In this document: positions 1-64,000 of the stretch, piece by piece
Position numbering within the stretch: position 1 is the stretch's first letter
Layout: the number at the start of each line of letters is the position of its first letter
Source of the DNA: Actinoallomurus purpureus
GTDB taxonomy: Bacteria > Actinomycetota > Actinomycetes > Streptosporangiales > Streptosporangiaceae
Length of the DNA: 64,000 nucleotides
Direction of reading: 5' to 3'
NCBI RefSeq assembly: GCF_024055795.1
Contig: NZ_JAMXMY010000016.1
Coordinates: 62,001-126,000 of the forward strand
Translations under genes and position numbers: made by a program
The notes under the pieces: model-generated
The model's database searches: none
The model's input: the letters and a program-made list of their open reading frames with translations, nothing else
Told to the model about the DNA's origin: nothing

Positions 1-580
1 CCAGGACGACCAGGATGTGGCCGCCGTCCGGGGTCCAGGCCAGGTCCGTGGGCAGTGGCGCCGCCGCGGCGCCGGTCGAGCTCTTCGGTACGGAGGCGTC
101 GGCGGGCAGCTTGACGACGCTCGGGTTGCTCAGTGTGCCGTCGGCGACGACCGAGAACTTCAGGATGTCGCTGCCCTGCGCGGCCCACAGGGTGTTGCCG
201 TCGGGTGAGTAGAGCAGGCCGCCGACACCGACGTTGCCGCTGCCGGTGCCCTTCGGCGGGGTGTACTGCTGCAGGACCTTCTGGCCGACCAGGTCGACGA
301 CCGTGAACAGGCCCGCACCCGACTTGGTGAGGTCGACTGCGGTCTTGCCGTCCGGCCGTACGGCCAGGTCCATCGGCCGGCCGGACTGCTCGATGCTCGC
401 GCCGGCGGGGGTGACGTATTGGTTGTCAGGGGTGAGTACGGATCCGTCAGCCTGCCGTCCGACCAGATGGTCGGCCAGCGGTTTGTTGTGGCCGGTCACA
501 CCCGCGGCGAAAGCCGTCGTGGATGTGGCCAGGGCCAGGGCAATGCCGATTACCGGCATTGACAGTAGCCGTTGGGCCAT
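1..580 (-). CDS. Secreted YncE-type beta-propeller protein (partial; C-terminus beyond window edge)
   Basis: About 193 N-terminal residues are visible. The first ~26 residues form a Sec signal peptide (hydrophobic core GIALALATSTTAFA), so the protein is exported. After it comes a propeller-like region with repeated 'xxPDGxT' turns (AVRPDGKTAVDL, YSPDGNTLWAAQ, TPDGGHILVV), as in YncE-type seven-bladed propellers. In actinomycetes such an N-terminal part often belongs to a bifunctional YncE propeller / alkaline-phosphatase-superfamily protein; the phosphatase half, if present, would be outside the window, so that remains inference. The ATG is chosen because GGAGGA lies four bases upstream. The gene is alone on its promoter, with a 200-base gap to the lipoprotein gene. 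Confidence 0.7.
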   Translation of the reverse strand, partial: MAQRLLSMPVIGIALALATSTTAFAAGVTGHNKPLADHLVGRQADGSVLTPDNQYVTPAGASIEQSGRPMDLAVRPDGKTAVDLTKSGAGLFTVVDLVGQKVLQQYTPPKGTGSGNVGVGGLLYSPDGNTLWAAQGSDILKFSVVADGTLSNPSVVKLPADASVPKSSTGAAAAPLPTDLAWTPDGGHILVVL

Positions 581-781
581 CGATTCCTCCTGCCGCATGG
601 CCTGCCGGGTGACAGGCCAATCCGCCGAGGAATCTAGACCGATGATCACCCCGCTGCCTACACCGCAGGACGAAGAACATCGGAACAGCAATGGCGCATA
701 TAGGCCATCAAATCCGGTTTAAGCTGTTTTTCCCGGTCGCCAGGGCTTTGCCGCCCGTTCACCGGTGGCCGCCCGGCTCGC

Positions 782-1243
782 TCATTCACGCCGGAAGACG
801 TCCGTGACCCCGGCCCGCCGCCCCGCGTCCCACGCGACCGTGAGGGTCCCGCCGCCGGCTCCCAGCGCCGCGTGCCCGCTCAGCCGGTCACGGGCACCGT
901 TGGCACACGTCAGCGCGATGCGCATCGCGCCGTCGATCGTGCCGGCGCAGAAGTATGGAGAGTTCAGCGCCGCGGCCCCGCGGAAGAGATAGAGGGCCAC
1001 CCGCGTGCCCCCGGTCCGGGCGCCCCACGTGCCGTCGGCCGCCGACTTCTTCTCCGCTCCCGGCCGGACGCCGTTCATCGTCGGAACGGCTCCGGGGGCC
1101 GACGGCCGCCCGGAGGGCGAGGCCGGACCGCTCGCGGCGGGCGCTCCGGGCACGGTCGGGGGCGTCGCGTCGTGCCTCGAGCCGCTACACCCCGCCGTCA
1201 CCACGACGAGCGCCAGTGCTCCGACGGCGGACCATCCCCGCAT
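782..1243 (-). CDS. Small lipoprotein of unknown function
   Basis: A 153-residue protein. It starts with a short charged end, a hydrophobic stretch (AVGALALVVV) and a lipobox ending TAGC, so it is probably lipid-anchored on the outer face of the membrane. A Pro/Ser/Ala-rich linker follows, then a ~90-residue globular part with two cysteines (in YFCAGT and LTCANG) that could pair. I recognise no family. The start is placed 12 codons inside the longest reading frame because GGAGG sits five bases before this ATG and the signal sequence begins here. It lies just after the terminator of the propeller gene upstream of it. Confidence 0.6.
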   Translation of the reverse strand: MRGWSAVGALALVVVTAGCSGSRHDATPPTVPGAPAASGPASPSGRPSAPGAVPTMNGVRPGAEKKSAADGTWGARTGGTRVALYLFRGAAALNSPYFCAGTIDGAMRIALTCANGARDRLSGHAALGAGGGTLTVAWDAGRRAGVTDVFRRE

Positions 1244-1292
1244 CCCGTCCTCCCACCCGGTCGATGCATGCCCCCGCACCGGAAAGGCCGAG

Positions 1293-1319
1293 GGGGCGCC
1301 GGCCGGTCGCCGGCGCCCC
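1293..1319 (-). terminator. Hairpin terminator after first Vgb-like gene
   Basis: Perfect 11-bp GC-rich stem (GGGGCGCCGGC / GCCGGCGCCCC) with a 5-base loop, about 12 bases past the stop codon of the minus-strand propeller gene. There is no T tract, as is usual for actinomycete terminators. Confidence 0.6.
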
Positions 1320-1330
1320 GGCCGCGCGGC

Positions 1331-3223
1331 TCAGTGCCGGGCCTTCACCTTGACAGTGATCTTCTTCGGCGCCTTGACGCGCTTCTTGGACGTCGTGACC
1401 TTCGGCTGCGGGCGGAGCCCCGCGGCCAGCTTCGACAGCACCGACGCGGACGACGAGGACCGCAGCGCGGGCGTGCTGGCGGGGTTGATGCCGGCGCCGA
1501 GGCTCATGACGCCGACGAGGTTCATCGCGTTGTTCGCCGAGCCCGCGGGCAGCCCCATCATCCCGTTGATCACGCCGTCGAGGATCCCGCCGGGACCGCA
1601 TCCCTTGGCGGCGGGCACCGCGATCTTGTTGTTGATCTGGATCGGATAGGGCGACCAGCCGAGCGCCGGGTCACCGGCCCCGCCCGGGACGAGAACGGTC
1701 GGGGTCAGGCTCGTGGTGATCGGTCCGATGACGCACGAGGTGCCGAGCAGCTGGTTGTTCAGATGGACGTTCAGCTGCGCCGTCGCCTGGATGCCACCGG
1801 AGCCGAGCTGGACGGTGATCGGCGCCGCCAGCGACTGGGTGACGGTGAGCCGGTTGAACGGCAGCATCGCCGCCGGCGTCTTGCCCAGCACGGGGCCGAT
1901 CAGCGGCAGCTGCCCGATGAGGCCACCGGGGACCTCGACGGGCTGCGACACGAGCTGCTCCCCCATGACCGGCGCGTGCAGGACGCTGCCCGGGCTGAGC
2001 GAGGTGATGTAACCGGTGACGCGGATGGCGTTCGGCGGCAGGTCCAGGGCGAAACTGCCGATCTTCACGCTGCCGCCGGAGGTCACCTGAGCCTCGCAGG
2101 TGGTGTTCTGCGGGCACTGGCCCTGGAACTTCGCCGCGATCCGCGGCGTGCTCCCCGAGGCGATCGGCGGGGCCGCGGGGTGCGGCGAACCGGCCGGCGG
2201 CGAGGCCGGGTCGAAACTGCCGACGGTGCCCCTGCCCGACTCGCTGAACCACAGCCTCCCGCCGGGGCCGGAGGCGATCCGCATCGGCGCGGACAGCGTG
2301 GCCGGAAGCGGGTACTCGCTGACGGATCCCGATCCGGGGTCGATGCTGCCGATGTTGCTGGCGGCGGCCTCGGTGAACCAGATCAGGCCGTCCGGGCCGA
2401 CGGCGATCCCCATCGGGGCGGAGTCCGCGGTGTTCACCGGGTACTCGTCGATGTTGCCGGTCGCCGGATCGAGCCGGCCGATCCTCCCGACGCCGGGTTC
2501 GGTGAACCACAGGGCGCCGTCGGGGCCCTTGACGATCCCGCCGAGGGTCGGCGAGCCGGAGCCCGCGGACGGCGGGTAGTAGGCGGTGACCGCGCCGGTC
2601 GACGGGTCGAGCCGCCCGATCGATCCGTCGGTGCCCGTGTACCAGATGGCGCCGTCGGAGCCTGCCGCGAGGCCGTAGACGGCCGCGCCGGCGGTGGCGT
2701 ACGCGGTGACGGTGCCTGTGGCGTCGATCCGGCCGATGGCCGTCGCCGAGGTGCCCCCGAACCACATCGCACCGTCGGGACCGGCGACGATGTCGGTGAG
2801 CCGCCCGCCGGCGAAGTTGACGTCCGTGGTCGTGGGGACCTCGAAGAGCGTCGTCTTCCCGGTCGCCGGGTCGACGTAGCCCACCCGCGGAACGTCGACG
2901 GAGGAGTCGGTGAACCAGAGGCGCCCGCCCGGCCCGGCGGCCATCGCGTCGGCCGCGCCGAACGTCTTCTGCGAGTTGGCGGGCAGGGCGTACTCGGTGA
3001 CCTTTCCGGCCGAGTCCACCTTTCCGAGGCCGCCGGCGTTCTCGCCGAACCAGACGCTGCCGTTCGGGCCGGCGACCAGGCCCGCCGGGGTGACGTCGGG
3101 CACGGGCAACCCGACCTCGGTCACGCCGGCGGCGGCGCCGGCGGGCGAGGCCGGGCTGAGGGCGACCGCACCCAGCAGGGCCGCCGACGCGAGAACCCCC
3201 GCGCGCACTCCACGATGGCGCAT
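1331..3223 (-). CDS. Secreted virginiamycin-B-lyase-like beta-propeller protein (paralogue 1)
   Basis: A 630-residue exported protein. Residues 1-32 are a signal peptide (GVLASAALLGAVALS, cleavage near AGAAA). The next ~310 residues hold seven or so propeller blades with the Vgb signature 'aGPDGxxWFtexxxxxIGRxDpxtG'. A second domain of ~250 residues of unknown fold follows, and a basic tail rich in Lys/Arg (from about residue 606). True virginiamycin B lyases use a histidine in the propeller; I find no histidine in this propeller, so lyase activity is unlikely and a binding or scaffold role is more plausible. The start has AAGGAGG seven bases upstream; a longer frame start lacks one. A close paralogue lies at 4135-5886 with the same promoter and ribosome-binding site. 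Confidence 0.75.
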   Translation of the reverse strand: MRHRGVRAGVLASAALLGAVALSPASPAGAAAGVTEVGLPVPDVTPAGLVAGPNGSVWFGENAGGLGKVDSAGKVTEYALPANSQKTFGAADAMAAGPGGRLWFTDSSVDVPRVGYVDPATGKTTLFEVPTTTDVNFAGGRLTDIVAGPDGAMWFGGTSATAIGRIDATGTVTAYATAGAAVYGLAAGSDGAIWYTGTDGSIGRLDPSTGAVTAYYPPSAGSGSPTLGGIVKGPDGALWFTEPGVGRIGRLDPATGNIDEYPVNTADSAPMGIAVGPDGLIWFTEAAASNIGSIDPGSGSVSEYPLPATLSAPMRIASGPGGRLWFSESGRGTVGSFDPASPPAGSPHPAAPPIASGSTPRIAAKFQGQCPQNTTCEAQVTSGGSVKIGSFALDLPPNAIRVTGYITSLSPGSVLHAPVMGEQLVSQPVEVPGGLIGQLPLIGPVLGKTPAAMLPFNRLTVTQSLAAPITVQLGSGGIQATAQLNVHLNNQLLGTSCVIGPITTSLTPTVLVPGGAGDPALGWSPYPIQINNKIAVPAAKGCGPGGILDGVINGMMGLPAGSANNAMNLVGVMSLGAGINPASTPALRSSSSASVLSKLAAGLRPQPKVTTSKKRVKAPKKITVKVKARH

Positions 3224-3281
3224 GCCATCGCCTCCTTGAGTGTTCTCCCCCGAGGACAACAGGACAGGGATGTAGTGGGCT

Positions 3282-3310
3282 ACTAGAAACCCAGGGGTGT
3301 TTCACGTCAA
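3282..3310 (-). promoter_or_regulatory. Promoter with palindrome in spacer, Vgb-like paralogue 1
   Basis: On the minus strand: -35 TTGACG (3310-3305), 17-base spacer, -10 TCTAGT (3287-3282). The spacer region holds an inverted repeat GAAAC-N8-GTTTC (3286-3303), well placed for a repressor. The same arrangement precedes paralogue 2 at 5965-5993. Confidence 0.65.
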
Positions 3311-3360
3311 GCCGATCAGTACCGCCCGACCGGTTCCGGTCACCGCCGCGGTACAGGCAG

Positions 3361-3393
3361 GGGCAGGGGCCGCCGGTAGGGCGGCCCCTGCCC
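3361..3393 (-). terminator. Hairpin terminator after small secreted protein gene
   Basis: Perfect 14-bp stem (GGGCAGGGGCCGCC and its complement) with loop GGTAG, 26 bases beyond the stop of the minus-strand gene at 3419-4012. It separates that gene from the promoter of the next one. Confidence 0.65.
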
Positions 3394-3418
3394 GTCTCGT
3401 CCCTCGCTCACACGGACG

Positions 3419-4012
3419 TCAGGTGATCGTCACGAGCGGGCTCGTGGTGTAGACGCCGGTCGCGGTGCCGGTCGGGCTGATGCTGCCGCAGGCGGAGGTT
3501 CCGGAGAACGGCACGCTGGCGTTGGTGAACGTCGCCTTGCCGGTGGTGTTGTTGTAGCTGGCGGTGATCGTCGCCGCGGCGGTCGGGGCCGCCGTCACGG
3601 TGCACCCGGGCAGCGTGCTGGTGGTGACCGTCACGCCGCCCTGGGGGATGGTGATCTTCACCTGGGTGGGGCTCGCCACGGCCAGCAGCGTCCAGCTGCC
3701 GTTCGTGTGGTTGGTGGTGATCGTCGCCGTGCCGCCGAAGTTGTCGGTGCAGCTGCCGAAGGTCGGGTCCGGGCTGATGTTGACCGGGCCGTACCCCGAC
3801 GACGGGGTGGTGAACTGGATCGTCGAGCTGGTGCAGGTCACCGAGAAGGACAGGCCGGACAGGGTGCCGGCGAACTTCACACTGCTGCTGGTGGCGGTGA
3901 TCGCGGTGCTGGCCGGGCTGACGCCCGCCGCGTAGGCGGTGCCGCCCATCATCGCGACCAGGGCGCCCGCCCCGGTGATGGTCAGGGCGAGTTTCGCCGT
4001 TCTGGGAATCAT
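3419..4012 (-). CDS. Small secreted Ser/Thr-rich protein
   Basis: A 197-residue protein with a clear signal peptide (residues 1-29, hydrophobic core ending TAYAAG). The mature part is rich in Thr, Ser, Ala and Gly, with almost no charged residues and four cysteines (VTCTS, GSCTD, PGCTV, SACGS), suggesting two disulphides in an all-beta surface or cell-wall-associated protein. I know no defined family. It sits between the two Vgb-like propeller genes on the same strand, 122 bases after paralogue 2, so it may be co-transcribed with that gene and act in the same cell-envelope process; that is inference. The only ribosome-binding candidate is GAGAGG eight bases before the ATG. Confidence 0.65.
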   Translation of the reverse strand: MIPRTAKLALTITGAGALVAMMGGTAYAAGVSPASTAITATSSSVKFAGTLSGLSFSVTCTSSTIQFTTPSSGYGPVNISPDPTFGSCTDNFGGTATITTNHTNGSWTLLAVASPTQVKITIPQGGVTVTTSTLPGCTVTAAPTAAATITASYNNTTGKATFTNASVPFSGTSACGSISPTGTATGVYTTSPLVTIT

Positions 4013-4134
4013 GTGCTGTGCCTCTCGTCAAAGGGGGACCGGGAACCGGCGTCTCCGGCCTCGGGTGTGCGGGGTGGTGGCGATCAGGTGGAAACGGTCA
4101 GGACGTTGGAGTACGAGTGGTGGCCTCCTTCCGG

Positions 4135-5886
4135 TCAGTTCGAGTGCGCCCCCGCGCCGACGCTGAGGATCGCGGGCAGGTCGAGGGTGTTTCCGGAGGA
4201 CGAGGGCAGCCCCATGGTCGAGTTGATGACCCCGTCGAGGATTCCGCCGAGGCCGCAGCCGTGGGCCTTCGGCACGGCGAGGGTGTCGTCCTTGATCTCG
4301 ACGCTCAGGGGCTGCCAGCCGAGCTGCGGGTCGTGCGCCGATCCACCGGACAGGTCCGCCGGTGCCAGCGACGCGGTGATCGGCCCGATGACGCAGGTGG
4401 AGCCGAGGAGCTGGTTATTGAGCTGGATGTTCAGGGTGGCGGTCGCCTGCAGGCCTCCGGGGCCGAACCCGATGGTGACCGGCCCGGCCAGGGACTGCGT
4501 GATCGTCAGCTTGTTGAACGGCAGCATCGCCGCCGGGGTCATGCCGAGGATCGGGCCGATCAACGGCAGGGTGCCGATGACGCCTCCGGGCACCTCCACC
4601 GGAACGGACTCCAGCTGGGACCCCGTGAGGGGCGGCTGGAGAACGGCCGAACCGGACCCGAGCGAGGTGACGTAGCCGCTGACGCGCAGCGCCCCGGCGG
4701 GCATCGTCTGGCTGAAGCCGCCGATCTTGACGCTGCCGCCCATCGTGAGCTGCGTCTCGCAGATGATCGCCGAGGTGGGGCAGCGGCCCTGGAACGACGC
4801 GGCGACCCGCGGGCTGATGCCGTCGACGATCGGCGGGGCGGCGGCGTGCGGCGAGCCGGAGGGCGGCGCGGACGGGTTCAGCCGGCCGATGGCGCCCTTG
4901 CCCGCCTCGGTGAACCAGAGGGCTCCCCCGGGACCGTTGATGATCCGCATCGGCGCCGACAGCGCGTCCGGCAACGGGTACTCGGAGATCTTCTTCGACG
5001 CGGGGACGACGCGGCCGATGTTGCCCGCCGCGGCCTCGGTGAACCACAGGTTGCCGTCCGGACCGGCGGTGATGCCCTCCGGCGCGGAGTTCGCGGTGGG
5101 GACGGCGTACTCGGTGACGGCGTCGTTCCCGGGGACGATCCGGCCGATCTTCCCGACGCCGGGCTCGGTGAACCACACCGCGCCGTCCGGGCCGGCCGTG
5201 ATGCCGCCGGCTGCGGGGTTCCCGGACCCGGACGACTCAGGCGAGTAGATCGTGACGTCGCCCGTGGCCGGGTCCAGGCGTCCGATCGACCCGCCGCTCG
5301 TGTCGGTGAACCACAGCGCCTTGTCGGGCCCCGTGGTGATCGCGTACGGCGACAGGCCGGTGGTGGCGTAGGCGGTGACGGCGCCCGACGCGGTGACCCG
5401 GCCGACCGCGCTGGACGGGCCGCCGGTGAACCACATCGCGCCGTCCGGCCCGGCGGTGATGTCGGTGAGCTGGCCGCCCGCGAAGCTCACGTCTCCGGTG
5501 GTCGGCACCTCGTACGTGGTCACGGCGCCGGTGCCGGCGTTGACCTTTCCGACCCGCGGCACGGCGGTGGAGGCGTCCGTGAACCAGACCGTGCCGTCCG
5601 AGGCGGTGGCGGCCCCTTCCGGGACGGCCACGTGCTGCTGCGAGTTCGCCGGCACGGCGAACTCCTTGACCTTGCCGGCGGCGTCGACGCGGCCGAGGCC
5701 CTGCACGTGTTCGGCGAACCACACGCTGCTGCTCGGCCCGGCCGTCAGGCCGAGCGGTGTGCTGTCGGGAACGCTGGAGGAGAATTCGGTGACCGTGCCC
5801 GCCGCGGCCTCGGCCGGAACGTACGGGAGGGCCACGACGATTGCGGCCAGCAGAAACGCTCCCGCTCTGGATCCACGATGGCGCAT
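4135..5886 (-). CDS. Secreted virginiamycin-B-lyase-like beta-propeller protein (paralogue 2)
   Basis: A 583-residue exported protein, closely related over its whole length to the protein at 1331-3223. It has a signal peptide (AFLLAAIVVALPYVPAEA), then a Vgb-type propeller with blades such as AGPDGAMWFTGGPSSAVGR and TAGPDGAVWFTEPGVGKIGR, and the same second domain (MGGSVKIGGFSQTMPAGALR aligns with SGGSVKIGSFALDLPPNAIR). The basic C-terminal tail of paralogue 1 is missing. The longer open frame to 6246 is rejected because AAGGAGG precedes this ATG by seven bases, exactly as in paralogue 1, and the signal peptide begins here. It is divergent from a TetR gene, and its promoter region is the likely control point. 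Confidence 0.75.
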   Translation of the reverse strand: MRHRGSRAGAFLLAAIVVALPYVPAEAAAGTVTEFSSSVPDSTPLGLTAGPSSSVWFAEHVQGLGRVDAAGKVKEFAVPANSQQHVAVPEGAATASDGTVWFTDASTAVPRVGKVNAGTGAVTTYEVPTTGDVSFAGGQLTDITAGPDGAMWFTGGPSSAVGRVTASGAVTAYATTGLSPYAITTGPDKALWFTDTSGGSIGRLDPATGDVTIYSPESSGSGNPAAGGITAGPDGAVWFTEPGVGKIGRIVPGNDAVTEYAVPTANSAPEGITAGPDGNLWFTEAAAGNIGRVVPASKKISEYPLPDALSAPMRIINGPGGALWFTEAGKGAIGRLNPSAPPSGSPHAAAPPIVDGISPRVAASFQGRCPTSAIICETQLTMGGSVKIGGFSQTMPAGALRVSGYVTSLGSGSAVLQPPLTGSQLESVPVEVPGGVIGTLPLIGPILGMTPAAMLPFNKLTITQSLAGPVTIGFGPGGLQATATLNIQLNNQLLGSTCVIGPITASLAPADLSGGSAHDPQLGWQPLSVEIKDDTLAVPKAHGCGLGGILDGVINSTMGLPSSSGNTLDLPAILSVGAGAHSN

Positions 5887-5964
5887 GCCACCGCCTCCTT
5901 GGGACTCATCCCCCGAGGACGACGTACGGCTCGAAACCTGTTGGAAACAAACGAGCTTCCTGCA

Positions 5965-5993
5965 ACTAGAAACCGTACGGTGTCTCATGTCAA
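5965..5993 (-). promoter_or_regulatory. Promoter with palindrome in spacer, Vgb-like paralogue 2
   Basis: On the minus strand: perfect -35 TTGACA (5993-5988), 17-base spacer, -10 TCTAGT (5970-5965). The spacer contains the perfect 10-bp palindrome ACCGTACGGT (5972-5981) flanked by GAAAC and GTCTC, matching the GAAAC-N8-GTTTC element of paralogue 1 with one mismatch. It lies between this gene and the divergent TetR gene. Confidence 0.65.
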
Positions 5994-6119
5994 CCACGAC
6001 CGGTCCAACGGCCGGATCCGGCCGCGCCGGATCGGCCGGCGCGGCCCGCCCGCCATTTACGCCCCCACCCGCAGGCGATAGACAGCCGGATGACGGCGCC
6101 ACCGACGGGAGATCACCCC

Positions 6120-6773
6120 ATGCGCGACGGAACCTCGAGGGGACGGTCCGGCCCGGCCGACCGGACCGCGCCACCACGCCCCGGCCCCGCTCCCCGCCGC
6201 CGGCACCCCGACGCGCCGGGCCCGCACGCGGCGCGGCAGCGGTCACGACTCATCGACGCGCTCGTGACCGTCGTGACCGAGCGGGGCTATCCACGCACCA
6301 CGGTCGCCGACGTCGCCGCCACCGCCGGAGTCCCCGTCGGCGAGTTCCACGCCCAGTTCGCGAACCTCGAGGAGTGTTTCCTGGCCGCGTACGAGCGCGG
6401 GACGCGAGCTCTGCTGGCACGGGTGGAGGCCGCCTACCGGGCGGAGTCGTCATGGCCCGCGGCGATGCGCGCCGGCCTGCGGGTGGCACTCGAGCTGACG
6501 GCCGCCGAACCGGCCTTGGCGCGGATGTGCCTCCTCGACGCGAGCAGGGTGGGCGCGCGGGTGCACCGGGCGCGGCTGGCCTTCCTGGCGAGATTCCGCT
6601 CGTTCCTGAGCGGGCCCGGCATTCCCCAGATACCCGATGTCATCAGAGACGCCATGATCGGAGGGGTCTACACGATCATTTACAACCACGTCGAGAGCGG
6701 GCGGGCGGAGGAGCTACCGGATCTGCTGGTCCCCATGACCCACTTCCTGCTCGCCTTCTACCGCGAGGGTTGA
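6120..6773 (+). CDS. TetR-family transcriptional regulator A
   Basis: A 217-residue regulator. After a ~37-residue basic, Pro-rich leader, the HTH runs RLIDALVTVVTERGYPRTTV / ADVAATAGVPVGEFHAQFAN, followed by an all-helical ligand-binding domain (EECFLAAYERGTRALL ... MCLLDASRVGARVHRARLAF). The ATG at 6120 is preferred over 6090 because GGGAG lies eight bases before it; the N-terminal leader makes either possible. It is divergent from Vgb-like paralogue 2 and convergent, with a 16-base overlap, with a second TetR gene of clearly related sequence (both share SSWP-[AE]-[AG]-MRAGLR). The obvious candidate target is the palindrome in the neighbouring promoter. Confidence 0.8.
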   Translation: MRDGTSRGRSGPADRTAPPRPGPAPRRRHPDAPGPHAARQRSRLIDALVTVVTERGYPRTTVADVAATAGVPVGEFHAQFANLEECFLAAYERGTRALLARVEAAYRAESSWPAAMRAGLRVALELTAAEPALARMCLLDASRVGARVHRARLAFLARFRSFLSGPGIPQIPDVIRDAMIGGVYTIIYNHVESGRAEELPDLLVPMTHFLLAFYREG

Positions 6774-7507
6774 TCTCCTCGTTCGAGCTCGGCCGCCGCC
6801 TCCTCGCGGCCGAGCGGCAGCAGCGCGAAGTAGACCAGGGAGGGGAGCATCTCCGGCAGCCGCTGCCCCTCTCCGCCCTCCACCGCCGCGTAGACCGCTC
6901 CATAGATGCCGCCGATGATCGCGTCGATGACGACGGTGGGCAGGGACAGAAGGTCGTACGCCGGGTCGGCGAAGAACCGCCGGAAGCGCGCCAGGTGCTC
7001 GATCCGCGCCTTGCGCAGCCGTGGGCCGGCCGCGTTCACCTCGACGAGGGCCGCCCGGGCGAACCGGGGCTCGCCGGCGAGGACCTCCAGCATGACCCGC
7101 AGCCCCGCCCGCATGCCCTCCGGCCAGGAGGAGGCGGCCTCGTAGGCATGCGTCATCCGGTCGAGGAGGATGCCGGTCCCCCGCTGGTAGGCGGCGAGGA
7201 AGCAGTCGTCCATCTCGGCGAAGTGGACGTAGAACGTCTTCTTGGTCACCCCGGCGGCTTCGGTGATCTTGCTGATGGTGGTGCGCGCGTAGCCGTGCTC
7301 GGCGACCACCTGGACGAACGCGTCGATGAGCCGGTCCCGCTGGATGCCGGCGACCGTCTCCGGGGGGAGCCCGTGCCGCCCCGGTTTGATGGCCCGGCCC
7401 GGCTCGCGGGCGGACCGGGATCCGGGGATGGCCGACTCCACGCCGGTCGCCGCGGGGAGGGGCGGAGCTTCACCGGTCGTCGCCGGCCGTTCGGACTGCC
7501 TCGCCAT
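6758..7507 (-). CDS. TetR-family transcriptional regulator B
   Basis: A 249-residue regulator with a long basic leader (residues 1-52), an N-terminal HTH (RLIDAFVQVVAEHGYARTTI, SKITEAAGVTKKTFYVHFAE) and an effector domain (DDCFLAAYQRGTGILLDRM ...). It is a paralogue of the TetR protein encoded convergently at 6120-6773, and the two stop codons overlap by 16 bases. No strong ribosome-binding site precedes any start; the ATG at 7507 is taken because the GTG farther out (7549) only adds low-complexity sequence. Target not visible; the Vgb-like promoters are candidates. Confidence 0.75.
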   Translation of the reverse strand: MARQSERPATTGEAPPLPAATGVESAIPGSRSAREPGRAIKPGRHGLPPETVAGIQRDRLIDAFVQVVAEHGYARTTISKITEAAGVTKKTFYVHFAEMDDCFLAAYQRGTGILLDRMTHAYEAASSWPEGMRAGLRVMLEVLAGEPRFARAALVEVNAAGPRLRKARIEHLARFRRFFADPAYDLLSLPTVVIDAIIGGIYGAVYAAVEGGEGQRLPEMLPSLVYFALLPLGREEAAAELERGDQPSR

Positions 7508-7872
7508 GAATGTCGCGCGTTTCTCCAGTTGCCGTACGCCGGCCCGCACCTGCCGTCCGGCTCACACTACTTCGGGGACCCGAAGCCGAAAGGCTACCTT
7601 CCGCGCCCCGGGAACGCACGACCCCTTGGCCGGACCAGGCCGCGGCACGCGGTTTCGTACCGCCGATACGCGAGGCGCACACGATCACGCGGCCCCGGTG
7701 CTTCTCCGGCGCTCGGGACGTCGCCTGCGACGGGGCGCGGCCGCCTCGGGCGGACGCCGCGCGAGTTGCAGTGGTTTGTCGGGTTATGTCCGACCTCCTC
7801 GCGGGCCGCCGCACGGCTCGCCACGCAGGTCGCCACGCACGTCACGGCGCGGATCGCCACCCGGTCGCGGGC
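7508..7872. other. Intergenic stretch without recognised gene
   Basis: About 365 bases between the TetR B start and the promoter of the small acidic protein. I see no coding frame with a ribosome-binding site and no clear palindrome; open frames here are shadows of the high GC content. Confidence 0.5.
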
Positions 7873-7897
7873 GGTTAGCCGGGATCGTCCCGGGTAG
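7873..7897 (+). promoter_or_regulatory. SigB-like promoter of the acidic protein gene
   Basis: GGTT (7873-7876), 15 bases, GGGTAG (7892-7897), ending 10 bases before the ATG. This resembles the actinomycete SigB/SigF stress-promoter pattern (GNNT, N14-16, GGGTAY). The clpC-type gene behind it has the same motif. Confidence 0.4.
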
Positions 7898-7907
7898 GGC
7901 AGCGCGC

Positions 7908-8156
7908 ATGACCGAGCGTGACCTTCCGGACCGGGGACGGCCCGCGCACCCGGACGACGTCGTCCGCCCCGACCCGATACCGGACGAGACACCGGGCATC
8001 GAGGACCCCGAGGCCGACTTCATCGCACAGCACCTGCGGGAGGACGAGGACGACACCGAGGAGCTCCCGCGCGGCGAGGAACTCCCTCTCGACGCCAACG
8101 AGGCCGACGTCGTCGAACAGCGGACCACCGCCCGCATCGACGAGGACGAACGCTGA
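7908..8156 (+). CDS. Small acidic protein of unknown function
   Basis: An 82-residue protein, strongly acidic throughout (for example REDEDDTEELPRGEELPLDA near residues 44-63), with no hydrophobic segment, so cytoplasmic and possibly disordered. I recognise no domain. The ATG follows a weak AGGGC; the next upstream frame is a shadow. It precedes the ClpC-type unfoldase by 89 bases and both genes have SigB-like promoters, which suggests a stress-linked role; that link is inference. Confidence 0.55.
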   Translation: MTERDLPDRGRPAHPDDVVRPDPIPDETPGIEDPEADFIAQHLREDEDDTEELPRGEELPLDANEADVVEQRTTARIDEDER

Positions 8157-8162
8157 CCTCGC

Positions 8163-8186
8163 GTTTCGCTCCGCCGCCGCGGGTAG
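8163..8186 (+). promoter_or_regulatory. SigB-like promoter of the clpC-type gene
   Basis: GTTT (8163-8166), 14 bases, GGGTAG (8181-8186), 59 bases before the start codon. It matches the SigB/SigF stress pattern. No HAIR (HspR) or CIRCE (HrcA) element is visible in this gap. Confidence 0.4.
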
Positions 8187-8245
8187 GGATGGCGGGCAGA
8201 CCGGATTCGTTCACGCCGGCGTACGCCCGGTGAGGAGGTCATGAG

Positions 8246-10780
8246 ATGTCCGAAGGACTGTACGGGAGCGGAGGAGCAGACCCGTTCGAGGAGTTCTTGG
8301 CCCGATTCTTCGGGGCGGGCGTGCCCCGGCGGCCCACGAATCGCGTGAACATCGCGCGCTTCATGACCGAGGGCGCCCGCGAACTCGTCCGGGACGCCGC
8401 CGTCAAGGCGGCCGAGTGGGGCAGCCCCGACCTCGACACCGACCACCTGCTGTGGGCGGCGACCCGGCAGGAGGTGACCCGGCAGCTGCTGGCCCGCGCC
8501 GGCGCCGACCCGGAGGCGATCGCGCGGCGGGTCGAGGAGAACGTCCGGCGCGGCCCGGCCCGCGAGATGTCCGCGCAGCTCACCCCCTCGGCCAAGCGCG
8601 CGCTGCTGGACGCCCACCAGATCTCTCGCGCCCTCGATTCCTCCTACATCGGCCCGGAGCACGTGCTGTTCGCGCTCGCGGTGAACTCCGAGTCGCCGGC
8701 CGGCCGGCAGCTCCACGGCGCGCGGATCACCCCGGAGACGCTGCGGTCGGCGGCGGGCGGCGCCACGCCCGGCGGTCTCTCCGGGCATCCCCCGTCGGAC
8801 ACGCCCACCGTGGACGAGTACGGGCGCGACCTCAGCTCCATGGCAGCCGAGGGCAAGGTCGACCCCGTCGTCGGCCGGGACGAGGAGATCGAGCAGACCA
8901 TCGAGGTGCTTTCGCGGCGCACGAAGAACAACCCGGTCCTGATCGGCGACCCCGGCGTGGGCAAGACCGCCATCGTCGAGGGCATCGCCCAGCGCATCGT
9001 GGACGGCGAGGTGCCGGAGACACTGCGCGGGAAACGGCTGGTCCAGCTCGACCTGGCCGGGCTGGTCGCCGGCACCCGCTACCGGGGCGACTTCGAGGAG
9101 CGGTTGAAGAAGATCGTCGACGAGATCGGCGCGCACAGTGACGAGCTCGTCGTGTTCATCGACGAGATCCACACCTTGGTGACGGCCGGCGGTGCCGAGG
9201 GCGGCATGACCGCCGGGAACATGCTCAAGCCCGCCCTCGCCCGCGGCGAACTCCACGTCATCGGCGCGACGACCGTCGACGAGTACCGCAAGAACATCGA
9301 GAAGGACGCGGCGCTCGAACGCCGCTTCCAGCCGATCCTCGTTCCCGAGCCGAGCCCCGAGGACTCCGTCGGGATCCTGTGCGGGCTGCGGGACCGCTAC
9401 GAGGCCCACCACCAGGTCCGGTTCACCAACGAGGCGCTGGTGGCGGCGGTCGACCTGTCGAGCCGGTACCTCACCGACCGGTTCCTTCCCGACAAGGCGA
9501 TCGACCTGATCGACCAGGCCGGCGCCCGCGTCCGGCTGCGCACCAAGACGCCCGGCCGCGACGTACGCCGGCTCGAGAAGGAACTGGACCAGCGCCGCCG
9601 GGAGAAGGACCAGGCCGTCGCCGACGAGAAGTACGAGAAGGCCGCTGCCCTGCGCGACGAGATCGCCGAACTCGAGCGGCGCGCCACCGCCGCGACCGGC
9701 GACGGCGAGGGCACCGGCTCGGTCCCGGAGGTCACCGCCGAGGACATCGCCGAGGTGGTGTCGCGGACCACCGGGATACCGGTCGCGCAGCTCACCGTGG
9801 AGGAACGCGAACGCCTGCTCCGGCTCGAGGAGCACCTGCACCAGCGGGTGGTCGGGCAGGAGGAGGCGGTGACCGCGGTCGCCGAGTCGGTCCGCCGGTC
9901 CCGCGCCGGGCTCGGAGACCCGAACCGGCCGATCGGCAGCTTCCTCTTCCTGGGCCCGACCGGCGTGGGCAAGACGGAGCTGGCCCGGGCGCTGGCCGAG
10001 GCCCTGTTCGGCAGCCAGGACCGCATGGTGCGCTTCGACATGAGCGAGTTCCAGGAACGTCACACGGTCAGCCGACTCATGGGCGCGCCTCCCGGCTACG
10101 TCGGTTACGAGGAGGCCGGCCAGCTCACCGAGGCCGTGCGCCGCCGCCCGTACTCCGTGCTGCTGCTGGACGAGATCGAGAAGGCCCACCCGGACGTCTT
10201 CAACGTCCTGCTGCAACTGCTCGACGACGGGCGTCTCACCGATGCCCAGGGTCGTACGGTCGACTTCCGCAACACCGTCATCATCATGACGAGCAACCTC
10301 GGCTCCGACGTCATCGGCAGCGGAGGGCTGGCCACCGGCTTCTCCGAGGGCAACGGCGGCGAGGACGCGTCACTGCGCGAGCGGGTCATGCGGCGGCTGC
10401 GCGAGGCGTTCCGGCCGGAGTTCCTGAACCGCATCGACGAGATCATCGTCTTCCGCCGCCTCGACGCCGAACAGCTGCGGCAGATCACCGACCTGCTGCT
10501 GGACGAGACCCGGCGCCGCCTGCGCGCGCAGAACCTGTCGATCGAGTTCACCAAGGAGGCGGTGGACTGGCTCGCGCGGCGCGGCTACCAACCGGAGTTC
10601 GGCGCCCGGCCGCTGCGGCGCACGATCCAGCGGGAGGTCGACAACCGCCTGTCGAGCATGCTGCTGGGCGGCCGGCTCAACCCGGGCGACGAGGTACGGG
10701 TGACCGTCCGCGACGACCAAATCGACTTTGAGATCACGGCCACGCGGAGCGGATCGGCCGCCGCCGACCGACCAGCGTGA
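8246..10780 (+). CDS. clpC: ClpC-type AAA+ unfoldase (Clp ATPase subunit)
   Basis: An 844-residue two-ATPase Hsp100 protein. Order: an unusual ~30-residue N-terminal leader, a Clp N-domain double repeat (to ~residue 165), first AAA module with Walker A GDPGVGKT (~233) and Walker B VVFIDEIH, a UVR-type coiled segment ([17 protein letters not shown], ~445-475), second AAA module with GPTGVGKT (~570) and [15 protein letters not shown], and a C-terminal D2-small domain. The UVR segment and length mark it as ClpC-like rather than ClpB, so it would unfold substrates for ClpP. The loop after SNLGS reads GLATGF, a candidate ClpP-docking tripeptide. It looks like a second ClpC beside the essential housekeeping copy normally found elsewhere. 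GGAGG is seven bases before the ATG. Confidence 0.9.
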
Positions 10781-10820
10781 GACGCCGACCAGCGTGAGAC
10801 GCCGACCGGCGTGCGATGCT
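10770..10820. repeat. 17-bp tandem repeat, three copies, across clpC stop
   Basis: GACCAGCGTGAGACGCC occurs twice exactly (10770-10786, 10787-10803) and a third time with three to four changes (10804-10820). The first copy includes the stop codon of the ClpC-type gene, so the repeat looks like replication slippage at its 3' end. Confidence 0.8.
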
Positions 10821-10902
10821 CTCTGGTGCGGCACCATGTCCTGGGCCGAGCTGATCATCTGCCCGGCCGACCGTGCGGTTCCGGAGGATTCGGAAGGACG
10901 AC

Positions 10903-12168
10903 ATGGCCCGACGACGGGTGCTCATGGACCTACGCCCGTTGCGCGAGTCTCCGGCGTTCCGGCGATTGTGGACCGGGAACGGGCTGTCCTCGGTCGGCGG
11001 CCAGATGACGACCTTCGCGGTCGCCCTGCAGGTCTACACGCTCACTCATTCGTCTGCCGCGGTCGGGGTCGTCGGGCTGGCCGCGGCCGTCCCCGCCATC
11101 CTGTTCGGCCTGCTCGGCGGTTCCCTGGCCGACGCGGTCGACCGGCGCCGGCTCGTCCTCCTCACCAGCAGCGGCCTGACCGTGGTCTCGGCCCTGTTCG
11201 CGGTGCAGGCCTTCCTCGGGCTCGCGCGGGTGTGGCCGCTGTACTGCCTGGTCGCGGTGCAGTCCCTGCTCCGGTCCGCCGACGGCCCTGCGCGGCGTAC
11301 CTTCCTGCCACGGCTGCTCCCGGCGGAGCAGATTCCCGCCGGTGCCGCGCTCACCATGTTCGCGTTCCACATGAGCCTGACGGCGGGCCCCGCCCTCGCC
11401 GGCGTGGTGGCGGCCTCCTGGGGACTGAAGGCGTGTTACCTCATCGACGTGCTGAGCTTCGCCGCCGCCCTGTACGGCGTCGCCCGGCTCCCGGCGATGC
11501 CACCCGCGGCCGGCGGCGCCCGCCCCGGTGTGCGGGCCGTCGGGGAGGCGCTGCGGTTCATCCGCCGCGACCAGGTCATCGCCGGAGCGTTCCTCGCCGA
11601 CATGAGCGCCATGATCCTCGGGATGCCCTTGGCGATCTTTCCCGCGATCAACGCGGAGCGCTTCGGCGGGTCTCCGCAGACGCTGGGCCTGCTCGTCGCC
11701 GCCCCGGCGATCGGCGGGATCATCGGGTCCGCGCTATCCGGGCCGGTCGGCCAGGTGACCCGGCAGGGGCGCGCCATCCTGGTCGCGGGCGCGGTGTGGG
11801 GCGCCGGTCTCGCCGGATTCGGCCTGGCTCACACGTTCTGGCTCGCCATCGTCCTGCTCGCCATCGCGGGGACCGCCGACGTCATCAGCGTCGTCCTCCG
11901 GACGGCGGTCGTCCAGGTCGCCACGCCCGATCGGTACCGTGGCCGCGTCGGCGCCGCCGAGTACGTCGTCGGCGTGGGATGCCCGCAGCTCGGCAACTTC
12001 CGCGCCGGTGCGGTCGCCGCGCTGACCTCCCCAGCGGTCAGCGCCGTCGGGGGCGGCCTCGCCGTCATCGCCGGCGCCGCCCTGATCCGCTGGACCATGC
12101 CCGCGTTGGCCCGCCAGCGGGCTGCTGAGAGCACCGCACGGGCGACGGCCGCCGACGCGCCCGGCTGA
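10903..12168 (+). CDS. MFS transporter (EntS/MFS_3-like exporter)
   Basis: A 421-residue integral membrane protein with the typical opening of the MFS_3 group: LRESPAFRRLWTGNGLSSVG then TM1, and a conserved loop 2-3 motif GGSLADAVDRRRLVLL. About 12 hydrophobic segments are visible. These proteins export small molecules by proton antiport; the substrate cannot be told. The start has GGAAGG five bases upstream, inside a longer frame starting with GTG at 10873. It has no operon partner: clpC ends 122 bases before, and the Rieske gene begins 249 bases later. Confidence 0.8.
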   Translation: MARRRVLMDLRPLRESPAFRRLWTGNGLSSVGGQMTTFAVALQVYTLTHSSAAVGVVGLAAAVPAILFGLLGGSLADAVDRRRLVLLTSSGLTVVSALFAVQAFLGLARVWPLYCLVAVQSLLRSADGPARRTFLPRLLPAEQIPAGAALTMFAFHMSLTAGPALAGVVAASWGLKACYLIDVLSFAAALYGVARLPAMPPAAGGARPGVRAVGEALRFIRRDQVIAGAFLADMSAMILGMPLAIFPAINAERFGGSPQTLGLLVAAPAIGGIIGSALSGPVGQVTRQGRAILVAGAVWGAGLAGFGLAHTFWLAIVLLAIAGTADVISVVLRTAVVQVATPDRYRGRVGAAEYVVGVGCPQLGNFRAGAVAALTSPAVSAVGGGLAVIAGAALIRWTMPALARQRAAESTARATAADAPG

Positions 12169-12188
12169 CCGCCCGGGGGCCTGACATA

Positions 12189-12209
12189 CCGGACAGATCC
12201 GCTGTCCGG
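12189..12209. terminator. Hairpin after MFS gene
   Basis: CCGGACAG-ATCCG-CTGTCCGG, an 8-bp perfect stem with 5-base loop, 21 bases after the MFS stop. It could be a terminator or, less likely, an operator of the downstream gene. Confidence 0.4.
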
Positions 12210-12266
12210 CTGTACGACGCCCAGACGACGCCCTCGCCGCGTTGGCGTCGGTCGCCGGCCAGAACC

Positions 12267-12302
12267 GGGCTGACTCCCTCCTCCGGGCTGACTCCCTCCT
12301 CC
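12267..12302. repeat. 18-bp exact tandem duplication
   Basis: GGGCTGACTCCCTCCTCC occurs twice without a gap in the 249-base space between the MFS gene and the Rieske gene. No other feature is seen in this gap besides the hairpin at 12189. Confidence 0.85.
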
Positions 12303-12417
12303 ACTCTGCGACGCGCCGCCTGGAGGCATCTCGACGACGTCCCGCCGCGCGCGCCGGGTTGGCGCCGGTCCGGCACGGGCAGAACGCCGGGAGGCGGCGC
12401 GGCCGGAGGGGGCACGG

Positions 12418-13422
12418 GTGGCGGACCGCGATGACCAGGCGCGATGGCCGGTGCGGTCACGGCCGCGTACGCGGTGGGCGCACCAGGAGCCGACCGTCGG
12501 CCAGGCCGATCCCGCGATGATCGCGGCGGTGCTGAAGCGGTCGCAGGCGCGGCCCTCCGGAAACTGGTTCGCCGTCGCGGCCAGTGCCGACGTACGGGCC
12601 GACCGCCCGCTGGGGTTCCGCGTCGTGGGCAGGGAGCTGGTGGCCTGGCGGGACCGGGCCGGTGCGGTGGTGGCGGGGCCGGGGACCTGCCCCCACCTGG
12701 GGGCTCCGCTGGCCCACGGCCGGATCGTGTGCGGCGACCTGATCTGCCGGTGGCACGGGCTCCGGCTGTCACCGGACGGCGGGGCCGGGTGGCGGCCGCT
12801 GCCCTGCCATGACGACGGCGTCCTGACGTGGGTCCGGCTCGACCCGCCTGATCTCGGCGGTGACGAGCCGCTGCCCCGGCCGGTCCTTCCCACCCGGCCA
12901 CCGTCGGTGCGGAGCGTCCACTCGGTGATCCGGGCGGTGGGCGCGTGCGAGCCGGAGGACGTGATCGCCAACCGGCTCGACCCGTGGCACGGCGCCTGGT
13001 TCCACCCGTACTCCTTCGCCCACCTGCGCGTCACGCACGCCCCACCGGTCGACGCCGGGGAGGCGGACGACCGGTTCCTGGTCGAGGTGACGTACCGGGT
13101 GGGACCGCGGCTCGGCGTGCCGGTGCTGGCGGAGTTCACCTGCCCGGAGCCGCGCACGGTCGTGATGCGCATCGTCGAGGGCGAAGGCGTCGGCAGCGTC
13201 GTGGAGACGCACGCCACCCCGCTCGGGACCGGCCGGGACGGCCGCCCGCGTACCGCGGTGATCGAGGCGACGATCGCCACCTCGGAGCGCCCCGGGTTCG
13301 CGGTCGTGCGGCTGGCGTCGCCGCTGCTGCGGCCGATGATGCGGCGCGCGGCGCTGCGGCTGTGGCGCGACGACCTCGCCTACGCCGAGCGCCGCTACGC
13401 CCTGCGCACCGGCCCGTCCTGA
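12418..13422 (+). CDS. Rieske [2Fe-2S] oxygenase-like protein with DUF5914 domain (carotenoid-associated)
   Basis: A 334-residue protein. The Rieske centre is complete: C91-P-H93 ... C110-R-W-H113 bind the 2Fe-2S cluster. The C-terminal ~180 residues (from RSVHSVIRAVGACEPEDVIA) match what I know as DUF5914, a domain found in actinomycete carotenoid clusters. It probably oxidises a carotenoid end group or backbone with electrons from a ferredoxin; the exact reaction is not known to me. The GTG start has GGAGGGGG seven bases upstream. It is separated from the crt operon by a TetR-SDR pair on the other strand, so it is probably a member of the pathway with its own promoter. Confidence 0.75.
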   Translation: MADRDDQARWPVRSRPRTRWAHQEPTVGQADPAMIAAVLKRSQARPSGNWFAVAASADVRADRPLGFRVVGRELVAWRDRAGAVVAGPGTCPHLGAPLAHGRIVCGDLICRWHGLRLSPDGGAGWRPLPCHDDGVLTWVRLDPPDLGGDEPLPRPVLPTRPPSVRSVHSVIRAVGACEPEDVIANRLDPWHGAWFHPYSFAHLRVTHAPPVDAGEADDRFLVEVTYRVGPRLGVPVLAEFTCPEPRTVVMRIVEGEGVGSVVETHATPLGTGRDGRPRTAVIEATIATSERPGFAVVRLASPLLRPMMRRAALRLWRDDLAYAERRYALRTGPS

Positions 13423-13528
13423 CGGGACGGCGAATCCAGGTCGGGACACGGTCACGGCCACGAGACGGTGGTCGGCGGGGGCGGACCTGGCCCGCCGCGT
13501 CACGCTCGCACGACGGCCGCAGGCCCCA

Positions 13529-14323
13529 TCATCCTGCGGAGTGGAATGAGCCGGCGTCCGCGATGACCGCGACGCCGGTACGTCCGCCGTCGACGTCGAT
13601 CACGGCTCCGTGGACGAAGGCCGCGTCGTCGGACGCGAGGTAGACGGCGGCGGCCGCGATGGCGTCGGGATGGCCGGATCGGCCGGCCGGGGTGCCGCGC
13701 ATCAGCATCTCGGCGGGTTGCTCGACGGCGGGGTCCCGGTCGGGGGTCAGAATGACCCCGGGTGATATGGCGTTGACCCGTACGCCGTGCGTGCCGAACT
13801 CCGACGCCCATGCGCGGGTGAGCGTTTCCATCGCGCCCTTTGTCGAGCTGTAGAGCGCGCCGACCGGAAGACCGAGCCGCGCGACCCAGGAGCCGAGGTT
13901 GATGATCACGCCTCCACCGGCGCTGATCATCCCTGGGACGACGGCCTGCGTGAGGAAGAACGGCGCCTTGACGTTGACGCCGTAGACGCGGTCGAACGTC
14001 TCGTCATCGGTTGTCGGCGTCGTCGCCGCGGGGTAGATGCCGGCGTTGTTGACGAGGATGTCGATGCGTCCGCCAAGCCGGTCGGTCGCCGCGTCGGCGA
14101 GTGCGCGGCTGGCGGCCGCGGTGCCGTCGAGGTCGGCGTGGACGTAGTCCGCCCGGCCGCCCGTTTCGCGAATCCGGGAGACGACCGCCTCGCCTCGGGC
14201 GTCGTCGCGCCCGGAGACGACGACGTGCGCCCCGGCGTCGCCGTAGGCGAGCGCGATGGCGCGTCCGATGTTGCTGGTTGAGCCGGTGATGAGGGCTGTT
14301 CTGCCCGAAAGCCGTGGTGACAT
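13529..14323 (-). CDS. SDR-family NAD(P)-dependent oxidoreductase
   Basis: A 264-residue classical short-chain dehydrogenase. Visible are the cofactor loop TGSTSNIGRAIA (TGxxxGxG variant with Asn-Ile), the NNAG motif, the catalytic Ser in NLGSW, Tyr-x3-Lys as Y-SST-K, and the C-terminal VIDVDGG. It reduces or oxidises an alcohol/ketone on an unknown substrate with NAD(P)H. Downstream of and in the same orientation as a TetR gene, with a 47-base gap carrying an operator-like repeat, so it is very likely the direct target of that regulator. The ATG is preceded by a -10-like TACCGT about nine bases away, so the transcript leader is very short. Confidence 0.85.
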   Translation of the reverse strand: MSPRLSGRTALITGSTSNIGRAIALAYGDAGAHVVVSGRDDARGEAVVSRIRETGGRADYVHADLDGTAAASRALADAATDRLGGRIDILVNNAGIYPAATTPTTDDETFDRVYGVNVKAPFFLTQAVVPGMISAGGGVIINLGSWVARLGLPVGALYSSTKGAMETLTRAWASEFGTHGVRVNAISPGVILTPDRDPAVEQPAEMLMRGTPAGRSGHPDAIAAAAVYLASDDAAFVHGAVIDVDGGRTGVAVIADAGSFHSAG

Positions 14324-14347
14324 GAGGGTGACGGTACGGGCCCATTT

Positions 14348-14365
14348 TTGGACCAGCAAGTCCAG
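14348..14365 (-). promoter_or_regulatory. TetR operator upstream of SDR gene
   Basis: TTGGAC-N6-GTCCAG, an imperfect palindrome 25 bases before the SDR start. It matches the perfect site TTGGAC-N6-GTCCAA upstream of the adjacent TetR gene in both arms and spacing. Confidence 0.7.
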
Positions 14366-14370
14366 AAATC

Positions 14371-14955
14371 TCACGCCCCCCGCAGGTGATCGATGAGAGT
14401 GTCCAGCGTCGCCTCCAGGTGTTCGATGCCACCCGTGGAGCGGAGCACCTGGACGCCGCCCTGGATGCCCGCGATGAAGGCCGAGGCGACGCAGTCGGCG
14501 TCGAGGCCGCCGCGCACCAGGCCGGCGGCCTGCATGTCGGTGATTCCTCGCCGGATGTGGGCCTGCCACTGGGCGAGGAGGGCGGTGACCACGTCGGCCG
14601 CGCCCGGGGTGGTGCCGACCTGACCCATCAGCGCCCCGAGCGGACAACTCCTGCCCTGTGCGCGGTAGCGCGCGACGACGGAGTCCCGCCAGCGTTTCCA
14701 GGCCGCCCAGGAGGAGAGGGCTCCGAGATGCGGCTGCTGGTCATCGATGACGCGGTCGGCCTCGTACCGTGCGACGGCGAGGAGGAGTTCCGCCTTGCCG
14801 TCCGGGAAGTAGTGGAAGATCTGGCTCTTGCTGGTGCCGGTGATGGCCCGGATGTCGTCGAGCGTCACCCCTGCGGGGTCGTCGCTGCGCAGGTACGCCG
14901 CCGCGCCTTCGATGATGCGCTGCCGGGTCGCTCTGCCCTTCGCGGTGAGTGCCAT
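14371..14955 (-). CDS. TetR-family regulator (LmrA/YxaF-like) of the SDR gene
   Basis: A 194-residue repressor. The N-terminal HTH (RIIEGAAAYLRSDDPAGVTL, DDIRAITGTSKSQIFHYFPD) is followed by an effector domain with the GRSCPLGALMGQV motif typical of the LmrA/YxaF group. Such proteins usually repress themselves and a neighbouring gene until a small molecule binds. Two copies of TTGGAC-N6-GTCCAR flank the gene, one over its own promoter and one before the SDR, supporting a closed two-gene regulon. The ATG lies so close to the -10-like TACCGT that the mRNA is nearly leaderless. Confidence 0.85.
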   Translation of the reverse strand: MALTAKGRATRQRIIEGAAAYLRSDDPAGVTLDDIRAITGTSKSQIFHYFPDGKAELLLAVARYEADRVIDDQQPHLGALSSWAAWKRWRDSVVARYRAQGRSCPLGALMGQVGTTPGAADVVTALLAQWQAHIRRGITDMQAAGLVRGGLDADCVASAFIAGIQGGVQVLRSTGGIEHLEATLDTLIDHLRGA

Positions 14956-14972
14956 GGGTCGACGGTAACGTT

Positions 14973-14990
14973 TTGGACGCTACAGTCCAA
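14973..14990 (-). promoter_or_regulatory. TetR operator/promoter of the tetR gene
   Basis: Perfect palindrome TTGGAC-N6-GTCCAA. On the minus strand its first arm TTGGAC can serve as -35 with TACCGT 17 bases downstream as -10, so a bound repressor would block the promoter. Confidence 0.7.
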
Positions 14991-14999
14991 GATGAGCCA

Positions 15000-16508
15000 T
15001 CAGCCGAACCGTGCCAGGGCGCGGAAGGGTGCCAGGCGGCCCTGGAGCGGGACGGTGGTCAGCGGATGTCCGGCCAGGCCCCAGCGAGACAGGAGGCGGT
15101 TGGCGGCGTGCCAGCCGGTGGTGGCCGCGCGTTCCATCAGGGCGACGGGCAGGTCGACGCGGACCCCGTCGCCGGCCAGCACCAGGCCAGGCACCGGCCC
15201 GTCCACGGCCGGCCGCCCGGCGAACGTGCCGGGGGCGAACAGCGGGCAGTCCTGCCGCCACTCGGCCAGGTCGCCGATCATCCGGGCCTGCCTCGTCTCG
15301 GGATACACCTCGCGCAGGCGGCGCAGCAGGCGCGCGGCGGTCGCCTCCCTGGCGCCGGTCGCCGCGTAGGCGTGCAGTTCCACGACCGCCCCGCCGGTCG
15401 TGCGCGCCCAGGACGCGGCCTCGTCGTCGTAGCGGTTCAGCACGCTGACGTTGTCCAGCGGCGGGAGGCCGCCGGTGGCCAGGAACGCCGGCCGGTGCGC
15501 CGCGACGGGCCGGTCGAGCCACAGGCGGCGCACGAGGTACGGCGGCGCGGTGGCCAGGGCGGCGACGCGCCGTCGCCACTCCGGGCCGCCGAGTTCGGGG
15601 GATGCCGCGACGAGGTCGCGCAGGCCGGGCACGTCGAGGGCCAGCACCACGGCGTCGGCACGGACGGTCCGCCCGGCCTCCACCGTGAAGCCGTGCGCCC
15701 GGGGGCGGACGGCGCCGACCGGGGTTCCGGTGTGCACGGTCGCGCCGAGCGCCGTCAGGTGGCGGGCCGCCGACGCCCACAGGTCCGGGAGCGGGCACCG
15801 GGACACGTCGAACAGCAGGCCCTCGGCCGAGCCGAGGAAGTACAGGTGGAACATGACCGCCAGCTCCGCGGCGGACAGCCGGTCCGGCGGGGCGAAGAAA
15901 CTACGGGAGAACACCTCGAACGCCAGGTGCCGGGCGGCGGCCGGGAAGCGCAGCCGGGTCAGGAACTCCGCCGCGTCGAGGTGGTCCAGCTCCCGGTACG
16001 TGCCGGGCACGGTGACGTTCATGAGCGGGAGAGCCGCGCGGGCGTTCAGGCGCAGCAGGTCCCTGAGGGTGAACGTCGGGCTGCGGACGGCGAAGGCGAG
16101 GGCGTTCCACGGCGGCGTGGCGGGCAGGCCGCGAAAGGTGTCGACGCGCCCGGCCACGTCGACGAGCGGATAGTCCGGGAGCGGGACCAGCCGGTCGAGG
16201 TGGGGATCGGTCCGGCGCAGCAGGGCGCGGAGGTTGTAGTACTGCCGGAAGAAGGCGTGGAAGCCCCGGCTCATGCCCACCCGGGTGCCTTCGGGCAGGG
16301 TCGTGGTCCAGCCGCCGGCCCGACCCCCGAGGTGGTGCTCGCGCTCGTACAGCTCGACCGCGACACCGCGTTCGGCGAGCGCGGTCGCGGCCGTGAGCCC
16401 GGCGATCCCGCCTCCGACGACGACCGCGCGCGGCCGTTCGGCGAGAGCGTCCGCGTGGGGGCGTCCGGGCGGCGGCGGGTGGTGCACCCGCCTGCGGTCG
16501 CGACTCAC
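15000..16508 (-). CDS. crtU: Carotenoid aromatic-ring synthase (CrtU, beta-carotene desaturase/methylase)
   Basis: A 502-residue FAD enzyme of the phytoene-desaturase superfamily. The dinucleotide-binding motif VVVGGGIAGLTAATALAERG is near residue 30 and is followed by GGRAGGW. The stretch SRGFHAFFRQYYNLRALLRR is characteristic of the CrtU group, which turns the beta-ionone rings of beta-carotene into aromatic rings (isorenieratene-type products) by desaturation with methyl shift. It is the last gene of the crt operon and overlaps crtT by a GTGA junction, which fixes the GTG start; the longer frame reading into crtT is a shadow. Confidence 0.85.
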   Translation of the reverse strand: MSRDRRRVHHPPPPGRPHADALAERPRAVVVGGGIAGLTAATALAERGVAVELYEREHHLGGRAGGWTTTLPEGTRVGMSRGFHAFFRQYYNLRALLRRTDPHLDRLVPLPDYPLVDVAGRVDTFRGLPATPPWNALAFAVRSPTFTLRDLLRLNARAALPLMNVTVPGTYRELDHLDAAEFLTRLRFPAAARHLAFEVFSRSFFAPPDRLSAAELAVMFHLYFLGSAEGLLFDVSRCPLPDLWASAARHLTALGATVHTGTPVGAVRPRAHGFTVEAGRTVRADAVVLALDVPGLRDLVAASPELGGPEWRRRVAALATAPPYLVRRLWLDRPVAAHRPAFLATGGLPPLDNVSVLNRYDDEAASWARTTGGAVVELHAYAATGAREATAARLLRRLREVYPETRQARMIGDLAEWRQDCPLFAPGTFAGRPAVDGPVPGLVLAGDGVRVDLPVALMERAATTGWHAANRLLSRWGLAGHPLTTVPLQGRLAPFRALARFG

Positions 16509-17224
16509 GACGGCGCCTCCGCGCGGAAGGTGTGCACGATGCCGCGCTGCCAGCCGCCGGCCGTACGGGTCTGGACGCCGATCAGCCCGGCGCGGCGCAA
16601 CCGGTCGGCGAAGGCCTCCGGGGAGTCGAAGTCCAGCGCGCTGCGCCACAGGTAGCGGTACAGGCGCGCGTCGCCTGTGGCCAGCCGGCCGGCCGGGATG
16701 ATGACGCCCCAGCAGACCGCGTGCCACACCAGCCGCGCGACCGGTCCGTCGCGCAGCGCGTAGTCGTGGACGACGAGGACGCCGCCGGGGCGCAGCAGGG
16801 AACGCAGGGCCGGCAGGGCCGCGTCGGGGGCGGGGAGGTTGCGGACGAGGTAGGCGGCGAAGACGCCGTCGAACGGCCCGCCGACGCCCCCGGCGGGCAG
16901 GTCCTCGACCCGGCCCTCGACGAACCGCACGGTGGCGGGCCACGGCTTGGCGCGGGCCCGGGCGAGCATTCCGGGCGACGCGTCCACGCCGATGATCTCG
17001 GCATGGGGGGCGGCGGCCAGGAGGGCGACGGTGGAGGCTCCGGTACCGCAGCCGACGTCGAGCAGCCGCGCCCCCGCTCCGCCCGCCGGCAGGGCGAACG
17101 CGCGCGCGGCGCGCCGTAGGTCGGCGTGGTAGCCGGGGTTCGCGCCGACGAGCCGGTCGTACGCCGCGGCGTGGCGGTCGAACGCCGTGGGCACGTCGCG
17201 CCGGAGGAGACGCCCGCCGGTCAT
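16505..17224 (-). CDS. crtT: SAM-dependent methyltransferase of the carotenoid cluster (CrtT-like)
   Basis: A 239-residue class I methyltransferase of the UbiE/COQ5 type. SAM-binding motif I is LLDVGCGTGASTVALL, followed by the acidic motif IIGVDAS, and the post-motifs LVRNLPAPDAALPALRSLLRPGGVLVVHD. In actinomycete isorenieratene clusters a gene of this type, crtT, lies beside crtU and crtY; its exact biochemical role there is unsettled. ATGA overlap with crtYd upstream and GTGA overlap with crtU downstream show translational coupling. Confidence 0.75.
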   Translation of the reverse strand: MTGGRLLRRDVPTAFDRHAAAYDRLVGANPGYHADLRRAARAFALPAGGAGARLLDVGCGTGASTVALLAAAPHAEIIGVDASPGMLARARAKPWPATVRFVEGRVEDLPAGGVGGPFDGVFAAYLVRNLPAPDAALPALRSLLRPGGVLVVHDYALRDGPVARLVWHAVCWGVIIPAGRLATGDARLYRYLWRSALDFDSPEAFADRLRRAGLIGVQTRTAGGWQRGIVHTFRAEAPS

Positions 17225-17544
17225 CGGCGGACCGTCTCGTCCGGCCTCTGGTGCTCCCAGCCGAGGAGGCCGGCGGTGACGAGGGCGTACCCGAACAGGA
17301 AGTCCTCGACGGGGATGTCGAAGGGGAGGCGCAGTCCGGTGATGGCGCCGGGGTCGTACATCACGACGGGCGCCGACAGCGTCGTCAGCCTGCCGTCGAC
17401 GAGGACCTGGAAGGCGAAGACGATCAGCATCGTGATCCAGTAGTCGGGGCGGCGGAGGAGCCCCGTGCGCAGCCACCGGCGTTCGACGGCGACGACGGCG
17501 ACCACCGACAGCAGGGCCGGCACCGTGTACCCCAGCCCGGTCAT
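17221..17544 (-). CDS. crtYd: Lycopene cyclase subunit CrtYd
   Basis: A 107-residue membrane protein with three hydrophobic segments. It carries the lycopene-cyclase-domain signature IPVEDFLFGYALVT. Together with CrtYc it makes the heterodimeric actinobacterial lycopene cyclase, which closes the psi ends of lycopene to rings; because CrtU acts on beta-rings, beta-cyclisation is expected. The start lies in a four-base ATGA overlap with crtYc, and its own stop overlaps crtT in the same way. Confidence 0.85.
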   Translation of the reverse strand: MTGLGYTVPALLSVVAVVAVERRWLRTGLLRRPDYWITMLIVFAFQVLVDGRLTTLSAPVVMYDPGAITGLRLPFDIPVEDFLFGYALVTAGLLGWEHQRPDETVRR

Positions 17545-17867
17545 CGCCACCGCCGCCGGCGCGGCGCCGAGGACAGCCGCCGTACGGTCTCCAGGGTCAG
17601 CACCGCGCACACGGGCACCACGAGGAAGAACAGCGCCTCCTCCAGGGGGACGGACAGCGGGAGCGTGACGCCGGCGAGGTAACGCGAGTCGTACCACCAG
17701 ACGCGGCCTGCGATCGCGACGGCGTCCCAGGCCAAGAAGACCGCCGCCGTCGGCAGCACGGCACGCGCCAGCCGGGCCGGACGCCGGTAGACGCGCGCGG
17801 ACGACTCCAGGGGCAGGGTGACCGCCAGGCAGCCGGCCAGCAGCAGCAGGTAGCGCAGGTGATCCAC
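17541..17867 (-). CDS. crtYc: Lycopene cyclase subunit CrtYc
   Basis: A 108-residue membrane protein with three hydrophobic segments and the conserved PLSVPLEEALFFLVVPVC motif, the partner signature of the CrtYc half of heterodimeric lycopene cyclases. I chose the GTG at 17867 rather than the GTG at 17873 that overlaps the crtB stop: GGAGG ends seven bases before 17867, but only one base before 17873. It lies between crtB and crtYd in the overlapping operon. Confidence 0.85.
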   Translation of the reverse strand: MDHLRYLLLLAGCLAVTLPLESSARVYRRPARLARAVLPTAAVFLAWDAVAIAGRVWWYDSRYLAGVTLPLSVPLEEALFFLVVPVCAVLTLETVRRLSSAPRRRRWR

Positions 17868-17869
17868 GA

Positions 17870-18940
17870 TCACTCCTCCCGGTCACGGCCGGGCTGGACG
17901 GCGCGGACCCACAGGGCGCGGGTGAACGCGGGCCCGGCGAGGGCCAGCCGCCGGCCGGCCCCGACGGTGACCCGGTCGGCGAAGACGTTGTAGCCCCGGT
18001 CCTCGATCCGGTCGAGGATCCGGGAGTAGAGCGCGCAGGCGGTGGCGACGCAGGGCCGCGCGGAGGGGTCCAGGAGCGCGATCCCCGGACGGGCCAGGCG
18101 GTAGACCCCTCGGGTACGCCCGACCTGGTCCGCCAGGGCGCGCCGCACCCGCGGTTCGACGCGCCCGGTCCGCCGGCACCAGCGCAGCAGCTCGCGGTCG
18201 ACGCCGTACGCCGCGAGCTCGTCGGCGGGCAGGTACACCCGATCCCGGCCGAGGTCCTCGCCGACGTCGCGCAGGAAGTTGGTCAGCTGGAACGCCCGCC
18301 CGAGGGCGGCGGCAGGCGGCGCGGCCTCGGCCGGGTCGCACACCGTTCCGAGCACGGGCAGCATCTGCAGTCCGATGACCTCGGCCGACCCGTGCATGTA
18401 GGGGCGCAGCGCCGCGCGCGTCGGGTAGCCGGTGACGGTGAGGTCCATCCGCATCGAGCGCAGGAACGCCGTGAACAGCGCCGAGGCGATGCCGAACCGG
18501 GTCGCGGTGTCGACCACGGCGCCCAGGACGGGATGGTCGCTGCGGCCGATCCGCAGCCCGGCGGTGAGCGCGACGGCGAGGCCGTCGAGCAGGGCCGCGA
18601 TCTGGTCGGAGCCGTGGTGGGCCGCGGGTTCGTCGACGAGGTCGTCGGTGTGGCGGGCGAAGCCGTAGAGCGCGTGCACGGCGGGCCGCCGAGACGGTGG
18701 CAGCAACCGGGTGGCCAGGAAGTACGTCCGCCCGTACCGGGCGTTGAGAGCCCGGCAGCGTCTGTAGGCGGCCCGGAGGCGCGGGTCGGTGATCCCGGCG
18801 GCGTCCAGTTCCCGCCGGATCGACGCCGGCTCCCGCGCCCGCCTGTCCCGGACGCTGCAGCCCGCCGCCTCTTCGGGTTCGGCCGTCCGGCGCGGGTCGT
18901 CGCCGCCTCCGGACGTCCCGGCGTCCGGTGCGGCCGTCAT
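17870..18940 (-). CDS. crtB: Phytoene synthase
   Basis: A 356-residue squalene/phytoene synthase that condenses two GGPP to phytoene. The two Asp-rich Mg-diphosphate motifs are present: DDLVDE (99-104) and DVGED (225-229, followed by LGRDRVYLP). The N-terminal ~50 residues are an extra low-complexity, acidic/Gly-rich leader. Start and stop are fixed by overlaps: ATGA with crtI, and GTGA region with crtYc. GGPP must come from a crtE-like gene outside the window. Confidence 0.9.
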   Translation of the reverse strand: MTAAPDAGTSGGGDDPRRTAEPEEAAGCSVRDRRAREPASIRRELDAAGITDPRLRAAYRRCRALNARYGRTYFLATRLLPPSRRPAVHALYGFARHTDDLVDEPAAHHGSDQIAALLDGLAVALTAGLRIGRSDHPVLGAVVDTATRFGIASALFTAFLRSMRMDLTVTGYPTRAALRPYMHGSAEVIGLQMLPVLGTVCDPAEAAPPAAALGRAFQLTNFLRDVGEDLGRDRVYLPADELAAYGVDRELLRWCRRTGRVEPRVRRALADQVGRTRGVYRLARPGIALLDPSARPCVATACALYSRILDRIEDRGYNVFADRVTVGAGRRLALAGPAFTRALWVRAVQPGRDREE

Positions 18941-20478
18941 CGGCGGCCGCTCGCGGGATCGGAGGCCCGCCGGCGCGCCGGGCCGATGCCGACCCGGCGC
19001 GCCGCGACGACGCCGGTGACGCGGTCGGCCGCGAGCCGACCCGACAGCAGGGCCGTGGGGACGCCGACGCCGGGGACGGTGCCGCAGCCGGCCAGAACCG
19101 CGTTGTCCGCCGTGCGCGGCAGGTTCGCCGGGCGGAACGGCCCGGTCTGCGCGAACGTGTGCGCCAGGCTGAACGGCGTGCCGGCGACCAGGCCCTGCCG
19201 TCGCCAGTCGGCGGGCGTGAGGACGTGCAACGTGTCGACGGTGCTGGGCGCGAAGCCGAGCCGGCCCGCCACCACCTCGAGGAGTTCACGGGCGTACGCG
19301 GGGCCGAGGCGGTCCCAGTCGGTGGGCCGGTCGGCCAGGTTCGGCACGGGAGCGAGGAGGGACATCAGCTGCCGCCCGGGCGGCGCCAGCGAGGGATCGG
19401 TGGCGGTCGGCCGGGTGAGCAGCAGGGAGGGGTCGCGCATCAGCCTGCCGTCGCGCACGAGATCGTCGAACACGGTCTCCCAGCACTCCCCGAACAGGAG
19501 GTTGTGATGCCCCGTCCCCGCCCACGCGCCGGACGCGGCCAGGTGCAGCACGACCGCCGAGGGCGCCGGCCGCAGCCGCCAGGCACGGTGCGGGGCACCG
19601 CCCAGCAGGCGGTACGCCTCCGGCAGGTCACAGCTGAGCACGATGGCGTCGCACCGGATCCGTTCGTCTTCGTCCGTACGGACGGCGGTGATCCGGCGGC
19701 CTCGGCGCTCCAGCGACGCGACGGCCGTGGCGTACCGGAAGGTGACGCCGGCGTCCGCCGCCGCACCGGCCAGAGCGTCGGGCAGCGCCCGCACCCCACC
19801 GCGCGGGAAGTACACGCCGCCGACGGTGTCCATGTAGGCGATCACGGCGTACAGCGCGAGCGCCCTGCTGGGCGCCAGGCCGGCGTACAACGCCTGGAAG
19901 GTGAAGACCCGCCGCAGCCGCTCGTCGCGGAGGAACCGGCCGACGGCACAGTCCCACCGGCCGAACCCGCCCAGCACCACCAGCCGAGCCAGCTCGGGCG
20001 TCAGCAGGCCGAACGGCGAGTCGACGTTCGCCGCCATGAAGCGCGCGTACTCCGCCTCGTACAGGCGGGTCAGCCAGTGGCGGAGCCGCCGGTAGCCGGC
20101 CGCCTCCGAGGGGCCGGCGAAGGCGCGGACCGCGTCGGTCATCGCCTCCGCGTCGGTGCGGACGTCGAGCGTGGTCCCGTCGGCGAAGTGGGCCCGGTAG
20201 GCCGGGTCCAGCCGCACCAGTGGCAGCCGGGCGTCGAGCGACTCGCCGACCGCCGCGAGGGTGTCGGCGACGATGCCGGGCATCGTGAGCACGGTCGGCC
20301 CGGTGTCCATGCGGTAGCCGTCCGCGTCCCGGCGGCCGGCCCGGCCGCCGGGCCCCAGCGCCCGTTCGACGACCGTGACCTGCCGGCCACGCCCGGCCAG
20401 GTGGAGGGCGGCGGCGAGCCCGGACAGCCCCGCACCGACCACCACGATCCGGTCGGCGCTCCCCGCGACGGTGCGCAT
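18937..20478 (-). CDS. crtI: Phytoene desaturase (CrtI)
   Basis: A 513-residue FAD-dependent desaturase that converts phytoene to lycopene. The N-terminal FAD motif is IVVVGAGLSGLAAALHLAGRG, then GPGGRAGRRDADGYRMDTGPT, as in bacterial CrtI. The C-terminal signature GCGTVPGVGVPTALLSGRLA is also complete. It is the first gene of the six-gene crt operon; its stop overlaps the crtB start. The ribosome-binding site is close (GAGGGG one base before ATG), so the exact start is less certain, but the longer frame upstream is non-homologous. Confidence 0.9.
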   Translation of the reverse strand: MRTVAGSADRIVVVGAGLSGLAAALHLAGRGRQVTVVERALGPGGRAGRRDADGYRMDTGPTVLTMPGIVADTLAAVGESLDARLPLVRLDPAYRAHFADGTTLDVRTDAEAMTDAVRAFAGPSEAAGYRRLRHWLTRLYEAEYARFMAANVDSPFGLLTPELARLVVLGGFGRWDCAVGRFLRDERLRRVFTFQALYAGLAPSRALALYAVIAYMDTVGGVYFPRGGVRALPDALAGAAADAGVTFRYATAVASLERRGRRITAVRTDEDERIRCDAIVLSCDLPEAYRLLGGAPHRAWRLRPAPSAVVLHLAASGAWAGTGHHNLLFGECWETVFDDLVRDGRLMRDPSLLLTRPTATDPSLAPPGRQLMSLLAPVPNLADRPTDWDRLGPAYARELLEVVAGRLGFAPSTVDTLHVLTPADWRRQGLVAGTPFSLAHTFAQTGPFRPANLPRTADNAVLAGCGTVPGVGVPTALLSGRLAADRVTGVVAARRVGIGPARRRASDPASGRR

Positions 20479-20614
20479 GCCCCTCGGATACCCCGATCTC
20501 CGCCGCCGATGCCCTACGCACCTAAGATCGCCGCAGGTCAGCCCCGGCAATACGCCGGTTCGCCCCAAATACCCCGACGCCGGCGTCCGGGCTCCGTACG
20601 GCGGCCGGCGCGTC

Positions 20615-21811
20615 TCAGCCGGCCTTGCGGAGGGCTTGGTCGAGGTCCGCCCAGAGGTCGTCGGGGTGCTCGATGCCGACGGTGACGCGGATGGTCCCGG
20701 CGCCGATGCCCGCCGCCCGCAGCTGCTCGTCGGTGAGTTGCCGGTGGGAGGTGCTCGCCGGGTGCATGACGTACGTCTTGACGGTCCCGAGCGACGCGCT
20801 CAGGGAGGCCAGCCGCACGGCGCCGGCGAACACCTTCCCGGCCTCGCGCCCACCGGCCAGGTCGAACGACAGCACGCCGCCGTGACCGTCGGGCATGAGC
20901 CGGGACGCCAGCTCGTGGTCCGGGTGGTCCGGCAGGCCGGGGTAGCGGACGGACGCGACCGCCGGATGGTCCGTGAGCCGCGTGGCGAGGTCGAGGGCGT
21001 TTTCGCAGTGCCGCCGCATCCGCAGGGCCAGGGTCTGCATGCCGCGCAGCGTGAGCCAGGCGGCGAACGGGTCGGCCGAGGCGCCGAGCTCGACCGCGTA
21101 GTGCCAGACCTTCCGGTGCAGTTCCTCCGTGGCGAACACCGCGACGCCGCCGAGCACATCCGAGTGGCCGCCGAGGTACTTCGTCGCCGAGTGCACGACG
21201 ACGTCCGCGCCGTCGGCGATCGGCCGGTACAGGATCGGGCTCGCGAAGGTGTTGTCGACCACGCTGAGCACGCCCGCGTCCTTCGCGACGGCGAACAGTG
21301 CCGGTAGGTCGACGACCTGGGTGGTCGGGTTGGCGATCGTCTCCAGGTAGAGGAGCCGGGTGTTCGGCCGCAGCGCCGCGCGGACCTCCTCGGGGTCGGC
21401 GCCCGAGACGTACGTCACCTCGACGCCCCACCGCTCGGCGAGGTCGCCGAGCATCGCGATCGTCGCGCCGTACAGGCAGCTCTGCGCGACGACGTGGTCA
21501 CCGGACCGCAGCAGCGCGAGCAGCACCGAGTTGATCGCGCCCATTCCGGAGGCGGCGGCGAGCCCGGCGACCCCGCCCTCGAGGTCGGCCACCGCCTCCT
21601 CCAGCGCCCGTACGGTCGGATTGCCGAGCCGACTGTAGAAGAACGCGCCGTCCGGCCCGCCGAACGCCTCGGCCATCGCGTCGGAGTCCTCGAACGCGAA
21701 GATGTGACCCTGGTAGATCGGCGTCCCGAGCGGGCGGCTACCCGTCACCTCGACGACGGGCGTGTGAACGGTCCTGGTCTCGGGGTGCGGTACGTCGTGT
21801 GGTGAGTTCAT
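20615..21811 (-). CDS. PLP-dependent Cys/Met metabolism enzyme (cystathionine/methionine gamma-lyase family)
   Basis: A 398-residue fold-type I PLP enzyme of the Cys_Met_Meta_PP family. The PLP lysine is in HSATKYLGGHSDVLGG; the cofactor-contacting Tyr-Ser-Arg motif FFYSRLGNPT and DNTFASP are present. Members are cystathionine gamma-synthases, gamma-lyases, methionine gamma-lyases or O-acetylhomoserine sulfhydrylases, and sequence alone does not settle which. The start is chosen 16 codons inside the open frame, with GAGGA seven bases upstream. It stands alone: crtI begins 136 bases after it, and a 500-base gene-free region lies before it. Confidence 0.85.
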   Translation of the reverse strand: MNSPHDVPHPETRTVHTPVVEVTGSRPLGTPIYQGHIFAFEDSDAMAEAFGGPDGAFFYSRLGNPTVRALEEAVADLEGGVAGLAAASGMGAINSVLLALLRSGDHVVAQSCLYGATIAMLGDLAERWGVEVTYVSGADPEEVRAALRPNTRLLYLETIANPTTQVVDLPALFAVAKDAGVLSVVDNTFASPILYRPIADGADVVVHSATKYLGGHSDVLGGVAVFATEELHRKVWHYAVELGASADPFAAWLTLRGMQTLALRMRRHCENALDLATRLTDHPAVASVRYPGLPDHPDHELASRLMPDGHGGVLSFDLAGGREAGKVFAGAVRLASLSASLGTVKTYVMHPASTSHRQLTDEQLRAAGIGAGTIRVTVGIEHPDDLWADLDQALRKAG

Positions 21812-22313
21812 GCCTCCATCCTCGGACGGAGCGGCCCGCGACCCTAGGGCCAATCCCACATGACTGGTCCTCTAACGGTTCAGTCGTCCGGGGTGTCGGC
21901 TACGCGTTCGCAGGCGGTACGGCGTCGCGAGCGATGACCCTCGGAGGTACGGCGGCGATCTCAACGCACTGGCCCCTCGTAGTGCCGCTGCGGCTGGGGG
22001 CGAGCTGCGACTGGAGCCCCTGGGCATTGCCGTGCTGAGGGCCGGACAAATACGGCCCGAGGGTGCGGTGCCTCGTTCTGCGCCTTCTACTGGTGCGGGA
22101 AATTTCCCGCACCAGTAGAAGGCGCAGAACATGACGGCCTCCCCCCGAGCACCTTGACGGTGCCGCCGCGGCCGTCCCCGGAAGGCTTGGCCGAGGCGGC
22201 GCCGCGCGAGGAGAAGACGGCGGCGTACCGGCCCGCCGACGACCGTCGTCCCGGCGGCGGGAGAGGGGGCCTGGGGGCCGCACCGGAAGCGCCCGTCAGC
22301 GGGATTGTCTGCT
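21812..22313. other. Gene-free region with long palindrome
   Basis: About 500 bases without a supportable gene. It contains the promoter area of the PLP enzyme and the 56-bp palindrome at 22075-22130. No riboswitch fold was recognised by eye. Confidence 0.5.
22075..22130. repeat. 56-bp perfect palindrome
   Basis: Two 28-base arms, GTTCTGCGCC...GGTGCGGGAAA and its exact complement, meet without a loop at AAA|TTT (22102/22103). The match stops at both ends (C at 22074, A at 22131). It would form a cruciform or an RNA hairpin of up to 28 pairs. There is no T tract and no gene ends within 180 bases, so a simple terminator is a poor explanation. Confidence 0.9.
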
Positions 22314-22812
22314 TCAGGGACGGCGTGCGGCCCATACGGTGCGCTCGGTGTGCACCGTGAGGTCGCCGCGGCGCAGGATGCTGTGGGGGCTGTCGAAGCC
22401 GGCCAGCTCGACGACGGCGAACAGCCCGTCGGGCGCGAGCATGTCGTGGACCTGGCGCAGCGGGCGGCCGGGATCGCTCAGATGGTGCATGGACGCCGAG
22501 GCCAACACCAGTTCGGGCGTGCCGAGATCGGGCCATTCCGCGTCGAGATCGGCCTGCACGATGCGGACCCGGTCGGCCACACCGTCCGCTTCAGCCTTTT
22601 CCCGCAGGCGGCGCAGATGGCCGGCCGATGAGTCCACGGCAGTCACTTCCGCGCCGGGGAAGCGCGCGGGCCAGGCGGCGCTGACCGTTCTCGATCCGGC
22701 TGAGCGTGGAGTGGCTGAGCCGGGCGCGGGTGGCCAATTCCTCTAGGGACCAGCCCTGCGCCACCCGCAGGGCGCGAATCCGGGGCTCCGCCCACGCGGT
22801 CCACGACGACAT
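22314..22812 (-). pseudogene. Decayed hybrid: XRE regulator N-terminus joined to methyltransferase C-terminus
   Basis: The 5' part (22812 to about 22680) encodes a Cro/CI-type HTH: RIRALRVAQGWSLEELATRA, RLSHSTLSRIENGQRR. Immediately after it, in a different reading frame, the sequence reads PARFPGAEVTAVDSSAGHLR and continues to 22314 as the C-terminal two thirds of a class I methyltransferase (ELVLASASMHHLSDPGRPLR, LLAPDGLFAVVELAGF-like region). The methyltransferase lacks its N-terminus and SAM motif I; the regulator lacks everything after the HTH. An internal deletion joining two genes explains this. A 110-residue frame starting at 22646 could still be translated but is unlikely to be active. 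Confidence 0.6.
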
Positions 22813-22855
22813 TTGTCCAAGACGGATCGCCGGCAGCCCATGCATCCTCTCTTGC

Positions 22856-23677
22856 ATGACTGCGCACGACGTTAAGCTCTCGCACGGCATGCACGTCGTC
22901 CACGACGGCCCGCGGCAGGCACCGCCGCTGTTGCTCATCCACGGATCGGGGGCCGCGGGCGCCTCCTGGGGCCCGATGGTCCCGGCACTGGCCGGTCACC
23001 ACCACGTCATCCGGGTCGATCTCCCGGGCTGCGGCCAGTCCTCGCCCGCGCCGTCGTACGACGTGCCCGCCCAGGCGAACCGGGTGGCGGCGGTCCTCGA
23101 CGACCTCGGCCTTCGTCGCGTCGCCGTGGCCGGGCACTCCAGCGGCGGCTACGTCGGCACGGCACTTGCCGAGCAGCGCCCCGACCTGGTGGGGTCACTC
23201 GCGCTGATCAGCACCGGTCCGAGTCTCGACGCGCTCCTTCCGCAACCGGTCATCCTCCGGGTCCTGCTGGGCCCGCCGCTCGGCCCGCTCATCTGGTCGA
23301 TACGGTCGGACGCGTGGATCCGCAAGGGGGCCAACGCGACGGCCGCTCGCCCGGTGGACATCCCGGACGACCTGGTCGCCGCGGTACGTGGCATCAAGTA
23401 CCGCACAATGAGGAAAGTGCTGCGCCGGAACACCGCGTACATCACCGAGCGCAGCGTGCCCGAGCGTCTCGCCGCGCTCGAGGTCCCGGTGCTGGCGATC
23501 TGCGGCGCTGCCGACCGCAAATGGGATCCGGCGTCGGCGCGCCAGTACGACGCGGTGCCGAACGCGCGGGTGGAACTGCTGCCCGGCGTCGGGCACGTAC
23601 CCATCCTCGAAGCGCCCGAGACCACCAGCAGACTGCTGCTGGACTTCACGGCAACGGGCACTGACACCCGCCCGTGA
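22856..23677 (+). CDS. Alpha/beta hydrolase
   Basis: A 273-residue hydrolase. The oxyanion/HG motif is LLLIHGSGAAG, the nucleophile elbow AGHSSGGYVG, the acid is in ICGAADRKWD, and the histidine is in LPGVGHVPILEAPE, so the triad is complete. No signal peptide, hence cytoplasmic. The substrate is unknown. No ribosome-binding site precedes the ATG at 22856, so it may be leaderless; it is divergent from the XRE/methyltransferase relic. The AraC gene 23 bases downstream is probably co-transcribed. Confidence 0.75.
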   Translation: MTAHDVKLSHGMHVVHDGPRQAPPLLLIHGSGAAGASWGPMVPALAGHHHVIRVDLPGCGQSSPAPSYDVPAQANRVAAVLDDLGLRRVAVAGHSSGGYVGTALAEQRPDLVGSLALISTGPSLDALLPQPVILRVLLGPPLGPLIWSIRSDAWIRKGANATAARPVDIPDDLVAAVRGIKYRTMRKVLRRNTAYITERSVPERLAALEVPVLAICGAADRKWDPASARQYDAVPNARVELLPGVGHVPILEAPETTSRLLLDFTATGTDTRP

Positions 23678-23700
23678 TCCCTGAGGCATAGGCTGGTCAC

Positions 23701-24537
23701 GTGCTGCCGAGCGCGACACCCGACTGGGCGTGGTCGGACGTGGACGTCGCAGTCCCGCGCCCGTCACGTCGGCTGCCGGGGGTCAGCATGGCCGGTTTCC
23801 GCCAACGTGCCCCCGTGCTGTGGGACATCGCCATGGTGGCGCATCCATCCGTCACCCTGTTCATCGACCTGAGCGAGGGCGAAGGCGCCGTCTACGACAC
23901 CCATGGCCGGGACCAGCGCGGCAGCGTCGTCGTCGGGCTTCTCCCCGGCGATCTTCGGGCAGCCGGCCGGGCGAGGGTCGAGTACCTCCAGATCCGGCTG
24001 GAGCCGGCCGCGGCAGCCGCGGTGCTCGGCGCATCGACCGAACTCACCGGTACGGTCGTATCGCTCGAGGACATCTGGGGCCGCGACGCCGGGCGAGCCG
24101 AAGACAGGCTGCGCGCCGCCGCGTCGTGGGACGAACGGTTCACGATCGCGGTGGAAATCCTCGGCCGACGGCTGGGCGCCCGCCCACCGGTCGATCCGGA
24201 GGTCGCCTACACCTGGCGGCGGACGCTCGCCAGCCGGGGGCGGGTGCGGGTCGACGGCCTGGCGGACGAGATCGGCTGGAGCCGCAAGCGCCTGTGGTCC
24301 CGCTTCCGGTCCCAGCTCGGCATCACGCCCAAACGCGCCGCCCGACTGGTGCGGTTCGACCACGCCGCCCACCTTCTCGCGGCGGGCCACGCCCCCGCCA
24401 GCGTTGCCGGCGAGAGCGGCTACGTCGACCAGTCCCACCTCCACCGCGAGGTCAAGACGTTCGCCGGGCTTACGCCCACGGCCGTGGCCGTCGCGCCGTG
24501 GCTCGCGATCGACGACGTTGCGTGGCCGGCTTCATAG
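23701..24537 (+). CDS. AraC-family transcriptional regulator
   Basis: A 278-residue regulator starting with GTG. The C-terminal ~100 residues hold the two AraC HTH motifs (VDGLADEIGWSRKRLWSRFR and APASVAGESGYVDQSHLHRE, then TFAGLTPTAV). The N-terminal ~170 residues are a sensing domain without a recognised motif. It follows the alpha/beta hydrolase by 23 bases and probably regulates that operon in response to the hydrolase substrate (inference). It converges on the truncated MFS gene. Confidence 0.85.
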   Translation: MLPSATPDWAWSDVDVAVPRPSRRLPGVSMAGFRQRAPVLWDIAMVAHPSVTLFIDLSEGEGAVYDTHGRDQRGSVVVGLLPGDLRAAGRARVEYLQIRLEPAAAAAVLGASTELTGTVVSLEDIWGRDAGRAEDRLRAAASWDERFTIAVEILGRRLGARPPVDPEVAYTWRRTLASRGRVRVDGLADEIGWSRKRLWSRFRSQLGITPKRAARLVRFDHAAHLLAAGHAPASVAGESGYVDQSHLHREVKTFAGLTPTAVAVAPWLAIDDVAWPAS

Positions 24538-24575
24538 CGCGCCGGCCTTCCCGCCGAAGCATGGGCGCTCGTTTC

Positions 24576-25406
24576 CTACGCTGGATCGAGGCCGGTGCGG
24601 GTGGTGCGCAGCGGGCGGGAGGCCAGGGCGAGCAGCCCGGTCCCGGCAACCCCGGCCGCGCAAACGGCGACGGCGAGGGTGACACCGGCCAAGCCCGCGA
24701 GATTGCCGAGGACGTTGTTCATGACCAGGAGCGACAGGCTCTGCACGAGCGTCAACAGGGCCTGAATACGGGAGAGATGGGACTCCGGCGTCACCGTCAT
24801 GATCAGCGGGCTGATGTGGGAGGAGAACAACCCGTTGCCGAGCCCGACGACCAATCCCGCGCCCAGTGCCGCGCCGGAACTGGGCACAAGGGCGAGCGCG
24901 AGCACGCCGAGCCCGGCCACTATCAGACCGCAGGCCGCCAGCAGACCGGGTCGGCCCAGGGGACCGCGTCGTACGACACCGATCGTGACGGCGACCATGC
25001 CGACGCCTTGGGCGCCGACCACGAGGCCGGTGGCGCCCGCACTCCAGTGCTGGTCGCGGGCGAGCAGCGGCAGCAGCATGACGGGCAGGAGGAACCCGGC
25101 CGCCGCCCCCACGAGGAGCAGCCCCGGCCGCAGCACCGCGTCGCCGAAGCCCACGCGTACGCCGTCGGCCGCCTCCCGCAGGACATGCCGCTTGGCGTCG
25201 GCGGCCGGCACGTCCTGGCTCGGCTTGATCGCGATCAGTACGACGAGGACGAGAGCGAAGGTGACGGCGTCGACGAGCGCCGCCCCGGCCAGGCCCGCGA
25301 GCCCGACCAGGACACCACCCAGCCGGCCGCCGCCCATCGTGATGAGCTGTGCCCCGACCTGCCGCAGCGCGAGCGCGCGCGGGAGGCGGCCCGGAGCGCG
25401 TGACAT
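24576..25406 (-). pseudogene. MFS transporter, N-terminally truncated
   Basis: A 276-residue frame corresponding to TM5 to TM12 of a ~400-residue MFS exporter: it opens with LPRALALRQVGAQLITMGGG then a paired-helix segment (LVGLAGLAGAALVDAVTFAL) that lies in the middle of intact family members. The first four helices and the loop 2-3 motif are missing, and upstream sequence runs straight into the GntR-fusion promoter. It is probably a relic cut by a deletion, though a shortened protein starting at ATG 25406 cannot be excluded. The long frame that extends upstream to 27791 is antisense noise. Confidence 0.6.
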
Positions 25407-25420
25407 AGGGTCCTCGTCGG

Positions 25421-25446
25421 TATTTGTCGCTGGCGGACGACAAATA
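25421..25446. promoter_or_regulatory. Operator of the GntR-SBP fusion regulator (site 1)
   Basis: Perfect palindrome TATTTGTCG-N8-CGACAAATA, 33 bases before the regulator start and in the divergent gap with the truncated MFS gene. It shares arms and spacing with site 2 (26959-26984): ATTTGYCR-N8-YGRCAAAT. Confidence 0.75.
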
Positions 25447-25478
25447 TGCTTGACGTGATCCCCCGACCGAGGACGTCC

Positions 25479-26915
25479 ATGGACACCGCGCAGCCCCTGC
25501 CCGCCTACTACCGCCTCAAGCGGCGCCTGCTCGCCGACATCGAGCGCGGCGAATACGGCGTGGACGGCAGGCTGCCCACCGAACACGACCTGTGCGCGGC
25601 GTACGGCCTGAGCCGTACGCCGGTCGCACGGGCCCTGTCGGAGCTGGCGGCCGAGGGAGTGGTGATCCGGCATCGGCGCCGCGGCACCTTCGTCGATCCC
25701 GAGTGGATGCGGGCGCTGAGCGCGGCACCGGAGGTCTCGGTGATCACCTGTGACCAGGCGTGGGAGGACCAGCTGCGCGAGGCGGCCGGCAACGACCTGC
25801 GGCTGTCGATCACGTCGGCGCCGCTCAGCGAGCTGCGGGAGGTGTTCCGCCGGGCGATCGCCGAGGGGCGCGGACCGGACCTGGCACTGGTCGACTCCGT
25901 GTGGGTGGCGGAGTTCGCCGAGTCGCACATGCTCACGCCCATCGGGGAGCTGGACCCCGAGTGGGCCGCGGCCGAGCACGACGCCGACTTCCTGTCGCCC
26001 TTCGGCGACGCGTACCGCCTGGAGGGCGACGACATCGTCGCCGTGCAGGCCGACGCGGACGTCACCGGCCTGTGGTACCGCCGCGAGGCCCTGGAGGCCG
26101 TCGGCGCGTCCCCGCCCGCCACCTGGCGCGAGCTGCGCGCCCTCGGCCGTACGCTCGCCGAGGGACTGCCCCGAGAGCGGCACGCCCTGGTGATGCCCGG
26201 CGGCCCGGCCGCGACGGAGACCGCCACGTATGCGCTCGTCGGGCTGCTCGCCGCCAACGGCGCGACCATCTTCACCCCCGAGGCGGTGACGCTGGACTCG
26301 CCCGCCACGGTGGAGACGCTCCGGTTCCTGCGCCGCCTCGTCGACGACGGGGTGTTGCCGGCCGAGGTGGTGACCTACGAGCGCCACAAGGCGGCCCGGC
26401 TGCTGGCGGCCGGGCGGGCGGACCTGTTCGTCGGTGCCAGCTACCACGCCGAGCTGCTCGCCGCCGAGATCGGCGGCACGCTTCCCGAGGTCGCCGAGCG
26501 GTTCGGGTTCGTCCCCCTGCCCGCCGGTCCGCACGGGCCGCCGGCGATCCTGTGCGGCGGCATGGTCTACTGCATCCCCCGCCAGGCGCGGAACCCCCAG
26601 CTCGCGATGCGGCTGCTGCGCGCGGCCACCGCGCCGAAGCGGCTGGCGGACCTGTGCGCGGAGACCGGCCAGCTCCCGCCGCGCCGCAGCGTGCTGGACG
26701 CGATGGCGCCGGTGTCGCCGTTCCACGCCCAGACCGCGGCGCTGCTCGAGCACGCGGTCGTACGGCCGTCCTCGCCGGTGTACGCCCTGGTCTCGGCGCA
26801 GCTGCAGGTGCTCCTGGAGGGCGTCCTGACCCGGCGGTGGAGCCCGGCGGCCGGCGTCGCTCTGGCCGCCGACCGGATCAGTGCCATCACCGGCCTGCCG
26901 GTAACGCGTTTGTAA
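25479..26915 (+). CDS. GntR-type regulator fused to an ABC sugar-binding-protein domain
   Basis: A 478-residue protein. Residues ~5-75 form a GntR winged HTH (YYRLKRRLLADIERGEYGVD, LPTEHDLCAAYGLSRTPVAR, GVVIRHRRRGTFV). The rest (~85-478) resembles a periplasmic type 1 extracellular solute-binding protein (PDLALVDSVWVAEFAE, VTGLWYRREALEAVGASPPA, TWRELRALGRTLAEG, GGMVYCIPRQARNPQLAMRL) but has no signal peptide or lipobox, so it must sense its sugar in the cytoplasm. It lies directly before the mannoside ABC operon. Two matching palindromes, before itself and before the operon, are its likely operators. The ATG at 25479 (GAGGA five bases upstream) is preferred to 25446, which lies inside the operator. 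Confidence 0.85.
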   Translation: MDTAQPLPAYYRLKRRLLADIERGEYGVDGRLPTEHDLCAAYGLSRTPVARALSELAAEGVVIRHRRRGTFVDPEWMRALSAAPEVSVITCDQAWEDQLREAAGNDLRLSITSAPLSELREVFRRAIAEGRGPDLALVDSVWVAEFAESHMLTPIGELDPEWAAAEHDADFLSPFGDAYRLEGDDIVAVQADADVTGLWYRREALEAVGASPPATWRELRALGRTLAEGLPRERHALVMPGGPAATETATYALVGLLAANGATIFTPEAVTLDSPATVETLRFLRRLVDDGVLPAEVVTYERHKAARLLAAGRADLFVGASYHAELLAAEIGGTLPEVAERFGFVPLPAGPHGPPAILCGGMVYCIPRQARNPQLAMRLLRAATAPKRLADLCAETGQLPPRRSVLDAMAPVSPFHAQTAALLEHAVVRPSSPVYALVSAQLQVLLEGVLTRRWSPAAGVALAADRISAITGLPVTRL

Positions 26916-26933
26916 CCCATTGGCCGCTAGCTC

Positions 26934-26962
26934 TTGACGTGGAACGCTCCAGCTTCCAGATT
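26934..26962 (+). promoter_or_regulatory. Promoter of the mannoside operon
   Basis: -35 TTGACG (26934-26939), 17-base spacer, -10 CAGATT (26957-26962). The operator palindrome starting at 26959 overlaps the -10 box and start point, so binding should block transcription. Confidence 0.5.
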
Positions 26963-26984
26963 TGCCACAGCACAGTGGCAAATC
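26959..26984. promoter_or_regulatory. Operator of the GntR-SBP fusion regulator (site 2)
   Basis: Perfect palindrome GATTTGCCAC-N6-GTGGCAAATC, 18 bases before the start of the solute-binding lipoprotein. ATTTG and CAAAT are 14 bases apart, the same as in site 1. Confidence 0.8.
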
Positions 26985-27002
26985 CCCCTGGAGGGAGCGC
27001 AC

Positions 27003-28349
27003 ATGCGTCGGAAATCGGCTTTCGCGGTGACGACAGTGATGGTCGCGGCAGCGTTGAGCGCGTGCGGCGGCAGTTCGTCGGACGGCAAAACGATCAAGGT
27101 CGCGTACCAGAAGTTCGGCAACTTCATCGGCGCCGACGAGCTGTTCAAGAAGATCAAGCCCGTCTTCGAGCAGCAGAACCCCGGGTACAAGCTCAAGCTC
27201 ATCCCCATCGAGGCGGACGAGAACTCCTACTACACCAAGCTCAACCTCATGCGGCGCTCTCCGAACACCGCACCCGACGTCGCGTACGAGGACACCTTCT
27301 TCGTCAACTCCGACGCCCAGGCGCGCTTCCTGATGCCGCTGGACGACAACCTGAAGTCCTGGCCGGACTGGTCGCAGTTCGTCGACAACGCCAAGGTGGC
27401 CGGGCAGGCCGCCGACGGCCACACGTACGGCATCCCTATGGGCACCGACACCCGCGGCCTCTGGTACAACAAGCAGATCTTCGCCAAGGCCGGACTCCCG
27501 GCGAACTGGCAGCCGAAGACCTGGAACGACGTCCTGGCCGCCGCCCGGCAGATCAAGGCCAAGGTCCCCGGCGTCATCCCCCTGAACGTCTACGCCGGCA
27601 AGGGCGTCGGCGAGGCCGCCTCCATGCAGGGCTTCGAGATGCTGCTGTACGGAACGGGCGACAAGCTGTACGACGACCAGACCAAGAAGTGGGTCGCGCC
27701 GAGCAAGGGCATGGGCGACTCGTTCAACTTCCTGAAGACGGTCTACTCCTCCGGTCTCGGCCCCACGCCGCAGCAGACGCTCGACCCGCACTGGAGCGAC
27801 AACGTCGCCGGGCAGGAGCTGCCCAAGGGCAAGCTCGCCATCGACCTGGACGGCTCCTGGCTGCCGCAGGCGTGGATCCCCGGCGGAGCGTCGGCCTGGC
27901 CGCAGTGGTCCAGCACGCTCGGCACCGCCCCCATGCCGACCCAGAACGGCCAGGCGCCCGGCAAGGTCACGATGTCCGGCGGCTGGCTGCTGTCGCTCGG
28001 TGCCCGCACCAAGAACGCCTCGGCGGCCTGGAAACTGGTGCAGCTCGCCATGAACAAGGAGAACTCACTGTTCTTCTACGTCAAGGCGACGCAGGTGTCG
28101 GTGCGCAAGGACGTCGTCGACGACCCGAAGTACGTCGAGGGCAACCCGACCCAGAAGTTCTGGACCGACCTGGTGTCCGTCACCCAGTACCGGCCCGCCT
28201 ACAGCGTCTACCCGCAGATCTCCAACCAGCTGCAGGCCGCGACCGAGGCCGTGGTGACCGGCCAGGGCTCGCCGCAGTCGGCCATGAACGACCTGGCCGG
28301 CCAGATCAAGCAGATCGCCGGGCCGGACAAGGTGGAAGGGAAGTCCTGA
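27003..28349 (+). CDS. ABC sugar-binding lipoprotein (probable alpha-mannoside)
   Basis: A 448-residue extracellular solute-binding protein, family 1. Signal peptide with lipobox LSAC (Cys ~21), then a Gly/Ser linker and the two-lobed binding fold (VAYQKFGNFIGADELFKKIK, GIPMGTDTRGLWYNKQIFAK, TMSGGWLLSLGARTKNASAA). It captures sugars outside the membrane for the two permeases encoded next. The GH38 gene in the same operon suggests alpha-mannosides as ligand (inference). The start has GGAGGGAG upstream; the open frame from 26934 would cover the operator. Confidence 0.9.
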   Translation: MRRKSAFAVTTVMVAAALSACGGSSSDGKTIKVAYQKFGNFIGADELFKKIKPVFEQQNPGYKLKLIPIEADENSYYTKLNLMRRSPNTAPDVAYEDTFFVNSDAQARFLMPLDDNLKSWPDWSQFVDNAKVAGQAADGHTYGIPMGTDTRGLWYNKQIFAKAGLPANWQPKTWNDVLAAARQIKAKVPGVIPLNVYAGKGVGEAASMQGFEMLLYGTGDKLYDDQTKKWVAPSKGMGDSFNFLKTVYSSGLGPTPQQTLDPHWSDNVAGQELPKGKLAIDLDGSWLPQAWIPGGASAWPQWSSTLGTAPMPTQNGQAPGKVTMSGGWLLSLGARTKNASAAWKLVQLAMNKENSLFFYVKATQVSVRKDVVDDPKYVEGNPTQKFWTDLVSVTQYRPAYSVYPQISNQLQAATEAVVTGQGSPQSAMNDLAGQIKQIAGPDKVEGKS

Positions 28350-28386
28350 TGCGTCGTTCGCGCTCACTGGCCGAAAGGACGCCCTG

Positions 28387-29307
28387 ATGGTCGCCGTGGG
28401 CCTGCCCGAGCGCGCCGCCACCCGCCGCCCGCCCGCCCGGCGCGGGCGGCGGGCCGCCGGCCGGGTGCTGCCGTTGGTGCCCGCCTTCGGCCTGCTCGCG
28501 CTGTTCTTCGTCGGGCCGATCCTGTGGTGCGTCTACGCGTCCTTCACCGACATCGCGCTGACCGGCGCGGGCGCCAGCAGCCCCCACCTGGTGGGCCTGC
28601 GCAACTACCGGCAGATGTTCTCCGACCCGGCGTTCGCCAAGTCCCTGTGGCTCACCATCGTCTTCGTCTTCGGCTCGGCCGTCGTCGGGCAGAACGTCGG
28701 CGGCCTCGCGCTCGCGCTGCTCATGAACGGCCGTCGCCGGATCGTCCGCTCGGTCGTCGGCGGCATCGTGGTCGGCGCGTGGGTGCTGCCGGAGCTGGTC
28801 GCGGGGTTCATGTGGTACGCGTTCCTGTCCGACCACGGGACGTTCAACGCGCTGCTGCACGCCGTCGGCCTGCACGGAAAGAGCTGGCTGTACACCAGCC
28901 CGCTGCTGGCCGTCACGATCACCAACGTCTGGCGCGGCACGGCCTTCTCCATGCTCGTCTACTCCGCCGCGCTGTCGAACGTGCCGGACGAGCTCCTGCA
29001 GGCCGCCGCGGTGGACGGCGCGTCGGCGTGGCAGCGGCTGCGTCACATCACGCTGCCGCTGATCCGGCGGGCGATGCTGACCAACCTGATGACGATCACG
29101 CTGCAGACGCTCGCGGTCTTCACGCTGATCTTCGTGATGACGGGCGGCGGCCCCGGCACCAAGAGCCAGACGCTGCCGATCTTCATGTACCAGGAGGCGT
29201 TCAAGTTCTACCACCTGGGATACGGCGCGGCGCTCGCGATCGTGCTGCTCGGCGTCGGCGCCCTGTTCTCGCTCGTCTACCTGCGCGCCATGCGAAAGGA
29301 GGTGTGA
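28387..29307 (+). CDS. ABC sugar permease 1 (MalF/UgpA type)
   Basis: A 306-residue permease with six hydrophobic segments after a ~25-residue basic leader. The EAA loop that docks the ATPase is DELLQAAAVDGASAWQRLRH. It forms the channel with permease 2. No ATPase is encoded in the operon; in actinomycetes a shared MsiK-type ATPase normally serves such transporters. GTG of the second permease follows one base after the stop. Confidence 0.9.
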   Translation: MVAVGLPERAATRRPPARRGRRAAGRVLPLVPAFGLLALFFVGPILWCVYASFTDIALTGAGASSPHLVGLRNYRQMFSDPAFAKSLWLTIVFVFGSAVVGQNVGGLALALLMNGRRRIVRSVVGGIVVGAWVLPELVAGFMWYAFLSDHGTFNALLHAVGLHGKSWLYTSPLLAVTITNVWRGTAFSMLVYSAALSNVPDELLQAAAVDGASAWQRLRHITLPLIRRAMLTNLMTITLQTLAVFTLIFVMTGGGPGTKSQTLPIFMYQEAFKFYHLGYGAALAIVLLGVGALFSLVYLRAMRKEV

Positions 29308-29308
29308 C

Positions 29309-30154
29309 GTGACGGTCGCGTCCCCCACCGCACCGCGGCGGCGCACCGCCGCCGTCGCCGCGTACGCGGTGCTGGTCCTCGTGGGGCTGGCGTTCCTCGC
29401 GCCGTTCGCGTGGCTGTTCCTCGCGTCCCTCTCCAAGGACGCGCAGCTGAACACGTCCATCCCCGACCATCCGACCCTGCGCAACTTCGCCGACGTGCTC
29501 ACCGGCGACAACCTGCACGCACTGGCCAACAGCCTCGTGCTGTCGATGGGCTCGGCACTGCTGACACTGCTGCTCGGCGCGCCCGCGGCGTACCCGCTGT
29601 CCCGCTACGGCCGGCGGTTCGGCCGCCCGGTCCTGCTCGGCCTGCTGTTCGCCACCGGGCTGCCGGTCACGGCGATCATGGTCCCGGTGTACGGCCTGTT
29701 CGTGCAGCTCGAGCTGCTCGACTCCGTCCCGGCCACCGTCCTGTTCCTCACCGCCACCGGGCTGCCGATGGCGATCTGGATGCTGAAGAACTTCATGGAC
29801 GAGGTGCCGATCTCCCTGGAGGAGGCGGCCTGGGTGGACGGGGCGTCCGGCCTGCGGGCGCTGCGGCGGATCGTGCTGCCGCTCATGGTGCCGGGCACGA
29901 CCGTGGTGTTCACGTTCACCTTCGCCCTCACCTGGGGGAACTTCTTCGTCCCCTTCATCCTGCTGATCGATCCCGGGAAACAGCCGGCCTCCGTCGCCAT
30001 CTACCAGTACTTCGGAATCCAGGGAGGGAACACCTCCTACGGACTGCTGGCCGCCTTCTCGATCCTGTACTCGCTGCCCGTCGTCCTGCTGTACGCCGTG
30101 GCCCAGCGCACGCTGGGGAACGCGTTCGCACTGCAGGGCGCCGTCAAGGGCTGA
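29309..30154 (+). CDS. ABC sugar permease 2 (MalG/UgpE type)
   Basis: A 281-residue permease with six hydrophobic segments. The EAA loop reads SLEEAAWVDGASGLRALRRI. The GTG start lies directly after the stop of permease 1, with GGAGGTG upstream inside that gene, so the two are translationally coupled. The next gene, GH38 mannosidase, begins 18 bases later. Confidence 0.9.
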   Translation: MTVASPTAPRRRTAAVAAYAVLVLVGLAFLAPFAWLFLASLSKDAQLNTSIPDHPTLRNFADVLTGDNLHALANSLVLSMGSALLTLLLGAPAAYPLSRYGRRFGRPVLLGLLFATGLPVTAIMVPVYGLFVQLELLDSVPATVLFLTATGLPMAIWMLKNFMDEVPISLEEAAWVDGASGLRALRRIVLPLMVPGTTVVFTFTFALTWGNFFVPFILLIDPGKQPASVAIYQYFGIQGGNTSYGLLAAFSILYSLPVVLLYAVAQRTLGNAFALQGAVKG

Positions 30155-30172
30155 CCCGGAGGAAAAGCCTTC

Positions 30173-33100
30173 ATGCGCATCGCCGCCATCGAGTCGACCG
30201 ACCTGTTCGCCGGCTCGACATCGCACCCCCGACAGATCGTCCGCGTGACGCTCACCGGGGCCGACTCCCGTCTGACCGATATCCGGGTCTCGCTCACCGG
30301 CCCGGCCGTGAGCACCCCCGAGCCGACCGTCGTCGCCCGCCTGGAGCCCGGCGAGACCCTGGTCGCCGAGGTCGGCGTACGGCTCGCCGAGCCCGTCACC
30401 GAGGGCGCCGTGCGCCGCGTCACCGCCGTCGCCGAGACGCTCGGCGCGCCGGAGGCACGGGTCACGCTCGACGGCGAGATCGTCGCCGCCGTCACCGGAT
30501 GGACCATGTGGATGGTCTCGCACTTCCACTACGACCCGGTGTGGTGGAACACCCAGGCCGGGTTCACCGAGACCTGGTACGACCTGCCGGCGGCGGAGGG
30601 ACGCCGCCCGGCCGAAGTGAGGACCGCGTTCGACCTGGTCCGCCTCCATCTGGACGCGGCGCGGCGCGACGACGACTACAAGTTCGTGCTGGCGGAGGTC
30701 GACTACCTCAAGCCCTACTGGGACGTGTACCCGGAGGATCGGGCGGACCTGCGGAGGTTCCTCGACGAGGGCCGGATCGAGCTCGTCGGCGGCAACTACA
30801 ACGAGCCGAACACCAACCTCACCCACCCCGAGTCCACGATCCGCAACGCCGTCTACGGCATCGGCTACCAGCGCGACGTCGTCGGCGGCGACCCGCAGTC
30901 GGCGTGGATGCTCGACGTGTTCGGCCACGACCCGGCCTACCCCGGGCTGATGGCCGACGCCGGGCTGACCTCCACGGCGTGGGCGCGCGGCCCCTTCCAC
31001 ATGTGGGGGCCGAACCGGCACGTCGGCGACAACGAGCGCATGCAGTTCCCCGCCGAGTTCGAGTGGATCTCCCCCAGCGGGCGGGGCCTGCTGACCGCGT
31101 ACATGGCCAACCACTACGGCGCGGGCTGGGTCATGGAGGAGCAGGCGAAGACGCTGGAGGAGGCCGCCGACCTGGCGTACGGCCAGTTCCGCCAGCTGAG
31201 CCCGGTCGCGGCCACCCGCAACGTCCTGCTGCCGGTCGGCGCCGACCACGTCGTGCCGTCCCGGTGGAGCACCGAGGTGCACCGGGACTGGAACAAGCGG
31301 TACGTCTGGCCGCGCTTCGTCGTCGGTCTGCCCCGGGAGTTCTTCGCCGCCGTCCGCGAGGAACTCGGCGAACGCCGTACGGTGCCGGTGCCGCAGACCC
31401 GCGACATGAACCCGGTCTACACCGGCAAGGACGTCTCCTACATCGACACCAAGCAGGCCCAGCGGGCCGCCGAGGTCGCGGTGCTCGACGCCGAGCGGCT
31501 CGCCACGCTCGCCGTGCTGACCGGTGCCGCGTACCCGGCCGAGGCGGTCGACAAGGCCTGGCGGCTGCTCGCGTACGGCGCCCACCACGACGCCATCACC
31601 GGCAGCGAGTCCGACCAGGTGTACGTCGACCTGCTCGGCGGCTGGCGCGAGGCGTACGAGCTGGGCGACACCGTCCGCACCGCCGCGCTCGACCATCTCG
31701 CCGCACGGGCCGACACCTCGGGCCCGGGCCGCCCTGTGATCGTCGCGAACACCCTGTCCTGGGCGCGCGACGGCGTCACGACCGTCCGGCTGACCTTCGA
31801 CGAGCCGCGTCCCGGCGGGCTGCGCCTCGTCGACGACGCCGGCGAGACCGTGCCCTGCCTCGCCGAGGGCGTACGGACGTCGGAGGACGGCGGCGTGGAG
31901 GAGGTCACGCTCACCTTCCTCGCCCGCGCCGTGCCCTCGCTCGGCCACCGCGTCTACCACGTGGTCGACGCCGACGAGGTGCCGGCGGGCTGGGCGGCGT
32001 CCGGCGAAGGCGCGGAGGCGCGCAACGCGGCGTTCGCGGTGACCGCCGATCCTGCCCGCGGCGGCGCCCTCACCTCCATCCGCGACCTGCGGACGGACCG
32101 GGAACTGCTCCAGCCGGGCGGCCTGGGCGGCGAGCTGTATCTCCAGGAGGAGCACCCCACCCACCCGAAGTGGGGCGAGGGTCCCTGGCACCTCCTGCCG
32201 GCCGGGCCCGGCCACGGCACCGGCGAACGCCCCGGCTCCGTCCGGGTCGAGGAGTGCCCGATCGGACGCCGGCTCGTGACCGAGACCACCCTGGACGGGC
32301 TGACGATCACCGGTGAGGTCCTGCTCTGGGACGGGGTCGACCGGGTGGACTTCCGCACCCACGTCGGCGGCTCGATCGGCCAGGACCACCTGCTACGGGT
32401 GGGCTTCGACCTGGACGTCCCCGGCGGCCGCCCCGTGTCCGAGGTGGGGTTCGCCGCCATCGGCCGGCCCTTCGGGTTCCCGGACGCCGACACGGCCGAG
32501 AGCCTGTGGACGCTGGACAACCCGGCGCACACCTGGACCGGGCTGAGCGCCACCGTGCGTATCGCGCTGACGGGCGACGACGGCTCCCGGCAGGACCACG
32601 CGGTCGGGGTCGCCGAGGTGATCGGCACCGACGAGGGCGAGCCCGCGCGCACCGTGCTGGCCGCCCTGGCCGCACAAGGCGTGACCGCGACGTTCGGCCG
32701 CCCCGACGGCCCCCGCTACGGCGCGCTCGACGTCGACTCGAACCTCCCCGACGCCCGGATCGTCCTCGGCGGCCCCGAGGACAACCCCTTCGCCGCCGAG
32801 GTCCTGGCGGCGGCCGGCCCGGCGTACGCCTCCGCGCTGGCCGAGCACGGCCGGGTGTTCGTGCCCGCCGCCCTGCCGCTGCGCGAGGTCTGGGTCCCGG
32901 ACGCGGACCTGCGCGGCGTACGGGACCTGCCCGTGCTGATCGTCACAAGCGACGTCGCCGCGCTGTGCGCCGACCTCGCCGACGCGACGATCGACGTGCC
33001 GCGGCCGGACGGGCTGTCCGGCACCGAGGCTCCCTACGCGGGCCGTTCGGTCGCGCTGCTGAACGCCGGGATTCCGGGCACGGTCACGACGCCGGACGGC

Positions 33101-34408
33101 CGGGTGTACCTCAACCTGATGCGCGCCTGCAGCACCTGGCCGAGCGGGGTGTGGATCGACGGACCGCTGCGCACCGCCCCCGACGGGTCGAGCCTGTCGT
33201 GGCAGCACTGGAGCCACACCTTCGGCTACTCCCTGGCGGCCGGGGGCGGCGACTGGCGCGCGGCCGGGTTCGTGCGGGCCGGGCAGGAGTACAACCACGC
33301 CGTCCTCGCCCGCCCCACGACCGCGCACCCCGGCGAGCCCGCGCCCGTGGACGGGCTGATGACGATCGAGCCGGAGAACGTACTGCTGTCCGCCCTCAAG
33401 CCGGCCGGCGACCCCCTCGCCGCCGCCCGCCCCGGCCACGTCGACCCCGCCGACGGCGTGACGGTGCGCGTGTACGAGTCCGCCGGCCGCCCCGCGACGG
33501 CCCGGATCGGCCTGTTCACCGGCATCACGGAGGCCCGCAGAACCGACCTGCTGGAGTCCGGCGGCGAAAAGGCGTCCGTGAACGCCACAGCCGAGATCAC
33601 GCTGGGCGCCGCCGACATCGCCACCGTGCGCCTGCACCCGGCCTCCGGCCCGGATCGGGCGGCGACCGGGGTCTCCGCCCTGGGGCCGAGGACGGAGCCG
33701 GTCCAGCCGGTCTTCGGGCGATACTGGCAGCACAACAAGGGGCCCGCTCCCCTCGGGAACCTCCCCACGGCGGTGCACCTGTCCCCCCAGCGGCTCGCCC
33801 CGACCGGGTCCGAACGGATCCGGCTCACCGTCGCCGCGTCGGGCCAGGAGGCGGCCGGACGCGTCGAACTGGACGTGCCGGACGGGCTCACGGTCACCGG
33901 CCCGGCGCTGGACTACCGGCTCGCGCCCGGCGGCTTCGCCGAGTACGAGCTGACCGTCGACGCGTCCGGAGCCGCTCCGGGGCTCTACTTCGTGGGGGCC
34001 CGGATCCGCGACGACCTGGGTCAGGTCGTCGAGGACGTCGTCACGGTGCAGGTCGGTGCGGAGCCGGCCGGGGAACCGCTCGACGTCGCCGTGACCTCCT
34101 CCACGCCCCGGCTCCGGCCGGGGGACGACGGCGAGATCACCGTACGGCTCCGCAACTCCGCCGCCGCGCCGATCCGCGGCGAGGCGCAGCTGATCAGCCC
34201 GTACGGCACCTGGGGCCAGGCCCCGGACGTCCTGATCACCCCGTGGACGCAGGCCTTCGAGACGGCCCCCGGCGCCGAGACGGTGGTGCCGTTCGAGATC
34301 CACGCGCCCCGGACGGCGAAGCCGGGCAACTGGTGGGCACTCGCCCGAGTGACGTACTTCGGCCGCCTCCACTACACCGAAACCGTGGCGGTGGAGGTGA
34401 CTCCGTAA
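30173..34408 (+). CDS. Alpha-mannosidase, glycoside hydrolase family 38, with C-terminal NEW3-like domain
   Basis: A 1411-residue enzyme hydrolysing terminal alpha-mannose residues with retention. After a ~110-residue N-terminal beta domain, the GH38 catalytic domain begins with the zinc-binding motif SHFHYDPVWWNTQAG (~117); the nucleophile Asp is in WMLDVFGHDPAYPG (~247), and further zinc ligands are in YGAHHDAITG. Beta-sandwich domains follow, and the last ~110 residues (from LDVAVTSSTPRLRPGDDGEI) resemble a NEW3/CARDB-type domain. This is 300-400 residues longer than common GH38 enzymes. There is no signal peptide, so it acts on oligosaccharides imported by the preceding ABC genes. GGAGG is upstream of the ATG. 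Confidence 0.9.
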   Translation: MRIAAIESTDLFAGSTSHPRQIVRVTLTGADSRLTDIRVSLTGPAVSTPEPTVVARLEPGETLVAEVGVRLAEPVTEGAVRRVTAVAETLGAPEARVTLDGEIVAAVTGWTMWMVSHFHYDPVWWNTQAGFTETWYDLPAAEGRRPAEVRTAFDLVRLHLDAARRDDDYKFVLAEVDYLKPYWDVYPEDRADLRRFLDEGRIELVGGNYNEPNTNLTHPESTIRNAVYGIGYQRDVVGGDPQSAWMLDVFGHDPAYPGLMADAGLTSTAWARGPFHMWGPNRHVGDNERMQFPAEFEWISPSGRGLLTAYMANHYGAGWVMEEQAKTLEEAADLAYGQFRQLSPVAATRNVLLPVGADHVVPSRWSTEVHRDWNKRYVWPRFVVGLPREFFAAVREELGERRTVPVPQTRDMNPVYTGKDVSYIDTKQAQRAAEVAVLDAERLATLAVLTGAAYPAEAVDKAWRLLAYGAHHDAITGSESDQVYVDLLGGWREAYELGDTVRTAALDHLAARADTSGPGRPVIVANTLSWARDGVTTVRLTFDEPRPGGLRLVDDAGETVPCLAEGVRTSEDGGVEEVTLTFLARAVPSLGHRVYHVVDADEVPAGWAASGEGAEARNAAFAVTADPARGGALTSIRDLRTDRELLQPGGLGGELYLQEEHPTHPKWGEGPWHLLPAGPGHGTGERPGSVRVEECPIGRRLVTETTLDGLTITGEVLLWDGVDRVDFRTHVGGSIGQDHLLRVGFDLDVPGGRPVSEVGFAAIGRPFGFPDADTAESLWTLDNPAHTWTGLSATVRIALTGDDGSRQDHAVGVAEVIGTDEGEPARTVLAALAAQGVTATFGRPDGPRYGALDVDSNLPDARIVLGGPEDNPFAAEVLAAAGPAYASALAEHGRVFVPAALPLREVWVPDADLRGVRDLPVLIVTSDVAALCADLADATIDVPRPDGLSGTEAPYAGRSVALLNAGIPGTVTTPDGRVYLNLMRACSTWPSGVWIDGPLRTAPDGSSLSWQHWSHTFGYSLAAGGGDWRAAGFVRAGQEYNHAVLARPTTAHPGEPAPVDGLMTIEPENVLLSALKPAGDPLAAARPGHVDPADGVTVRVYESAGRPATARIGLFTGITEARRTDLLESGGEKASVNATAEITLGAADIATVRLHPASGPDRAATGVSALGPRTEPVQPVFGRYWQHNKGPAPLGNLPTAVHLSPQRLAPTGSERIRLTVAASGQEAAGRVELDVPDGLTVTGPALDYRLAPGGFAEYELTVDASGAAPGLYFVGARIRDDLGQVVEDVVTVQVGAEPAGEPLDVAVTSSTPRLRPGDDGEITVRLRNSAAAPIRGEAQLISPYGTWGQAPDVLITPWTQAFETAPGAETVVPFEIHAPRTAKPGNWWALARVTYFGRLHYTETVAVEVTP

Positions 34409-34413
34409 CGCGA

Positions 34414-34439
34414 TGCGGGGCCCGCCGCCGGGCCCCGCA
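34414..34439 (+). terminator. Terminator of the mannoside operon
   Basis: Perfect 11-bp stem TGCGGGGCCCG / CGGGCCCCGCA with 4-base loop, five bases after the mannosidase stop codon. Confidence 0.75.
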
Positions 34440-34556
34440 ACAGGCAAAGATCATGTGATTTGACGAAACCGTTGCGTTTGATCGGAATTGCCGTTGTCGA
34501 AAGGGGAAAGTGCGGATAGAAGCGACTAATCGCACAGAGAGAGGTGGTGGATCGCA

Positions 34557-35006
34557 ATGTCCGCGCGTCCCATGGCCGGCATGGAGAAGCATCCCGACAT
34601 AGCCGAGCTCCGTGCCCGGTACGACCGCGTCGCCGAGACGACGTCCGCCCACATGGTGGACGGTCTCACCTTCCTGAGCGGCCTGTACCTGGCCATCTCG
34701 CCGTGGGTCATCGGATTCCACGCCCGTACCACCACGCTCACAGTGAACAATCTGCTCACCGGCCTCGCCGTCACCATGCTGGCAGTCGGGTTCGCGACGG
34801 CCTACGGCCGTACCCACGGCGTCGCCTGGGTCGTCCCCCTCATCGGCGTCTGGACGATCATTGCACCATGGGTGATCAGAGGTTCCATGGCCACCATGTC
34901 GACGATCCTCAACAACGTCATCACGGGGGCCCTCATCCTGCTGTTCGGGGTGGGCGCGGCCGGCATGGGGATGATGTCGAACAGGTCCTCGCGACGCCGA
35001 ATGTAG
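34557..35006 (+). CDS. SPW-repeat integral membrane protein
   Basis: A 149-residue membrane protein with four hydrophobic helices in two related halves; the first holds LAISPWVIGF (SPW at 48-50) and the second the variant IIAPWVIRG. This is the SPW-repeat family, common in actinobacteria and of unknown function. A ~30-residue charged N-terminal segment precedes the first helix. The ATG is preceded by a GAGGTGG stretch about eight bases away. It is a single gene: a terminator lies before it and a secreted hydrolase converges after it. Confidence 0.8.
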   Translation: MSARPMAGMEKHPDIAELRARYDRVAETTSAHMVDGLTFLSGLYLAISPWVIGFHARTTTLTVNNLLTGLAVTMLAVGFATAYGRTHGVAWVVPLIGVWTIIAPWVIRGSMATMSTILNNVITGALILLFGVGAAGMGMMSNRSSRRRM

Positions 35007-35213
35007 GCCCGATGGTCGTGACCCGCCGTCGCGGTGGGCCCGGCGATGACCGGCGGGGCAAGTGGTCTACCCCAGGGAGGCACAGACTGGCCCTTTTCGG
35101 GCATTCACCACTTCTCCTAATGTGCCGCCCATGAGCAGTGCATGGTTCGAGCGTCCGGTCCTGGCCGGCCGCCCGCGACCGGCTTCGGGCACGGCTCGGG
35201 GCGGCCTGACCAC

Positions 35214-35245
35214 GATCCCCGGGCCGGTGGGCCGGCCCGGGGATC
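35214..35245 (-). terminator. Hairpin terminator, serine hydrolase gene
   Basis: Perfect 14-bp stem GATCCCCGGGCCGG / CCGGCCCGGGGATC with loop TGGG, six bases past the minus-strand stop. Being symmetric it may also end transcripts from the SPW gene. Confidence 0.7.
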
Positions 35246-35251
35246 TCTCAG

Positions 35252-36703
35252 CTAACGCTTGCGGGCGAGGTACCCCGTGCTCTCGTACTGGTCGATGGCC
35301 AGGCCGAGCTTGGCGTACTTCTCGCTGTAGGCCACCGGGTGCGCGGCGGGCTGCGTCGGCGGGCGGTTGGGGTCCTGGTACTGGTCACCGAGGTTGGAGA
35401 AGATCACGATGATGTAGTTCCGGCCGTTCTTGCCGGGCAGGGACTTGACGATGCCCGCGTCACTGCCGGAGTTGTTGACCAGGCCGGTCTTGTGCGCGAA
35501 CGTCACCTCGGCCTTGTCGTTGCAGGGCCGCACGTCGTGGGCGTAGGCGTCGCCGTCGACCGTGACCGTGCCGTCGGCGGCGATCCACCGCGACGGGGTC
35601 ACCTGCGGGATGCCCGGAGCCGGGTAGTCCGCGCCGCACCAGTCCGTGGTGGACAGCACGTCGTTCATGCCCTGGTCGCCGAGCTCCTTCTTGAAGAACT
35701 CACGGGACGAGGGGCTGAGCACGTCGCTGGTGACCGCCTGGCCGTTCGGCGCCGTCCACACGGTGCCGGGCGCCCCGTTGATGAGCGTGAGCAGCTTGGC
35801 GGTGTCGAGGGAGCTCATCGTGACCGGGTTGCTCCAGTGCCCGCCGTTGGCCGGGTTGGTCTCCTTGACCTGCAGCGTCTCCAGACCCAGGTCCTGGAAC
35901 GTCTGGTTGAGGTCATTGACGGCGTCGTGGTCCCACAGCATCTTCAACAGCGCACACGAGGCCGGGTTGGAGGACCACGTCAGCGAGTCGTCCACGTAGT
36001 TGCGGATCGTGTTGCTCGTCGCACCACCGCACAGCGAACTGGTCGCGGTGGGGTTGTAGGCGTAGGTGTCGTCGAGCTTGATGACGCCCTTGTCGACCAG
36101 CCGCAGCACCCCGAAATTGATCATCAGCTTCAGGACCGAGGCCGGGTAGGGCAGCATGAAGTCGGTCGAGGCGTTCTCCCGCCCGGGCACCACGTCGATC
36201 GTGCCCTGAGCGTGGTTGGTGTACCAGCCCGCGTCGTCCCACTGCCGCCACCGCACGTCGCTGGTGTGGAGGTTCTTGTCGACCGAGACGACCTTGCCGT
36301 GCGGGTACTGCGGGCTCATCAGCACCGTGCCCGACGAGATCGGCCGGTTGTTCTGGTCGAGCTCGATGACGGTGGCGTCCAACTGCGGCTGCTGGGAGAT
36401 CGGCTGGTCGCCGGCCGCCGCGGCATACGTCTTGGCACGCTGCTCCGGCGTCTTGGCGTCCTTGTCGACCGAGTTCGCCTTCAACGTCCGCGCGGCGGCG
36501 GCCGTGGTGGGCGGATCGGTGTCGATGACCTCCTGGAACTTCAGGCCGTCCATCGTCTGCTGGAGCTTGTCCGCGATGGCGCTGATGGGCGGCGGGTCCG
36601 TGTCGGCGTGCGCCGCCCGAGTCGGCGCGACGGCCGACCCCAGCAGCGCGCCGGCGGCCACGAGACCGACCAGACCCCGATTACATATGCGAGAGATATG
36701 CAT
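35252..36703 (-). CDS. Secreted serine hydrolase of the class A beta-lactamase/PBP fold
   Basis: A 483-residue exported protein (signal peptide to ~residue 33, ending APTRAAHA). The catalytic SxxK is S189-V-L-K192 within YPASVLKLM, and the KTG triad is in FAHKTGLVNNSG. A ~150-residue N-terminal extension precedes the hydrolase domain. The family contains beta-lactamases and peptidoglycan hydrolases/esterases; the absence of a clear Glu166 omega loop motif leaves the substrate open. No good ribosome-binding site precedes the ATG at 36703, but the signal peptide begins here and the upstream frame is low-complexity. Confidence 0.75.
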   Translation of the reverse strand: MHISRICNRGLVGLVAAGALLGSAVAPTRAAHADTDPPPISAIADKLQQTMDGLKFQEVIDTDPPTTAAAARTLKANSVDKDAKTPEQRAKTYAAAAGDQPISQQPQLDATVIELDQNNRPISSGTVLMSPQYPHGKVVSVDKNLHTSDVRWRQWDDAGWYTNHAQGTIDVVPGRENASTDFMLPYPASVLKLMINFGVLRLVDKGVIKLDDTYAYNPTATSSLCGGATSNTIRNYVDDSLTWSSNPASCALLKMLWDHDAVNDLNQTFQDLGLETLQVKETNPANGGHWSNPVTMSSLDTAKLLTLINGAPGTVWTAPNGQAVTSDVLSPSSREFFKKELGDQGMNDVLSTTDWCGADYPAPGIPQVTPSRWIAADGTVTVDGDAYAHDVRPCNDKAEVTFAHKTGLVNNSGSDAGIVKSLPGKNGRNYIIVIFSNLGDQYQDPNRPPTQPAAHPVAYSEKYAKLGLAIDQYESTGYLARKR

Positions 36704-37070
36704 GATCGACACGCTAGTGAACAAGATCAACAGCGAGCCGATCTTTTCCGGATCTCCGTTATGTGATCTATCTCCCTGACCAAACCTGCAAGAAATCTCT
36801 CGCCCGGGATCCTCGCCGGCCCGATGCGACCGCCGGTCGCCGCGCGAAGGCGCACGGCGACCGCCAGTGGTCAAGCTCCGGGTATTTGCCGAAACGGCAA
36901 GAGGGTTCGCGTCGGTCCCGCCGCCGGCCGCATGCTCGGAATCGAGCCGTAGGGCCTCGGTGGGTGCGGTGTCCGCTCCACCGGCAGCGCCGGCCGAAGG
37001 CATGGCCGTCCTCGCTCGAGGGCGGGGCCGGAAAAGCGGATGAGCGATCGAGCGGCCGTATCGTTGCCGG
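36704..37070. other. Intergenic stretch without recognised gene
   Basis: About 370 bases between the divergent serine hydrolase and phosphotransferase-like genes. The first ~90 bases are notably AT-rich and probably hold the hydrolase promoter; the rest shows no coding frame with a start signal and no repeat. Confidence 0.5.
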
Positions 37071-38021
37071 GTGCCGAACGACTCCTTGCCGGCGGCGGCC
37101 ACGGAAGCGCAGTTCGCGACCGTGCGCCGAGACGAGGCGCGGCTCCGGCCGGGCGTCCTGGCGCTGTGCCGCCGCCTCGGGCGAAGCGGCGCCGACGTCA
37201 CGCGCTTTCCGGACGGCTCACTGCCCGTCTACGCCGTCGGAGACCGGCTCGTGCTCAAGCTCTATCCGCCGATCGCACGGGAGCGCGGGCAGATCGAGGA
37301 GCGTGTGCTGCGAACGATCGACGGACGACTGCCGGTCCCCACGCCGCGCGTCGAGGAGGCCGGTGGGTTCGGGACCTGGCGATACCTCCTGATGACGCGG
37401 TTGCGCGGCGAACCACTGACCGAGGTCTGGCCACGCACGGGCGAACGAGACCGCGACCGGCTCGCCGCACAACTCGGGACGGCCCTCGCCGCCCTGCATG
37501 AGATCCCCGTCCGCGCACTCGGCCCCCCGGACTGGCAGGGATTTCTCGCCGGTCAGCGGGTCGACTGCGTGGAACGCCAGCGCGCCCGCGGCCTGGACCC
37601 GGAGTGGGCGGCGCAGATCCCGGAGTTCCTCGACTCGGTGCCGCTTCCGCCGTCATCACCCGTGCTCCTGCACACGGAGGTCATGCGCGAGCATCTGCTG
37701 GTCGCCCCCGGGCCGGACGGCGGGTGGTCGCTGTCCGGGCTGTACGACTTCGAACCCGCCATGATGGGCGACCGCGAGTACGAGTTCGTCTCGGTGGGGC
37801 TGTTCGTCTCCCGCGGCGACCCGCGTTTCCTGCGCCACCTGCTCACCGCGTACGGATACTCCGGCGACCGGCTCGACGCGACGCTGCAGCGCCGCCTGCT
37901 CGCGTACGCGCTCCTGCACCGCTACAGCGACCTGTCCTGGTACCTGGAGGAGATGCCCGAACCGCCGGTGCCCAAGCTCGACGCGCTCGCCGCGCGCTGG
38001 TGGCCCCTGGATGCGCCATGA
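37071..38021 (+). CDS. Aminoglycoside-phosphotransferase-like kinase with altered catalytic motif
   Basis: A 316-residue protein of the APH/choline-kinase fold. Visible are the ATP-lysine strand VGDRLVLKLYPP, hinge LLMTRLRGEPL, the catalytic-loop region LLHTEVMREHLLV (~200) and the metal-binding DFEPAMMGDREYEF. In the canonical loop HxDxxxxN the Asp is replaced by Glu and the Asn by His, so either activity is changed or this is a subfamily with its own rules. Hygromycin-kinase-like proteins are the closest relatives I can name. Starts with GTG; no strong ribosome-binding site. Single gene. Confidence 0.6.
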   Translation: MPNDSLPAAATEAQFATVRRDEARLRPGVLALCRRLGRSGADVTRFPDGSLPVYAVGDRLVLKLYPPIARERGQIEERVLRTIDGRLPVPTPRVEEAGGFGTWRYLLMTRLRGEPLTEVWPRTGERDRDRLAAQLGTALAALHEIPVRALGPPDWQGFLAGQRVDCVERQRARGLDPEWAAQIPEFLDSVPLPPSSPVLLHTEVMREHLLVAPGPDGGWSLSGLYDFEPAMMGDREYEFVSVGLFVSRGDPRFLRHLLTAYGYSGDRLDATLQRRLLAYALLHRYSDLSWYLEEMPEPPVPKLDALAARWWPLDAP

Positions 38022-38194
38022 GCCCGCCGCGCAAGGCCATCTCATTCTGAGCGCTTAAGTCACAATGAAAATTTTTGATTGCCACTCAATCCGCCAGAAC
38101 GACGAGGCCCGTCCCCTCAATGATTTCGATCCCGTTATCCACAGTCCCGTCCGCGGGAACTCGGCGGCGCCGTACGGTCGGCCATGCTGAGACG

Positions 38195-39022
38195 GTGAAC
38201 AGTGACCGGTCGAATCCGCGGGAGCCGCCGCCTACGGCGTCGGAAAATGCGGTGCGCCTGGGGGCACTGATCCACTCGGGCCGCCTGGAGCGGCGGTGGT
38301 CGCTGCAGGACCTCGCCACCGCGTCCGGCGTCAGCGTCGCGACGATCTCACTCGTGGAGCGGGCGAGGGTCGGTGTCACCCTCGCCATGGTCGAGAAGAT
38401 CCTCGGCGCGATGGGGCTCGCGCTGCATCTGGAGGCCGAGCCCATGTGGGCGGGGATCGACACCGCGATCAGCGACACGGCGGGCAGACCCCTTGCGGAT
38501 CGCATGGCCGACTGGAAGATCGAACTGACATCGTTCGTGTCGTGGTTCGCACAGTTTCCCTGTCCTTACATGGCGGACGGCCTTATGGCGGCGGCGCTGC
38601 AGGGCGCTCCCGTGCCGGTGACCGCCTTCCAGATCGCGGTGGCCGACGACGATGACACGTTGGACGAGCTGATCTTCTTGCTGAACGACATGAAGGCTCA
38701 GCAATGGATGGCCAAATGGGCGGATTGGGTGGGCTATTCGAATGATCCTCGCGATTCCGAGACCCAGCCGGCGCGCTATCGCTGCATCCATGGCGAGCTG
38801 CACGTACGACTCGTCAAAAGTCTTTCTCCGACCCTGTGGGTGCAGCTCGATCAACTTCCCACCGGCGACTACCCGCCGAGATCACGGCTGCGGGAGATCC
38901 CCGTGCTCTCTGAGGTCAGACTGCCTGTCGCGCCGCTGACCGAGATCGAGACCGAAGGCCGCCACGCCCGGCGCATACTCGTCCGCATGCGGGCGCGGAC
39001 GAGTGCCCGGCCGGACCGCTGA
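38195..39022 (+). CDS. XRE-type HTH protein with nucleotidyltransferase-like C-terminal domain
   Basis: A 275-residue protein. HTH of the Cro/CI type at ~22-75 (RLERRWSLQDLATASGVSVA, TISLVERARVGVTLAMVEKI). The C-terminal ~180 residues (ADGLMAAALQGAPVPVTAFQ, ARYRCIHGELHVRLVK, RLPVAPLTEIE) have the spacing of minimal nucleotidyltransferase folds seen in AbiEii/type IV toxin-antitoxin proteins, but the catalytic GS...DxD motif is not evident; this reading is tentative. The gene and its AT-rich upstream (38040-38115) are lower in GC than neighbours, a sign of transfer. It converges on the Mrr-like nuclease gene with 17 bases between them. GTG start; an upstream start at 38075 is possible. Confidence 0.55.
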   Translation: MNSDRSNPREPPPTASENAVRLGALIHSGRLERRWSLQDLATASGVSVATISLVERARVGVTLAMVEKILGAMGLALHLEAEPMWAGIDTAISDTAGRPLADRMADWKIELTSFVSWFAQFPCPYMADGLMAAALQGAPVPVTAFQIAVADDDDTLDELIFLLNDMKAQQWMAKWADWVGYSNDPRDSETQPARYRCIHGELHVRLVKSLSPTLWVQLDQLPTGDYPPRSRLREIPVLSEVRLPVAPLTEIETEGRHARRILVRMRARTSARPDR

Positions 39023-39039
39023 TCGTTCCAGCGCATCGA

Positions 39040-39675
39040 TCATCCAAGCGGCGGTGGCCGGTCTCCGAGGAGCCAGTCGCCGAGACGGTTCCTGTCGATG
39101 AGGGTGATGCCGCAGAGGGCGGCCTCCTCGACCGCGTTCCTGCTGAAGGTGTTGTTGGTGACGAAGACGCCGCGCCGGCCGGCGTACGTGCCGTGGACGG
39201 CACCGACGAGACGCTGGATCTCCGGGCTGCCGACGGTCTTCGCCTGCCGCTTGCACTGCACGGCGATGGCCACGCCCTCCGGGCTGACCGCGATGACGTC
39301 GACGCCCCGGTCGCCGGAGCGGCCGGTCACCTGGACCCGCTTGTAGCCGTCCCGCCGCAGCAGGTCGGCGACGTGGTCCTCGAACTGCGCGCCGCTCATC
39401 GCGTCGATCACCTCGAGGCGCGAGCTCGCCGCGAGCGTCCGGAGCCATTGCCGGTGCCGGTGCCGGGCCCACAGGATGAGCGCCGGAACGGCGAGGACGA
39501 TCGCGACGCCGATGAGCACTAGGGCGTTTCGCAGGCCGACGGCCGCGCTGAAGACCACCCCGACCCCGAGAGCGAGCACGATCAGCCCGGTCTGCGAACT
39601 CGACGCCGACGGCTTCCGGCGCCTGGATCTCGACGCGGATGACTTCCGGCGCTTGGGCGGGGCGGTGCGGGCCAA
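39040..39675 (-). CDS. Membrane-anchored Mrr-type restriction endonuclease-like protein
   Basis: A 211-residue protein: a basic Arg/Lys/Ser-rich leader, two closely spaced TM helices (~30-48 and 50-69), then an Mrr catalytic domain. The PD-(D/E)xK-like site looks intact: E99 (SGAQFEDHVADLL), D126 (GDRGVDVIA) and Q140-C-K142. Such domains cut DNA, often methylated. With two helices in front, the nuclease faces the cytoplasm at the membrane. The TTG start has GGAGG five bases upstream. It begins 12 bases after the stop of the giant AAA ATPase gene, so it is the last gene of that operon. Confidence 0.8.
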   Translation of the reverse strand: MARTAPPKRRKSSASRSRRRKPSASSSQTGLIVLALGVGVVFSAAVGLRNALVLIGVAIVLAVPALILWARHRHRQWLRTLAASSRLEVIDAMSGAQFEDHVADLLRRDGYKRVQVTGRSGDRGVDVIAVSPEGVAIAVQCKRQAKTVGSPEIQRLVGAVHGTYAGRRGVFVTNNTFSRNAVEEAALCGITLIDRNRLGDWLLGDRPPPLG

Positions 39676-39687
39676 GGTGACCTCCGG

Positions 39688-42600
39688 TCAGGGGCGGCCG
39701 CCGGTGGCGCGGGTGATGGCGGTCTCGACGGCGGCGACGCGGTCGGCGAGGAGCCCGAGCGCGCCGACGGCCCTGGTCATCGGTTCGTCGTCCGCGCCGC
39801 CGAGGGCCTGGGAGCGCTGGAACGCCGCCTTGACCGTCGCCCAGCGCTCGGACTGCCCGGCGGTGAGCGTGCGGCGCAGCTCGCCCAGCTTGAGTAGGGT
39901 GGCCTCGGCGCCTGAGGCGAGGGTCTGGGCCTCGCCGACGTAGTGGTCGTCGATGACGGCCTCCATCTCGGCCTCGTTCATGACCGGCACGATCCGCTCG
40001 GCGAGCTTGTTCATGTTCCGGTACGAGCCCTGCAGCTGGAACGGCGGCTCGGTACGCGAGGCGTCGGCCTGGGCGGCCGAAGAGATGTACGCCCGGTTGG
40101 CGGACAGCACGACCTCCCGGACCCGCAGCAGCCTGCGCATCACGGCGGTGATCTGCTCGACCTCCGGGCCGGAGTACGGGTGGGCGAGCCGGTCCGGCGA
40201 CACGGTGGTGTCGCCCTGCGCGAGCCGTACGAACAGCTCGACGTCGCCCCGCTCCCGGGTGGACAGCGGCGCGAGCACCGGGTTGGAGGTGAGGGCGTTC
40301 TCCAGGTAGCTCAGCGCGAACAGGTCCTCGCGGCCGGACAGCACGTCGCCGAGGTTCCACACGTCGGCGCGGTTGGCCAGCATGTCGGGGATGCGGAAGC
40401 GCTGCCCGGACTCGGTGTACGGGTTGCCGGCCATGCAGACCGCGAAGCGCTTGCCGCGCAGGTCGTACGTGCGGGTGCGGCCGTCCCAGACGCCCTCGAT
40501 GCGGCGCTGGGCGTCACAGAGGGAGATGAACTTCTGCAGCAGCTCCGGCGAGGTGTGCTGGATGTCGTCGAGGTAGAGCAGCGCGTTGTTGCCCATCTCG
40601 AGCGCGAAGTTGATCTTCTCGACCTCCTGGCGGGCGGTCGCGTCGGGCGCGTCCGCCGGGTCCAGGGAGGTGACCGACGAGCCGAGGGCCGGCCCGTTGA
40701 CCTTGACGAACATCAGGCCGAGCCGGCCCGCGACGTACTCCATCAGCGTCGTCTTGCCGTAGCCGGGCGGGGAGATGAGCAGCAGCAGGCCCATCTGGTC
40801 GGTGCGCTTGGCGTCGCCGGCGGCCCCGAGCTGCTTGGCGAGGTTGTCGCCGATGAGCGGCAGGTACACCTCGTCCAGCAGCCGGTTGCGCACGAACGCG
40901 CTGAGCACGCGCGGCCGGTACTCCCCCAGGCGCAGCCGCTCCCGCTCCGCCGCGACCAGCTCGCCGCGCAGCCTCTGGTACGCCCGGTAGGCGGGCACGC
41001 GCTCGTCACGGAACCGGCGGATCCGGGCGACGCTCTCGTCCAGGCGCAGGTCCAGGCGGCGGCCGCTGATCCGCGGGTGCGCGCCGAGCAGGCCCTCGAC
41101 GGTCGCGGTAAGGGGCGCCGACACCTCGTACCGGTCGAGCGGGCCGCACAGCTCGATCGCCACGGCCTCGGCGAGGTCGTCGGCCGGGGCGCCGGTCGTG
41201 GCGAGGTACGAGCCGAGCCACGCCTCGATGAGCTGGTGACGGGGCGCCAGGCCGCCGCCCTTGAGGGCGCGCAGGTCGTCGCGGTAGCCCGGGGAGTCGC
41301 CGAGCGCCGTACGGAAGCCGTCGAGCAGCGAGCGCGCCCCGGCGCCGGTGACGAACCCGGCGGGCTCGCTCGCGAGCTCCTCGAAGAGGTACTCCCCGAC
41401 CAGGTCACCGGTGTCCCCCGGCGGGAGGATCCGGGTGGCGGCGTCGGGGCCGTGCAGGGCGTGGGCGGTCAGGAAGGCGAGCGCGGCAGCGGTCAGCTCG
41501 GTGCGGAGCGCCCCGGCCGCGGGCGCGTCGCCGAAGACGGCGCGGGCGCGGGCCAGCGACGCGGCACGGGTCGTCCACGATCCGCGCGCCGCCTCCTCGG
41601 TGCCGTGCGCCCAGAACAGCTGGGCGGCGGCGCGGGCGGCGGGCGGGTAGCGCAGCAGACCGGCGCCGTCGTGCAGCCGCAGCAGCGCGTCGAGGATCAG
41701 CGCGGCGTCGTGGTCGTGCACGCCGCGCTCGTACCCCTCGTCGTAGCGGGCCTCGGCGGCGGTGCGGACGACGGCGAGCAGATCCCCTTCTTCGGCCGCA
41801 CGGCGCAGGACGTCCCGGGGCGTGGCGGCGAGGACCTCCGCCGCCAGGTACTCCCCGCGGTACACCTCGGGCGTCTCGGAGACCAGCGTCTGGTCCCAGT
41901 ACGGGCGGGTCGCCCCGAAGGCGGGGTCGCGGACCGGTGACCGGTAGTCGGTGGCGGTGACGGCGTACGCCATGCCGCCGTCGTGCGGGACGAGGGTCAG
42001 GTCGACGGGCTGGGTGTTGACCGCGAACCGGTGCGCGCCGAGCCGGATGCTCTCGCCGCCGTCCTCGTACAGGTCGACGCGGTCGCGCAGGGTCCGGCCC
42101 GCCTCCTGCCGGGCGGTCTTGAGCAGGCCGTCGAGCTCCTCGGCGCGTACGGCGTCACCCGCGGCGCGGAGCTGCTCGACGACGGAGCGCACCTTCTCCA
42201 CCATCGGATCGGCGGCGAAGTAGGCGTTGATCTCGTCGAGGGAGCCGAGGGCGACGGCCCGGCGGCGTACGCCGGCGAGGATCCTCGACGCGGACTCGGC
42301 CAGCCGGTCGGCGCGGCGGGCGCGTTCGTCCAGCAGCGTCTGCTTGCGCGCGGAGAACGCCTCGTAGGCCTCTTCGCGCTTGGCGGTGAGCTCGGCGACG
42401 AAGTCGTCGAACTCGGCGAACCGGGACTCGAGGTTCTCCAGCTGGAGCATCACGCGGCCGAGCTGGTCGTCGCAGGCGTCGGGCGTGTCCGCCATGGCCA
42501 GCGCGCCGGTGACGGCCTGGCCGAGCAGGGCGAACTCGGCCGCGAACGCCGCGCGTCCCTCGGCGTCCAGGAGCTCCCGGCGGCGGGCGTCCAGGGTGGC

Positions 42601-44625
42601 CTGGGACCGGTTGATACCGGCGAGCACCTCGCCGACCCGCTCCAGGATCGAGGTGCGCACGGTCGCGTCGGCGATGTCGAGAGTGCCGACGATGTCGGTG
42701 ACGACCTCCAGGCCCTCGTACTGCTCGGCCAGCCGCTCGAGGATCGGGGCGGCCTCGGCCGTCGTGGCCATCGCCTCGATCGCGGCGAGCAGCCGGTCGA
42801 TCTCCTCGTGGTAGGCGGTGAACGCCTCCGGCTCGCGCAGGAACTCGACCGCGCGGCGGCCGGTGGCGGCCAGCTCGTCGCTCAGCCGGTCGGCCAGGCC
42901 GTCGATCCGCGCGAGGTCGGCGTACCGCATGTCGCGGAGGGTGACGAGGCGGCCCTGGGCACGGCGCAGCCCGGTCAGCCGGGTCACCCAGCCGTCGGCG
43001 GTGTCCGGAGAGTCGCCGCGGGTCAGCCGGATCAGGGTGGTGATCTTCTCGTCGGTCTCGGCAAGCGCGGCGGCGGCCTGCGCGGTGAGGCGCTGGACGG
43101 TCTCGCACTCCTCGAGCACCTGCCCGGCCGTGGCCCGTACGTCGGTGAGCGGGGCGCGCAGGTCGCCGAGTTCCGGGTCGCCGAGCCAGTGGAAGTGATC
43201 GAAGGCGCGCTCGCAGCCGGCGATCAGCGCCTCGAACACGCCCGCCGAGGGCGTGGTCTCCTCCACCATGCGGGCCACCGACAGGCCGTCGGAGATCCCC
43301 CGGACCAGGTCGGCGTTGCCCACGCGTTCCAGCGGCCCGGTGCCGGCCGGCTGGGCCGCCGCGTACGCGTCCGACAGGTACGGCGTCTGCCAGACCTGCA
43401 TCGTGTGCACGCGGGTCGGCTCGCCTGCGTCCGCGCGGAAGACGACGAGCGTGCCGTCGTCGAACAGCGAGTGGCCGTGGCAGGAGATCGGGGTGGCGAC
43501 CTCCTTGCGGATCACGTTGTACGGCAGCAGGAGGTACCGGCCGGCCTCGCGGGCGTGGAAGACGTACAGCACGTCCTCACCGTTGGTGGAGCGGATGACC
43601 CGCTCGTACTCCAGCCGGTCCACGTCGGTGTCGAACGTCTTGGCCGCGCCGGTCACCAGGTAGTAGCCGCCGGGGAAGATGATGCCGTGGTCCTCCGGCA
43701 GCCGCCGGCAGGCCTGCCCGATGCCGTCGAGGCGCACGACCGTCTTCACGCGCGTGTTGAAGACGAGGTAGCGCCAGTCGTTCTCCTTGTACGGGCGGAC
43801 GCGCAGCAGGATGAGCGCGCCGACGCGGGCGTACTGGACCTCGGCGTCGGCGAGACTCTGCAGCGGCTCGTCGACCGGCTCGCGGTAGATGCCCTCGCCG
43901 GTCTCGGTGTTGTTCTCGACCTTGACGGTGAGGTCGCCGCCGACCGTCTCGACGAAGACCTCGTCCTCGATCGAGATGTGCGGGTGGCGGCCGAGGACGT
44001 GGTCGTCGCGGGTGGTCTCGACCCACTCGAAGTCGTACGGGGGCGGGAAGACGTGGTCGGTCTCGCCCAGGTTGTCCTGATAGGTGGCGGTGCCGTCGAC
44101 GTCGACGGTCCAGCGCAGCACGCGGGTGTCGTGCTCGGCGGCCAGACCGGTCTGGAACACCGCCAGGAGCCGGCCCTCCGGCCTCCGCAGCTGCAGCAGC
44201 CGGGCGTCGCGGTAGTAGCGGTACAGCTCCCCGAAGTCGCGCTCGAAGCCCGGGTCGCGCAGCAGTCCCGGCGCGTCGTCGGTGGCCTCGAACCGGAACT
44301 CATCCCCGTCCCAAACGAACCGGTACAGGGCGAACACGTCGCCGACGGCCGTCTGCGGCCGCAACCCGATGAACACGTTGAAGCCGAACAGCATGAGCCC
44401 GCCGACCGCGACGATGTCGCGCGGCACGCAGTTGTGCTCGGTACGGATCCTTTCGGTGCCGACCAGCCGCAGCTCCGTGCCGCCGAACACCTCCAGCCGC
44501 CGGGCGTTCAACGCCTCGGCCCGCCGGACCAGCTCCTTGGCCTGCTCGCCGAGCCGGGCGCGGAGCACCTCGTAGGTGCCCGCGTCCAGCTCCGGCGCGG
44601 CAGGCGTCTCCCCGCCCTCGGTCAC
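39688..44625 (-). CDS. Giant AAA ATPase of the so-called DNA-repair ATPase family
   Basis: A 1645-residue protein. Residues 1-~480 are a beta-rich domain of unknown type (GHPHISIEDEVFVETVGGDL, HGIIFPGGYYLVTGAAKTFD), ~490-900 are mostly helical/coiled coil, and the C-terminal part (~1250-1560) is a MoxR-like AAA module with Walker A PPGYGKTTLMEYVAG (~1287), Walker B ALLYLDDIQHTSPE (~1350) and AGNPYTESGQRFRIPDML. I recall this architecture being annotated as DNA repair ATPase and found beside flotillins; experimental function is unknown to me. GTG start with AAGGA five bases upstream. It follows the flotillin gene by 47 bases and precedes the membrane nuclease by 12. Confidence 0.75.
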   Translation of the reverse strand: MTEGGETPAAPELDAGTYEVLRARLGEQAKELVRRAEALNARRLEVFGGTELRLVGTERIRTEHNCVPRDIVAVGGLMLFGFNVFIGLRPQTAVGDVFALYRFVWDGDEFRFEATDDAPGLLRDPGFERDFGELYRYYRDARLLQLRRPEGRLLAVFQTGLAAEHDTRVLRWTVDVDGTATYQDNLGETDHVFPPPYDFEWVETTRDDHVLGRHPHISIEDEVFVETVGGDLTVKVENNTETGEGIYREPVDEPLQSLADAEVQYARVGALILLRVRPYKENDWRYLVFNTRVKTVVRLDGIGQACRRLPEDHGIIFPGGYYLVTGAAKTFDTDVDRLEYERVIRSTNGEDVLYVFHAREAGRYLLLPYNVIRKEVATPISCHGHSLFDDGTLVVFRADAGEPTRVHTMQVWQTPYLSDAYAAAQPAGTGPLERVGNADLVRGISDGLSVARMVEETTPSAGVFEALIAGCERAFDHFHWLGDPELGDLRAPLTDVRATAGQVLEECETVQRLTAQAAAALAETDEKITTLIRLTRGDSPDTADGWVTRLTGLRRAQGRLVTLRDMRYADLARIDGLADRLSDELAATGRRAVEFLREPEAFTAYHEEIDRLLAAIEAMATTAEAAPILERLAEQYEGLEVVTDIVGTLDIADATVRTSILERVGEVLAGINRSQATLDARRRELLDAEGRAAFAAEFALLGQAVTGALAMADTPDACDDQLGRVMLQLENLESRFAEFDDFVAELTAKREEAYEAFSARKQTLLDERARRADRLAESASRILAGVRRRAVALGSLDEINAYFAADPMVEKVRSVVEQLRAAGDAVRAEELDGLLKTARQEAGRTLRDRVDLYEDGGESIRLGAHRFAVNTQPVDLTLVPHDGGMAYAVTATDYRSPVRDPAFGATRPYWDQTLVSETPEVYRGEYLAAEVLAATPRDVLRRAAEEGDLLAVVRTAAEARYDEGYERGVHDHDAALILDALLRLHDGAGLLRYPPAARAAAQLFWAHGTEEAARGSWTTRAASLARARAVFGDAPAAGALRTELTAAALAFLTAHALHGPDAATRILPPGDTGDLVGEYLFEELASEPAGFVTGAGARSLLDGFRTALGDSPGYRDDLRALKGGGLAPRHQLIEAWLGSYLATTGAPADDLAEAVAIELCGPLDRYEVSAPLTATVEGLLGAHPRISGRRLDLRLDESVARIRRFRDERVPAYRAYQRLRGELVAAERERLRLGEYRPRVLSAFVRNRLLDEVYLPLIGDNLAKQLGAAGDAKRTDQMGLLLLISPPGYGKTTLMEYVAGRLGLMFVKVNGPALGSSVTSLDPADAPDATARQEVEKINFALEMGNNALLYLDDIQHTSPELLQKFISLCDAQRRIEGVWDGRTRTYDLRGKRFAVCMAGNPYTESGQRFRIPDMLANRADVWNLGDVLSGREDLFALSYLENALTSNPVLAPLSTRERGDVELFVRLAQGDTTVSPDRLAHPYSGPEVEQITAVMRRLLRVREVVLSANRAYISSAAQADASRTEPPFQLQGSYRNMNKLAERIVPVMNEAEMEAVIDDHYVGEAQTLASGAEATLLKLGELRRTLTAGQSERWATVKAAFQRSQALGGADDEPMTRAVGALGLLADRVAAVETAITRATGGRP

Positions 44626-44672
44626 GTGGTTCCTTCGGTCCTCGTGGTCGTCCGGTCGCTCGGTCCGGTCGC

Positions 44673-46748
44673 TCAGTTCTCGATCACTGCCATGGAGGAG
44701 ACGGCGGCGTCGGCGACGCCGAGACGCTCGGCCTGGTCGAGCAGCTCACGCGCCTTCTCACCGTCGGCGCCTCCGGCCTTGATCCGCTGCATGAGCAGCG
44801 CGGACAGGGTCAGGTTCTTCACGTCGTCGGTGTTGATCGACCCGGCGAGCCGGGCGAGGTCCTCCGGCAGGCTGCGCGAGCCGTTCAGCCAGGGACCGGC
44901 GAGCCGCTGCGCCACGTCGGAGTGCTCGACGAACCCGTCGACGCCCTTGCCGACGCTGATCGCGCCGACGACCTTGTCGAAGAAGGCGGTGTCGCCGCCG
45001 ACGATGTCGATGTCGGCGTTCTGCAGGCCGGTGGCCAGCACGGACGCCTGGGCCTCGACGACCTCCCGCTGCACGGTGAGGCCGGCGAGCCGGATCTCCT
45101 TCTCGGCCTCCAGGCGCAGGCGGTACTCCTCGTGCCCACGAGTGGCGTCGTCCATCGCGGCCATGCCGGCGGCCTTGTCGGTGAGCCCCTCCGCCTCGGC
45201 CTTGAGCTTCTCGCGGATCCCGTCCGCGTCGGCCAGGGCCTTCTCGCGGTTCGCGATGGCCGCCGCGCGACCGGTCTTCTCGATGGACTCGGCCTCGGCC
45301 AGGGCCTTCTCGCGGTTGACGGCGGCCTCGGCGCGGCCGACCTTCTCGACCGCCTCCGCGTCGCGCTCACGCACCTGGACGTCGGCCAGGCCCGCGGCGG
45401 CGGCCTCCGCCTGGATGCCCTCGGCGAGCCGGATCTTGGCCTGGGCGTCGAGCTCGGACGTCTTCTGCCGGGCCTCGGCCAGCAGGACCTCCTCGCGGGC
45501 CTTGAACTTGGCGGCCTCCTCGGCGGCCTCGGCCGCCTTGATGCCCTTGACCAGGTTCTCCTGGGCCTCCGCCTCGGCCTGGATGATCACGGCCTGGCGG
45601 GTCCGCTCGGCCTCCTCGACGACCCGCAGCTTCTTGATGATCTCTTCCTGCTCGGCGACGGTCTTCTCGACCGCGATCCGCTCGCGGACCACCTCGGCGA
45701 TCTCCCGCTTCTCCGCCTCGACCTCTTTGTCCTTGGCGATGCGGGACAGCTCGGTCTCCCGTTCGCGGGCGATCACCTCGAGCATGCGGTCCTTCTCGAT
45801 CCGCTCGTTCTCGACGGCGATGACGCGTTCCTTGTTCTTCTCCGCGACGGCGATCTCGCGATTGCGGTTCTCCTGCTGGACGCCCAGCTGCTCGTCGGTG
45901 CGGATGTTCGCCGTCTGCGAGGTCAGCCGCTCCTCGGCCTGGACCTTGGCGATCTCGGCCTCCTCGCGGGCCCGTACGGTCTCGATCTCCCGCTTCTTCT
46001 TGACCTCCGCCTCGGCCTGCCGGCGTTCGAGCTCCAGGATGGCCTCCCGCGCGTCGACGTTCTGGCGGGTGATCTCCTTCTCCTCGTTGCGCTGGAACTC
46101 GTTGGTGCGCACGTGCTCGATGGCGGTGAGCTCGGTGATCTTCCGGATGCCCTGGGCGTCCAGGATGTTCGTGGGGTTGAGGCTCTGCAGCGCCGTCTGC
46201 TCGAGGTGGTCGATCGCCGCGTCCTCGAGGTGGTAGCCGTTCAGGTCGGTGCCGATGAGCTGCACGATCTGGTCGCGGAACTCGTGCCGGTGCGTGTACA
46301 GGTCGACGAAGTCCAGCTGCTTGCCGACGGTCTTCAGCGCCTCGGAGAACTTCGCGTTGAACAGCGTCTGCAGCGTCTCCTCGTGGCTGGCCCGCTGCGT
46401 GCCGATCGCCTGTGCCACCTGGATGACGTCCTCGATGGTCTTGTTGACCCGGACGAAGAACGTGATCTTGATGTCGGCGCGGATGTTGTCCCGGCAGATG
46501 AGGCCCTCGTGCCCGCTCCGCTCGATCTCGATGGTCTTCACCGAGATGTCCATCACCTCGGCCTTGTGCAGCACGGGCAGCACGATGGCGCCGGTGAAGG
46601 TGACGTCCACCTTTTTGATCTTGGAAACGATGAGGACCCGGCCCTGTTCGACCTTGCGGAAAAGCCGGCTGAACAGGTACGCCGTGCCGAGTGCGACGAT
46701 CAGGATCGCGCCGACGAGGACGGCGATCGCGATGCCGATGGAGTCCAT
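44673..46748 (-). CDS. Flotillin-family protein (YqiK-like)
   Basis: A 691-residue protein: N-terminal TM segment (IGIAIAVLVGAILIVALGTA), an SPFH/band-7 domain (~30-230, ending near EKEITRQNVDAREAILELER), a very long coiled coil rich in Ala/Glu/Lys/Arg (~215-560) and a C-terminal flotillin segment (ASVLATGLQNADIDIVGGDT). Flotillins oligomerise into membrane microdomain scaffolds. The ATG at 46748 (AAGGA six bases upstream) is preferred to the TTG just before it. The NfeD/YqiJ-like gene directly upstream and the AAA ATPase gene downstream form a co-directional set. Confidence 0.9.
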   Translation of the reverse strand: MDSIGIAIAVLVGAILIVALGTAYLFSRLFRKVEQGRVLIVSKIKKVDVTFTGAIVLPVLHKAEVMDISVKTIEIERSGHEGLICRDNIRADIKITFFVRVNKTIEDVIQVAQAIGTQRASHEETLQTLFNAKFSEALKTVGKQLDFVDLYTHRHEFRDQIVQLIGTDLNGYHLEDAAIDHLEQTALQSLNPTNILDAQGIRKITELTAIEHVRTNEFQRNEEKEITRQNVDAREAILELERRQAEAEVKKKREIETVRAREEAEIAKVQAEERLTSQTANIRTDEQLGVQQENRNREIAVAEKNKERVIAVENERIEKDRMLEVIARERETELSRIAKDKEVEAEKREIAEVVRERIAVEKTVAEQEEIIKKLRVVEEAERTRQAVIIQAEAEAQENLVKGIKAAEAAEEAAKFKAREEVLLAEARQKTSELDAQAKIRLAEGIQAEAAAAGLADVQVRERDAEAVEKVGRAEAAVNREKALAEAESIEKTGRAAAIANREKALADADGIREKLKAEAEGLTDKAAGMAAMDDATRGHEEYRLRLEAEKEIRLAGLTVQREVVEAQASVLATGLQNADIDIVGGDTAFFDKVVGAISVGKGVDGFVEHSDVAQRLAGPWLNGSRSLPEDLARLAGSINTDDVKNLTLSALLMQRIKAGGADGEKARELLDQAERLGVADAAVSSMAVIEN

Positions 46749-46772
46749 CAATGGTCCTTCTTACGGGGGAAT

Positions 46773-47351
46773 TCAGCTGGCTGGACGATGAGGATCGAGC
46801 TCGGCGTCATACGGCATCACCCAGAAGAACTGGCCGTCGGCGTCGTAGTCGAAGATCAATGCGGTACTGCCTGCTTTGAGGATCTCTTCGCCCGATTGGT
46901 TCCGTTGCTGGCGAACCTGAATGACGGCGGCCGAGCCGTCGGCGGCGCGCACCTCCGCCTGACCGAACGTCAGGTCTACCCGGCCGGTGCGGATGACGCA
47001 CATCCGGCCGACGAAGTCCTGCCGGGAGGGCAGTCTCTCCTCGGGGATCATGTAGCGCAGGGGCCGCATGAGCAGCCGGGTGACCAGGCCGGAGGCGACG
47101 AGCGCGGCGGCGAGCACCCCGATCGCCGGGACGGTCCCCGTCAGGTCCTCGCGGCGCAGGAGCACGGTGCCGGCCACGCCGGCGAACCACGCGAGCGCCG
47201 TGAACAGTGACAGCGCCACCGCCGTGACCATGGTCGCGGCCGCGTCCAGCAGTCCGACGACGACCAACAGCCAGTAGGCGAGGACGATCGCCAGGAGGGC
47301 ACCGAGGACGACGGCCGGAAAAGCGAGCGCCGCGTGGATGAATTCAGTCAT
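46773..47351 (-). CDS. NfeD/YqiJ-like membrane protein with OB-fold domain
   Basis: A 192-residue protein with three to four TM helices (to ~residue 95), then a cytoplasmic-facing OB-type beta domain (QDFVGRMCVIRTGRVDLTFG, AEVRAADGSAAVIQVRQQ). Proteins of this layout are encoded next to flotillins and are thought to work with them in membrane microdomains, as E. coli YqiJ-YqiK. GGAGG lies five bases before the ATG. First gene of the four-gene operon; the flotillin start follows its stop by 24 bases. The longer frame reaching 48320 is a shadow of the upstream gene. Confidence 0.8.
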   Translation of the reverse strand: MTEFIHAALAFPAVVLGALLAIVLAYWLLVVVGLLDAAATMVTAVALSLFTALAWFAGVAGTVLLRREDLTGTVPAIGVLAAALVASGLVTRLLMRPLRYMIPEERLPSRQDFVGRMCVIRTGRVDLTFGQAEVRAADGSAAVIQVRQQRNQSGEEILKAGSTALIFDYDADGQFFWVMPYDAELDPHRPAS

Positions 47352-47406
47352 GCGCGCCTCCCCATGGGCAATGCCGTCAGCGTTGCCGACCAGGCTTCCC
47401 GGCGCA

Positions 47407-47456
47407 CCTATAAGAGGGGAAAATCCCCGCTTATGCGGCGAAATCCTTTCGCCGCA
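47407..47456 (-). promoter_or_regulatory. Probable promoter/operator region of the flotillin operon
   Basis: Two palindromes sit ~60-105 bases before the NfeD-like start: TGCGGCGAAA-N3-TTTCGCCGCA (47434-47456) and GGGGA-AAA-TCCCC (47416-47428). A -10-like TATAGG lies on the minus strand at 47407-47412. The pair looks like a regulated promoter, but the factor is unknown. Confidence 0.45.
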
Positions 47457-47512
47457 GACGGCACCGTACCGCATCCCATCACCGGAGACGCGTGACGTAC
47501 GGCACATACGAT

Positions 47513-47562
47513 CCGACGCCAGGTCGTCCACGCGATCCTCCGCGTGGACGACCTGGCGTCGG
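47513..47562 (-). terminator. Very strong hairpin terminator after the DUF4157 gene
   Basis: Perfect 22-bp stem (CCGACGCCAGG...CACGCG and complement) with 6-base loop ATCCTC, 17 bases beyond the stop of the minus-strand DUF4157 gene. It insulates the flotillin operon from it. Confidence 0.75.
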
Positions 47563-47578
47563 TGCCGGCGCCTACGGC

Positions 47579-50500
47579 TCAGAAGAGACTGTCGCTCCAG
47601 CGGATCTCCTTGATGCCCGGCATGGTGCTGTCGTATCGCAGGACGTGCTGCTTGCGGTCCGACAGGAAGATGCTGAGGGTGTAGACGTCGCCCTCCTCGT
47701 CGACGAACTTCAGGTACATCAACCCCGAACCGATCCCCTTGGGTCCCTGCGCGTCGACCTCGAGGACGTAGTCGTAGTAGGCGGCGGTGGTGTCCAGCTT
47801 GATCGAGTAGACGCGGGCGCCGCTGTTCCCGACGATGACGCGGCTGAGGTCGGTGCTGCCGTTGATCTCCACCGTGTCCCCGGGGAACAGGGATCCGCTC
47901 CTGGCGACGGCCTTCCCCTTGACCCTTCCGGCATCGGTGGTGGAGAACGCCACGCGTGACGCATCGGCCGGGACGAGATGGAAGATCGCGCCATGGGCGT
48001 CGACCACCCACGGGGTGCCGTCCGGCCCGACCGCGATACGCGTGGCCCGGCCGGGAATGCGATCCCACTGCTGACCGCTCCAGGCGTAAATGTCGTTCCC
48101 GCCGCCGTCGGAGTCCTTGTTGGTGCCGATCGCCCAGGCGGTCGGGAGGACGCCGGTGGACACGGCGATGTCCGTCGCCAGGCCGGGAACGGCGCCCCAC
48201 CCGCTGCCCAGGGGTCCGCCCGGGTTCAGTCTGGCGATCCCCCCGGCCGCGTCGGCGACCCAGGGCAGTCCGCTCGGAGCCACCGAGATCGCGACGGCGG
48301 CACCTCCGGCCTGTTCCCACCGCTCCCCGGTCCAGCGCAGGATCGGATGTCCCTTGCCGTCGACGTCGGTCCGGCCGGTCACCCAGACCGACCCGTCGGC
48401 ACCCGCGCCGATGTCACTGGCGCCGCGCACCTGCTCGCCCGCGGAGTTCTTGCCGCTGGGGATTCCGCCCAGGTCGATGCCCGTCCAGTCCCGGCCGTTC
48501 CACCGCCAGATCCCTCCGTCGGCGCTCACGACCCACGGGGTGCCGGATCCGTCCACCGCGATGCGGGCCCCGCCGCCCGGAGCCGGAACCCAGGAGCTCC
48601 CCTCCAGCCGCTGGATCTTCTTGTCCTTCGTGACGGCCCAGACCGATCCGTCGCCGCCGACGGCGATGTCACTCGCCTCACCCGGGATCTGGACCCACCG
48701 CCACCCGCCTGTGGTGTCGATGGAGATCTCGCCGATGCGCGGTGACGCGACACGGACGCCCGCGATCCTGAAGTTGTCGAACAGCCCGATCGCGGTGTCG
48801 CGCTGGGCGTCGTTCCAGTGCTCGAGCGAGAGCATCGTGTCGCCGGCGCCACGCACGCTGGTCGGGAACCGGTTGAAGATCTGCGCCGTGGTGATGCTCG
48901 TGCCGCCATGAGCGATCAACTCGAGGATGGACTGCTGCGACAGGTGCGCGGTCTCGCTCGCGATCCGCACGCCGTCCCCGCCGTCGAGCATCGTGGAGTC
49001 GCCGTAGATCTCGAACGCCGCCGGATGGTCCACCGACGCGACGTGAAGTCCGCTCTTGTTGAAGTGGTCGTGCAGCACCCCGCTGGACATCTGCACGCCG
49101 GTGTTCCGCATGAGCGTCAGGTAGTGCTTGTACGCGTCCTCCTGAGAGCGGCGGCCGTCGGCCCTGACTCCCGACACGTCCCTCCGCCGCTGCGCCGCCC
49201 ACTGCTCGTCGGCCGTCTGGGGATCGCGGACCACCCCCCGCTTCGCCGGATCCAGGAACCCGTCGTAGAGACCGCGCGCCGCCAGTCCGCTCTGACGGGC
49301 GGTGGTCATCGTCTGGACCATCTTCCAGTCGGCCACCGGCATGAGCTTGCCCATGCCGGCCGCCCACTCGACGAACCACTGCATGACCAGCGTCTTGTTG
49401 ACCAGATGTCCGGCCGCGAACGAGTCGTGCAGGAAGTGGTCGGCGTAGCCGTGGTTCATCCAGGCGAGGTAGGTCAGTCTCTCCTTCGCGGCGGCGCTGC
49501 CCGCGTGGTGCGCCTGCGTCGCGTGGTCGCGGGCGATCAGATAGAACTGCTCCCACCGATACCACGAGCTCGGCGCGAAGTGACAGGCGTTCCGGCCGAC
49601 CACCGCGCCGTAATGATCGGTCCCTTTCGGACCGATTTTCTTCGTGAGCTCGTCGAGGGCCATCGTCTCGATCAACAGATCGAAGAAGTCCCAGCCGAGG
49701 TTCATGACCACCGCGTTCTTGAAGTGCACCGAGCCCGGCGTCACCGGAGTGTCCAGGAGCCTGTTCACCCAGAGGTACGATTCCTGCCGGACCGCCTGGA
49801 GGATTGGTTCGAGAATCGCCTTCGGCTGACTGTCGAGTGCCGCCGGATTGGCCAGATAATCGGCCAACGTGTTGAGCTCTCCGTAGGTGACGAGCAGTCC
49901 GCTGCCCCTGAGCCGGAGCGTACGGATGGAAGAGAATTTACCTCTGATCGCTTCGGGCGTGACCGCGTCCGGGTCGTTCCACCACATCTCCAGGAACACC
50001 CGCAGCTCCTCGAGTTTCGTCTTACGGTCTCCCCTCCTCATGGTGATCGCGTCGAGATCGGCGGGCAGCGCGTCGCCGAGCAGGCGATGCTCCCATGAGG
50101 CATGACGCTGCAAAACCAACTGCTCCGAGTCCGCCAGCCGGCGGACGGACGGCTTCACCGCCCGCGGCGGCGGCGCGCCGCGGAGGAAGGCGTCGGCGAG
50201 CGAACGCGCGTCCGACTCGCAGGTGTCGGCGGGATCCGAGACGGACGCCCCGGCCGCGTAGGGCAGGCGCGCACCGGCCTGCTGCACCGCGTGGGCGGTC
50301 TCGTGGACGAGCAGCCGGAGCCCGGCGCGGGAGTGCGGAGCGAAGGCGCCCGCCGCGAAGAAGACGTCGGCGCCGACCGTCACCGCCTCCGCGGAGAGGG
50401 CGCGGCAGATGCGATCGGCGTTCTCGTCGGCGTTTATCCGGAGTCGGGACAGGTCGGCGCCGTGAAAGGTCTCCAGTACCGACCTCAAGCGCCCTTCGAT

Positions 50501-50590
50501 CCGCTCACCGGCGCCCAGAGCGCCCCGGATTTGACGATCGAGGGATTTCGCGATGCGGTTTTGGGCAGCGTTCAACGACGAATCGACCAT
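47579..50590 (-). CDS. Large DUF4157 / phospholipase-C-like / tectonin-propeller protein (candidate injection-system effector)
   Basis: A 1003-residue protein without signal peptide. Order: DUF4157 domain (~45-110) with the zinc-peptidase-like H96-E-T-A-H100 and VQQ; a linker; an alpha-helical domain at ~300-470 whose motif AWMNHGYADHFLHDSFAAGH resembles zinc-dependent phospholipase C/S1-P1 folds; tectonin/WD-like repeats at ~600-870 (IPGEASDIAVGGDGSVWAV, GVGARIAVDGSG-type blades, WVVDAHGAIFHL); and a C-terminal beta domain of ~120 residues. DUF4157 is known as a hallmark of extracellular contractile injection system (eCIS) cargo, so this may be a translocated toxin. The ATG at 50590 has GAAGG seven bases upstream; the longer frame is noise. 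Single gene, terminated by a strong hairpin. Confidence 0.75.
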   Translation of the reverse strand: MVDSSLNAAQNRIAKSLDRQIRGALGAGERIEGRLRSVLETFHGADLSRLRINADENADRICRALSAEAVTVGADVFFAAGAFAPHSRAGLRLLVHETAHAVQQAGARLPYAAGASVSDPADTCESDARSLADAFLRGAPPPRAVKPSVRRLADSEQLVLQRHASWEHRLLGDALPADLDAITMRRGDRKTKLEELRVFLEMWWNDPDAVTPEAIRGKFSSIRTLRLRGSGLLVTYGELNTLADYLANPAALDSQPKAILEPILQAVRQESYLWVNRLLDTPVTPGSVHFKNAVVMNLGWDFFDLLIETMALDELTKKIGPKGTDHYGAVVGRNACHFAPSSWYRWEQFYLIARDHATQAHHAGSAAAKERLTYLAWMNHGYADHFLHDSFAAGHLVNKTLVMQWFVEWAAGMGKLMPVADWKMVQTMTTARQSGLAARGLYDGFLDPAKRGVVRDPQTADEQWAAQRRRDVSGVRADGRRSQEDAYKHYLTLMRNTGVQMSSGVLHDHFNKSGLHVASVDHPAAFEIYGDSTMLDGGDGVRIASETAHLSQQSILELIAHGGTSITTAQIFNRFPTSVRGAGDTMLSLEHWNDAQRDTAIGLFDNFRIAGVRVASPRIGEISIDTTGGWRWVQIPGEASDIAVGGDGSVWAVTKDKKIQRLEGSSWVPAPGGGARIAVDGSGTPWVVSADGGIWRWNGRDWTGIDLGGIPSGKNSAGEQVRGASDIGAGADGSVWVTGRTDVDGKGHPILRWTGERWEQAGGAAVAISVAPSGLPWVADAAGGIARLNPGGPLGSGWGAVPGLATDIAVSTGVLPTAWAIGTNKDSDGGGNDIYAWSGQQWDRIPGRATRIAVGPDGTPWVVDAHGAIFHLVPADASRVAFSTTDAGRVKGKAVARSGSLFPGDTVEINGSTDLSRVIVGNSGARVYSIKLDTTAAYYDYVLEVDAQGPKGIGSGLMYLKFVDEEGDVYTLSIFLSDRKQHVLRYDSTMPGIKEIRWSDSLF

Positions 50591-50928
50591 TGTTCTGCCT
50601 TCCAGATGTCCCGGCGCGGCCTGACACTTCCCCGAGTTTCCGATCAAGGCACCCGATAGATGCGTGACCGGATGGAAACGCCCCGTGAGCGAATCACATC
50701 GAGGCGCATGCGACAAGAGGCCGAAGATCGCCTGACAGGCTCGCGAATGACGCATGCACGCAGGACGCCCGGCGGCGACCGTGAAGGTGATAGGAGTCTG
50801 TCCACCGTGGTCACCGAACGCGGTCCACCGGCCCTGGTGGCACACAAGGCCCGGGTGATCCAGAAGAAGCCCGCGAGGATGCCTGGCTGGTTGTACAGTC
50901 AACCTTCTTCCTACGAGAGGAGGCGTGC
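50591..50928. other. Divergent promoter region
   Basis: About 340 bases between the DUF4157 gene and the PH-like gene. It has no supportable gene. An inverted repeat GGTTG-TACAGT-CAACC (50889-50904) lies 25 bases before the plus-strand start and may be an operator. Confidence 0.4.
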
Positions 50929-51378
50929 ATGGCCGCACGCGACTGGGTCATCAAGAAGGCCGCTTCGAAGATCATGGGTCCCGACGAGAGGCTGGTGGCG
51001 AGTTGCATGGCCAACCTGCCGGGCACCCTGAAGCGTGAGGGGTACTACGCGGCGCTGCAGAACGTCGTGGGCATCCGGTTCGTCGACGTGGCAGGTGAGG
51101 GCGGGCTGCCGCCGAAGATGAACATCGCGGTGACCGACCGGCGGGTGCTGCTGTTCGAGCAGTCGATGGTCGGCTTCGCGAAGGACCTGGTCGCCGAGAT
51201 ACCGATCGGCCAGATCGCCGGCGCCCGGGTCACCGAGACCGGCCGGGCGCAGGTGACGGTCAAGGTCCACAACTTCGTGATCACCTTTGCCAACGGCGCG
51301 GATCTCGAACTGGAGTCCGCCGACAAGGGCGGAGTCAACAACCTGGTCGGCGCGATCAACGGCCGCGTACGGCACTGA
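50929..51378 (+). CDS. Small cytoplasmic PH-like beta protein of unknown function
   Basis: A 149-residue protein without signal or TM segment. It begins with a helix (DWVIKKAASKIMGPDERLVA), then alternating beta strands with the pattern NIAVTDRRVLLFEQSMVGFA, VAEIPIGQIAGARV, AQVTVKVHNFVITFANGADL. The 'vTdrRvl.f.....k...eipl.qI' pattern is typical of bacterial PH-like domains (YokE/bPH type), so a membrane- or protein-binding role is possible; this is inference. GAGGAGG lies six bases before the ATG. TetR gene follows after 30 bases and may be co-transcribed. Confidence 0.65.
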   Translation: MAARDWVIKKAASKIMGPDERLVASCMANLPGTLKREGYYAALQNVVGIRFVDVAGEGGLPPKMNIAVTDRRVLLFEQSMVGFAKDLVAEIPIGQIAGARVTETGRAQVTVKVHNFVITFANGADLELESADKGGVNNLVGAINGRVRH

Positions 51379-51408
51379 CGAGCGCGTTCTGCGGCGACAG
51401 GCGGGACA

Positions 51409-52080
51409 ATGGTGAGTCCATCACCGCTTCCCGGGGGGTTTCGCTTGTCGCCACGTTCGGCCCGTGTCAACCAGGAGTTGCGGGAGCAGTCCCGGCGCCG
51501 GATCCTCGAGGCGGCCCTGACGCTGTTCGCCGAACGCGGGTACGAAGGCGCCACGATCTCGCAGATCGCCGAGCGCGCGGGGGTCGCCCGTGGGCTCGTT
51601 TCGTACTACTTCCCGGCGAAGGAGGAACTGCTCCAGGAACTGCTCGGCCAAGCGCTCAACGGCATCCTCGCGGGGACCGACCCGGTCGACGGAGAGGTCA
51701 GCGCGGATCAGCGGCTGGCCGGGGTGATCGACCGGACCCTCGCGATGGCGCGAGACACCATCGGGGTCCAGCGGCTGGTGCTCTGCCTGATGCTGCAGCC
51801 TGCGACCCGCGAGATCTTCATCAAGGTCGAGTCGGCCAAGGCGGGCGTCATCGAGGAGTTCGAGAACCGCCTCAGGCAGATCTTCGCCGACCGCGGGGCC
51901 GAGGATCCCGCTCTGGAGGAGGTCATGTTCCGCAGCGTCCTGGAAGGTGTGATCTTCAAGCTGGCGGTCTATCCGCAGACGTACCCGTTCGCGGCGGTCC
52001 GCCATCGGCTGTTCACGATGTACGGGCTGCCGGCCGGCGGCCCGCCCGCCGAGCCGGTCGGACGCCTTCGCGCGCACTGA
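51409..52080 (+). CDS. TetR-family transcriptional regulator C
   Basis: A 223-residue repressor: HTH RRRILEAALTLFAERGYEGA, TISQIAERAGVARGLVSYYF, then the usual helical effector domain (LVLCLMLQPATREIFIKVES). The start is uncertain: ATG 51409 is listed, but a TTG at 51445 with GGGGGG six bases upstream would give the usual short N-terminus (SPRSARVNQELREQ). The alpha/beta hydrolase 101 bases downstream in the same direction is the likely co-regulated gene. Confidence 0.75.
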   Translation: MVSPSPLPGGFRLSPRSARVNQELREQSRRRILEAALTLFAERGYEGATISQIAERAGVARGLVSYYFPAKEELLQELLGQALNGILAGTDPVDGEVSADQRLAGVIDRTLAMARDTIGVQRLVLCLMLQPATREIFIKVESAKAGVIEEFENRLRQIFADRGAEDPALEEVMFRSVLEGVIFKLAVYPQTYPFAAVRHRLFTMYGLPAGGPPAEPVGRLRAH

Positions 52081-52181
52081 ACGCCCCGCCTGACCAAAAA
52101 GCACCCCGGGGACCGATGAGTTCCGTGCGGCCGCGCGGTCGGAACACCTGACCGCATCCGTACAACGAAAGGACCACCGGC

Positions 52182-52892
52182 ATGGCCACCTTCGTCCTGA
52201 TCCCCGGTGCGGCGTCCGGCCCGGAGTACTGGCACCTCCTCACGGCCGAACTGCGGAGGCGCGGCCACGACGTCGTGGCCGTGGACCTGCCCTGCGAGGA
52301 CGACTCCGCCGGGCTGTCCGAGTACGCCGACGCCGTGGTCCGGCAGACCCGCGACCGCGCCGACCTGACGCTCGTGGCGCACTCCTTCGGCGGGTTCACC
52401 GCGCCGCTGGCGTGCGAACGCGTGCCGGTCGATCTCCTGGTGATGCTGACGGCGATGATCCCCGCCCCTGGTGAGCCGGCCGGCGCATGGGAGACCGCCA
52501 CCGGCCACGAGCGGGCGCTGCGCGAGGAGGCCCGGCGCCACGGCGTACCGGAGGGGGACACGGAGGCGATCTTCTTCCACGACGTCGCCCCGGAACTGGC
52601 GGCGGAGACGGAGCGGCACGCGCGGGGCCAGTCGGCCACTCCGTTCGAGAAGCCGTGGCCGCTTCCCGCATGGCCGAACGTGTCGACGAAATTCCTGCTC
52701 TGCCGCGACGACCGATTCTTCCCCGCCGAATTCACGCGCCGGGTCGTACGGGACCGCCTCGGCATCGTTCCCGACGAGATGCCCGGCGGCCACATGGTCA
52801 TGCTCAGCCGCTCCGGCGAACTCGCCGACCGTCTGGTCGCCTACCAGGGCAAGGCCGGAGCCGGCGCCGCGGCCCCGCACGTGTCACCCTGA
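52182..52892 (+). CDS. Alpha/beta hydrolase (esterase/salicylate-esterase-like)
   Basis: A 236-residue hydrolase of the compact group with FVLIPGAASGPEYWHLLTAE at the N-terminus, nucleophile in VAHSFGGFTAPL, acid in FLLCRDDRFFP and histidine in MPGGHMVMLSRSGEL. This is the MES/HNL-like branch of esterases, in which the 'HMVMLSRP' ending is typical. Substrate unknown. AAAGGA nine bases before the ATG. It follows the TetR gene and is probably regulated by it. Confidence 0.8.
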   Translation: MATFVLIPGAASGPEYWHLLTAELRRRGHDVVAVDLPCEDDSAGLSEYADAVVRQTRDRADLTLVAHSFGGFTAPLACERVPVDLLVMLTAMIPAPGEPAGAWETATGHERALREEARRHGVPEGDTEAIFFHDVAPELAAETERHARGQSATPFEKPWPLPAWPNVSTKFLLCRDDRFFPAEFTRRVVRDRLGIVPDEMPGGHMVMLSRSGELADRLVAYQGKAGAGAAAPHVSP

Positions 52893-53040
52893 CGGCGCCG
52901 CCCTGTGGGAACGGACCGACTCACTGCGGCCCTCGAACCTCGGGTCCCTCGTCCACACGACCGTCCTGGTGAGGCCGAGGCCACGGAGCCCGCACCCGGC
53001 GCGCTGACCCCGGGCGATCACCGCCTGCGAGGATGGCGAC

Positions 53041-53673
53041 GTGCGCGTACAGCCCATATCGCCGTCTCTCCTGGTCGATGAGCTCGCCGATCGGATCGCG
53101 GCCCTCGCCGGAACGTCGTGGGCGCGGGTCGCGATCGACGGCGCCCCGCCCGCCCGTCCGGGCGACCTCGCGGACGCGCTCGTGGACCCCCTTCGCCTGC
53201 GCGGCCGTGAGGTCCTCCGGGTGTCCGCCGGGGGCTTCCTCCGCCCGGCGTCGCTGCGCTTCGAGTACGGCCGGGACGACCCGGACCTCTACTACACCGA
53301 CTGGCTCGACGAGGGCGGCCTGGTCCGCGAGGTGCTCGCCCCGCTCGAACCTGGCGGTACGGGACGGGTCCTGCCCAGCTTGTGGGACAGCGCCGCCGAC
53401 CGAGCCACCCGCGCCTCGTACGTCACGCTGCGCGAAGGCGGCGTGCTCCTCCTCGACGGAGCGCTCCTCCTCGGCCGGGGCCTGCGCTTCGACCACGTGG
53501 TCCACCTGTCGATATCCACGGCGGCGCTGGCCCGGCGAATCGACCCCGAACAGGAGTGGACCCTGCCCGCCTACGCCCGGTACGAGGATGAGGCGCAACC
53601 GGCGCAGGCCGCCGACGTCGTAATCCGCGTCGACGATCCGAGGCACCCCGCGCTGGTGGAGCGGCGGCCATGA
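53041..53673 (+). CDS. Uridine-kinase-like protein lacking the P-loop
   Basis: A 210-residue protein of the actinobacterial uridine kinase-like group: VAIDGAPPARPGDLADALVD at the place of the P-loop, then VLRVSAGGFLRPASLRFEYG, DDPDLYYTDWLDEGGLVREV and VLLLDGALLLGRGLRFDHVV. The Walker A lysine and Ser/Thr (normally GxGKT/S) are absent, so ATP-dependent phosphorylation as in uridine kinase is doubtful. The end LPAYARYEDEAQPAQAADVV is as in active relatives. GTG start with GAGG eight to nine bases upstream. No operon partner. Confidence 0.65.
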   Translation: MRVQPISPSLLVDELADRIAALAGTSWARVAIDGAPPARPGDLADALVDPLRLRGREVLRVSAGGFLRPASLRFEYGRDDPDLYYTDWLDEGGLVREVLAPLEPGGTGRVLPSLWDSAADRATRASYVTLREGGVLLLDGALLLGRGLRFDHVVHLSISTAALARRIDPEQEWTLPAYARYEDEAQPAQAADVVIRVDDPRHPALVERRP

Positions 53674-53823
53674 CCCGGCTCGCGGGCCGCCCGGGATCCG
53701 GCGTCGGCTTCCCGCACGACTTCCTGGCCAGGCCGATCACTAAAGCTGGAGTAGCAGGTCGCGCACTCCCGCACCCAGCCGGGACGATCCCTGGCTTGAC
53801 CGCGTTCTCGCTCCACAGCAGGA

Positions 53824-53918
53824 GCGGGCCCAGCGTGTGCTTTACAGGGGATCTTGCGGCTGGGGCAGGAGCAGCGGAAGACGGGCTCGGTCAGCGCACA
53901 CTCCGAAGCCACCGACAA
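53824..53918 (-). pseudogene. Relic of a SWIM zinc-finger protein
   Basis: The minus strand encodes EPVFRCSCPSRKIPCKAHAG, nearly the CxCx(n)CxH SWIM motif of a large actinobacterial protein family (usually CPSRKFPCKH). One residue is inserted before the final His, and the sequence on either side does not continue the family. It is a fragment within a degenerate stretch (53674-54041) that otherwise shows no gene. Confidence 0.4.
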
Positions 53919-54041
53919 GGTCTGACGAACAGGGGCCTCCAGCGCGGCCCGTGCGGCGTGGGGCGGCAGGCTACCGCGTGGCTACCACACCTCGAGTGCG
54001 GGGATGGCCACAATTTTCTTAGCCACTATCAGACGCTCTGA

Positions 54042-54212
54042 GGAGATGACGAGCTGGCCTATGTCGAGACCGCCGTTCGCGGTCTGGTCACGAGCAACCG
54101 GGACGGCATCGCTCGCCTCATCGACGTCTGGGAGTCGATCCGGACGTGCACCCTGTCCCAACGCGAATCGATCGAGCTCATCAAGAGAACGGCAGACGAA
54201 CAATGGACCTGA
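54042..54212 (+). pseudogene. C-terminal relic of an XRE/DUF5753 (Scr1-type) regulator
   Basis: Frame GDDELAYVETAVRGLVTSNR, then DGIARLIDVWESIRTCTLSQ and RESIELIKRTADEQWT-stop. This is the last ~56 residues of the HTH regulators that normally precede DUF397 genes; the HTH and most of the DUF5753 domain are gone, and an in-frame TGA sits at 54039-54041. Its stop overlaps the start of the first DUF397 gene, the usual layout of intact pairs. Confidence 0.65.
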
Positions 54213-54298
54213 ACAACGCGGACTGGCGCAAGTCACTGCGCAGTAACGTCAACGGCGGAAACTGCGTCGAGGTATGCGTCGCGGAGCAGGCGCGATAA
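54203..54298 (+). CDS. Mini DUF397 protein 1 (31 aa)
   Basis: MDLNNADWRKSLRS followed by NVNGGNCVEVCVAEQAR. It keeps the W-x-KS...GNCVEV signature of DUF397 but lacks the C-terminal half (VRDSK...F...W..F) of the usual 60-70 residues. DUF397 proteins work with XRE/DUF5753 regulators (as in BldB/WhiJ-type systems). Overlaps the regulator relic by 10 bases. Confidence 0.6.
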   Translation: MDLNNADWRKSLRSNVNGGNCVEVCVAEQAR

Positions 54299-54301
54299 CC
54301 C

Positions 54302-54397
54302 ATGGACCTGGACCACACCGACTGGCGCAAGTCACGGCGCAGCGGCACCAACGGCGGAAACTGCGTCGAGGTGCGCGTCGTGGAACAGGCCGAGTAA
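54302..54397 (+). CDS. Mini DUF397 protein 2 (31 aa)
   Basis: MDLDHTDWRKSRRS followed by GTNGGNCVEVRVVEQAE, the same length as the copy 3 bases upstream, and nearly identical in DNA over the second half. A tandem duplication of a 99-base unit explains it. Short like copy 1. Confidence 0.6.
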   Translation: MDLDHTDWRKSRRSGTNGGNCVEVRVVEQAE

Positions 54398-54425
54398 TCC
54401 CCTCGCGCGCGGTTCACGCCGGGGC

Positions 54426-54767
54426 TCAGGCGACGGCGTGGACCGCGCGAGCGGCCAGGAGGCGGCTGCGGAGCAGGATGCCCAGGTGCGTGGCGACCAC
54501 CATGCTGAGCGTGAAGAACAGGATCGAGTCGCCGAAGGCAGCCGGGCTGATGCGGTTCTCGACGAGGAACCGGCCCAGGTCCCGGGTGAACCAGTGCTGG
54601 CAGCCGTACACGAACAGCTGGCGCAGCGCGGTGATCAGGACCCAAAGGACGACGTACGGGTAACCGGCGTCGTACCAGCCCTTGCCCTCCTCGTCCACGC
54701 TCACGCGCAGCATCGCGCAGGCCAGCGCCCCGACCGCGATACGCCGGCCGGTGAGCGATCTCGCCAT
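54426..54767 (-). CDS. Small membrane protein of unknown function
   Basis: A 113-residue protein with two to three hydrophobic segments (YPYVVLWVLITALRQLFVYG, DSILFFTLSMVVATHLGILL). No family recognised. Its ATG follows the stop of the SnoaL-like gene directly (TGAATG), so it is translated by coupling and belongs to a two-gene operon. The N-terminus has a weak signal-like stretch (IAVGALACAMLRV). Confidence 0.55.
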   Translation of the reverse strand: MARSLTGRRIAVGALACAMLRVSVDEEGKGWYDAGYPYVVLWVLITALRQLFVYGCQHWFTRDLGRFLVENRISPAAFGDSILFFTLSMVVATHLGILLRSRLLAARAVHAVA

Positions 54768-55220
54768 TCACATCGTCGTCGCCGATGGGACTGCAGCCGG
54801 ATACCCCTCGCCGAAGACCATGCGGTGCCCGCGGGCCGTGTCCATGTATTCGCGGACCCGGTGGATCAGGCCGTCCCGGAGCTCGAAGACGAAGCAGTAG
54901 TCGTTGGCGTAGTGGTTGCCGTTGGCCAGAGTCGCCGTCATGGTCTCCTCGACGATCACCCGATCACCGTCGGCGTAGATCCCATGGAAGGTGACGGTGA
55001 CGTCCTGCACGAAGAAGCGGGCGAAGTCCTCGGCGAGGAAACGTACGATCGCCGTCTTGCCGACCATGTGGCTGGGGCCCTGCAGCGCGACGGCAGTGGC
55101 GTTCCCGGCGGGCGCCAGCCACTCGGCGTCCTCGGTGAAGACTGCGGCGATCCGGCCGGCGTCGTGGCTGGCGAACGCCTTCCAGGCGCTCTCGACGATG
55201 GTGCGGCTCTGCTGCGACAT
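54768..55220 (-). CDS. SnoaL-like / nuclear-transport-factor-2 fold protein
   Basis: A 150-residue single-domain protein of the NTF2-like superfamily: TIVESAWKAFASHDAGRIAA, FTEDAEWLAPAGN, VIVEETMTATLANGNHYAND, YCFVFELRDGLIHRVREYMD. Members are ketosteroid isomerase-like enzymes or polyketide cyclases and binding proteins; the catalytic role here is unknown. Upstream gene of a TGAATG-coupled pair with a small membrane protein. Confidence 0.8.
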   Translation of the reverse strand: MSQQSRTIVESAWKAFASHDAGRIAAVFTEDAEWLAPAGNATAVALQGPSHMVGKTAIVRFLAEDFARFFVQDVTVTFHGIYADGDRVIVEETMTATLANGNHYANDYCFVFELRDGLIHRVREYMDTARGHRMVFGEGYPAAVPSATTM

Positions 55221-55278
55221 GCCGCGACCCTAGGCGGGCACAGGCGGAGGGGCTGGCCGCTTTCCGCCCTCACCGCCG

Positions 55279-55425
55279 ATCACCGACATCGACATCGACA
55301 TCGACATCGACGACGGCGGGTACGGGCTGTCCGCGATGCGGGAGCGCGTCCGGCCGGCGGGCGGCACGGTCATCAGCGGATCGACCGAGGACGGCTGGCG
55401 GGTGCGCGCCCGGGTCGACCGGTGA
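55279..55425 (+). pseudogene. C-terminal relic of a sensor histidine kinase
   Basis: Frame GGYGLSAMRERVRPAGGTVI then SGSTEDGWRVRARVDR-stop is the G2-box end of NarL-group (HisKA_3) histidine kinases. Nothing upstream continues the ATPase domain; instead four tandem GACATC repeats (55285-55308) encode Asp-Ile pairs. No response regulator lies beside it. Confidence 0.6.
55285..55308. repeat. Hexanucleotide repeat (GACATC)x4
   Basis: Four exact GACATC units in a row, at the broken end of the histidine kinase relic. Confidence 0.9.
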
Positions 55426-55459
55426 GCGAGCCCGCCGACCCCGCCTTTCACTGGTTCGA

Positions 55460-56863
55460 TCAATGGTGGAAGCTCGTGCCGTCCTCGGGGCCCAACATCG
55501 GCCGGGGCTGCTTTCGCAACCACGGAATTAGGCTCTCCAGGTCCTCGACCAGCCTGTCGGCGAGGTCCAGAGAGAATCCGTTCCGGACCACGATCCGGAG
55601 TACTGCCAGGTCCTGGCGGTCGGCCGGGAAGGTGTAGGCCGGAACCACCCAGCCGAACTCCCGCAGCCGTCGAGAGACATCGAAGACGTCGAATTCGGTC
55701 ACCTCATCGGTGGTGGTGAAGGCGAGCACCGGTAGCTGGTCGCCGCGAGTGAGCAACTGGAAGCAGCCCATCGCCTCGATCCGCGCGGCCAGGTGCGTCG
55801 CGATGTCCCGGCTCGCCTGCTGGACGGCGCGATAACCCTGGTAGCCGAGCCGCAGGAAGTTGTAGTACTGCGCGACCACGTGCGCACCGGGCCTGGAGAA
55901 ATTGAGCGAGAATGTGGGCATGTCGCCGCCCAGATAGTTCACGCGCTCCACCAGTTCTTCGGGCAACACCTCGCGGTCGCGCCACAAAGCCCAGCCGACT
56001 CCCGGGTACACCAGCCCGTACTTGTGGCCGGAGGTGTTGATCGAGGCGACGCGGGGAAGCCGGAAGTCCCATACCAGGTCGGGATCCAGGAACGGTGCGA
56101 TCATGCCCCCGGATGCGCCGTCCACGTGGACGGGCACGTTCCACTCTGTGCGCTCCTCCAGCGCGTCGAGGGCGGCGCAGATCTCGGCGACCGGCTCGTA
56201 GCTGCCGTCCATCGTCGAGCCGAGGATGGCCACGACGCCGATGGTGTTCTCATCACACCGCGCGGCGGCTTCTTCTGCACTGAGATGGAACCGGTCACCG
56301 GCCATCGGCACCTGACGCGCCTCCACCTCCCAGAAATTGCAGAACTTCTCCCAGCACACCTGCACGTTGGTGCCCATCACCAGGTTAGGCCGAGCCCCGG
56401 CGGCGTACCGATCGGCATTGCGGTGCATCCAGCGACGCTTGAGTGCCATCCCGGCGAGCATGCATGCTTCACTCGATCCGGTCGTAGAGCAGCCGACTGC
56501 GGTGTCGGGGTCGGGAGCGTTCCATAGGTCGGCCAGTATCGCGACGCAGCGGCGCTCCAGTTCGGCCGCGTGAGGGTACTCGTCCTTGTCGATGATGTTC
56601 TTGTCGGCGGTCTCGGCCATGAGCGTGGCCGCCTGCGTTTCCATCCAGGTGGTCACGAACGTGGCGAGGTTCTGGCGGGAGTTACCATCCAGCATCATCT
56701 CGTCGTGGACGAGATGATAGGCGGTCGCCGGGGCCATCGGACGCTCGGGAAGCCGATGCCGTGGGAGGACGGTCTCGACACCGGATACCGGGTCCGCCTC
56801 CCCGAACAGCGGATTCACGTGTAGCGGCCGTTGACGGCCGTCCTCGCCCTTGTGCAACGCCAT
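55460..56863 (-). CDS. gadB: Glutamate decarboxylase
   Basis: A 467-residue group II PLP decarboxylase, the size of E. coli GadB (466). It converts glutamate to GABA and CO2, consuming a proton. The PLP lysine is in SINTSGHKYGLVYPGVGW (~280), the cofactor Asp in VHVDGASGGMIAPF, with CSTTGSSEACMLAGMALKRR near the N-terminal third and an active-site TFSLNFSRPG. The C-terminus ends in two histidines. AAGGAGG lies nine bases before the ATG. No glutamate/GABA antiporter is adjacent. The tnpB element begins only ~50 bases upstream of the start, probably separating the gene from its native promoter. Confidence 0.92.
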   Translation of the reverse strand: MALHKGEDGRQRPLHVNPLFGEADPVSGVETVLPRHRLPERPMAPATAYHLVHDEMMLDGNSRQNLATFVTTWMETQAATLMAETADKNIIDKDEYPHAAELERRCVAILADLWNAPDPDTAVGCSTTGSSEACMLAGMALKRRWMHRNADRYAAGARPNLVMGTNVQVCWEKFCNFWEVEARQVPMAGDRFHLSAEEAAARCDENTIGVVAILGSTMDGSYEPVAEICAALDALEERTEWNVPVHVDGASGGMIAPFLDPDLVWDFRLPRVASINTSGHKYGLVYPGVGWALWRDREVLPEELVERVNYLGGDMPTFSLNFSRPGAHVVAQYYNFLRLGYQGYRAVQQASRDIATHLAARIEAMGCFQLLTRGDQLPVLAFTTTDEVTEFDVFDVSRRLREFGWVVPAYTFPADRQDLAVLRIVVRNGFSLDLADRLVEDLESLIPWLRKQPRPMLGPEDGTSFHH

Positions 56864-56911
56864 CGGTCGTGACCTCCTTCGTCGGCTCGTTTGAGCCGCA
56901 AGCGTCTCTGA

Positions 56912-58933
56912 TCAGCTTAGGGATCCGTAGTCACATTGGAGTGTTGTGACTGGTGGATCTACCCACCGGGGTGGGGTGGCGTGGGCGTGCAGGTGGAAGC
57001 CTGCGCCCAGTGCCGCTCCCCTGGGCCGGTGCCGTGGGTGGTCCGGTCGGGTGGTGGGTGTGCTTGAGCTGATCGTGTGCACGATAGTTGTGCGTACGCC
57101 CTGGTACCGGCAGGCCGCGCGGGGCGGTCTGTGGTCCGTGTGAGCGTGTCCCTCCGGACGCTGACCCGCCGGCCTTTGGGGGCTGGGGGTGGAGGGTGCC
57201 CTGCGTCGCCTGGGCGCGGGGCGTGGGGATCTGGGCGGGGTGGGTCCGGTCTTGGACCGGTCACCCCCGCTGGCCTGAGAAAGTGCGGTCGGGGTGATGA
57301 CCGCACCGGTCTCGAGTTCGTCGATGACGCGGCCGATGGTCATCTGGCCGGTGGCGCGGTCGATGGTGGTGTTGTTTTGGTGGGTCAGGCCGCGGGCGGC
57401 GATACGGCGCCATGCGCCGTGGTCGCGGTCGCCCTGCCAGCCACAGTGCGGGTCGGGGCAGTACGCCCATTTCCATCCGGGTGTGGTGGGGCGGTCGGGT
57501 GCTTTGCAGTGCCGTAGCGGCAGTAGACACTGTGGACAGTGCTTGGAAGTGTTCTTCGGCGGGACGGTGACCACGGCGATACCGACCTCGGCGGCCAGGT
57601 GCCGCATGTTGCCGACGATCCGCCCGCGCACCGCTTGGGACAGGCGGGTGTTCATCGTGCGGCCCATGCCCTTGGCCTCCAGCGACCGCAGATCCTCCAC
57701 ATACATCACCGTCGCACCCGCGGCGATCGCCTGATCCACCGCCCACCGCGCCGCTGACCAGGCGAGTGCGTCGTTCAGGCCCGACCGGCGGTCGGCCACA
57801 TGCCCGCTCTCGGCTTTCACTACGGTGTGTTTGGCGACCAGGGCATGATCTGGGTCGCCATCGATCAGGTGTTCGTAGGCATCGGTCTTGGCGTGCAGGT
57901 GTTCGCCGTGGCGGCGCAGCCGGTGCTGACGGGCCATCACCCCGGCGGCCCTAAACATCGCCCCGGCCCCGAGTGCGGTGATGGTGCCGTCGGGGTACAA
58001 CCGGCACGGCCCCGCACTGAGCAGGGTGTTCAGACCCCAATCCACGCCCAACGCCGTCACGTGCCCGGCCCGTTCGGACTTGGGGACGGGGTAAGAGAAC
58101 GCCAGATCCGCGCGCACCTTGCTGCCGTGTGGGCGCAGCGTGGGCAGGTGCAGCACCGCATCAGGCGGGACGGTGGGCGGCAGCGTGAGCGGGCAGGCCA
58201 CCCAGGTCCAGTCGGCATACGAGCGCGGATCCGGGCGGGCGGGCAGTTGCACCCGCAGCAGGGCCCTGGCCGGGTTGTCCTCGGCGCGTTCCAGGGTGGC
58301 CTGCTGCCGGTCCACCGCGGCCAGCACCAGCATCCGCGCCACGCGCGGCGCGTCTTCCAGTTCGAACACATCGACCGGAAGCCGCCCATGACGGGCGACG
58401 AACGCGCTGATCTGCCTGGTGCGTGCCTTGATCACACCGCCGGGCAGACACCGACCATCAGGCACCGCCCCGCGAACGGCGTCCCACTCAACCGCCGTCC
58501 GCTTGTCCGGGTCGGCAGGCCAGGTTTGCAGGACCCCGCCGGTCAGTTCCGCCCGGTGCCGGGCACCGCGAAGGATCCGCCCGGCCTGTTCCTGAGCCAT
58601 CCGCACGATCCGGTCATTGACCTTGACCCCCTCGGGGACGGTCACGTCCCAGCCCAGCCTGCGCAACGCCATCCACGCATTCGACGGTAAGACGCGGCCC
58701 GCGCCATCCACCCCGGCGGCCAGCCCGGCCACGTCACGGGCGTTCCAATGCTCGGCCAGCAGACCGGCGGCCATCCCAGCGACCAAATCAGCGGCCCAGC
58801 CGACGCGCTCGGCCACCGTCCGGGCCGACAACACCTCACCGGTCTTCTCATCCGCCCCACCACGCAACAACACACGGGCGGTCGCGGTCCGGGCCACCTG
58901 ACCGACGGCCAGCGGAAGCTTACGGCTACTCAT
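56912..58933 (-). CDS. tnpB: TnpB-family RNA-guided nuclease/transposase protein
   Basis: A 673-residue TnpB with all RuvC parts: Asp in ALGVDWGLNTLL (~297), Glu in VMYVEDLRSLEAKG (~412), zinc ribbon CPQC...CPDPHC (~465-500) and the last Asp in GWQGDRDHGAWRRIA (~503). Common TnpBs have ~400 residues with the first Asp near 190; here ~100 extra residues lie before it. The last ~130 residues are Pro/Arg/His-rich and unlike protein, consistent with overlap by the structured guide (omega/reRNA) region at the gene's 3' end. ATG 58933 is used; an upstream ATG at 58999 is possible. No CRISPR array is near. Confidence 0.85.
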   Translation of the reverse strand: MSSRKLPLAVGQVARTATARVLLRGGADEKTGEVLSARTVAERVGWAADLVAGMAAGLLAEHWNARDVAGLAAGVDGAGRVLPSNAWMALRRLGWDVTVPEGVKVNDRIVRMAQEQAGRILRGARHRAELTGGVLQTWPADPDKRTAVEWDAVRGAVPDGRCLPGGVIKARTRQISAFVARHGRLPVDVFELEDAPRVARMLVLAAVDRQQATLERAEDNPARALLRVQLPARPDPRSYADWTWVACPLTLPPTVPPDAVLHLPTLRPHGSKVRADLAFSYPVPKSERAGHVTALGVDWGLNTLLSAGPCRLYPDGTITALGAGAMFRAAGVMARQHRLRRHGEHLHAKTDAYEHLIDGDPDHALVAKHTVVKAESGHVADRRSGLNDALAWSAARWAVDQAIAAGATVMYVEDLRSLEAKGMGRTMNTRLSQAVRGRIVGNMRHLAAEVGIAVVTVPPKNTSKHCPQCLLPLRHCKAPDRPTTPGWKWAYCPDPHCGWQGDRDHGAWRRIAARGLTHQNNTTIDRATGQMTIGRVIDELETGAVITPTALSQASGGDRSKTGPTPPRSPRPAPRRRRAPSTPSPQRPAGQRPEGHAHTDHRPPRAACRYQGVRTTIVHTISSSTPTTRPDHPRHRPRGAALGAGFHLHAHATPPRWVDPPVTTLQCDYGSLS
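56929..56951 (-). repeat. Hairpin at the 3' end of the TnpB element
   Basis: AGTCACA-N9-TGTGACT, inside the last codons of tnpB and 78 bases from the gadB ribosome-binding site. IS605-type ends carry such subterminal hairpins, and the guide RNA would end nearby. Confidence 0.5.
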
Positions 58934-59150
58934 ACGGCGCGACCCTGCGGACACTGCCCGGTCCCAGGCGGCAACCGTCGGGGGTGACGAGACATACACG
59001 TACCGTAGCGAACGGCATCGGCATTCCGCTCGGCGATTCGAAAATCTGAGCGAGGTCAGCCCGCAAAGCGTCGGCCATCCAGCGTCGACGCGTAATCGGG
59101 CGCGCCAAACGCTTCACCGCCTCCGAAAATGCAGCAACTCTAGGCCCCAT
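58926..59150 (-). CDS. Small ORF translationally coupled to tnpB
   Basis: A 74-residue frame: starts MGPRVAAFSEAVKRLARPIT, ends VTPDGCRLGPGSVRRVAPYE. Its stop lies 8 bases inside tnpB (TATGAGTAG junction), as for a coupled gene. AGG lies seven bases before its ATG and an AT-rich promoter-like stretch precedes it. No family recognised; it is not a Y1 or serine transposase. It may be the remnant or N-terminal helper of the element. Confidence 0.45.
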   Translation of the reverse strand: MGPRVAAFSEAVKRLARPITRRRWMADALRADLAQIFESPSGMPMPFATVRVCLVTPDGCRLGPGSVRRVAPYE

Positions 59151-59279
59151 AGCGGTACCTACATGACAAGAGGTAACACTGAAGATCTCTAAGCAAATCT
59201 GTGAGCCTGACAGGCGGCGCTTTAAGAAGAGGTATATGCGCCTTTTCGCCTGAAGCCCAGCAGCGCGGGCGCTGCCGAT

Positions 59280-59700
59280 GTCATTGCATCACGAACCCAC
59301 TCGGCGAGCCGCGACCGCAGTTCGCCCTCGCTCTGCCCGCCGACTAGCCTGCGCCCATGGCCGGGCGCCCGCCTGGGCGCTCGTCGGACCGCGTGGGAAC
59401 GGCCCGGCGCTGCGAGCGGCGATCGCGTGCACCGGCCTGGCGGGCAGCGCTTCGTCGCGTACCTGGTCGGGCGGAACCACCGCCTCCATGCCGACCGGGC
59501 CGAGCAGGCGCGGCTGCTGGCCGAGCAGACCGCACTGGCGAGCGAACGCCAGGCACAGGCGGCGCCCCTCGCCGAGTGCGGCCGCCGGCAGCCACGGTAC
59601 GGGCGGATTCCGCCATCACCTGACGTTCACGCCCTGGCCGACCGCCGGTGACGGGGAGTTGGTCTCCGGTCGTTTCACTCGCCCTGCTTCCTCATGATCG
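59280..59700 (+). other. Degenerate region, possible histidine-kinase linker relic
   Basis: About 420 bases without an intact gene. One frame reads FVAYLVGRNHRLHADRAEQA then RLLAEQTALASERQAQ, the kind of TM-plus-coiled linker found before HisKA_3 domains, but it frameshifts at once (no ELHD box follows). Assignment is weak. Confidence 0.25.
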
Positions 59701-59711
59701 GGAGATAGGCG

Positions 59712-61607
59712 ATGACGCAGGACCTGGGACGGCGGACCTTCCTGACGGCGACCGGTGCGATGGCCACCATGGCCGCGATCGGCACCCCCGCGTATGCGAC
59801 AGAGGACGCCCGCGACGCGGCCACCGCCGACGAGTACGTGGACGTTCAGCTCCTCAACATCACCGACCTGCACGGCTACCTGCACGGCAGCAGCGTCATC
59901 ACCGGCGCCGGCGGCGCGCGCTACACCGTCGGCGGCGTCGGCTACCTCGCCGCCCACCTCAACCGGCTCCGCGACGGGCACCGCAACTCGATCTTCTTCG
60001 GTCCCGGCGACATGTTCTCCGGCTGGGAGTTCGACGCCGAGAGCGTCGCCGACGAGTCGACGGTCGAGGCGCTGAACCGCATGGACTTCCGGTTCAGCTC
60101 CGCGGGCAACCACGAGTTCGACAAGTCGCCGGCGTTCCTCACCGCCCACATGGAGCGCGGCGTCCCGTTCCCCGAGGTCGGGTGGGACGACGCGTTCGTC
60201 GACTCGACGGGCCGCAGGTTCCGTGGCGCGAGGTTCCGCTATTACAGCGCCAACGTCGTATGGTCGGCGACCGGCCGGACGGTCGTCCCGCCGTACAACA
60301 TCGAGTGGGTGGACGCCGGCGGCGGACGCCGCCTGCCGATCGGGTTCATCCACCTCACGGCGTTCGGGACCGAGACCTTCCCGGCGTCGTTCCAGCCCGC
60401 CCTGCGGACCCTGGACGAGGTCGAGACCGTCAACCGGTACGCCGCCCTGCTGAAGGCGCGCGGCGTCAACGCGATCATCCTCAGCATGCACGACGGGGCC
60501 GTCGCGGGCAGCGACTTCAACAGCGGCACCGACCCCTCCGGCCCGGCGTACGACCTGGCCCGGCAGGTGTCCCCGGACGTCGACGCGATCGTCACCGGGC
60601 ACTGGCACTGCCGGTTCAACATGATGGTTCCCGACCCGAACGGCGTGCCGCGCCCGTTCGTCGAGGCCGGCTACAACGGCCAGCTGATCAATGAGATCAA
60701 CCTGCGGCTCGACCGCCGTACGGGCAAGGTGATCCGCGAGCTCACCGTGTCCACCAACCACGCGAACACCCAGGACGTCGCGCCGGACCCGGAACTGCAG
60801 GAGGTCGCCGACTACTGGCTCGATTTCGCCACCAGGCGGGGCCAGACCCCGATCGGCCGGGTCACGGCGTCGTTCACCCGCACCCGGAACGCCGCCGGGG
60901 AGAGCACGATGGGCGACCTGGCCGCCGACTGGGCGTACTGGTCGGGGCGGCAGCCGATCGACCCGACGAACAACGGCAACGCGTACCGCGACGTGCCCGC
61001 CGACCTCGCGCTCATCGCCATCGCCCCACGCGTCGGCTCGGCCGTGATCGGCGGTGATCTCATCTCGGCCGCGGCCGACGGCGCGATCACCCTGGCGCAG
61101 TCGTTCAAGGCCGTTGGGTACGGCGACCCGGTCGTCACCGCGACGGTGACGGGGCAGCAGATCCACGACGCGCTGGAGCAGCAGTGGACCGCCGGCACCG
61201 GCGGCAAGGTCGTGTACGCGCCGTTCGCGGTCTCCCGCAACGTCCGCTACACGTACGACGCGAGCCGGCCGGTCGGCGACCGGGTCGACCCCGCCGACGT
61301 GCTCATCGACGGGAAATCGCTGGACCTCGAGCGCGACTACCGGCTGGCGACCATGGCGTACACCTTCGTCCAGGGCGACGGGTACCCCGCGCTGGCCGAG
61401 TACCACCGGCCGGTCCGGCACCCTCGCGACTTCGAGAACTTCGTGAAGTTCGTACGCACCCGGAAGGTGCTGACCCCCGCGCCGCTCGACCGCGTCACGG
61501 CCAAGAACGCCGGCTTCGCCGCCCGCGCCGTCGAGGTCCCGCCCCCGTCCGACGAGCCACGGACCGGCAACAACCTCACCTACGGCGACTTCCGGATTCC
61601 CTGCTGA
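59712..61607 (+). CDS. Tat-exported 5'-nucleotidase / metallophosphatase (UshA type)
   Basis: A 631-residue exported enzyme. The twin-arginine signal is LGRRTFLTATGAMATMAAI (residues 5-23). The calcineurin-like metallophosphatase domain has NITDLHGYLHG, FGPGDMFSGWEF, GNHEFDKS and GHWHC metal-ligand motifs; the C-terminal 5'-nucleotidase domain follows (ESTMGDLAADWAY, GEGITYAD-like region YGDPVVTATVTGQQIHDALE). It dephosphorylates nucleotides outside the cell for nucleoside and phosphate recovery. GGGAG lies eight bases before the ATG. Ends at a shared bidirectional terminator. Confidence 0.88.
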   Translation: MTQDLGRRTFLTATGAMATMAAIGTPAYATEDARDAATADEYVDVQLLNITDLHGYLHGSSVITGAGGARYTVGGVGYLAAHLNRLRDGHRNSIFFGPGDMFSGWEFDAESVADESTVEALNRMDFRFSSAGNHEFDKSPAFLTAHMERGVPFPEVGWDDAFVDSTGRRFRGARFRYYSANVVWSATGRTVVPPYNIEWVDAGGGRRLPIGFIHLTAFGTETFPASFQPALRTLDEVETVNRYAALLKARGVNAIILSMHDGAVAGSDFNSGTDPSGPAYDLARQVSPDVDAIVTGHWHCRFNMMVPDPNGVPRPFVEAGYNGQLINEINLRLDRRTGKVIRELTVSTNHANTQDVAPDPELQEVADYWLDFATRRGQTPIGRVTASFTRTRNAAGESTMGDLAADWAYWSGRQPIDPTNNGNAYRDVPADLALIAIAPRVGSAVIGGDLISAAADGAITLAQSFKAVGYGDPVVTATVTGQQIHDALEQQWTAGTGGKVVYAPFAVSRNVRYTYDASRPVGDRVDPADVLIDGKSLDLERDYRLATMAYTFVQGDGYPALAEYHRPVRHPRDFENFVKFVRTRKVLTPAPLDRVTAKNAGFAARAVEVPPPSDEPRTGNNLTYGDFRIPC

Positions 61608-61655
61608 GCGGGCTCGGCGCTGCCCCGGACGGCAGTGCCGCCCCTCGTTGACCAT

Positions 61656-61699
61656 GGGATTATCGCCCTTTCTGGTGCCGCCGGAAGGGCGATAATCCC
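61656..61699. terminator. Bidirectional terminator
   Basis: Perfect 15-bp stem GGGATTATCGCCCTT / AAGGGCGATAATCCC with a 14-base loop, between the converging nucleotidase and MerB-like genes. Confidence 0.75.
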
Positions 61700-61777
61700 G
61701 AACTCAACGGTGCCGACTCGCTTCGGCGACCGGATGACCTTGCACCGGCACTCCCCAGCGCGGCAGGCGGATTGACC

Positions 61778-62485
61778 TCAGTCGGGCAGCCCCCAGAAAG
61801 AGCCGTGCAGGCCGACCTCGGCGAAGTAGGCGGTGGCGGAGGCGGGGTCGCGGCGGGTGTAGCCCGGTTCCAGGCGCCCGGTGTACCAGTCGCTGGCGAA
61901 GCGCCACAGGGTGCCCAGATCCATGACGTAGCCGCGCTCCTGGCCCGTCCGCTGCAGCCAGGTGTCGACGCAGTCGGTGGAGCAGAAAAGGCGCTGGTTG
62001 CCGCAGGTGTGAACGACATCGTCCCAGGCCCGGCGCATGGGGATGAGGAAATGGGCCACCTGGTCGCCTTGCGGGGGTGCGTCTCGGCCGACCACCCAGG
62101 CGTGCGGGGTGTCGCAGGCCGGGCAGCGGGTGGCGACCAGGACGTCGGGCTCATCCTTGAGCAGGTGGGGCATGGCGAACGAGTCCCAGGCGCAGCCGCC
62201 CCACCACAGTGTGTGCACCCCCATGACGGAGAAGCCGAGCGGCACGGACGCGAAGGGGTGGGCCATCACGACGTGGTCGTTGTCCTGCGGGTTCAGGACC
62301 ACATCATGACTTCCGTGAAGGGTGCGCAGTTCCTGACGCACCTGGTCGGGGGCGAATCCGGTGAGTACGGCGAGTTCCGGAACGCTCGGAGCATGGCCGG
62401 TGCGGGCGAATCCGTCGTAGACAGCCAGGCGGACCCTCTCCGTCCCGTGAAGGCGCGTCGGTGCTGCTGAGACGTTTCCGGTCAT
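61778..62485 (-). CDS. Organomercurial (alkylmercury) lyase family protein, MerB-like
   Basis: A 235-residue protein: an N-terminal winged-helix-like region (~15-80) and a MerB domain. Spacing of the catalytic trio fits MerB exactly: C98-A-W-D101 and C161 correspond to Cys96, Asp99 and Cys159 of the E. coli plasmid enzyme. Extra cysteines (C121, C124, C168, C172) may bind metal. MerB cleaves C-Hg bonds by protonolysis. No merA, merT or merR is in the window, so it may have another substrate or work with distant genes. AAGGA nine bases upstream. It is divergent from an AraC regulator. Confidence 0.75.
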   Translation of the reverse strand: MTGNVSAAPTRLHGTERVRLAVYDGFARTGHAPSVPELAVLTGFAPDQVRQELRTLHGSHDVVLNPQDNDHVVMAHPFASVPLGFSVMGVHTLWWGGCAWDSFAMPHLLKDEPDVLVATRCPACDTPHAWVVGRDAPPQGDQVAHFLIPMRRAWDDVVHTCGNQRLFCSTDCVDTWLQRTGQERGYVMDLGTLWRFASDWYTGRLEPGYTRRDPASATAYFAEVGLHGSFWGLPD

Positions 62486-62577
62486 TCTGGTGATTCCTTC
62501 GCTGGTTGAGGCGATGGATCCAGGGTGCGCCTCGAGGAGGTCCGAGGGCTTGAACGCTCGTGCGGCACAATTGGGAC

Positions 62578-63405
62578 ATGACGTCTTCCGGAGAACGCGC
62601 CGCCTACTGGCGGGTTCCCGGGCTTGCGTTGGAAGCCATGCACGCCCGCTTCGAGCACTACGTCTATCCGATGCACGCCCACGACACGTACTCCTGCGGA
62701 GTCACCGACGACGGCGCCCAGTCGTTCGTGTGCCGGGGAGAGCGGCACGTCAGCGGGGCCGGACTGGTCATGGCGTTCAATCCGGACGAGCCACACGACG
62801 GCCAGTCGGCCGTCCACCACGGGTACCGCTACCGGATGCTGCACCTCGGCGAGGATCTGCTCCGGGATGTCCTCGACGACGCGGCTCGCGGCAGCGCCGG
62901 GCTGCCGCTCTTCGACACCCCGGTGGTGGACAACCCAGCCCTGGCCCTAGCCGTGGCCCGCCTCCACACCGCGGTCGTCGAGAACGCCCCCCGATTGGTC
63001 ACCGAGGAGCGCCTCACCGCCACCGTGCTGGCCCTGACCCGCCATGCCGCCACGCGTTCGGCACGTCTGCCGGACCGGCAGGGCCGGATGGACCTGGCCG
63101 CCATGGAACGGGCCCGCGGTCTGCTGCGGCAGCGATTCGCCGAGAACATCGCCGCCGACGAGCTGGCCCGGGCGGCCGGCTGCAGTCGCTTCGCGCTGTA
63201 CCGGGGCTTCCGCGCGGCGTATGGCTTCGCGCCCAGTGACTACCAACGCGATCTGCGGTTGCGCCGAGCCCGTGTACTCCTGGCCGAGGGCATTGCACCA
63301 TCGACGGCGGCCGCCGAGGCCGGCTTCGCGGACCAGGCCCATCTCACCCGGTGGTTCACCCGTACCTACGGTGTCACTCCTGCCGCCTACCGCAGGGGGC
63401 TGTGA
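62578..63405 (+). CDS. AraC-family transcriptional regulator with cupin-type sensing domain
   Basis: A 275-residue regulator. The N-terminal cupin-like AraC_binding domain opens with YWRVPGLALEAMHARFEHYV and YPMHAHDTYSCGVTDDG. Two HTH motifs lie at the C-terminus (IAADELARAAGCSRFALYRG and IAPSTAAAEAGFADQAHLTR, then FTRTYGVTPAAYRRG). The ATG lies six bases after a CACAAT -10-like box, so the message is probably leaderless. It shares its 92-base upstream region with the divergent MerB-like gene and probably controls it. Confidence 0.88.
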   Translation: MTSSGERAAYWRVPGLALEAMHARFEHYVYPMHAHDTYSCGVTDDGAQSFVCRGERHVSGAGLVMAFNPDEPHDGQSAVHHGYRYRMLHLGEDLLRDVLDDAARGSAGLPLFDTPVVDNPALALAVARLHTAVVENAPRLVTEERLTATVLALTRHAATRSARLPDRQGRMDLAAMERARGLLRQRFAENIAADELARAAGCSRFALYRGFRAAYGFAPSDYQRDLRLRRARVLLAEGIAPSTAAAEAGFADQAHLTRWFTRTYGVTPAAYRRGL

Positions 63406-63479
63406 TTTTTTGGATCAAGCCGCGTGCGAACGGTCGTCGAGGGCCGCTCACAGGCGGCGGTGACCTGGCGCGTACGGGA

Positions 63480-63863
63480 TCAGCTGTAGAAGTAGAAGGG
63501 TCCTCGGGTCACCCACGTGTCCCGCTCGGCCCAATAGGTCCTGACGTCAGCGCGGTAGTAGGTGTCCTCGTAGGCGCTGGACAGGCTCTGGCAGTAGGCA
63601 CCCGGGTGGCCGTAGTAGTCGTTCCTGTCCGTCCACGAAGGGCTCGGGCCGGACCGGCTGAGCGGGACCAGATTCACCTCGACCAGACGTCCGCCCTCGC
63701 TGTTGTACGCCTGCGCACAGAACGTGTCACTCGCGTCGTTGTAACTGATGGTGCCGTCGCCGACGTTACTCGAGAACGAGTTGGCCGACGCGGGCGTCGC
63801 GAGAGCGAAGGTCACGGCCGCGATCCCGGCGCCGACCACGGCCGTCTTGAGAAGACTCCTCAT
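63480..63863 (-). CDS. Small secreted protein
   Basis: A 127-residue protein: signal peptide (LLKTAVVGAGIAAVTFALAT, cleavage after PASA) and a mature part of ~100 residues rich in Tyr, Ser and Asp with two cysteines (DTFCAQAY, GAYCQSLS) that could form one disulphide. Many small actinomycete exported proteins are of this kind (inhibitors, wall proteins); no family recognised. ATG 63863 is taken since GGGGA lies four bases upstream; another ATG is directly before it. Confidence 0.65.
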   Translation of the reverse strand: MRSLLKTAVVGAGIAAVTFALATPASANSFSSNVGDGTISYNDASDTFCAQAYNSEGGRLVEVNLVPLSRSGPSPSWTDRNDYYGHPGAYCQSLSSAYEDTYYRADVRTYWAERDTWVTRGPFYFYS

Positions 63864-64000
63864 CATTCCCCTTTCACGTGGAGCGGACCAGACGCCGCCC
63901 GCGATGATCTTGAACCAGTGGATCACTCCGGCAAAAGGCCCGACACCCGTTGTTCACCGGCTGGACACACGGGCGTCACCCATGGGGCAAGGCGATCACC

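Follow-up and report, generated by a model that had tools for sequence, protein, structure and literature searches.

The window, i.e. the whole analyzed stretch of 64,000 nt from Actinoallomurus purpureus, contains four consecutive genes on the minus strand. They encode a YqiJ/NfeD-like membrane protein of 192 aa (46773-47351; an ORF assigned by family profile comparison), a flotillin, or SPFH protein, of the YqiK type (44673-46748; an ORF whose family profile was compared with E. coli YqiK), a giant AAA+ ATPase of 1645 aa (39688-44625; Pfam DUF3686, DUF7902 and AAA), and TM-Mrr, a membrane protein of 211 aa with an Mrr-type nuclease domain (39040-39675; Pfam Mrr_cat). The intergenic gaps are 24 nt between the YqiJ-like gene and the flotillin gene, 47 nt between the latter and the ATPase gene, and 12 nt between the ATPase gene and TM-Mrr. 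A convergent gene of an XRE-family regulator (38075-39022, plus strand; HTH_31 at 4e-7 in Pfam) lies outside the group formed by the first three genes (below, the trio), and a hairpin with a 22-bp stem and a 6-nt loop is located on the 5' side (47562-47513, minus strand). This anatomy is the one that had been described in the original prediction for this DNA.

The hairpin had also been taken for the upstream boundary of the operon. The stem itself is real, and the 91-nt stretch containing it scores -62 kcal/mol, compared with -36.97 (sd 3.04) in 200 shuffles (z -8.23). However, it starts 16 nt past the stop codon of the upstream eCIS-core/tectonin gene, and hence more likely marks the end of that gene than the operon; it is probably the terminator of the eCIS-core/tectonin transcript.

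The encoded proteins

The YqiJ-like protein has a hydrophobic N-terminal half. Pfam NfeD was found neither in this protein (E<=0.01) nor in any of the 27 family members (E<=0.1). Comparison of its profile with E. coli YqiJ alone yielded a weak match (prob 2.1, E 0.023; the unrelated control HldE, E 0.34), and comparison with a four-member profile of YqiJ/DUF1449-position proteins, comprised of YqiJ and proteins in the same position of the Hymenobacter, pQBR103 and Deinococcus records, yielded E 1.8e-32 (prob 99.9). For the Deinococcus member, Pfam NfeD gives a match under its cut-off (18.5 of 29.1 bits). Given this profile match and the Deinococcus similarity, the name "NfeD-like" used in the original prediction is valid in the YqiJ sense. 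According to the YqiJ match, the C-terminal region is likely to be of the NfeD/OB type. The sequence search of PDB with the YqiJ-like profile gave no match at E<=1.

The flotillin starts at ATG, the second codon of the ORF listed with TTG. The protein has no Pfam match at E<=0.01, and its match to NCBIfam FloT is weak (2.8e-4, 20.1 bits, the cut-off being 700). Among 24 members of the family, eight contain Band_7 at E<=0.1, with 1.4e-12 as the best value. The predicted name is supported by the family profile, which aligns with E. coli YqiK over 301 columns at E 1.4e-27 (prob 99.8). A transmembrane segment and a coiled coil are seen by eye, and no PDB sequence was matched by the flotillin profile at E<=0.001.

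The ATPase consists of DUF3686 (residues 31-479, 4.7e-217), DUF7902 (residues 600-684, 9.8e-29) and the AAA domain starting from about residue 1271 (1e-6); no protease domain was detected in it by the Pfam scan. The Walker motifs are intact: all 25 aligned family members share the Walker A sequence PPGYGKT and the DDIQ stretch without change. The full ATPase profile had no PDB match at E<=0.001. The profile of the AAA part matched chains of Rix7, NVL, RuvB and p97 (best 3.5e-5), in matches that hardly discriminate between these proteins, since they span only about 30-70 columns around Walker A. In Pfam and in sequence records the protein is named "DNA repair ATPase" or "ATPase involved in DNA repair". 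No functional test of a member of the DUF3686 ATPase family turned up in the literature passages searched, and no paper was found under the name DUF3686.

In the plasmid collection, the AAA part is 61-66% identical in records from Pseudomonadota, Deinococcota and Bacteroidota; at E<=1e-20 it was detected in 12 of the 72,556 plasmid records (some of them, at least, as large as chromosomes). The 50,697 phage records gave no match at E<=1e-10. DUF3686 was found in 20 of 60 genomes of relatives and in none of 14 control genomes, and thus the trio is common, yet far from universal.

TM-Mrr matches Mrr_cat at 6.2e-33 over the complete profile (positions 1-115 of 115). As had been predicted, its translation features, by eye, two hydrophobic stretches that would be the two membrane helices of an N-terminal membrane segment, and an intact set of nuclease residues, GDRGVD ... 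QCK, which we take to be the Mrr motif with the D ... QxK active site. The protein thus resembles Mrr-type restriction endonucleases (PF04471) in its full-length catalytic domain and differs from them in the membrane segment, its nuclease function being putative. Among PADLOC defence proteins, the domain is similar to PDC-S02 (1.3e-21), ZorD (7.8e-17) and a type IV enzyme (1.6e-15). A match to NCBIfam PspM (18.6 bits at a cut-off of 80, residues 16-75 only) was set aside, and a PDB match to one repeat protein was considered spurious. The start codon of TM-Mrr is preceded by GGAGG, and the consensus scan of region 38900-39800 revealed no promoter or terminator; given also the 12-nt gap, TM-Mrr may be co-transcribed with the trio. 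Its most likely role is nevertheless that of an independent DNA-cutting enzyme of the Mrr type.

Co-occurrence of the four genes

The scan of GTDB genomes yielded 152 confirmed relatives of the ATPase, 80 of which were used as loci; these are not independent, as 78 of the 80 belong to Actinomycetota by record title. The flotillin gene is located just upstream of the ATPase gene on the same strand in 76 of 80 loci, and in the remaining four (L044, L055, L057, L080) the contig ends within 603 nt. The distance from the flotillin stop codon to the first aligned ATPase residue has a median of 104 nt (range -16 to 544). The YqiJ-like gene was identified by HMM in 62 of 80 loci; in seven of the other 18 the contig breaks off within the flotillin gene or immediately ahead of it, and the 11 uncut ones are all from Streptomyces by title. 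These counts support the predicted grouping of the flotillin with a YqiJ/NfeD-type partner and the giant AAA+ ATPase as one conserved unit.

The same does not hold for the fourth gene. The original prediction had treated all four genes as one system, to be refuted if the Mrr gene adjoined the ATPase gene in this genome alone. Within the search made, this is the result that was obtained. None of the 80 related ATPase loci contains the Mrr protein, even with the threshold relaxed to E<=10, and among eight genomes of the genus it is present in one, that of the window, with no match in the other seven; the ATPase is present in seven of the eight. In the six other ATPase loci of the genus (L083-L088) the flotillin gene adjoins the ATPase gene, and no Mrr gene lies within about 1.5 kb. 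Gene counts based on gene callers are rough, as GC-based callers missed the YqiJ-like gene of the window itself, and some gene clusters consist of antisense ORFs; clusters 4, 7 and 16, being antisense to the flotillin or YqiJ-like gene, were set aside.

In Actinoallomurus spadix, DNA homology of 90.4% extends over window positions 47506-39696, ends at the 3' end of the ATPase gene, and resumes at position 34976 after about 570 bp of A. spadix sequence, and hence the TM-Mrr, XRE, APH-fold and beta-lactamase-like genes are absent from that place there. In A. soli this place is taken by the start of a methyltransferase gene, and in A. iriomotensis and Actinomadura sp. DC4 still other sequences follow. 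At its edges, the private block has only short or imperfect repeats, which were read as chance, and no clear att sites or IS ends. Since the other genomes of the genus have no Mrr protein, a gain of TM-Mrr here appears preferable to its loss elsewhere; most likely, TM-Mrr is a later arrival and not a part of the trio machine.

Of 396 genomes of the phylum, 31, its own included, contain relatives of TM-Mrr, either of the whole protein or of the domain, at E<=1e-15 (only seven candidates were scored in most genomes), the best-scoring other relative being 44% identical over the domain. At 29 loci of such relatives (L089-L117, flanks up to 1.5 kb) no ATPase, flotillin or XRE gene was found.

A defence island near the operon, which the original prediction suggested looking for, was rejected, as none of the ten ORFs scanned around it (28387-53673, the GH38 ORF 30173-34408 being left out) matches a PADLOC family at E<=0.001. 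The XRE protein has only weak PADLOC matches (best 0.0018). According to Pfam, ten flanking ORFs (28387-55637) encode permease components, a GH38 mannosidase, an SPW protein, a TetR regulator, an alpha/beta hydrolase and a beta-lactamase-like hydrolase, and three of the ten have no Pfam match.

Relation to known SPFH systems

The original prediction considered flotillin-NfeD pairs and the ATPase to be known separately. This no longer holds, since Ravi et al. 2024 (PMC11237479) place band-7/flotillin, YqiJ/YuaF and beta-propeller/coiled-coil AAA+ genes together in operons with or without PspA, for which they propose a role in the assembly of membrane-linked complexes, and they give the abbreviated form without PspA as the more widely distributed one. 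The locus in the window contains the same three kinds of genes and resembles this abbreviated form. In particular, the SPFH protein with a transmembrane segment, band-7 domain and coiled coil described there is matched by the window flotillin, and the YqiJ/YuaF-type protein, described there with three transmembrane segments, has its counterpart in the YqiJ-like protein by the four-member profile comparison (E 1.8e-32). Their AAA+ ATPase is described with a coiled coil and a beta-propeller; of these features the AAA domain was found here, next to DUF3686. The identification of that ATPase with the DUF3686 family is our own match, as the name appears in no paper found. TM-Mrr, lying 12 nt downstream here, is not mentioned in section 19 of that paper. 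The full form, containing PspA and a CesT/Tir chaperone (PMC11237479), is not what the window has, PspA being outside the operon: the only PspA match in this genome is on another contig (C48). Neither of these two genes is required in the abbreviated form.

Two records do match the full form. The plasmid record of Hymenobacter sp. DG25B contains, in a row, genes of a Tir-type chaperone, PspA, a DUF1449 protein, a hypothetical protein in the flotillin position, and a DNA repair ATPase, and the Pseudomonas plasmid pQBR103 carries YjfI, PspA, six more genes, SPFH and a DNA repair ATPase, together with extra genes of the polyamine type. The trio belongs to a published family, in which a flotillin scaffold would have a giant AAA+ ATPase of its own, highly conserved across phyla.

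Among other SPFH systems, yqiJ-yqiK of E. coli (NC_000913.3) has the same gene order, a homologous flotillin and a similar gap (26 nt there, 24 nt here), but the 3 kb following yqiK contain no annotated AAA+ gene. HflKC-FtsH (PMC13086221), as described, likewise combines an SPFH scaffold with an AAA+ ATPase; the ATPase family is different, and the window ATPase has no detected protease domain. According to Ukleja et al. 2024 (PMC11222466), the flotillin of S. aureus needs no ATP to hold unfolded proteins. With an ATPase as partner, such holding would gain an energy-driven step.

Possible function of the locus

We consider it quite probable that the locus is a three-gene SPFH-AAA+ operon for membrane remodelling, with TM-Mrr as a species-private neighbor in its variable 3' flank. 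The YqiK-type flotillin and its YqiJ/NfeD-type partner would form a scaffold along the inner membrane face, to which the DUF3686 AAA+ ATPase may dock. The docked ATPase could spend ATP on building, taking apart or extracting membrane-linked protein complexes, presumably during envelope stress and perhaps together with PspA encoded elsewhere in the genome. The trio would then work like HflKC with FtsH, another pair of an SPFH protein and an AAA+ ATPase, and, if this is true, would be an SPFH-AAA+ machine distinct from it. Within the genomes searched, the nuclease is not to be counted in the system.

The original prediction took the added nuclease to suggest a module for DNA uptake, phage injection or plasmid defence at the inner membrane. 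In a module of this kind, a flotillin raft and the ATPase would hand incoming DNA to the tethered Mrr domain. The co-directional genes, the 12-nt gap and GGAGG before the TM-Mrr start would be consistent with such a four-gene module, as would the similarity of the Mrr domain to PADLOC domains, but the nuclease recurs in none of the 80 loci and in none of the other seven genomes of the genus, the 29 loci of its relatives contain neither the ATPase nor the flotillin in flanks of up to 1.5 kb, and the ten flanking ORFs have no PADLOC matches, making such a module highly improbable. A membrane-anchored DNA-repair enzyme, as the names in Pfam and in the records have it, would make a nuclease partner natural, and the AAA part does have weak similarity to RuvB; however, remodelers of the Rix7, NVL and p97 types match this part at least as well, and the neighbors in the two informative records from other phyla are PspA, chaperone-type and SPFH genes with no named repair genes among them. 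We therefore regard this role as very unlikely.

The variable 3' flank could also be an accessory slot for species-specific genes co-expressed with the trio and perhaps recruited to the flotillin scaffold, with Mrr as the cargo. In 25 of 77 loci (those of the 80 with at least 400 nt downstream) a same-strand ORF starts between -20 and +60 nt from the ATPase stop codon, and the Pfam families of these ORFs are mostly singletons (methyltransferase, CBS, TIR, NfeD, Zn peptidase, WD40), the recurrent ones being TrkA_N in three ORFs and PucR-type regulators in two. This count comes from a home-made filter based on codon composition; a second home-made caller finds a same-strand gene within 50 nt of the ATPase gene in 21 of 80 loci. 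The ends of ordinary operons drift in the same way, and only one of the 25 ORFs, a methyltransferase, has a PADLOC match at 1e-5. A slot of this kind is unlikely in our opinion, and we give very little credence to its extension, in which the open slot adds cargo to the membrane scaffold and the anchored nuclease, gathered in patches, cuts incoming DNA.

Besides the genes of the trio, one regulator family recurs at the related loci. Its members are of the PucR type, with GGDEF_2 and HTH_30 in all ten proteins scanned, and are likely to regulate the trio in the respective species; the window locus does not contain this gene. In 21 of 80 loci, all from Streptomyces or [Kitasatospora] by title, it is encoded on the strand opposite to that of the trio, upstream of it. 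Three more loci have it downstream, directly after the ATPase gene on the same strand in L041 and further off in L024 and L032, and in L077 a PucR-type gene overlaps the ATPase stop codon by 4 nt.

Genes upstream of the trio

A gene for a PucR-type regulator is a recurrent neighbour of the trio (genes for a YqiJ/NfeD-like protein, a flotillin and the DUF3686 giant AAA+ ATPase) in Streptomyces, being found in 24 loci of ATPase relatives (L015, L018, L037 and L041 among them) and, in addition, in locus L077. It is mostly located upstream of the trio and divergent from it (21 of 80 loci). No PucR-type regulator gene was found adjoining the trio in the window.

The gene upstream of the trio in the window (47579-50620, minus strand) has domain matches to eCIS-core (6.7e-21) and tectonin repeats (4.1e-20). 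Despite this eCIS-core gene, the phage-sheath family PF04984 has no match in the window's genome.

Genes downstream of the ATPase

Among the 25 ORFs immediately 3' of the ATPase gene in relatives, TIR/ThsB-like, WD40 and NfeD domains are represented by a single match each.

In A. spadix, the corresponding place lacks both the TM-Mrr gene and the block at window positions 35252-39022, which holds one gene each for a beta-lactamase-like hydrolase, a protein with an APH fold and a regulator of the XRE family. The XRE gene has a 55% identical relative elsewhere in the window's genome, on contig C22.

Second Mrr_cat match

A second Mrr_cat match in the window's genome (G000:C10:66739-67065, 1.9e-14) is situated on contig C10, inside an open frame of 744 residues.
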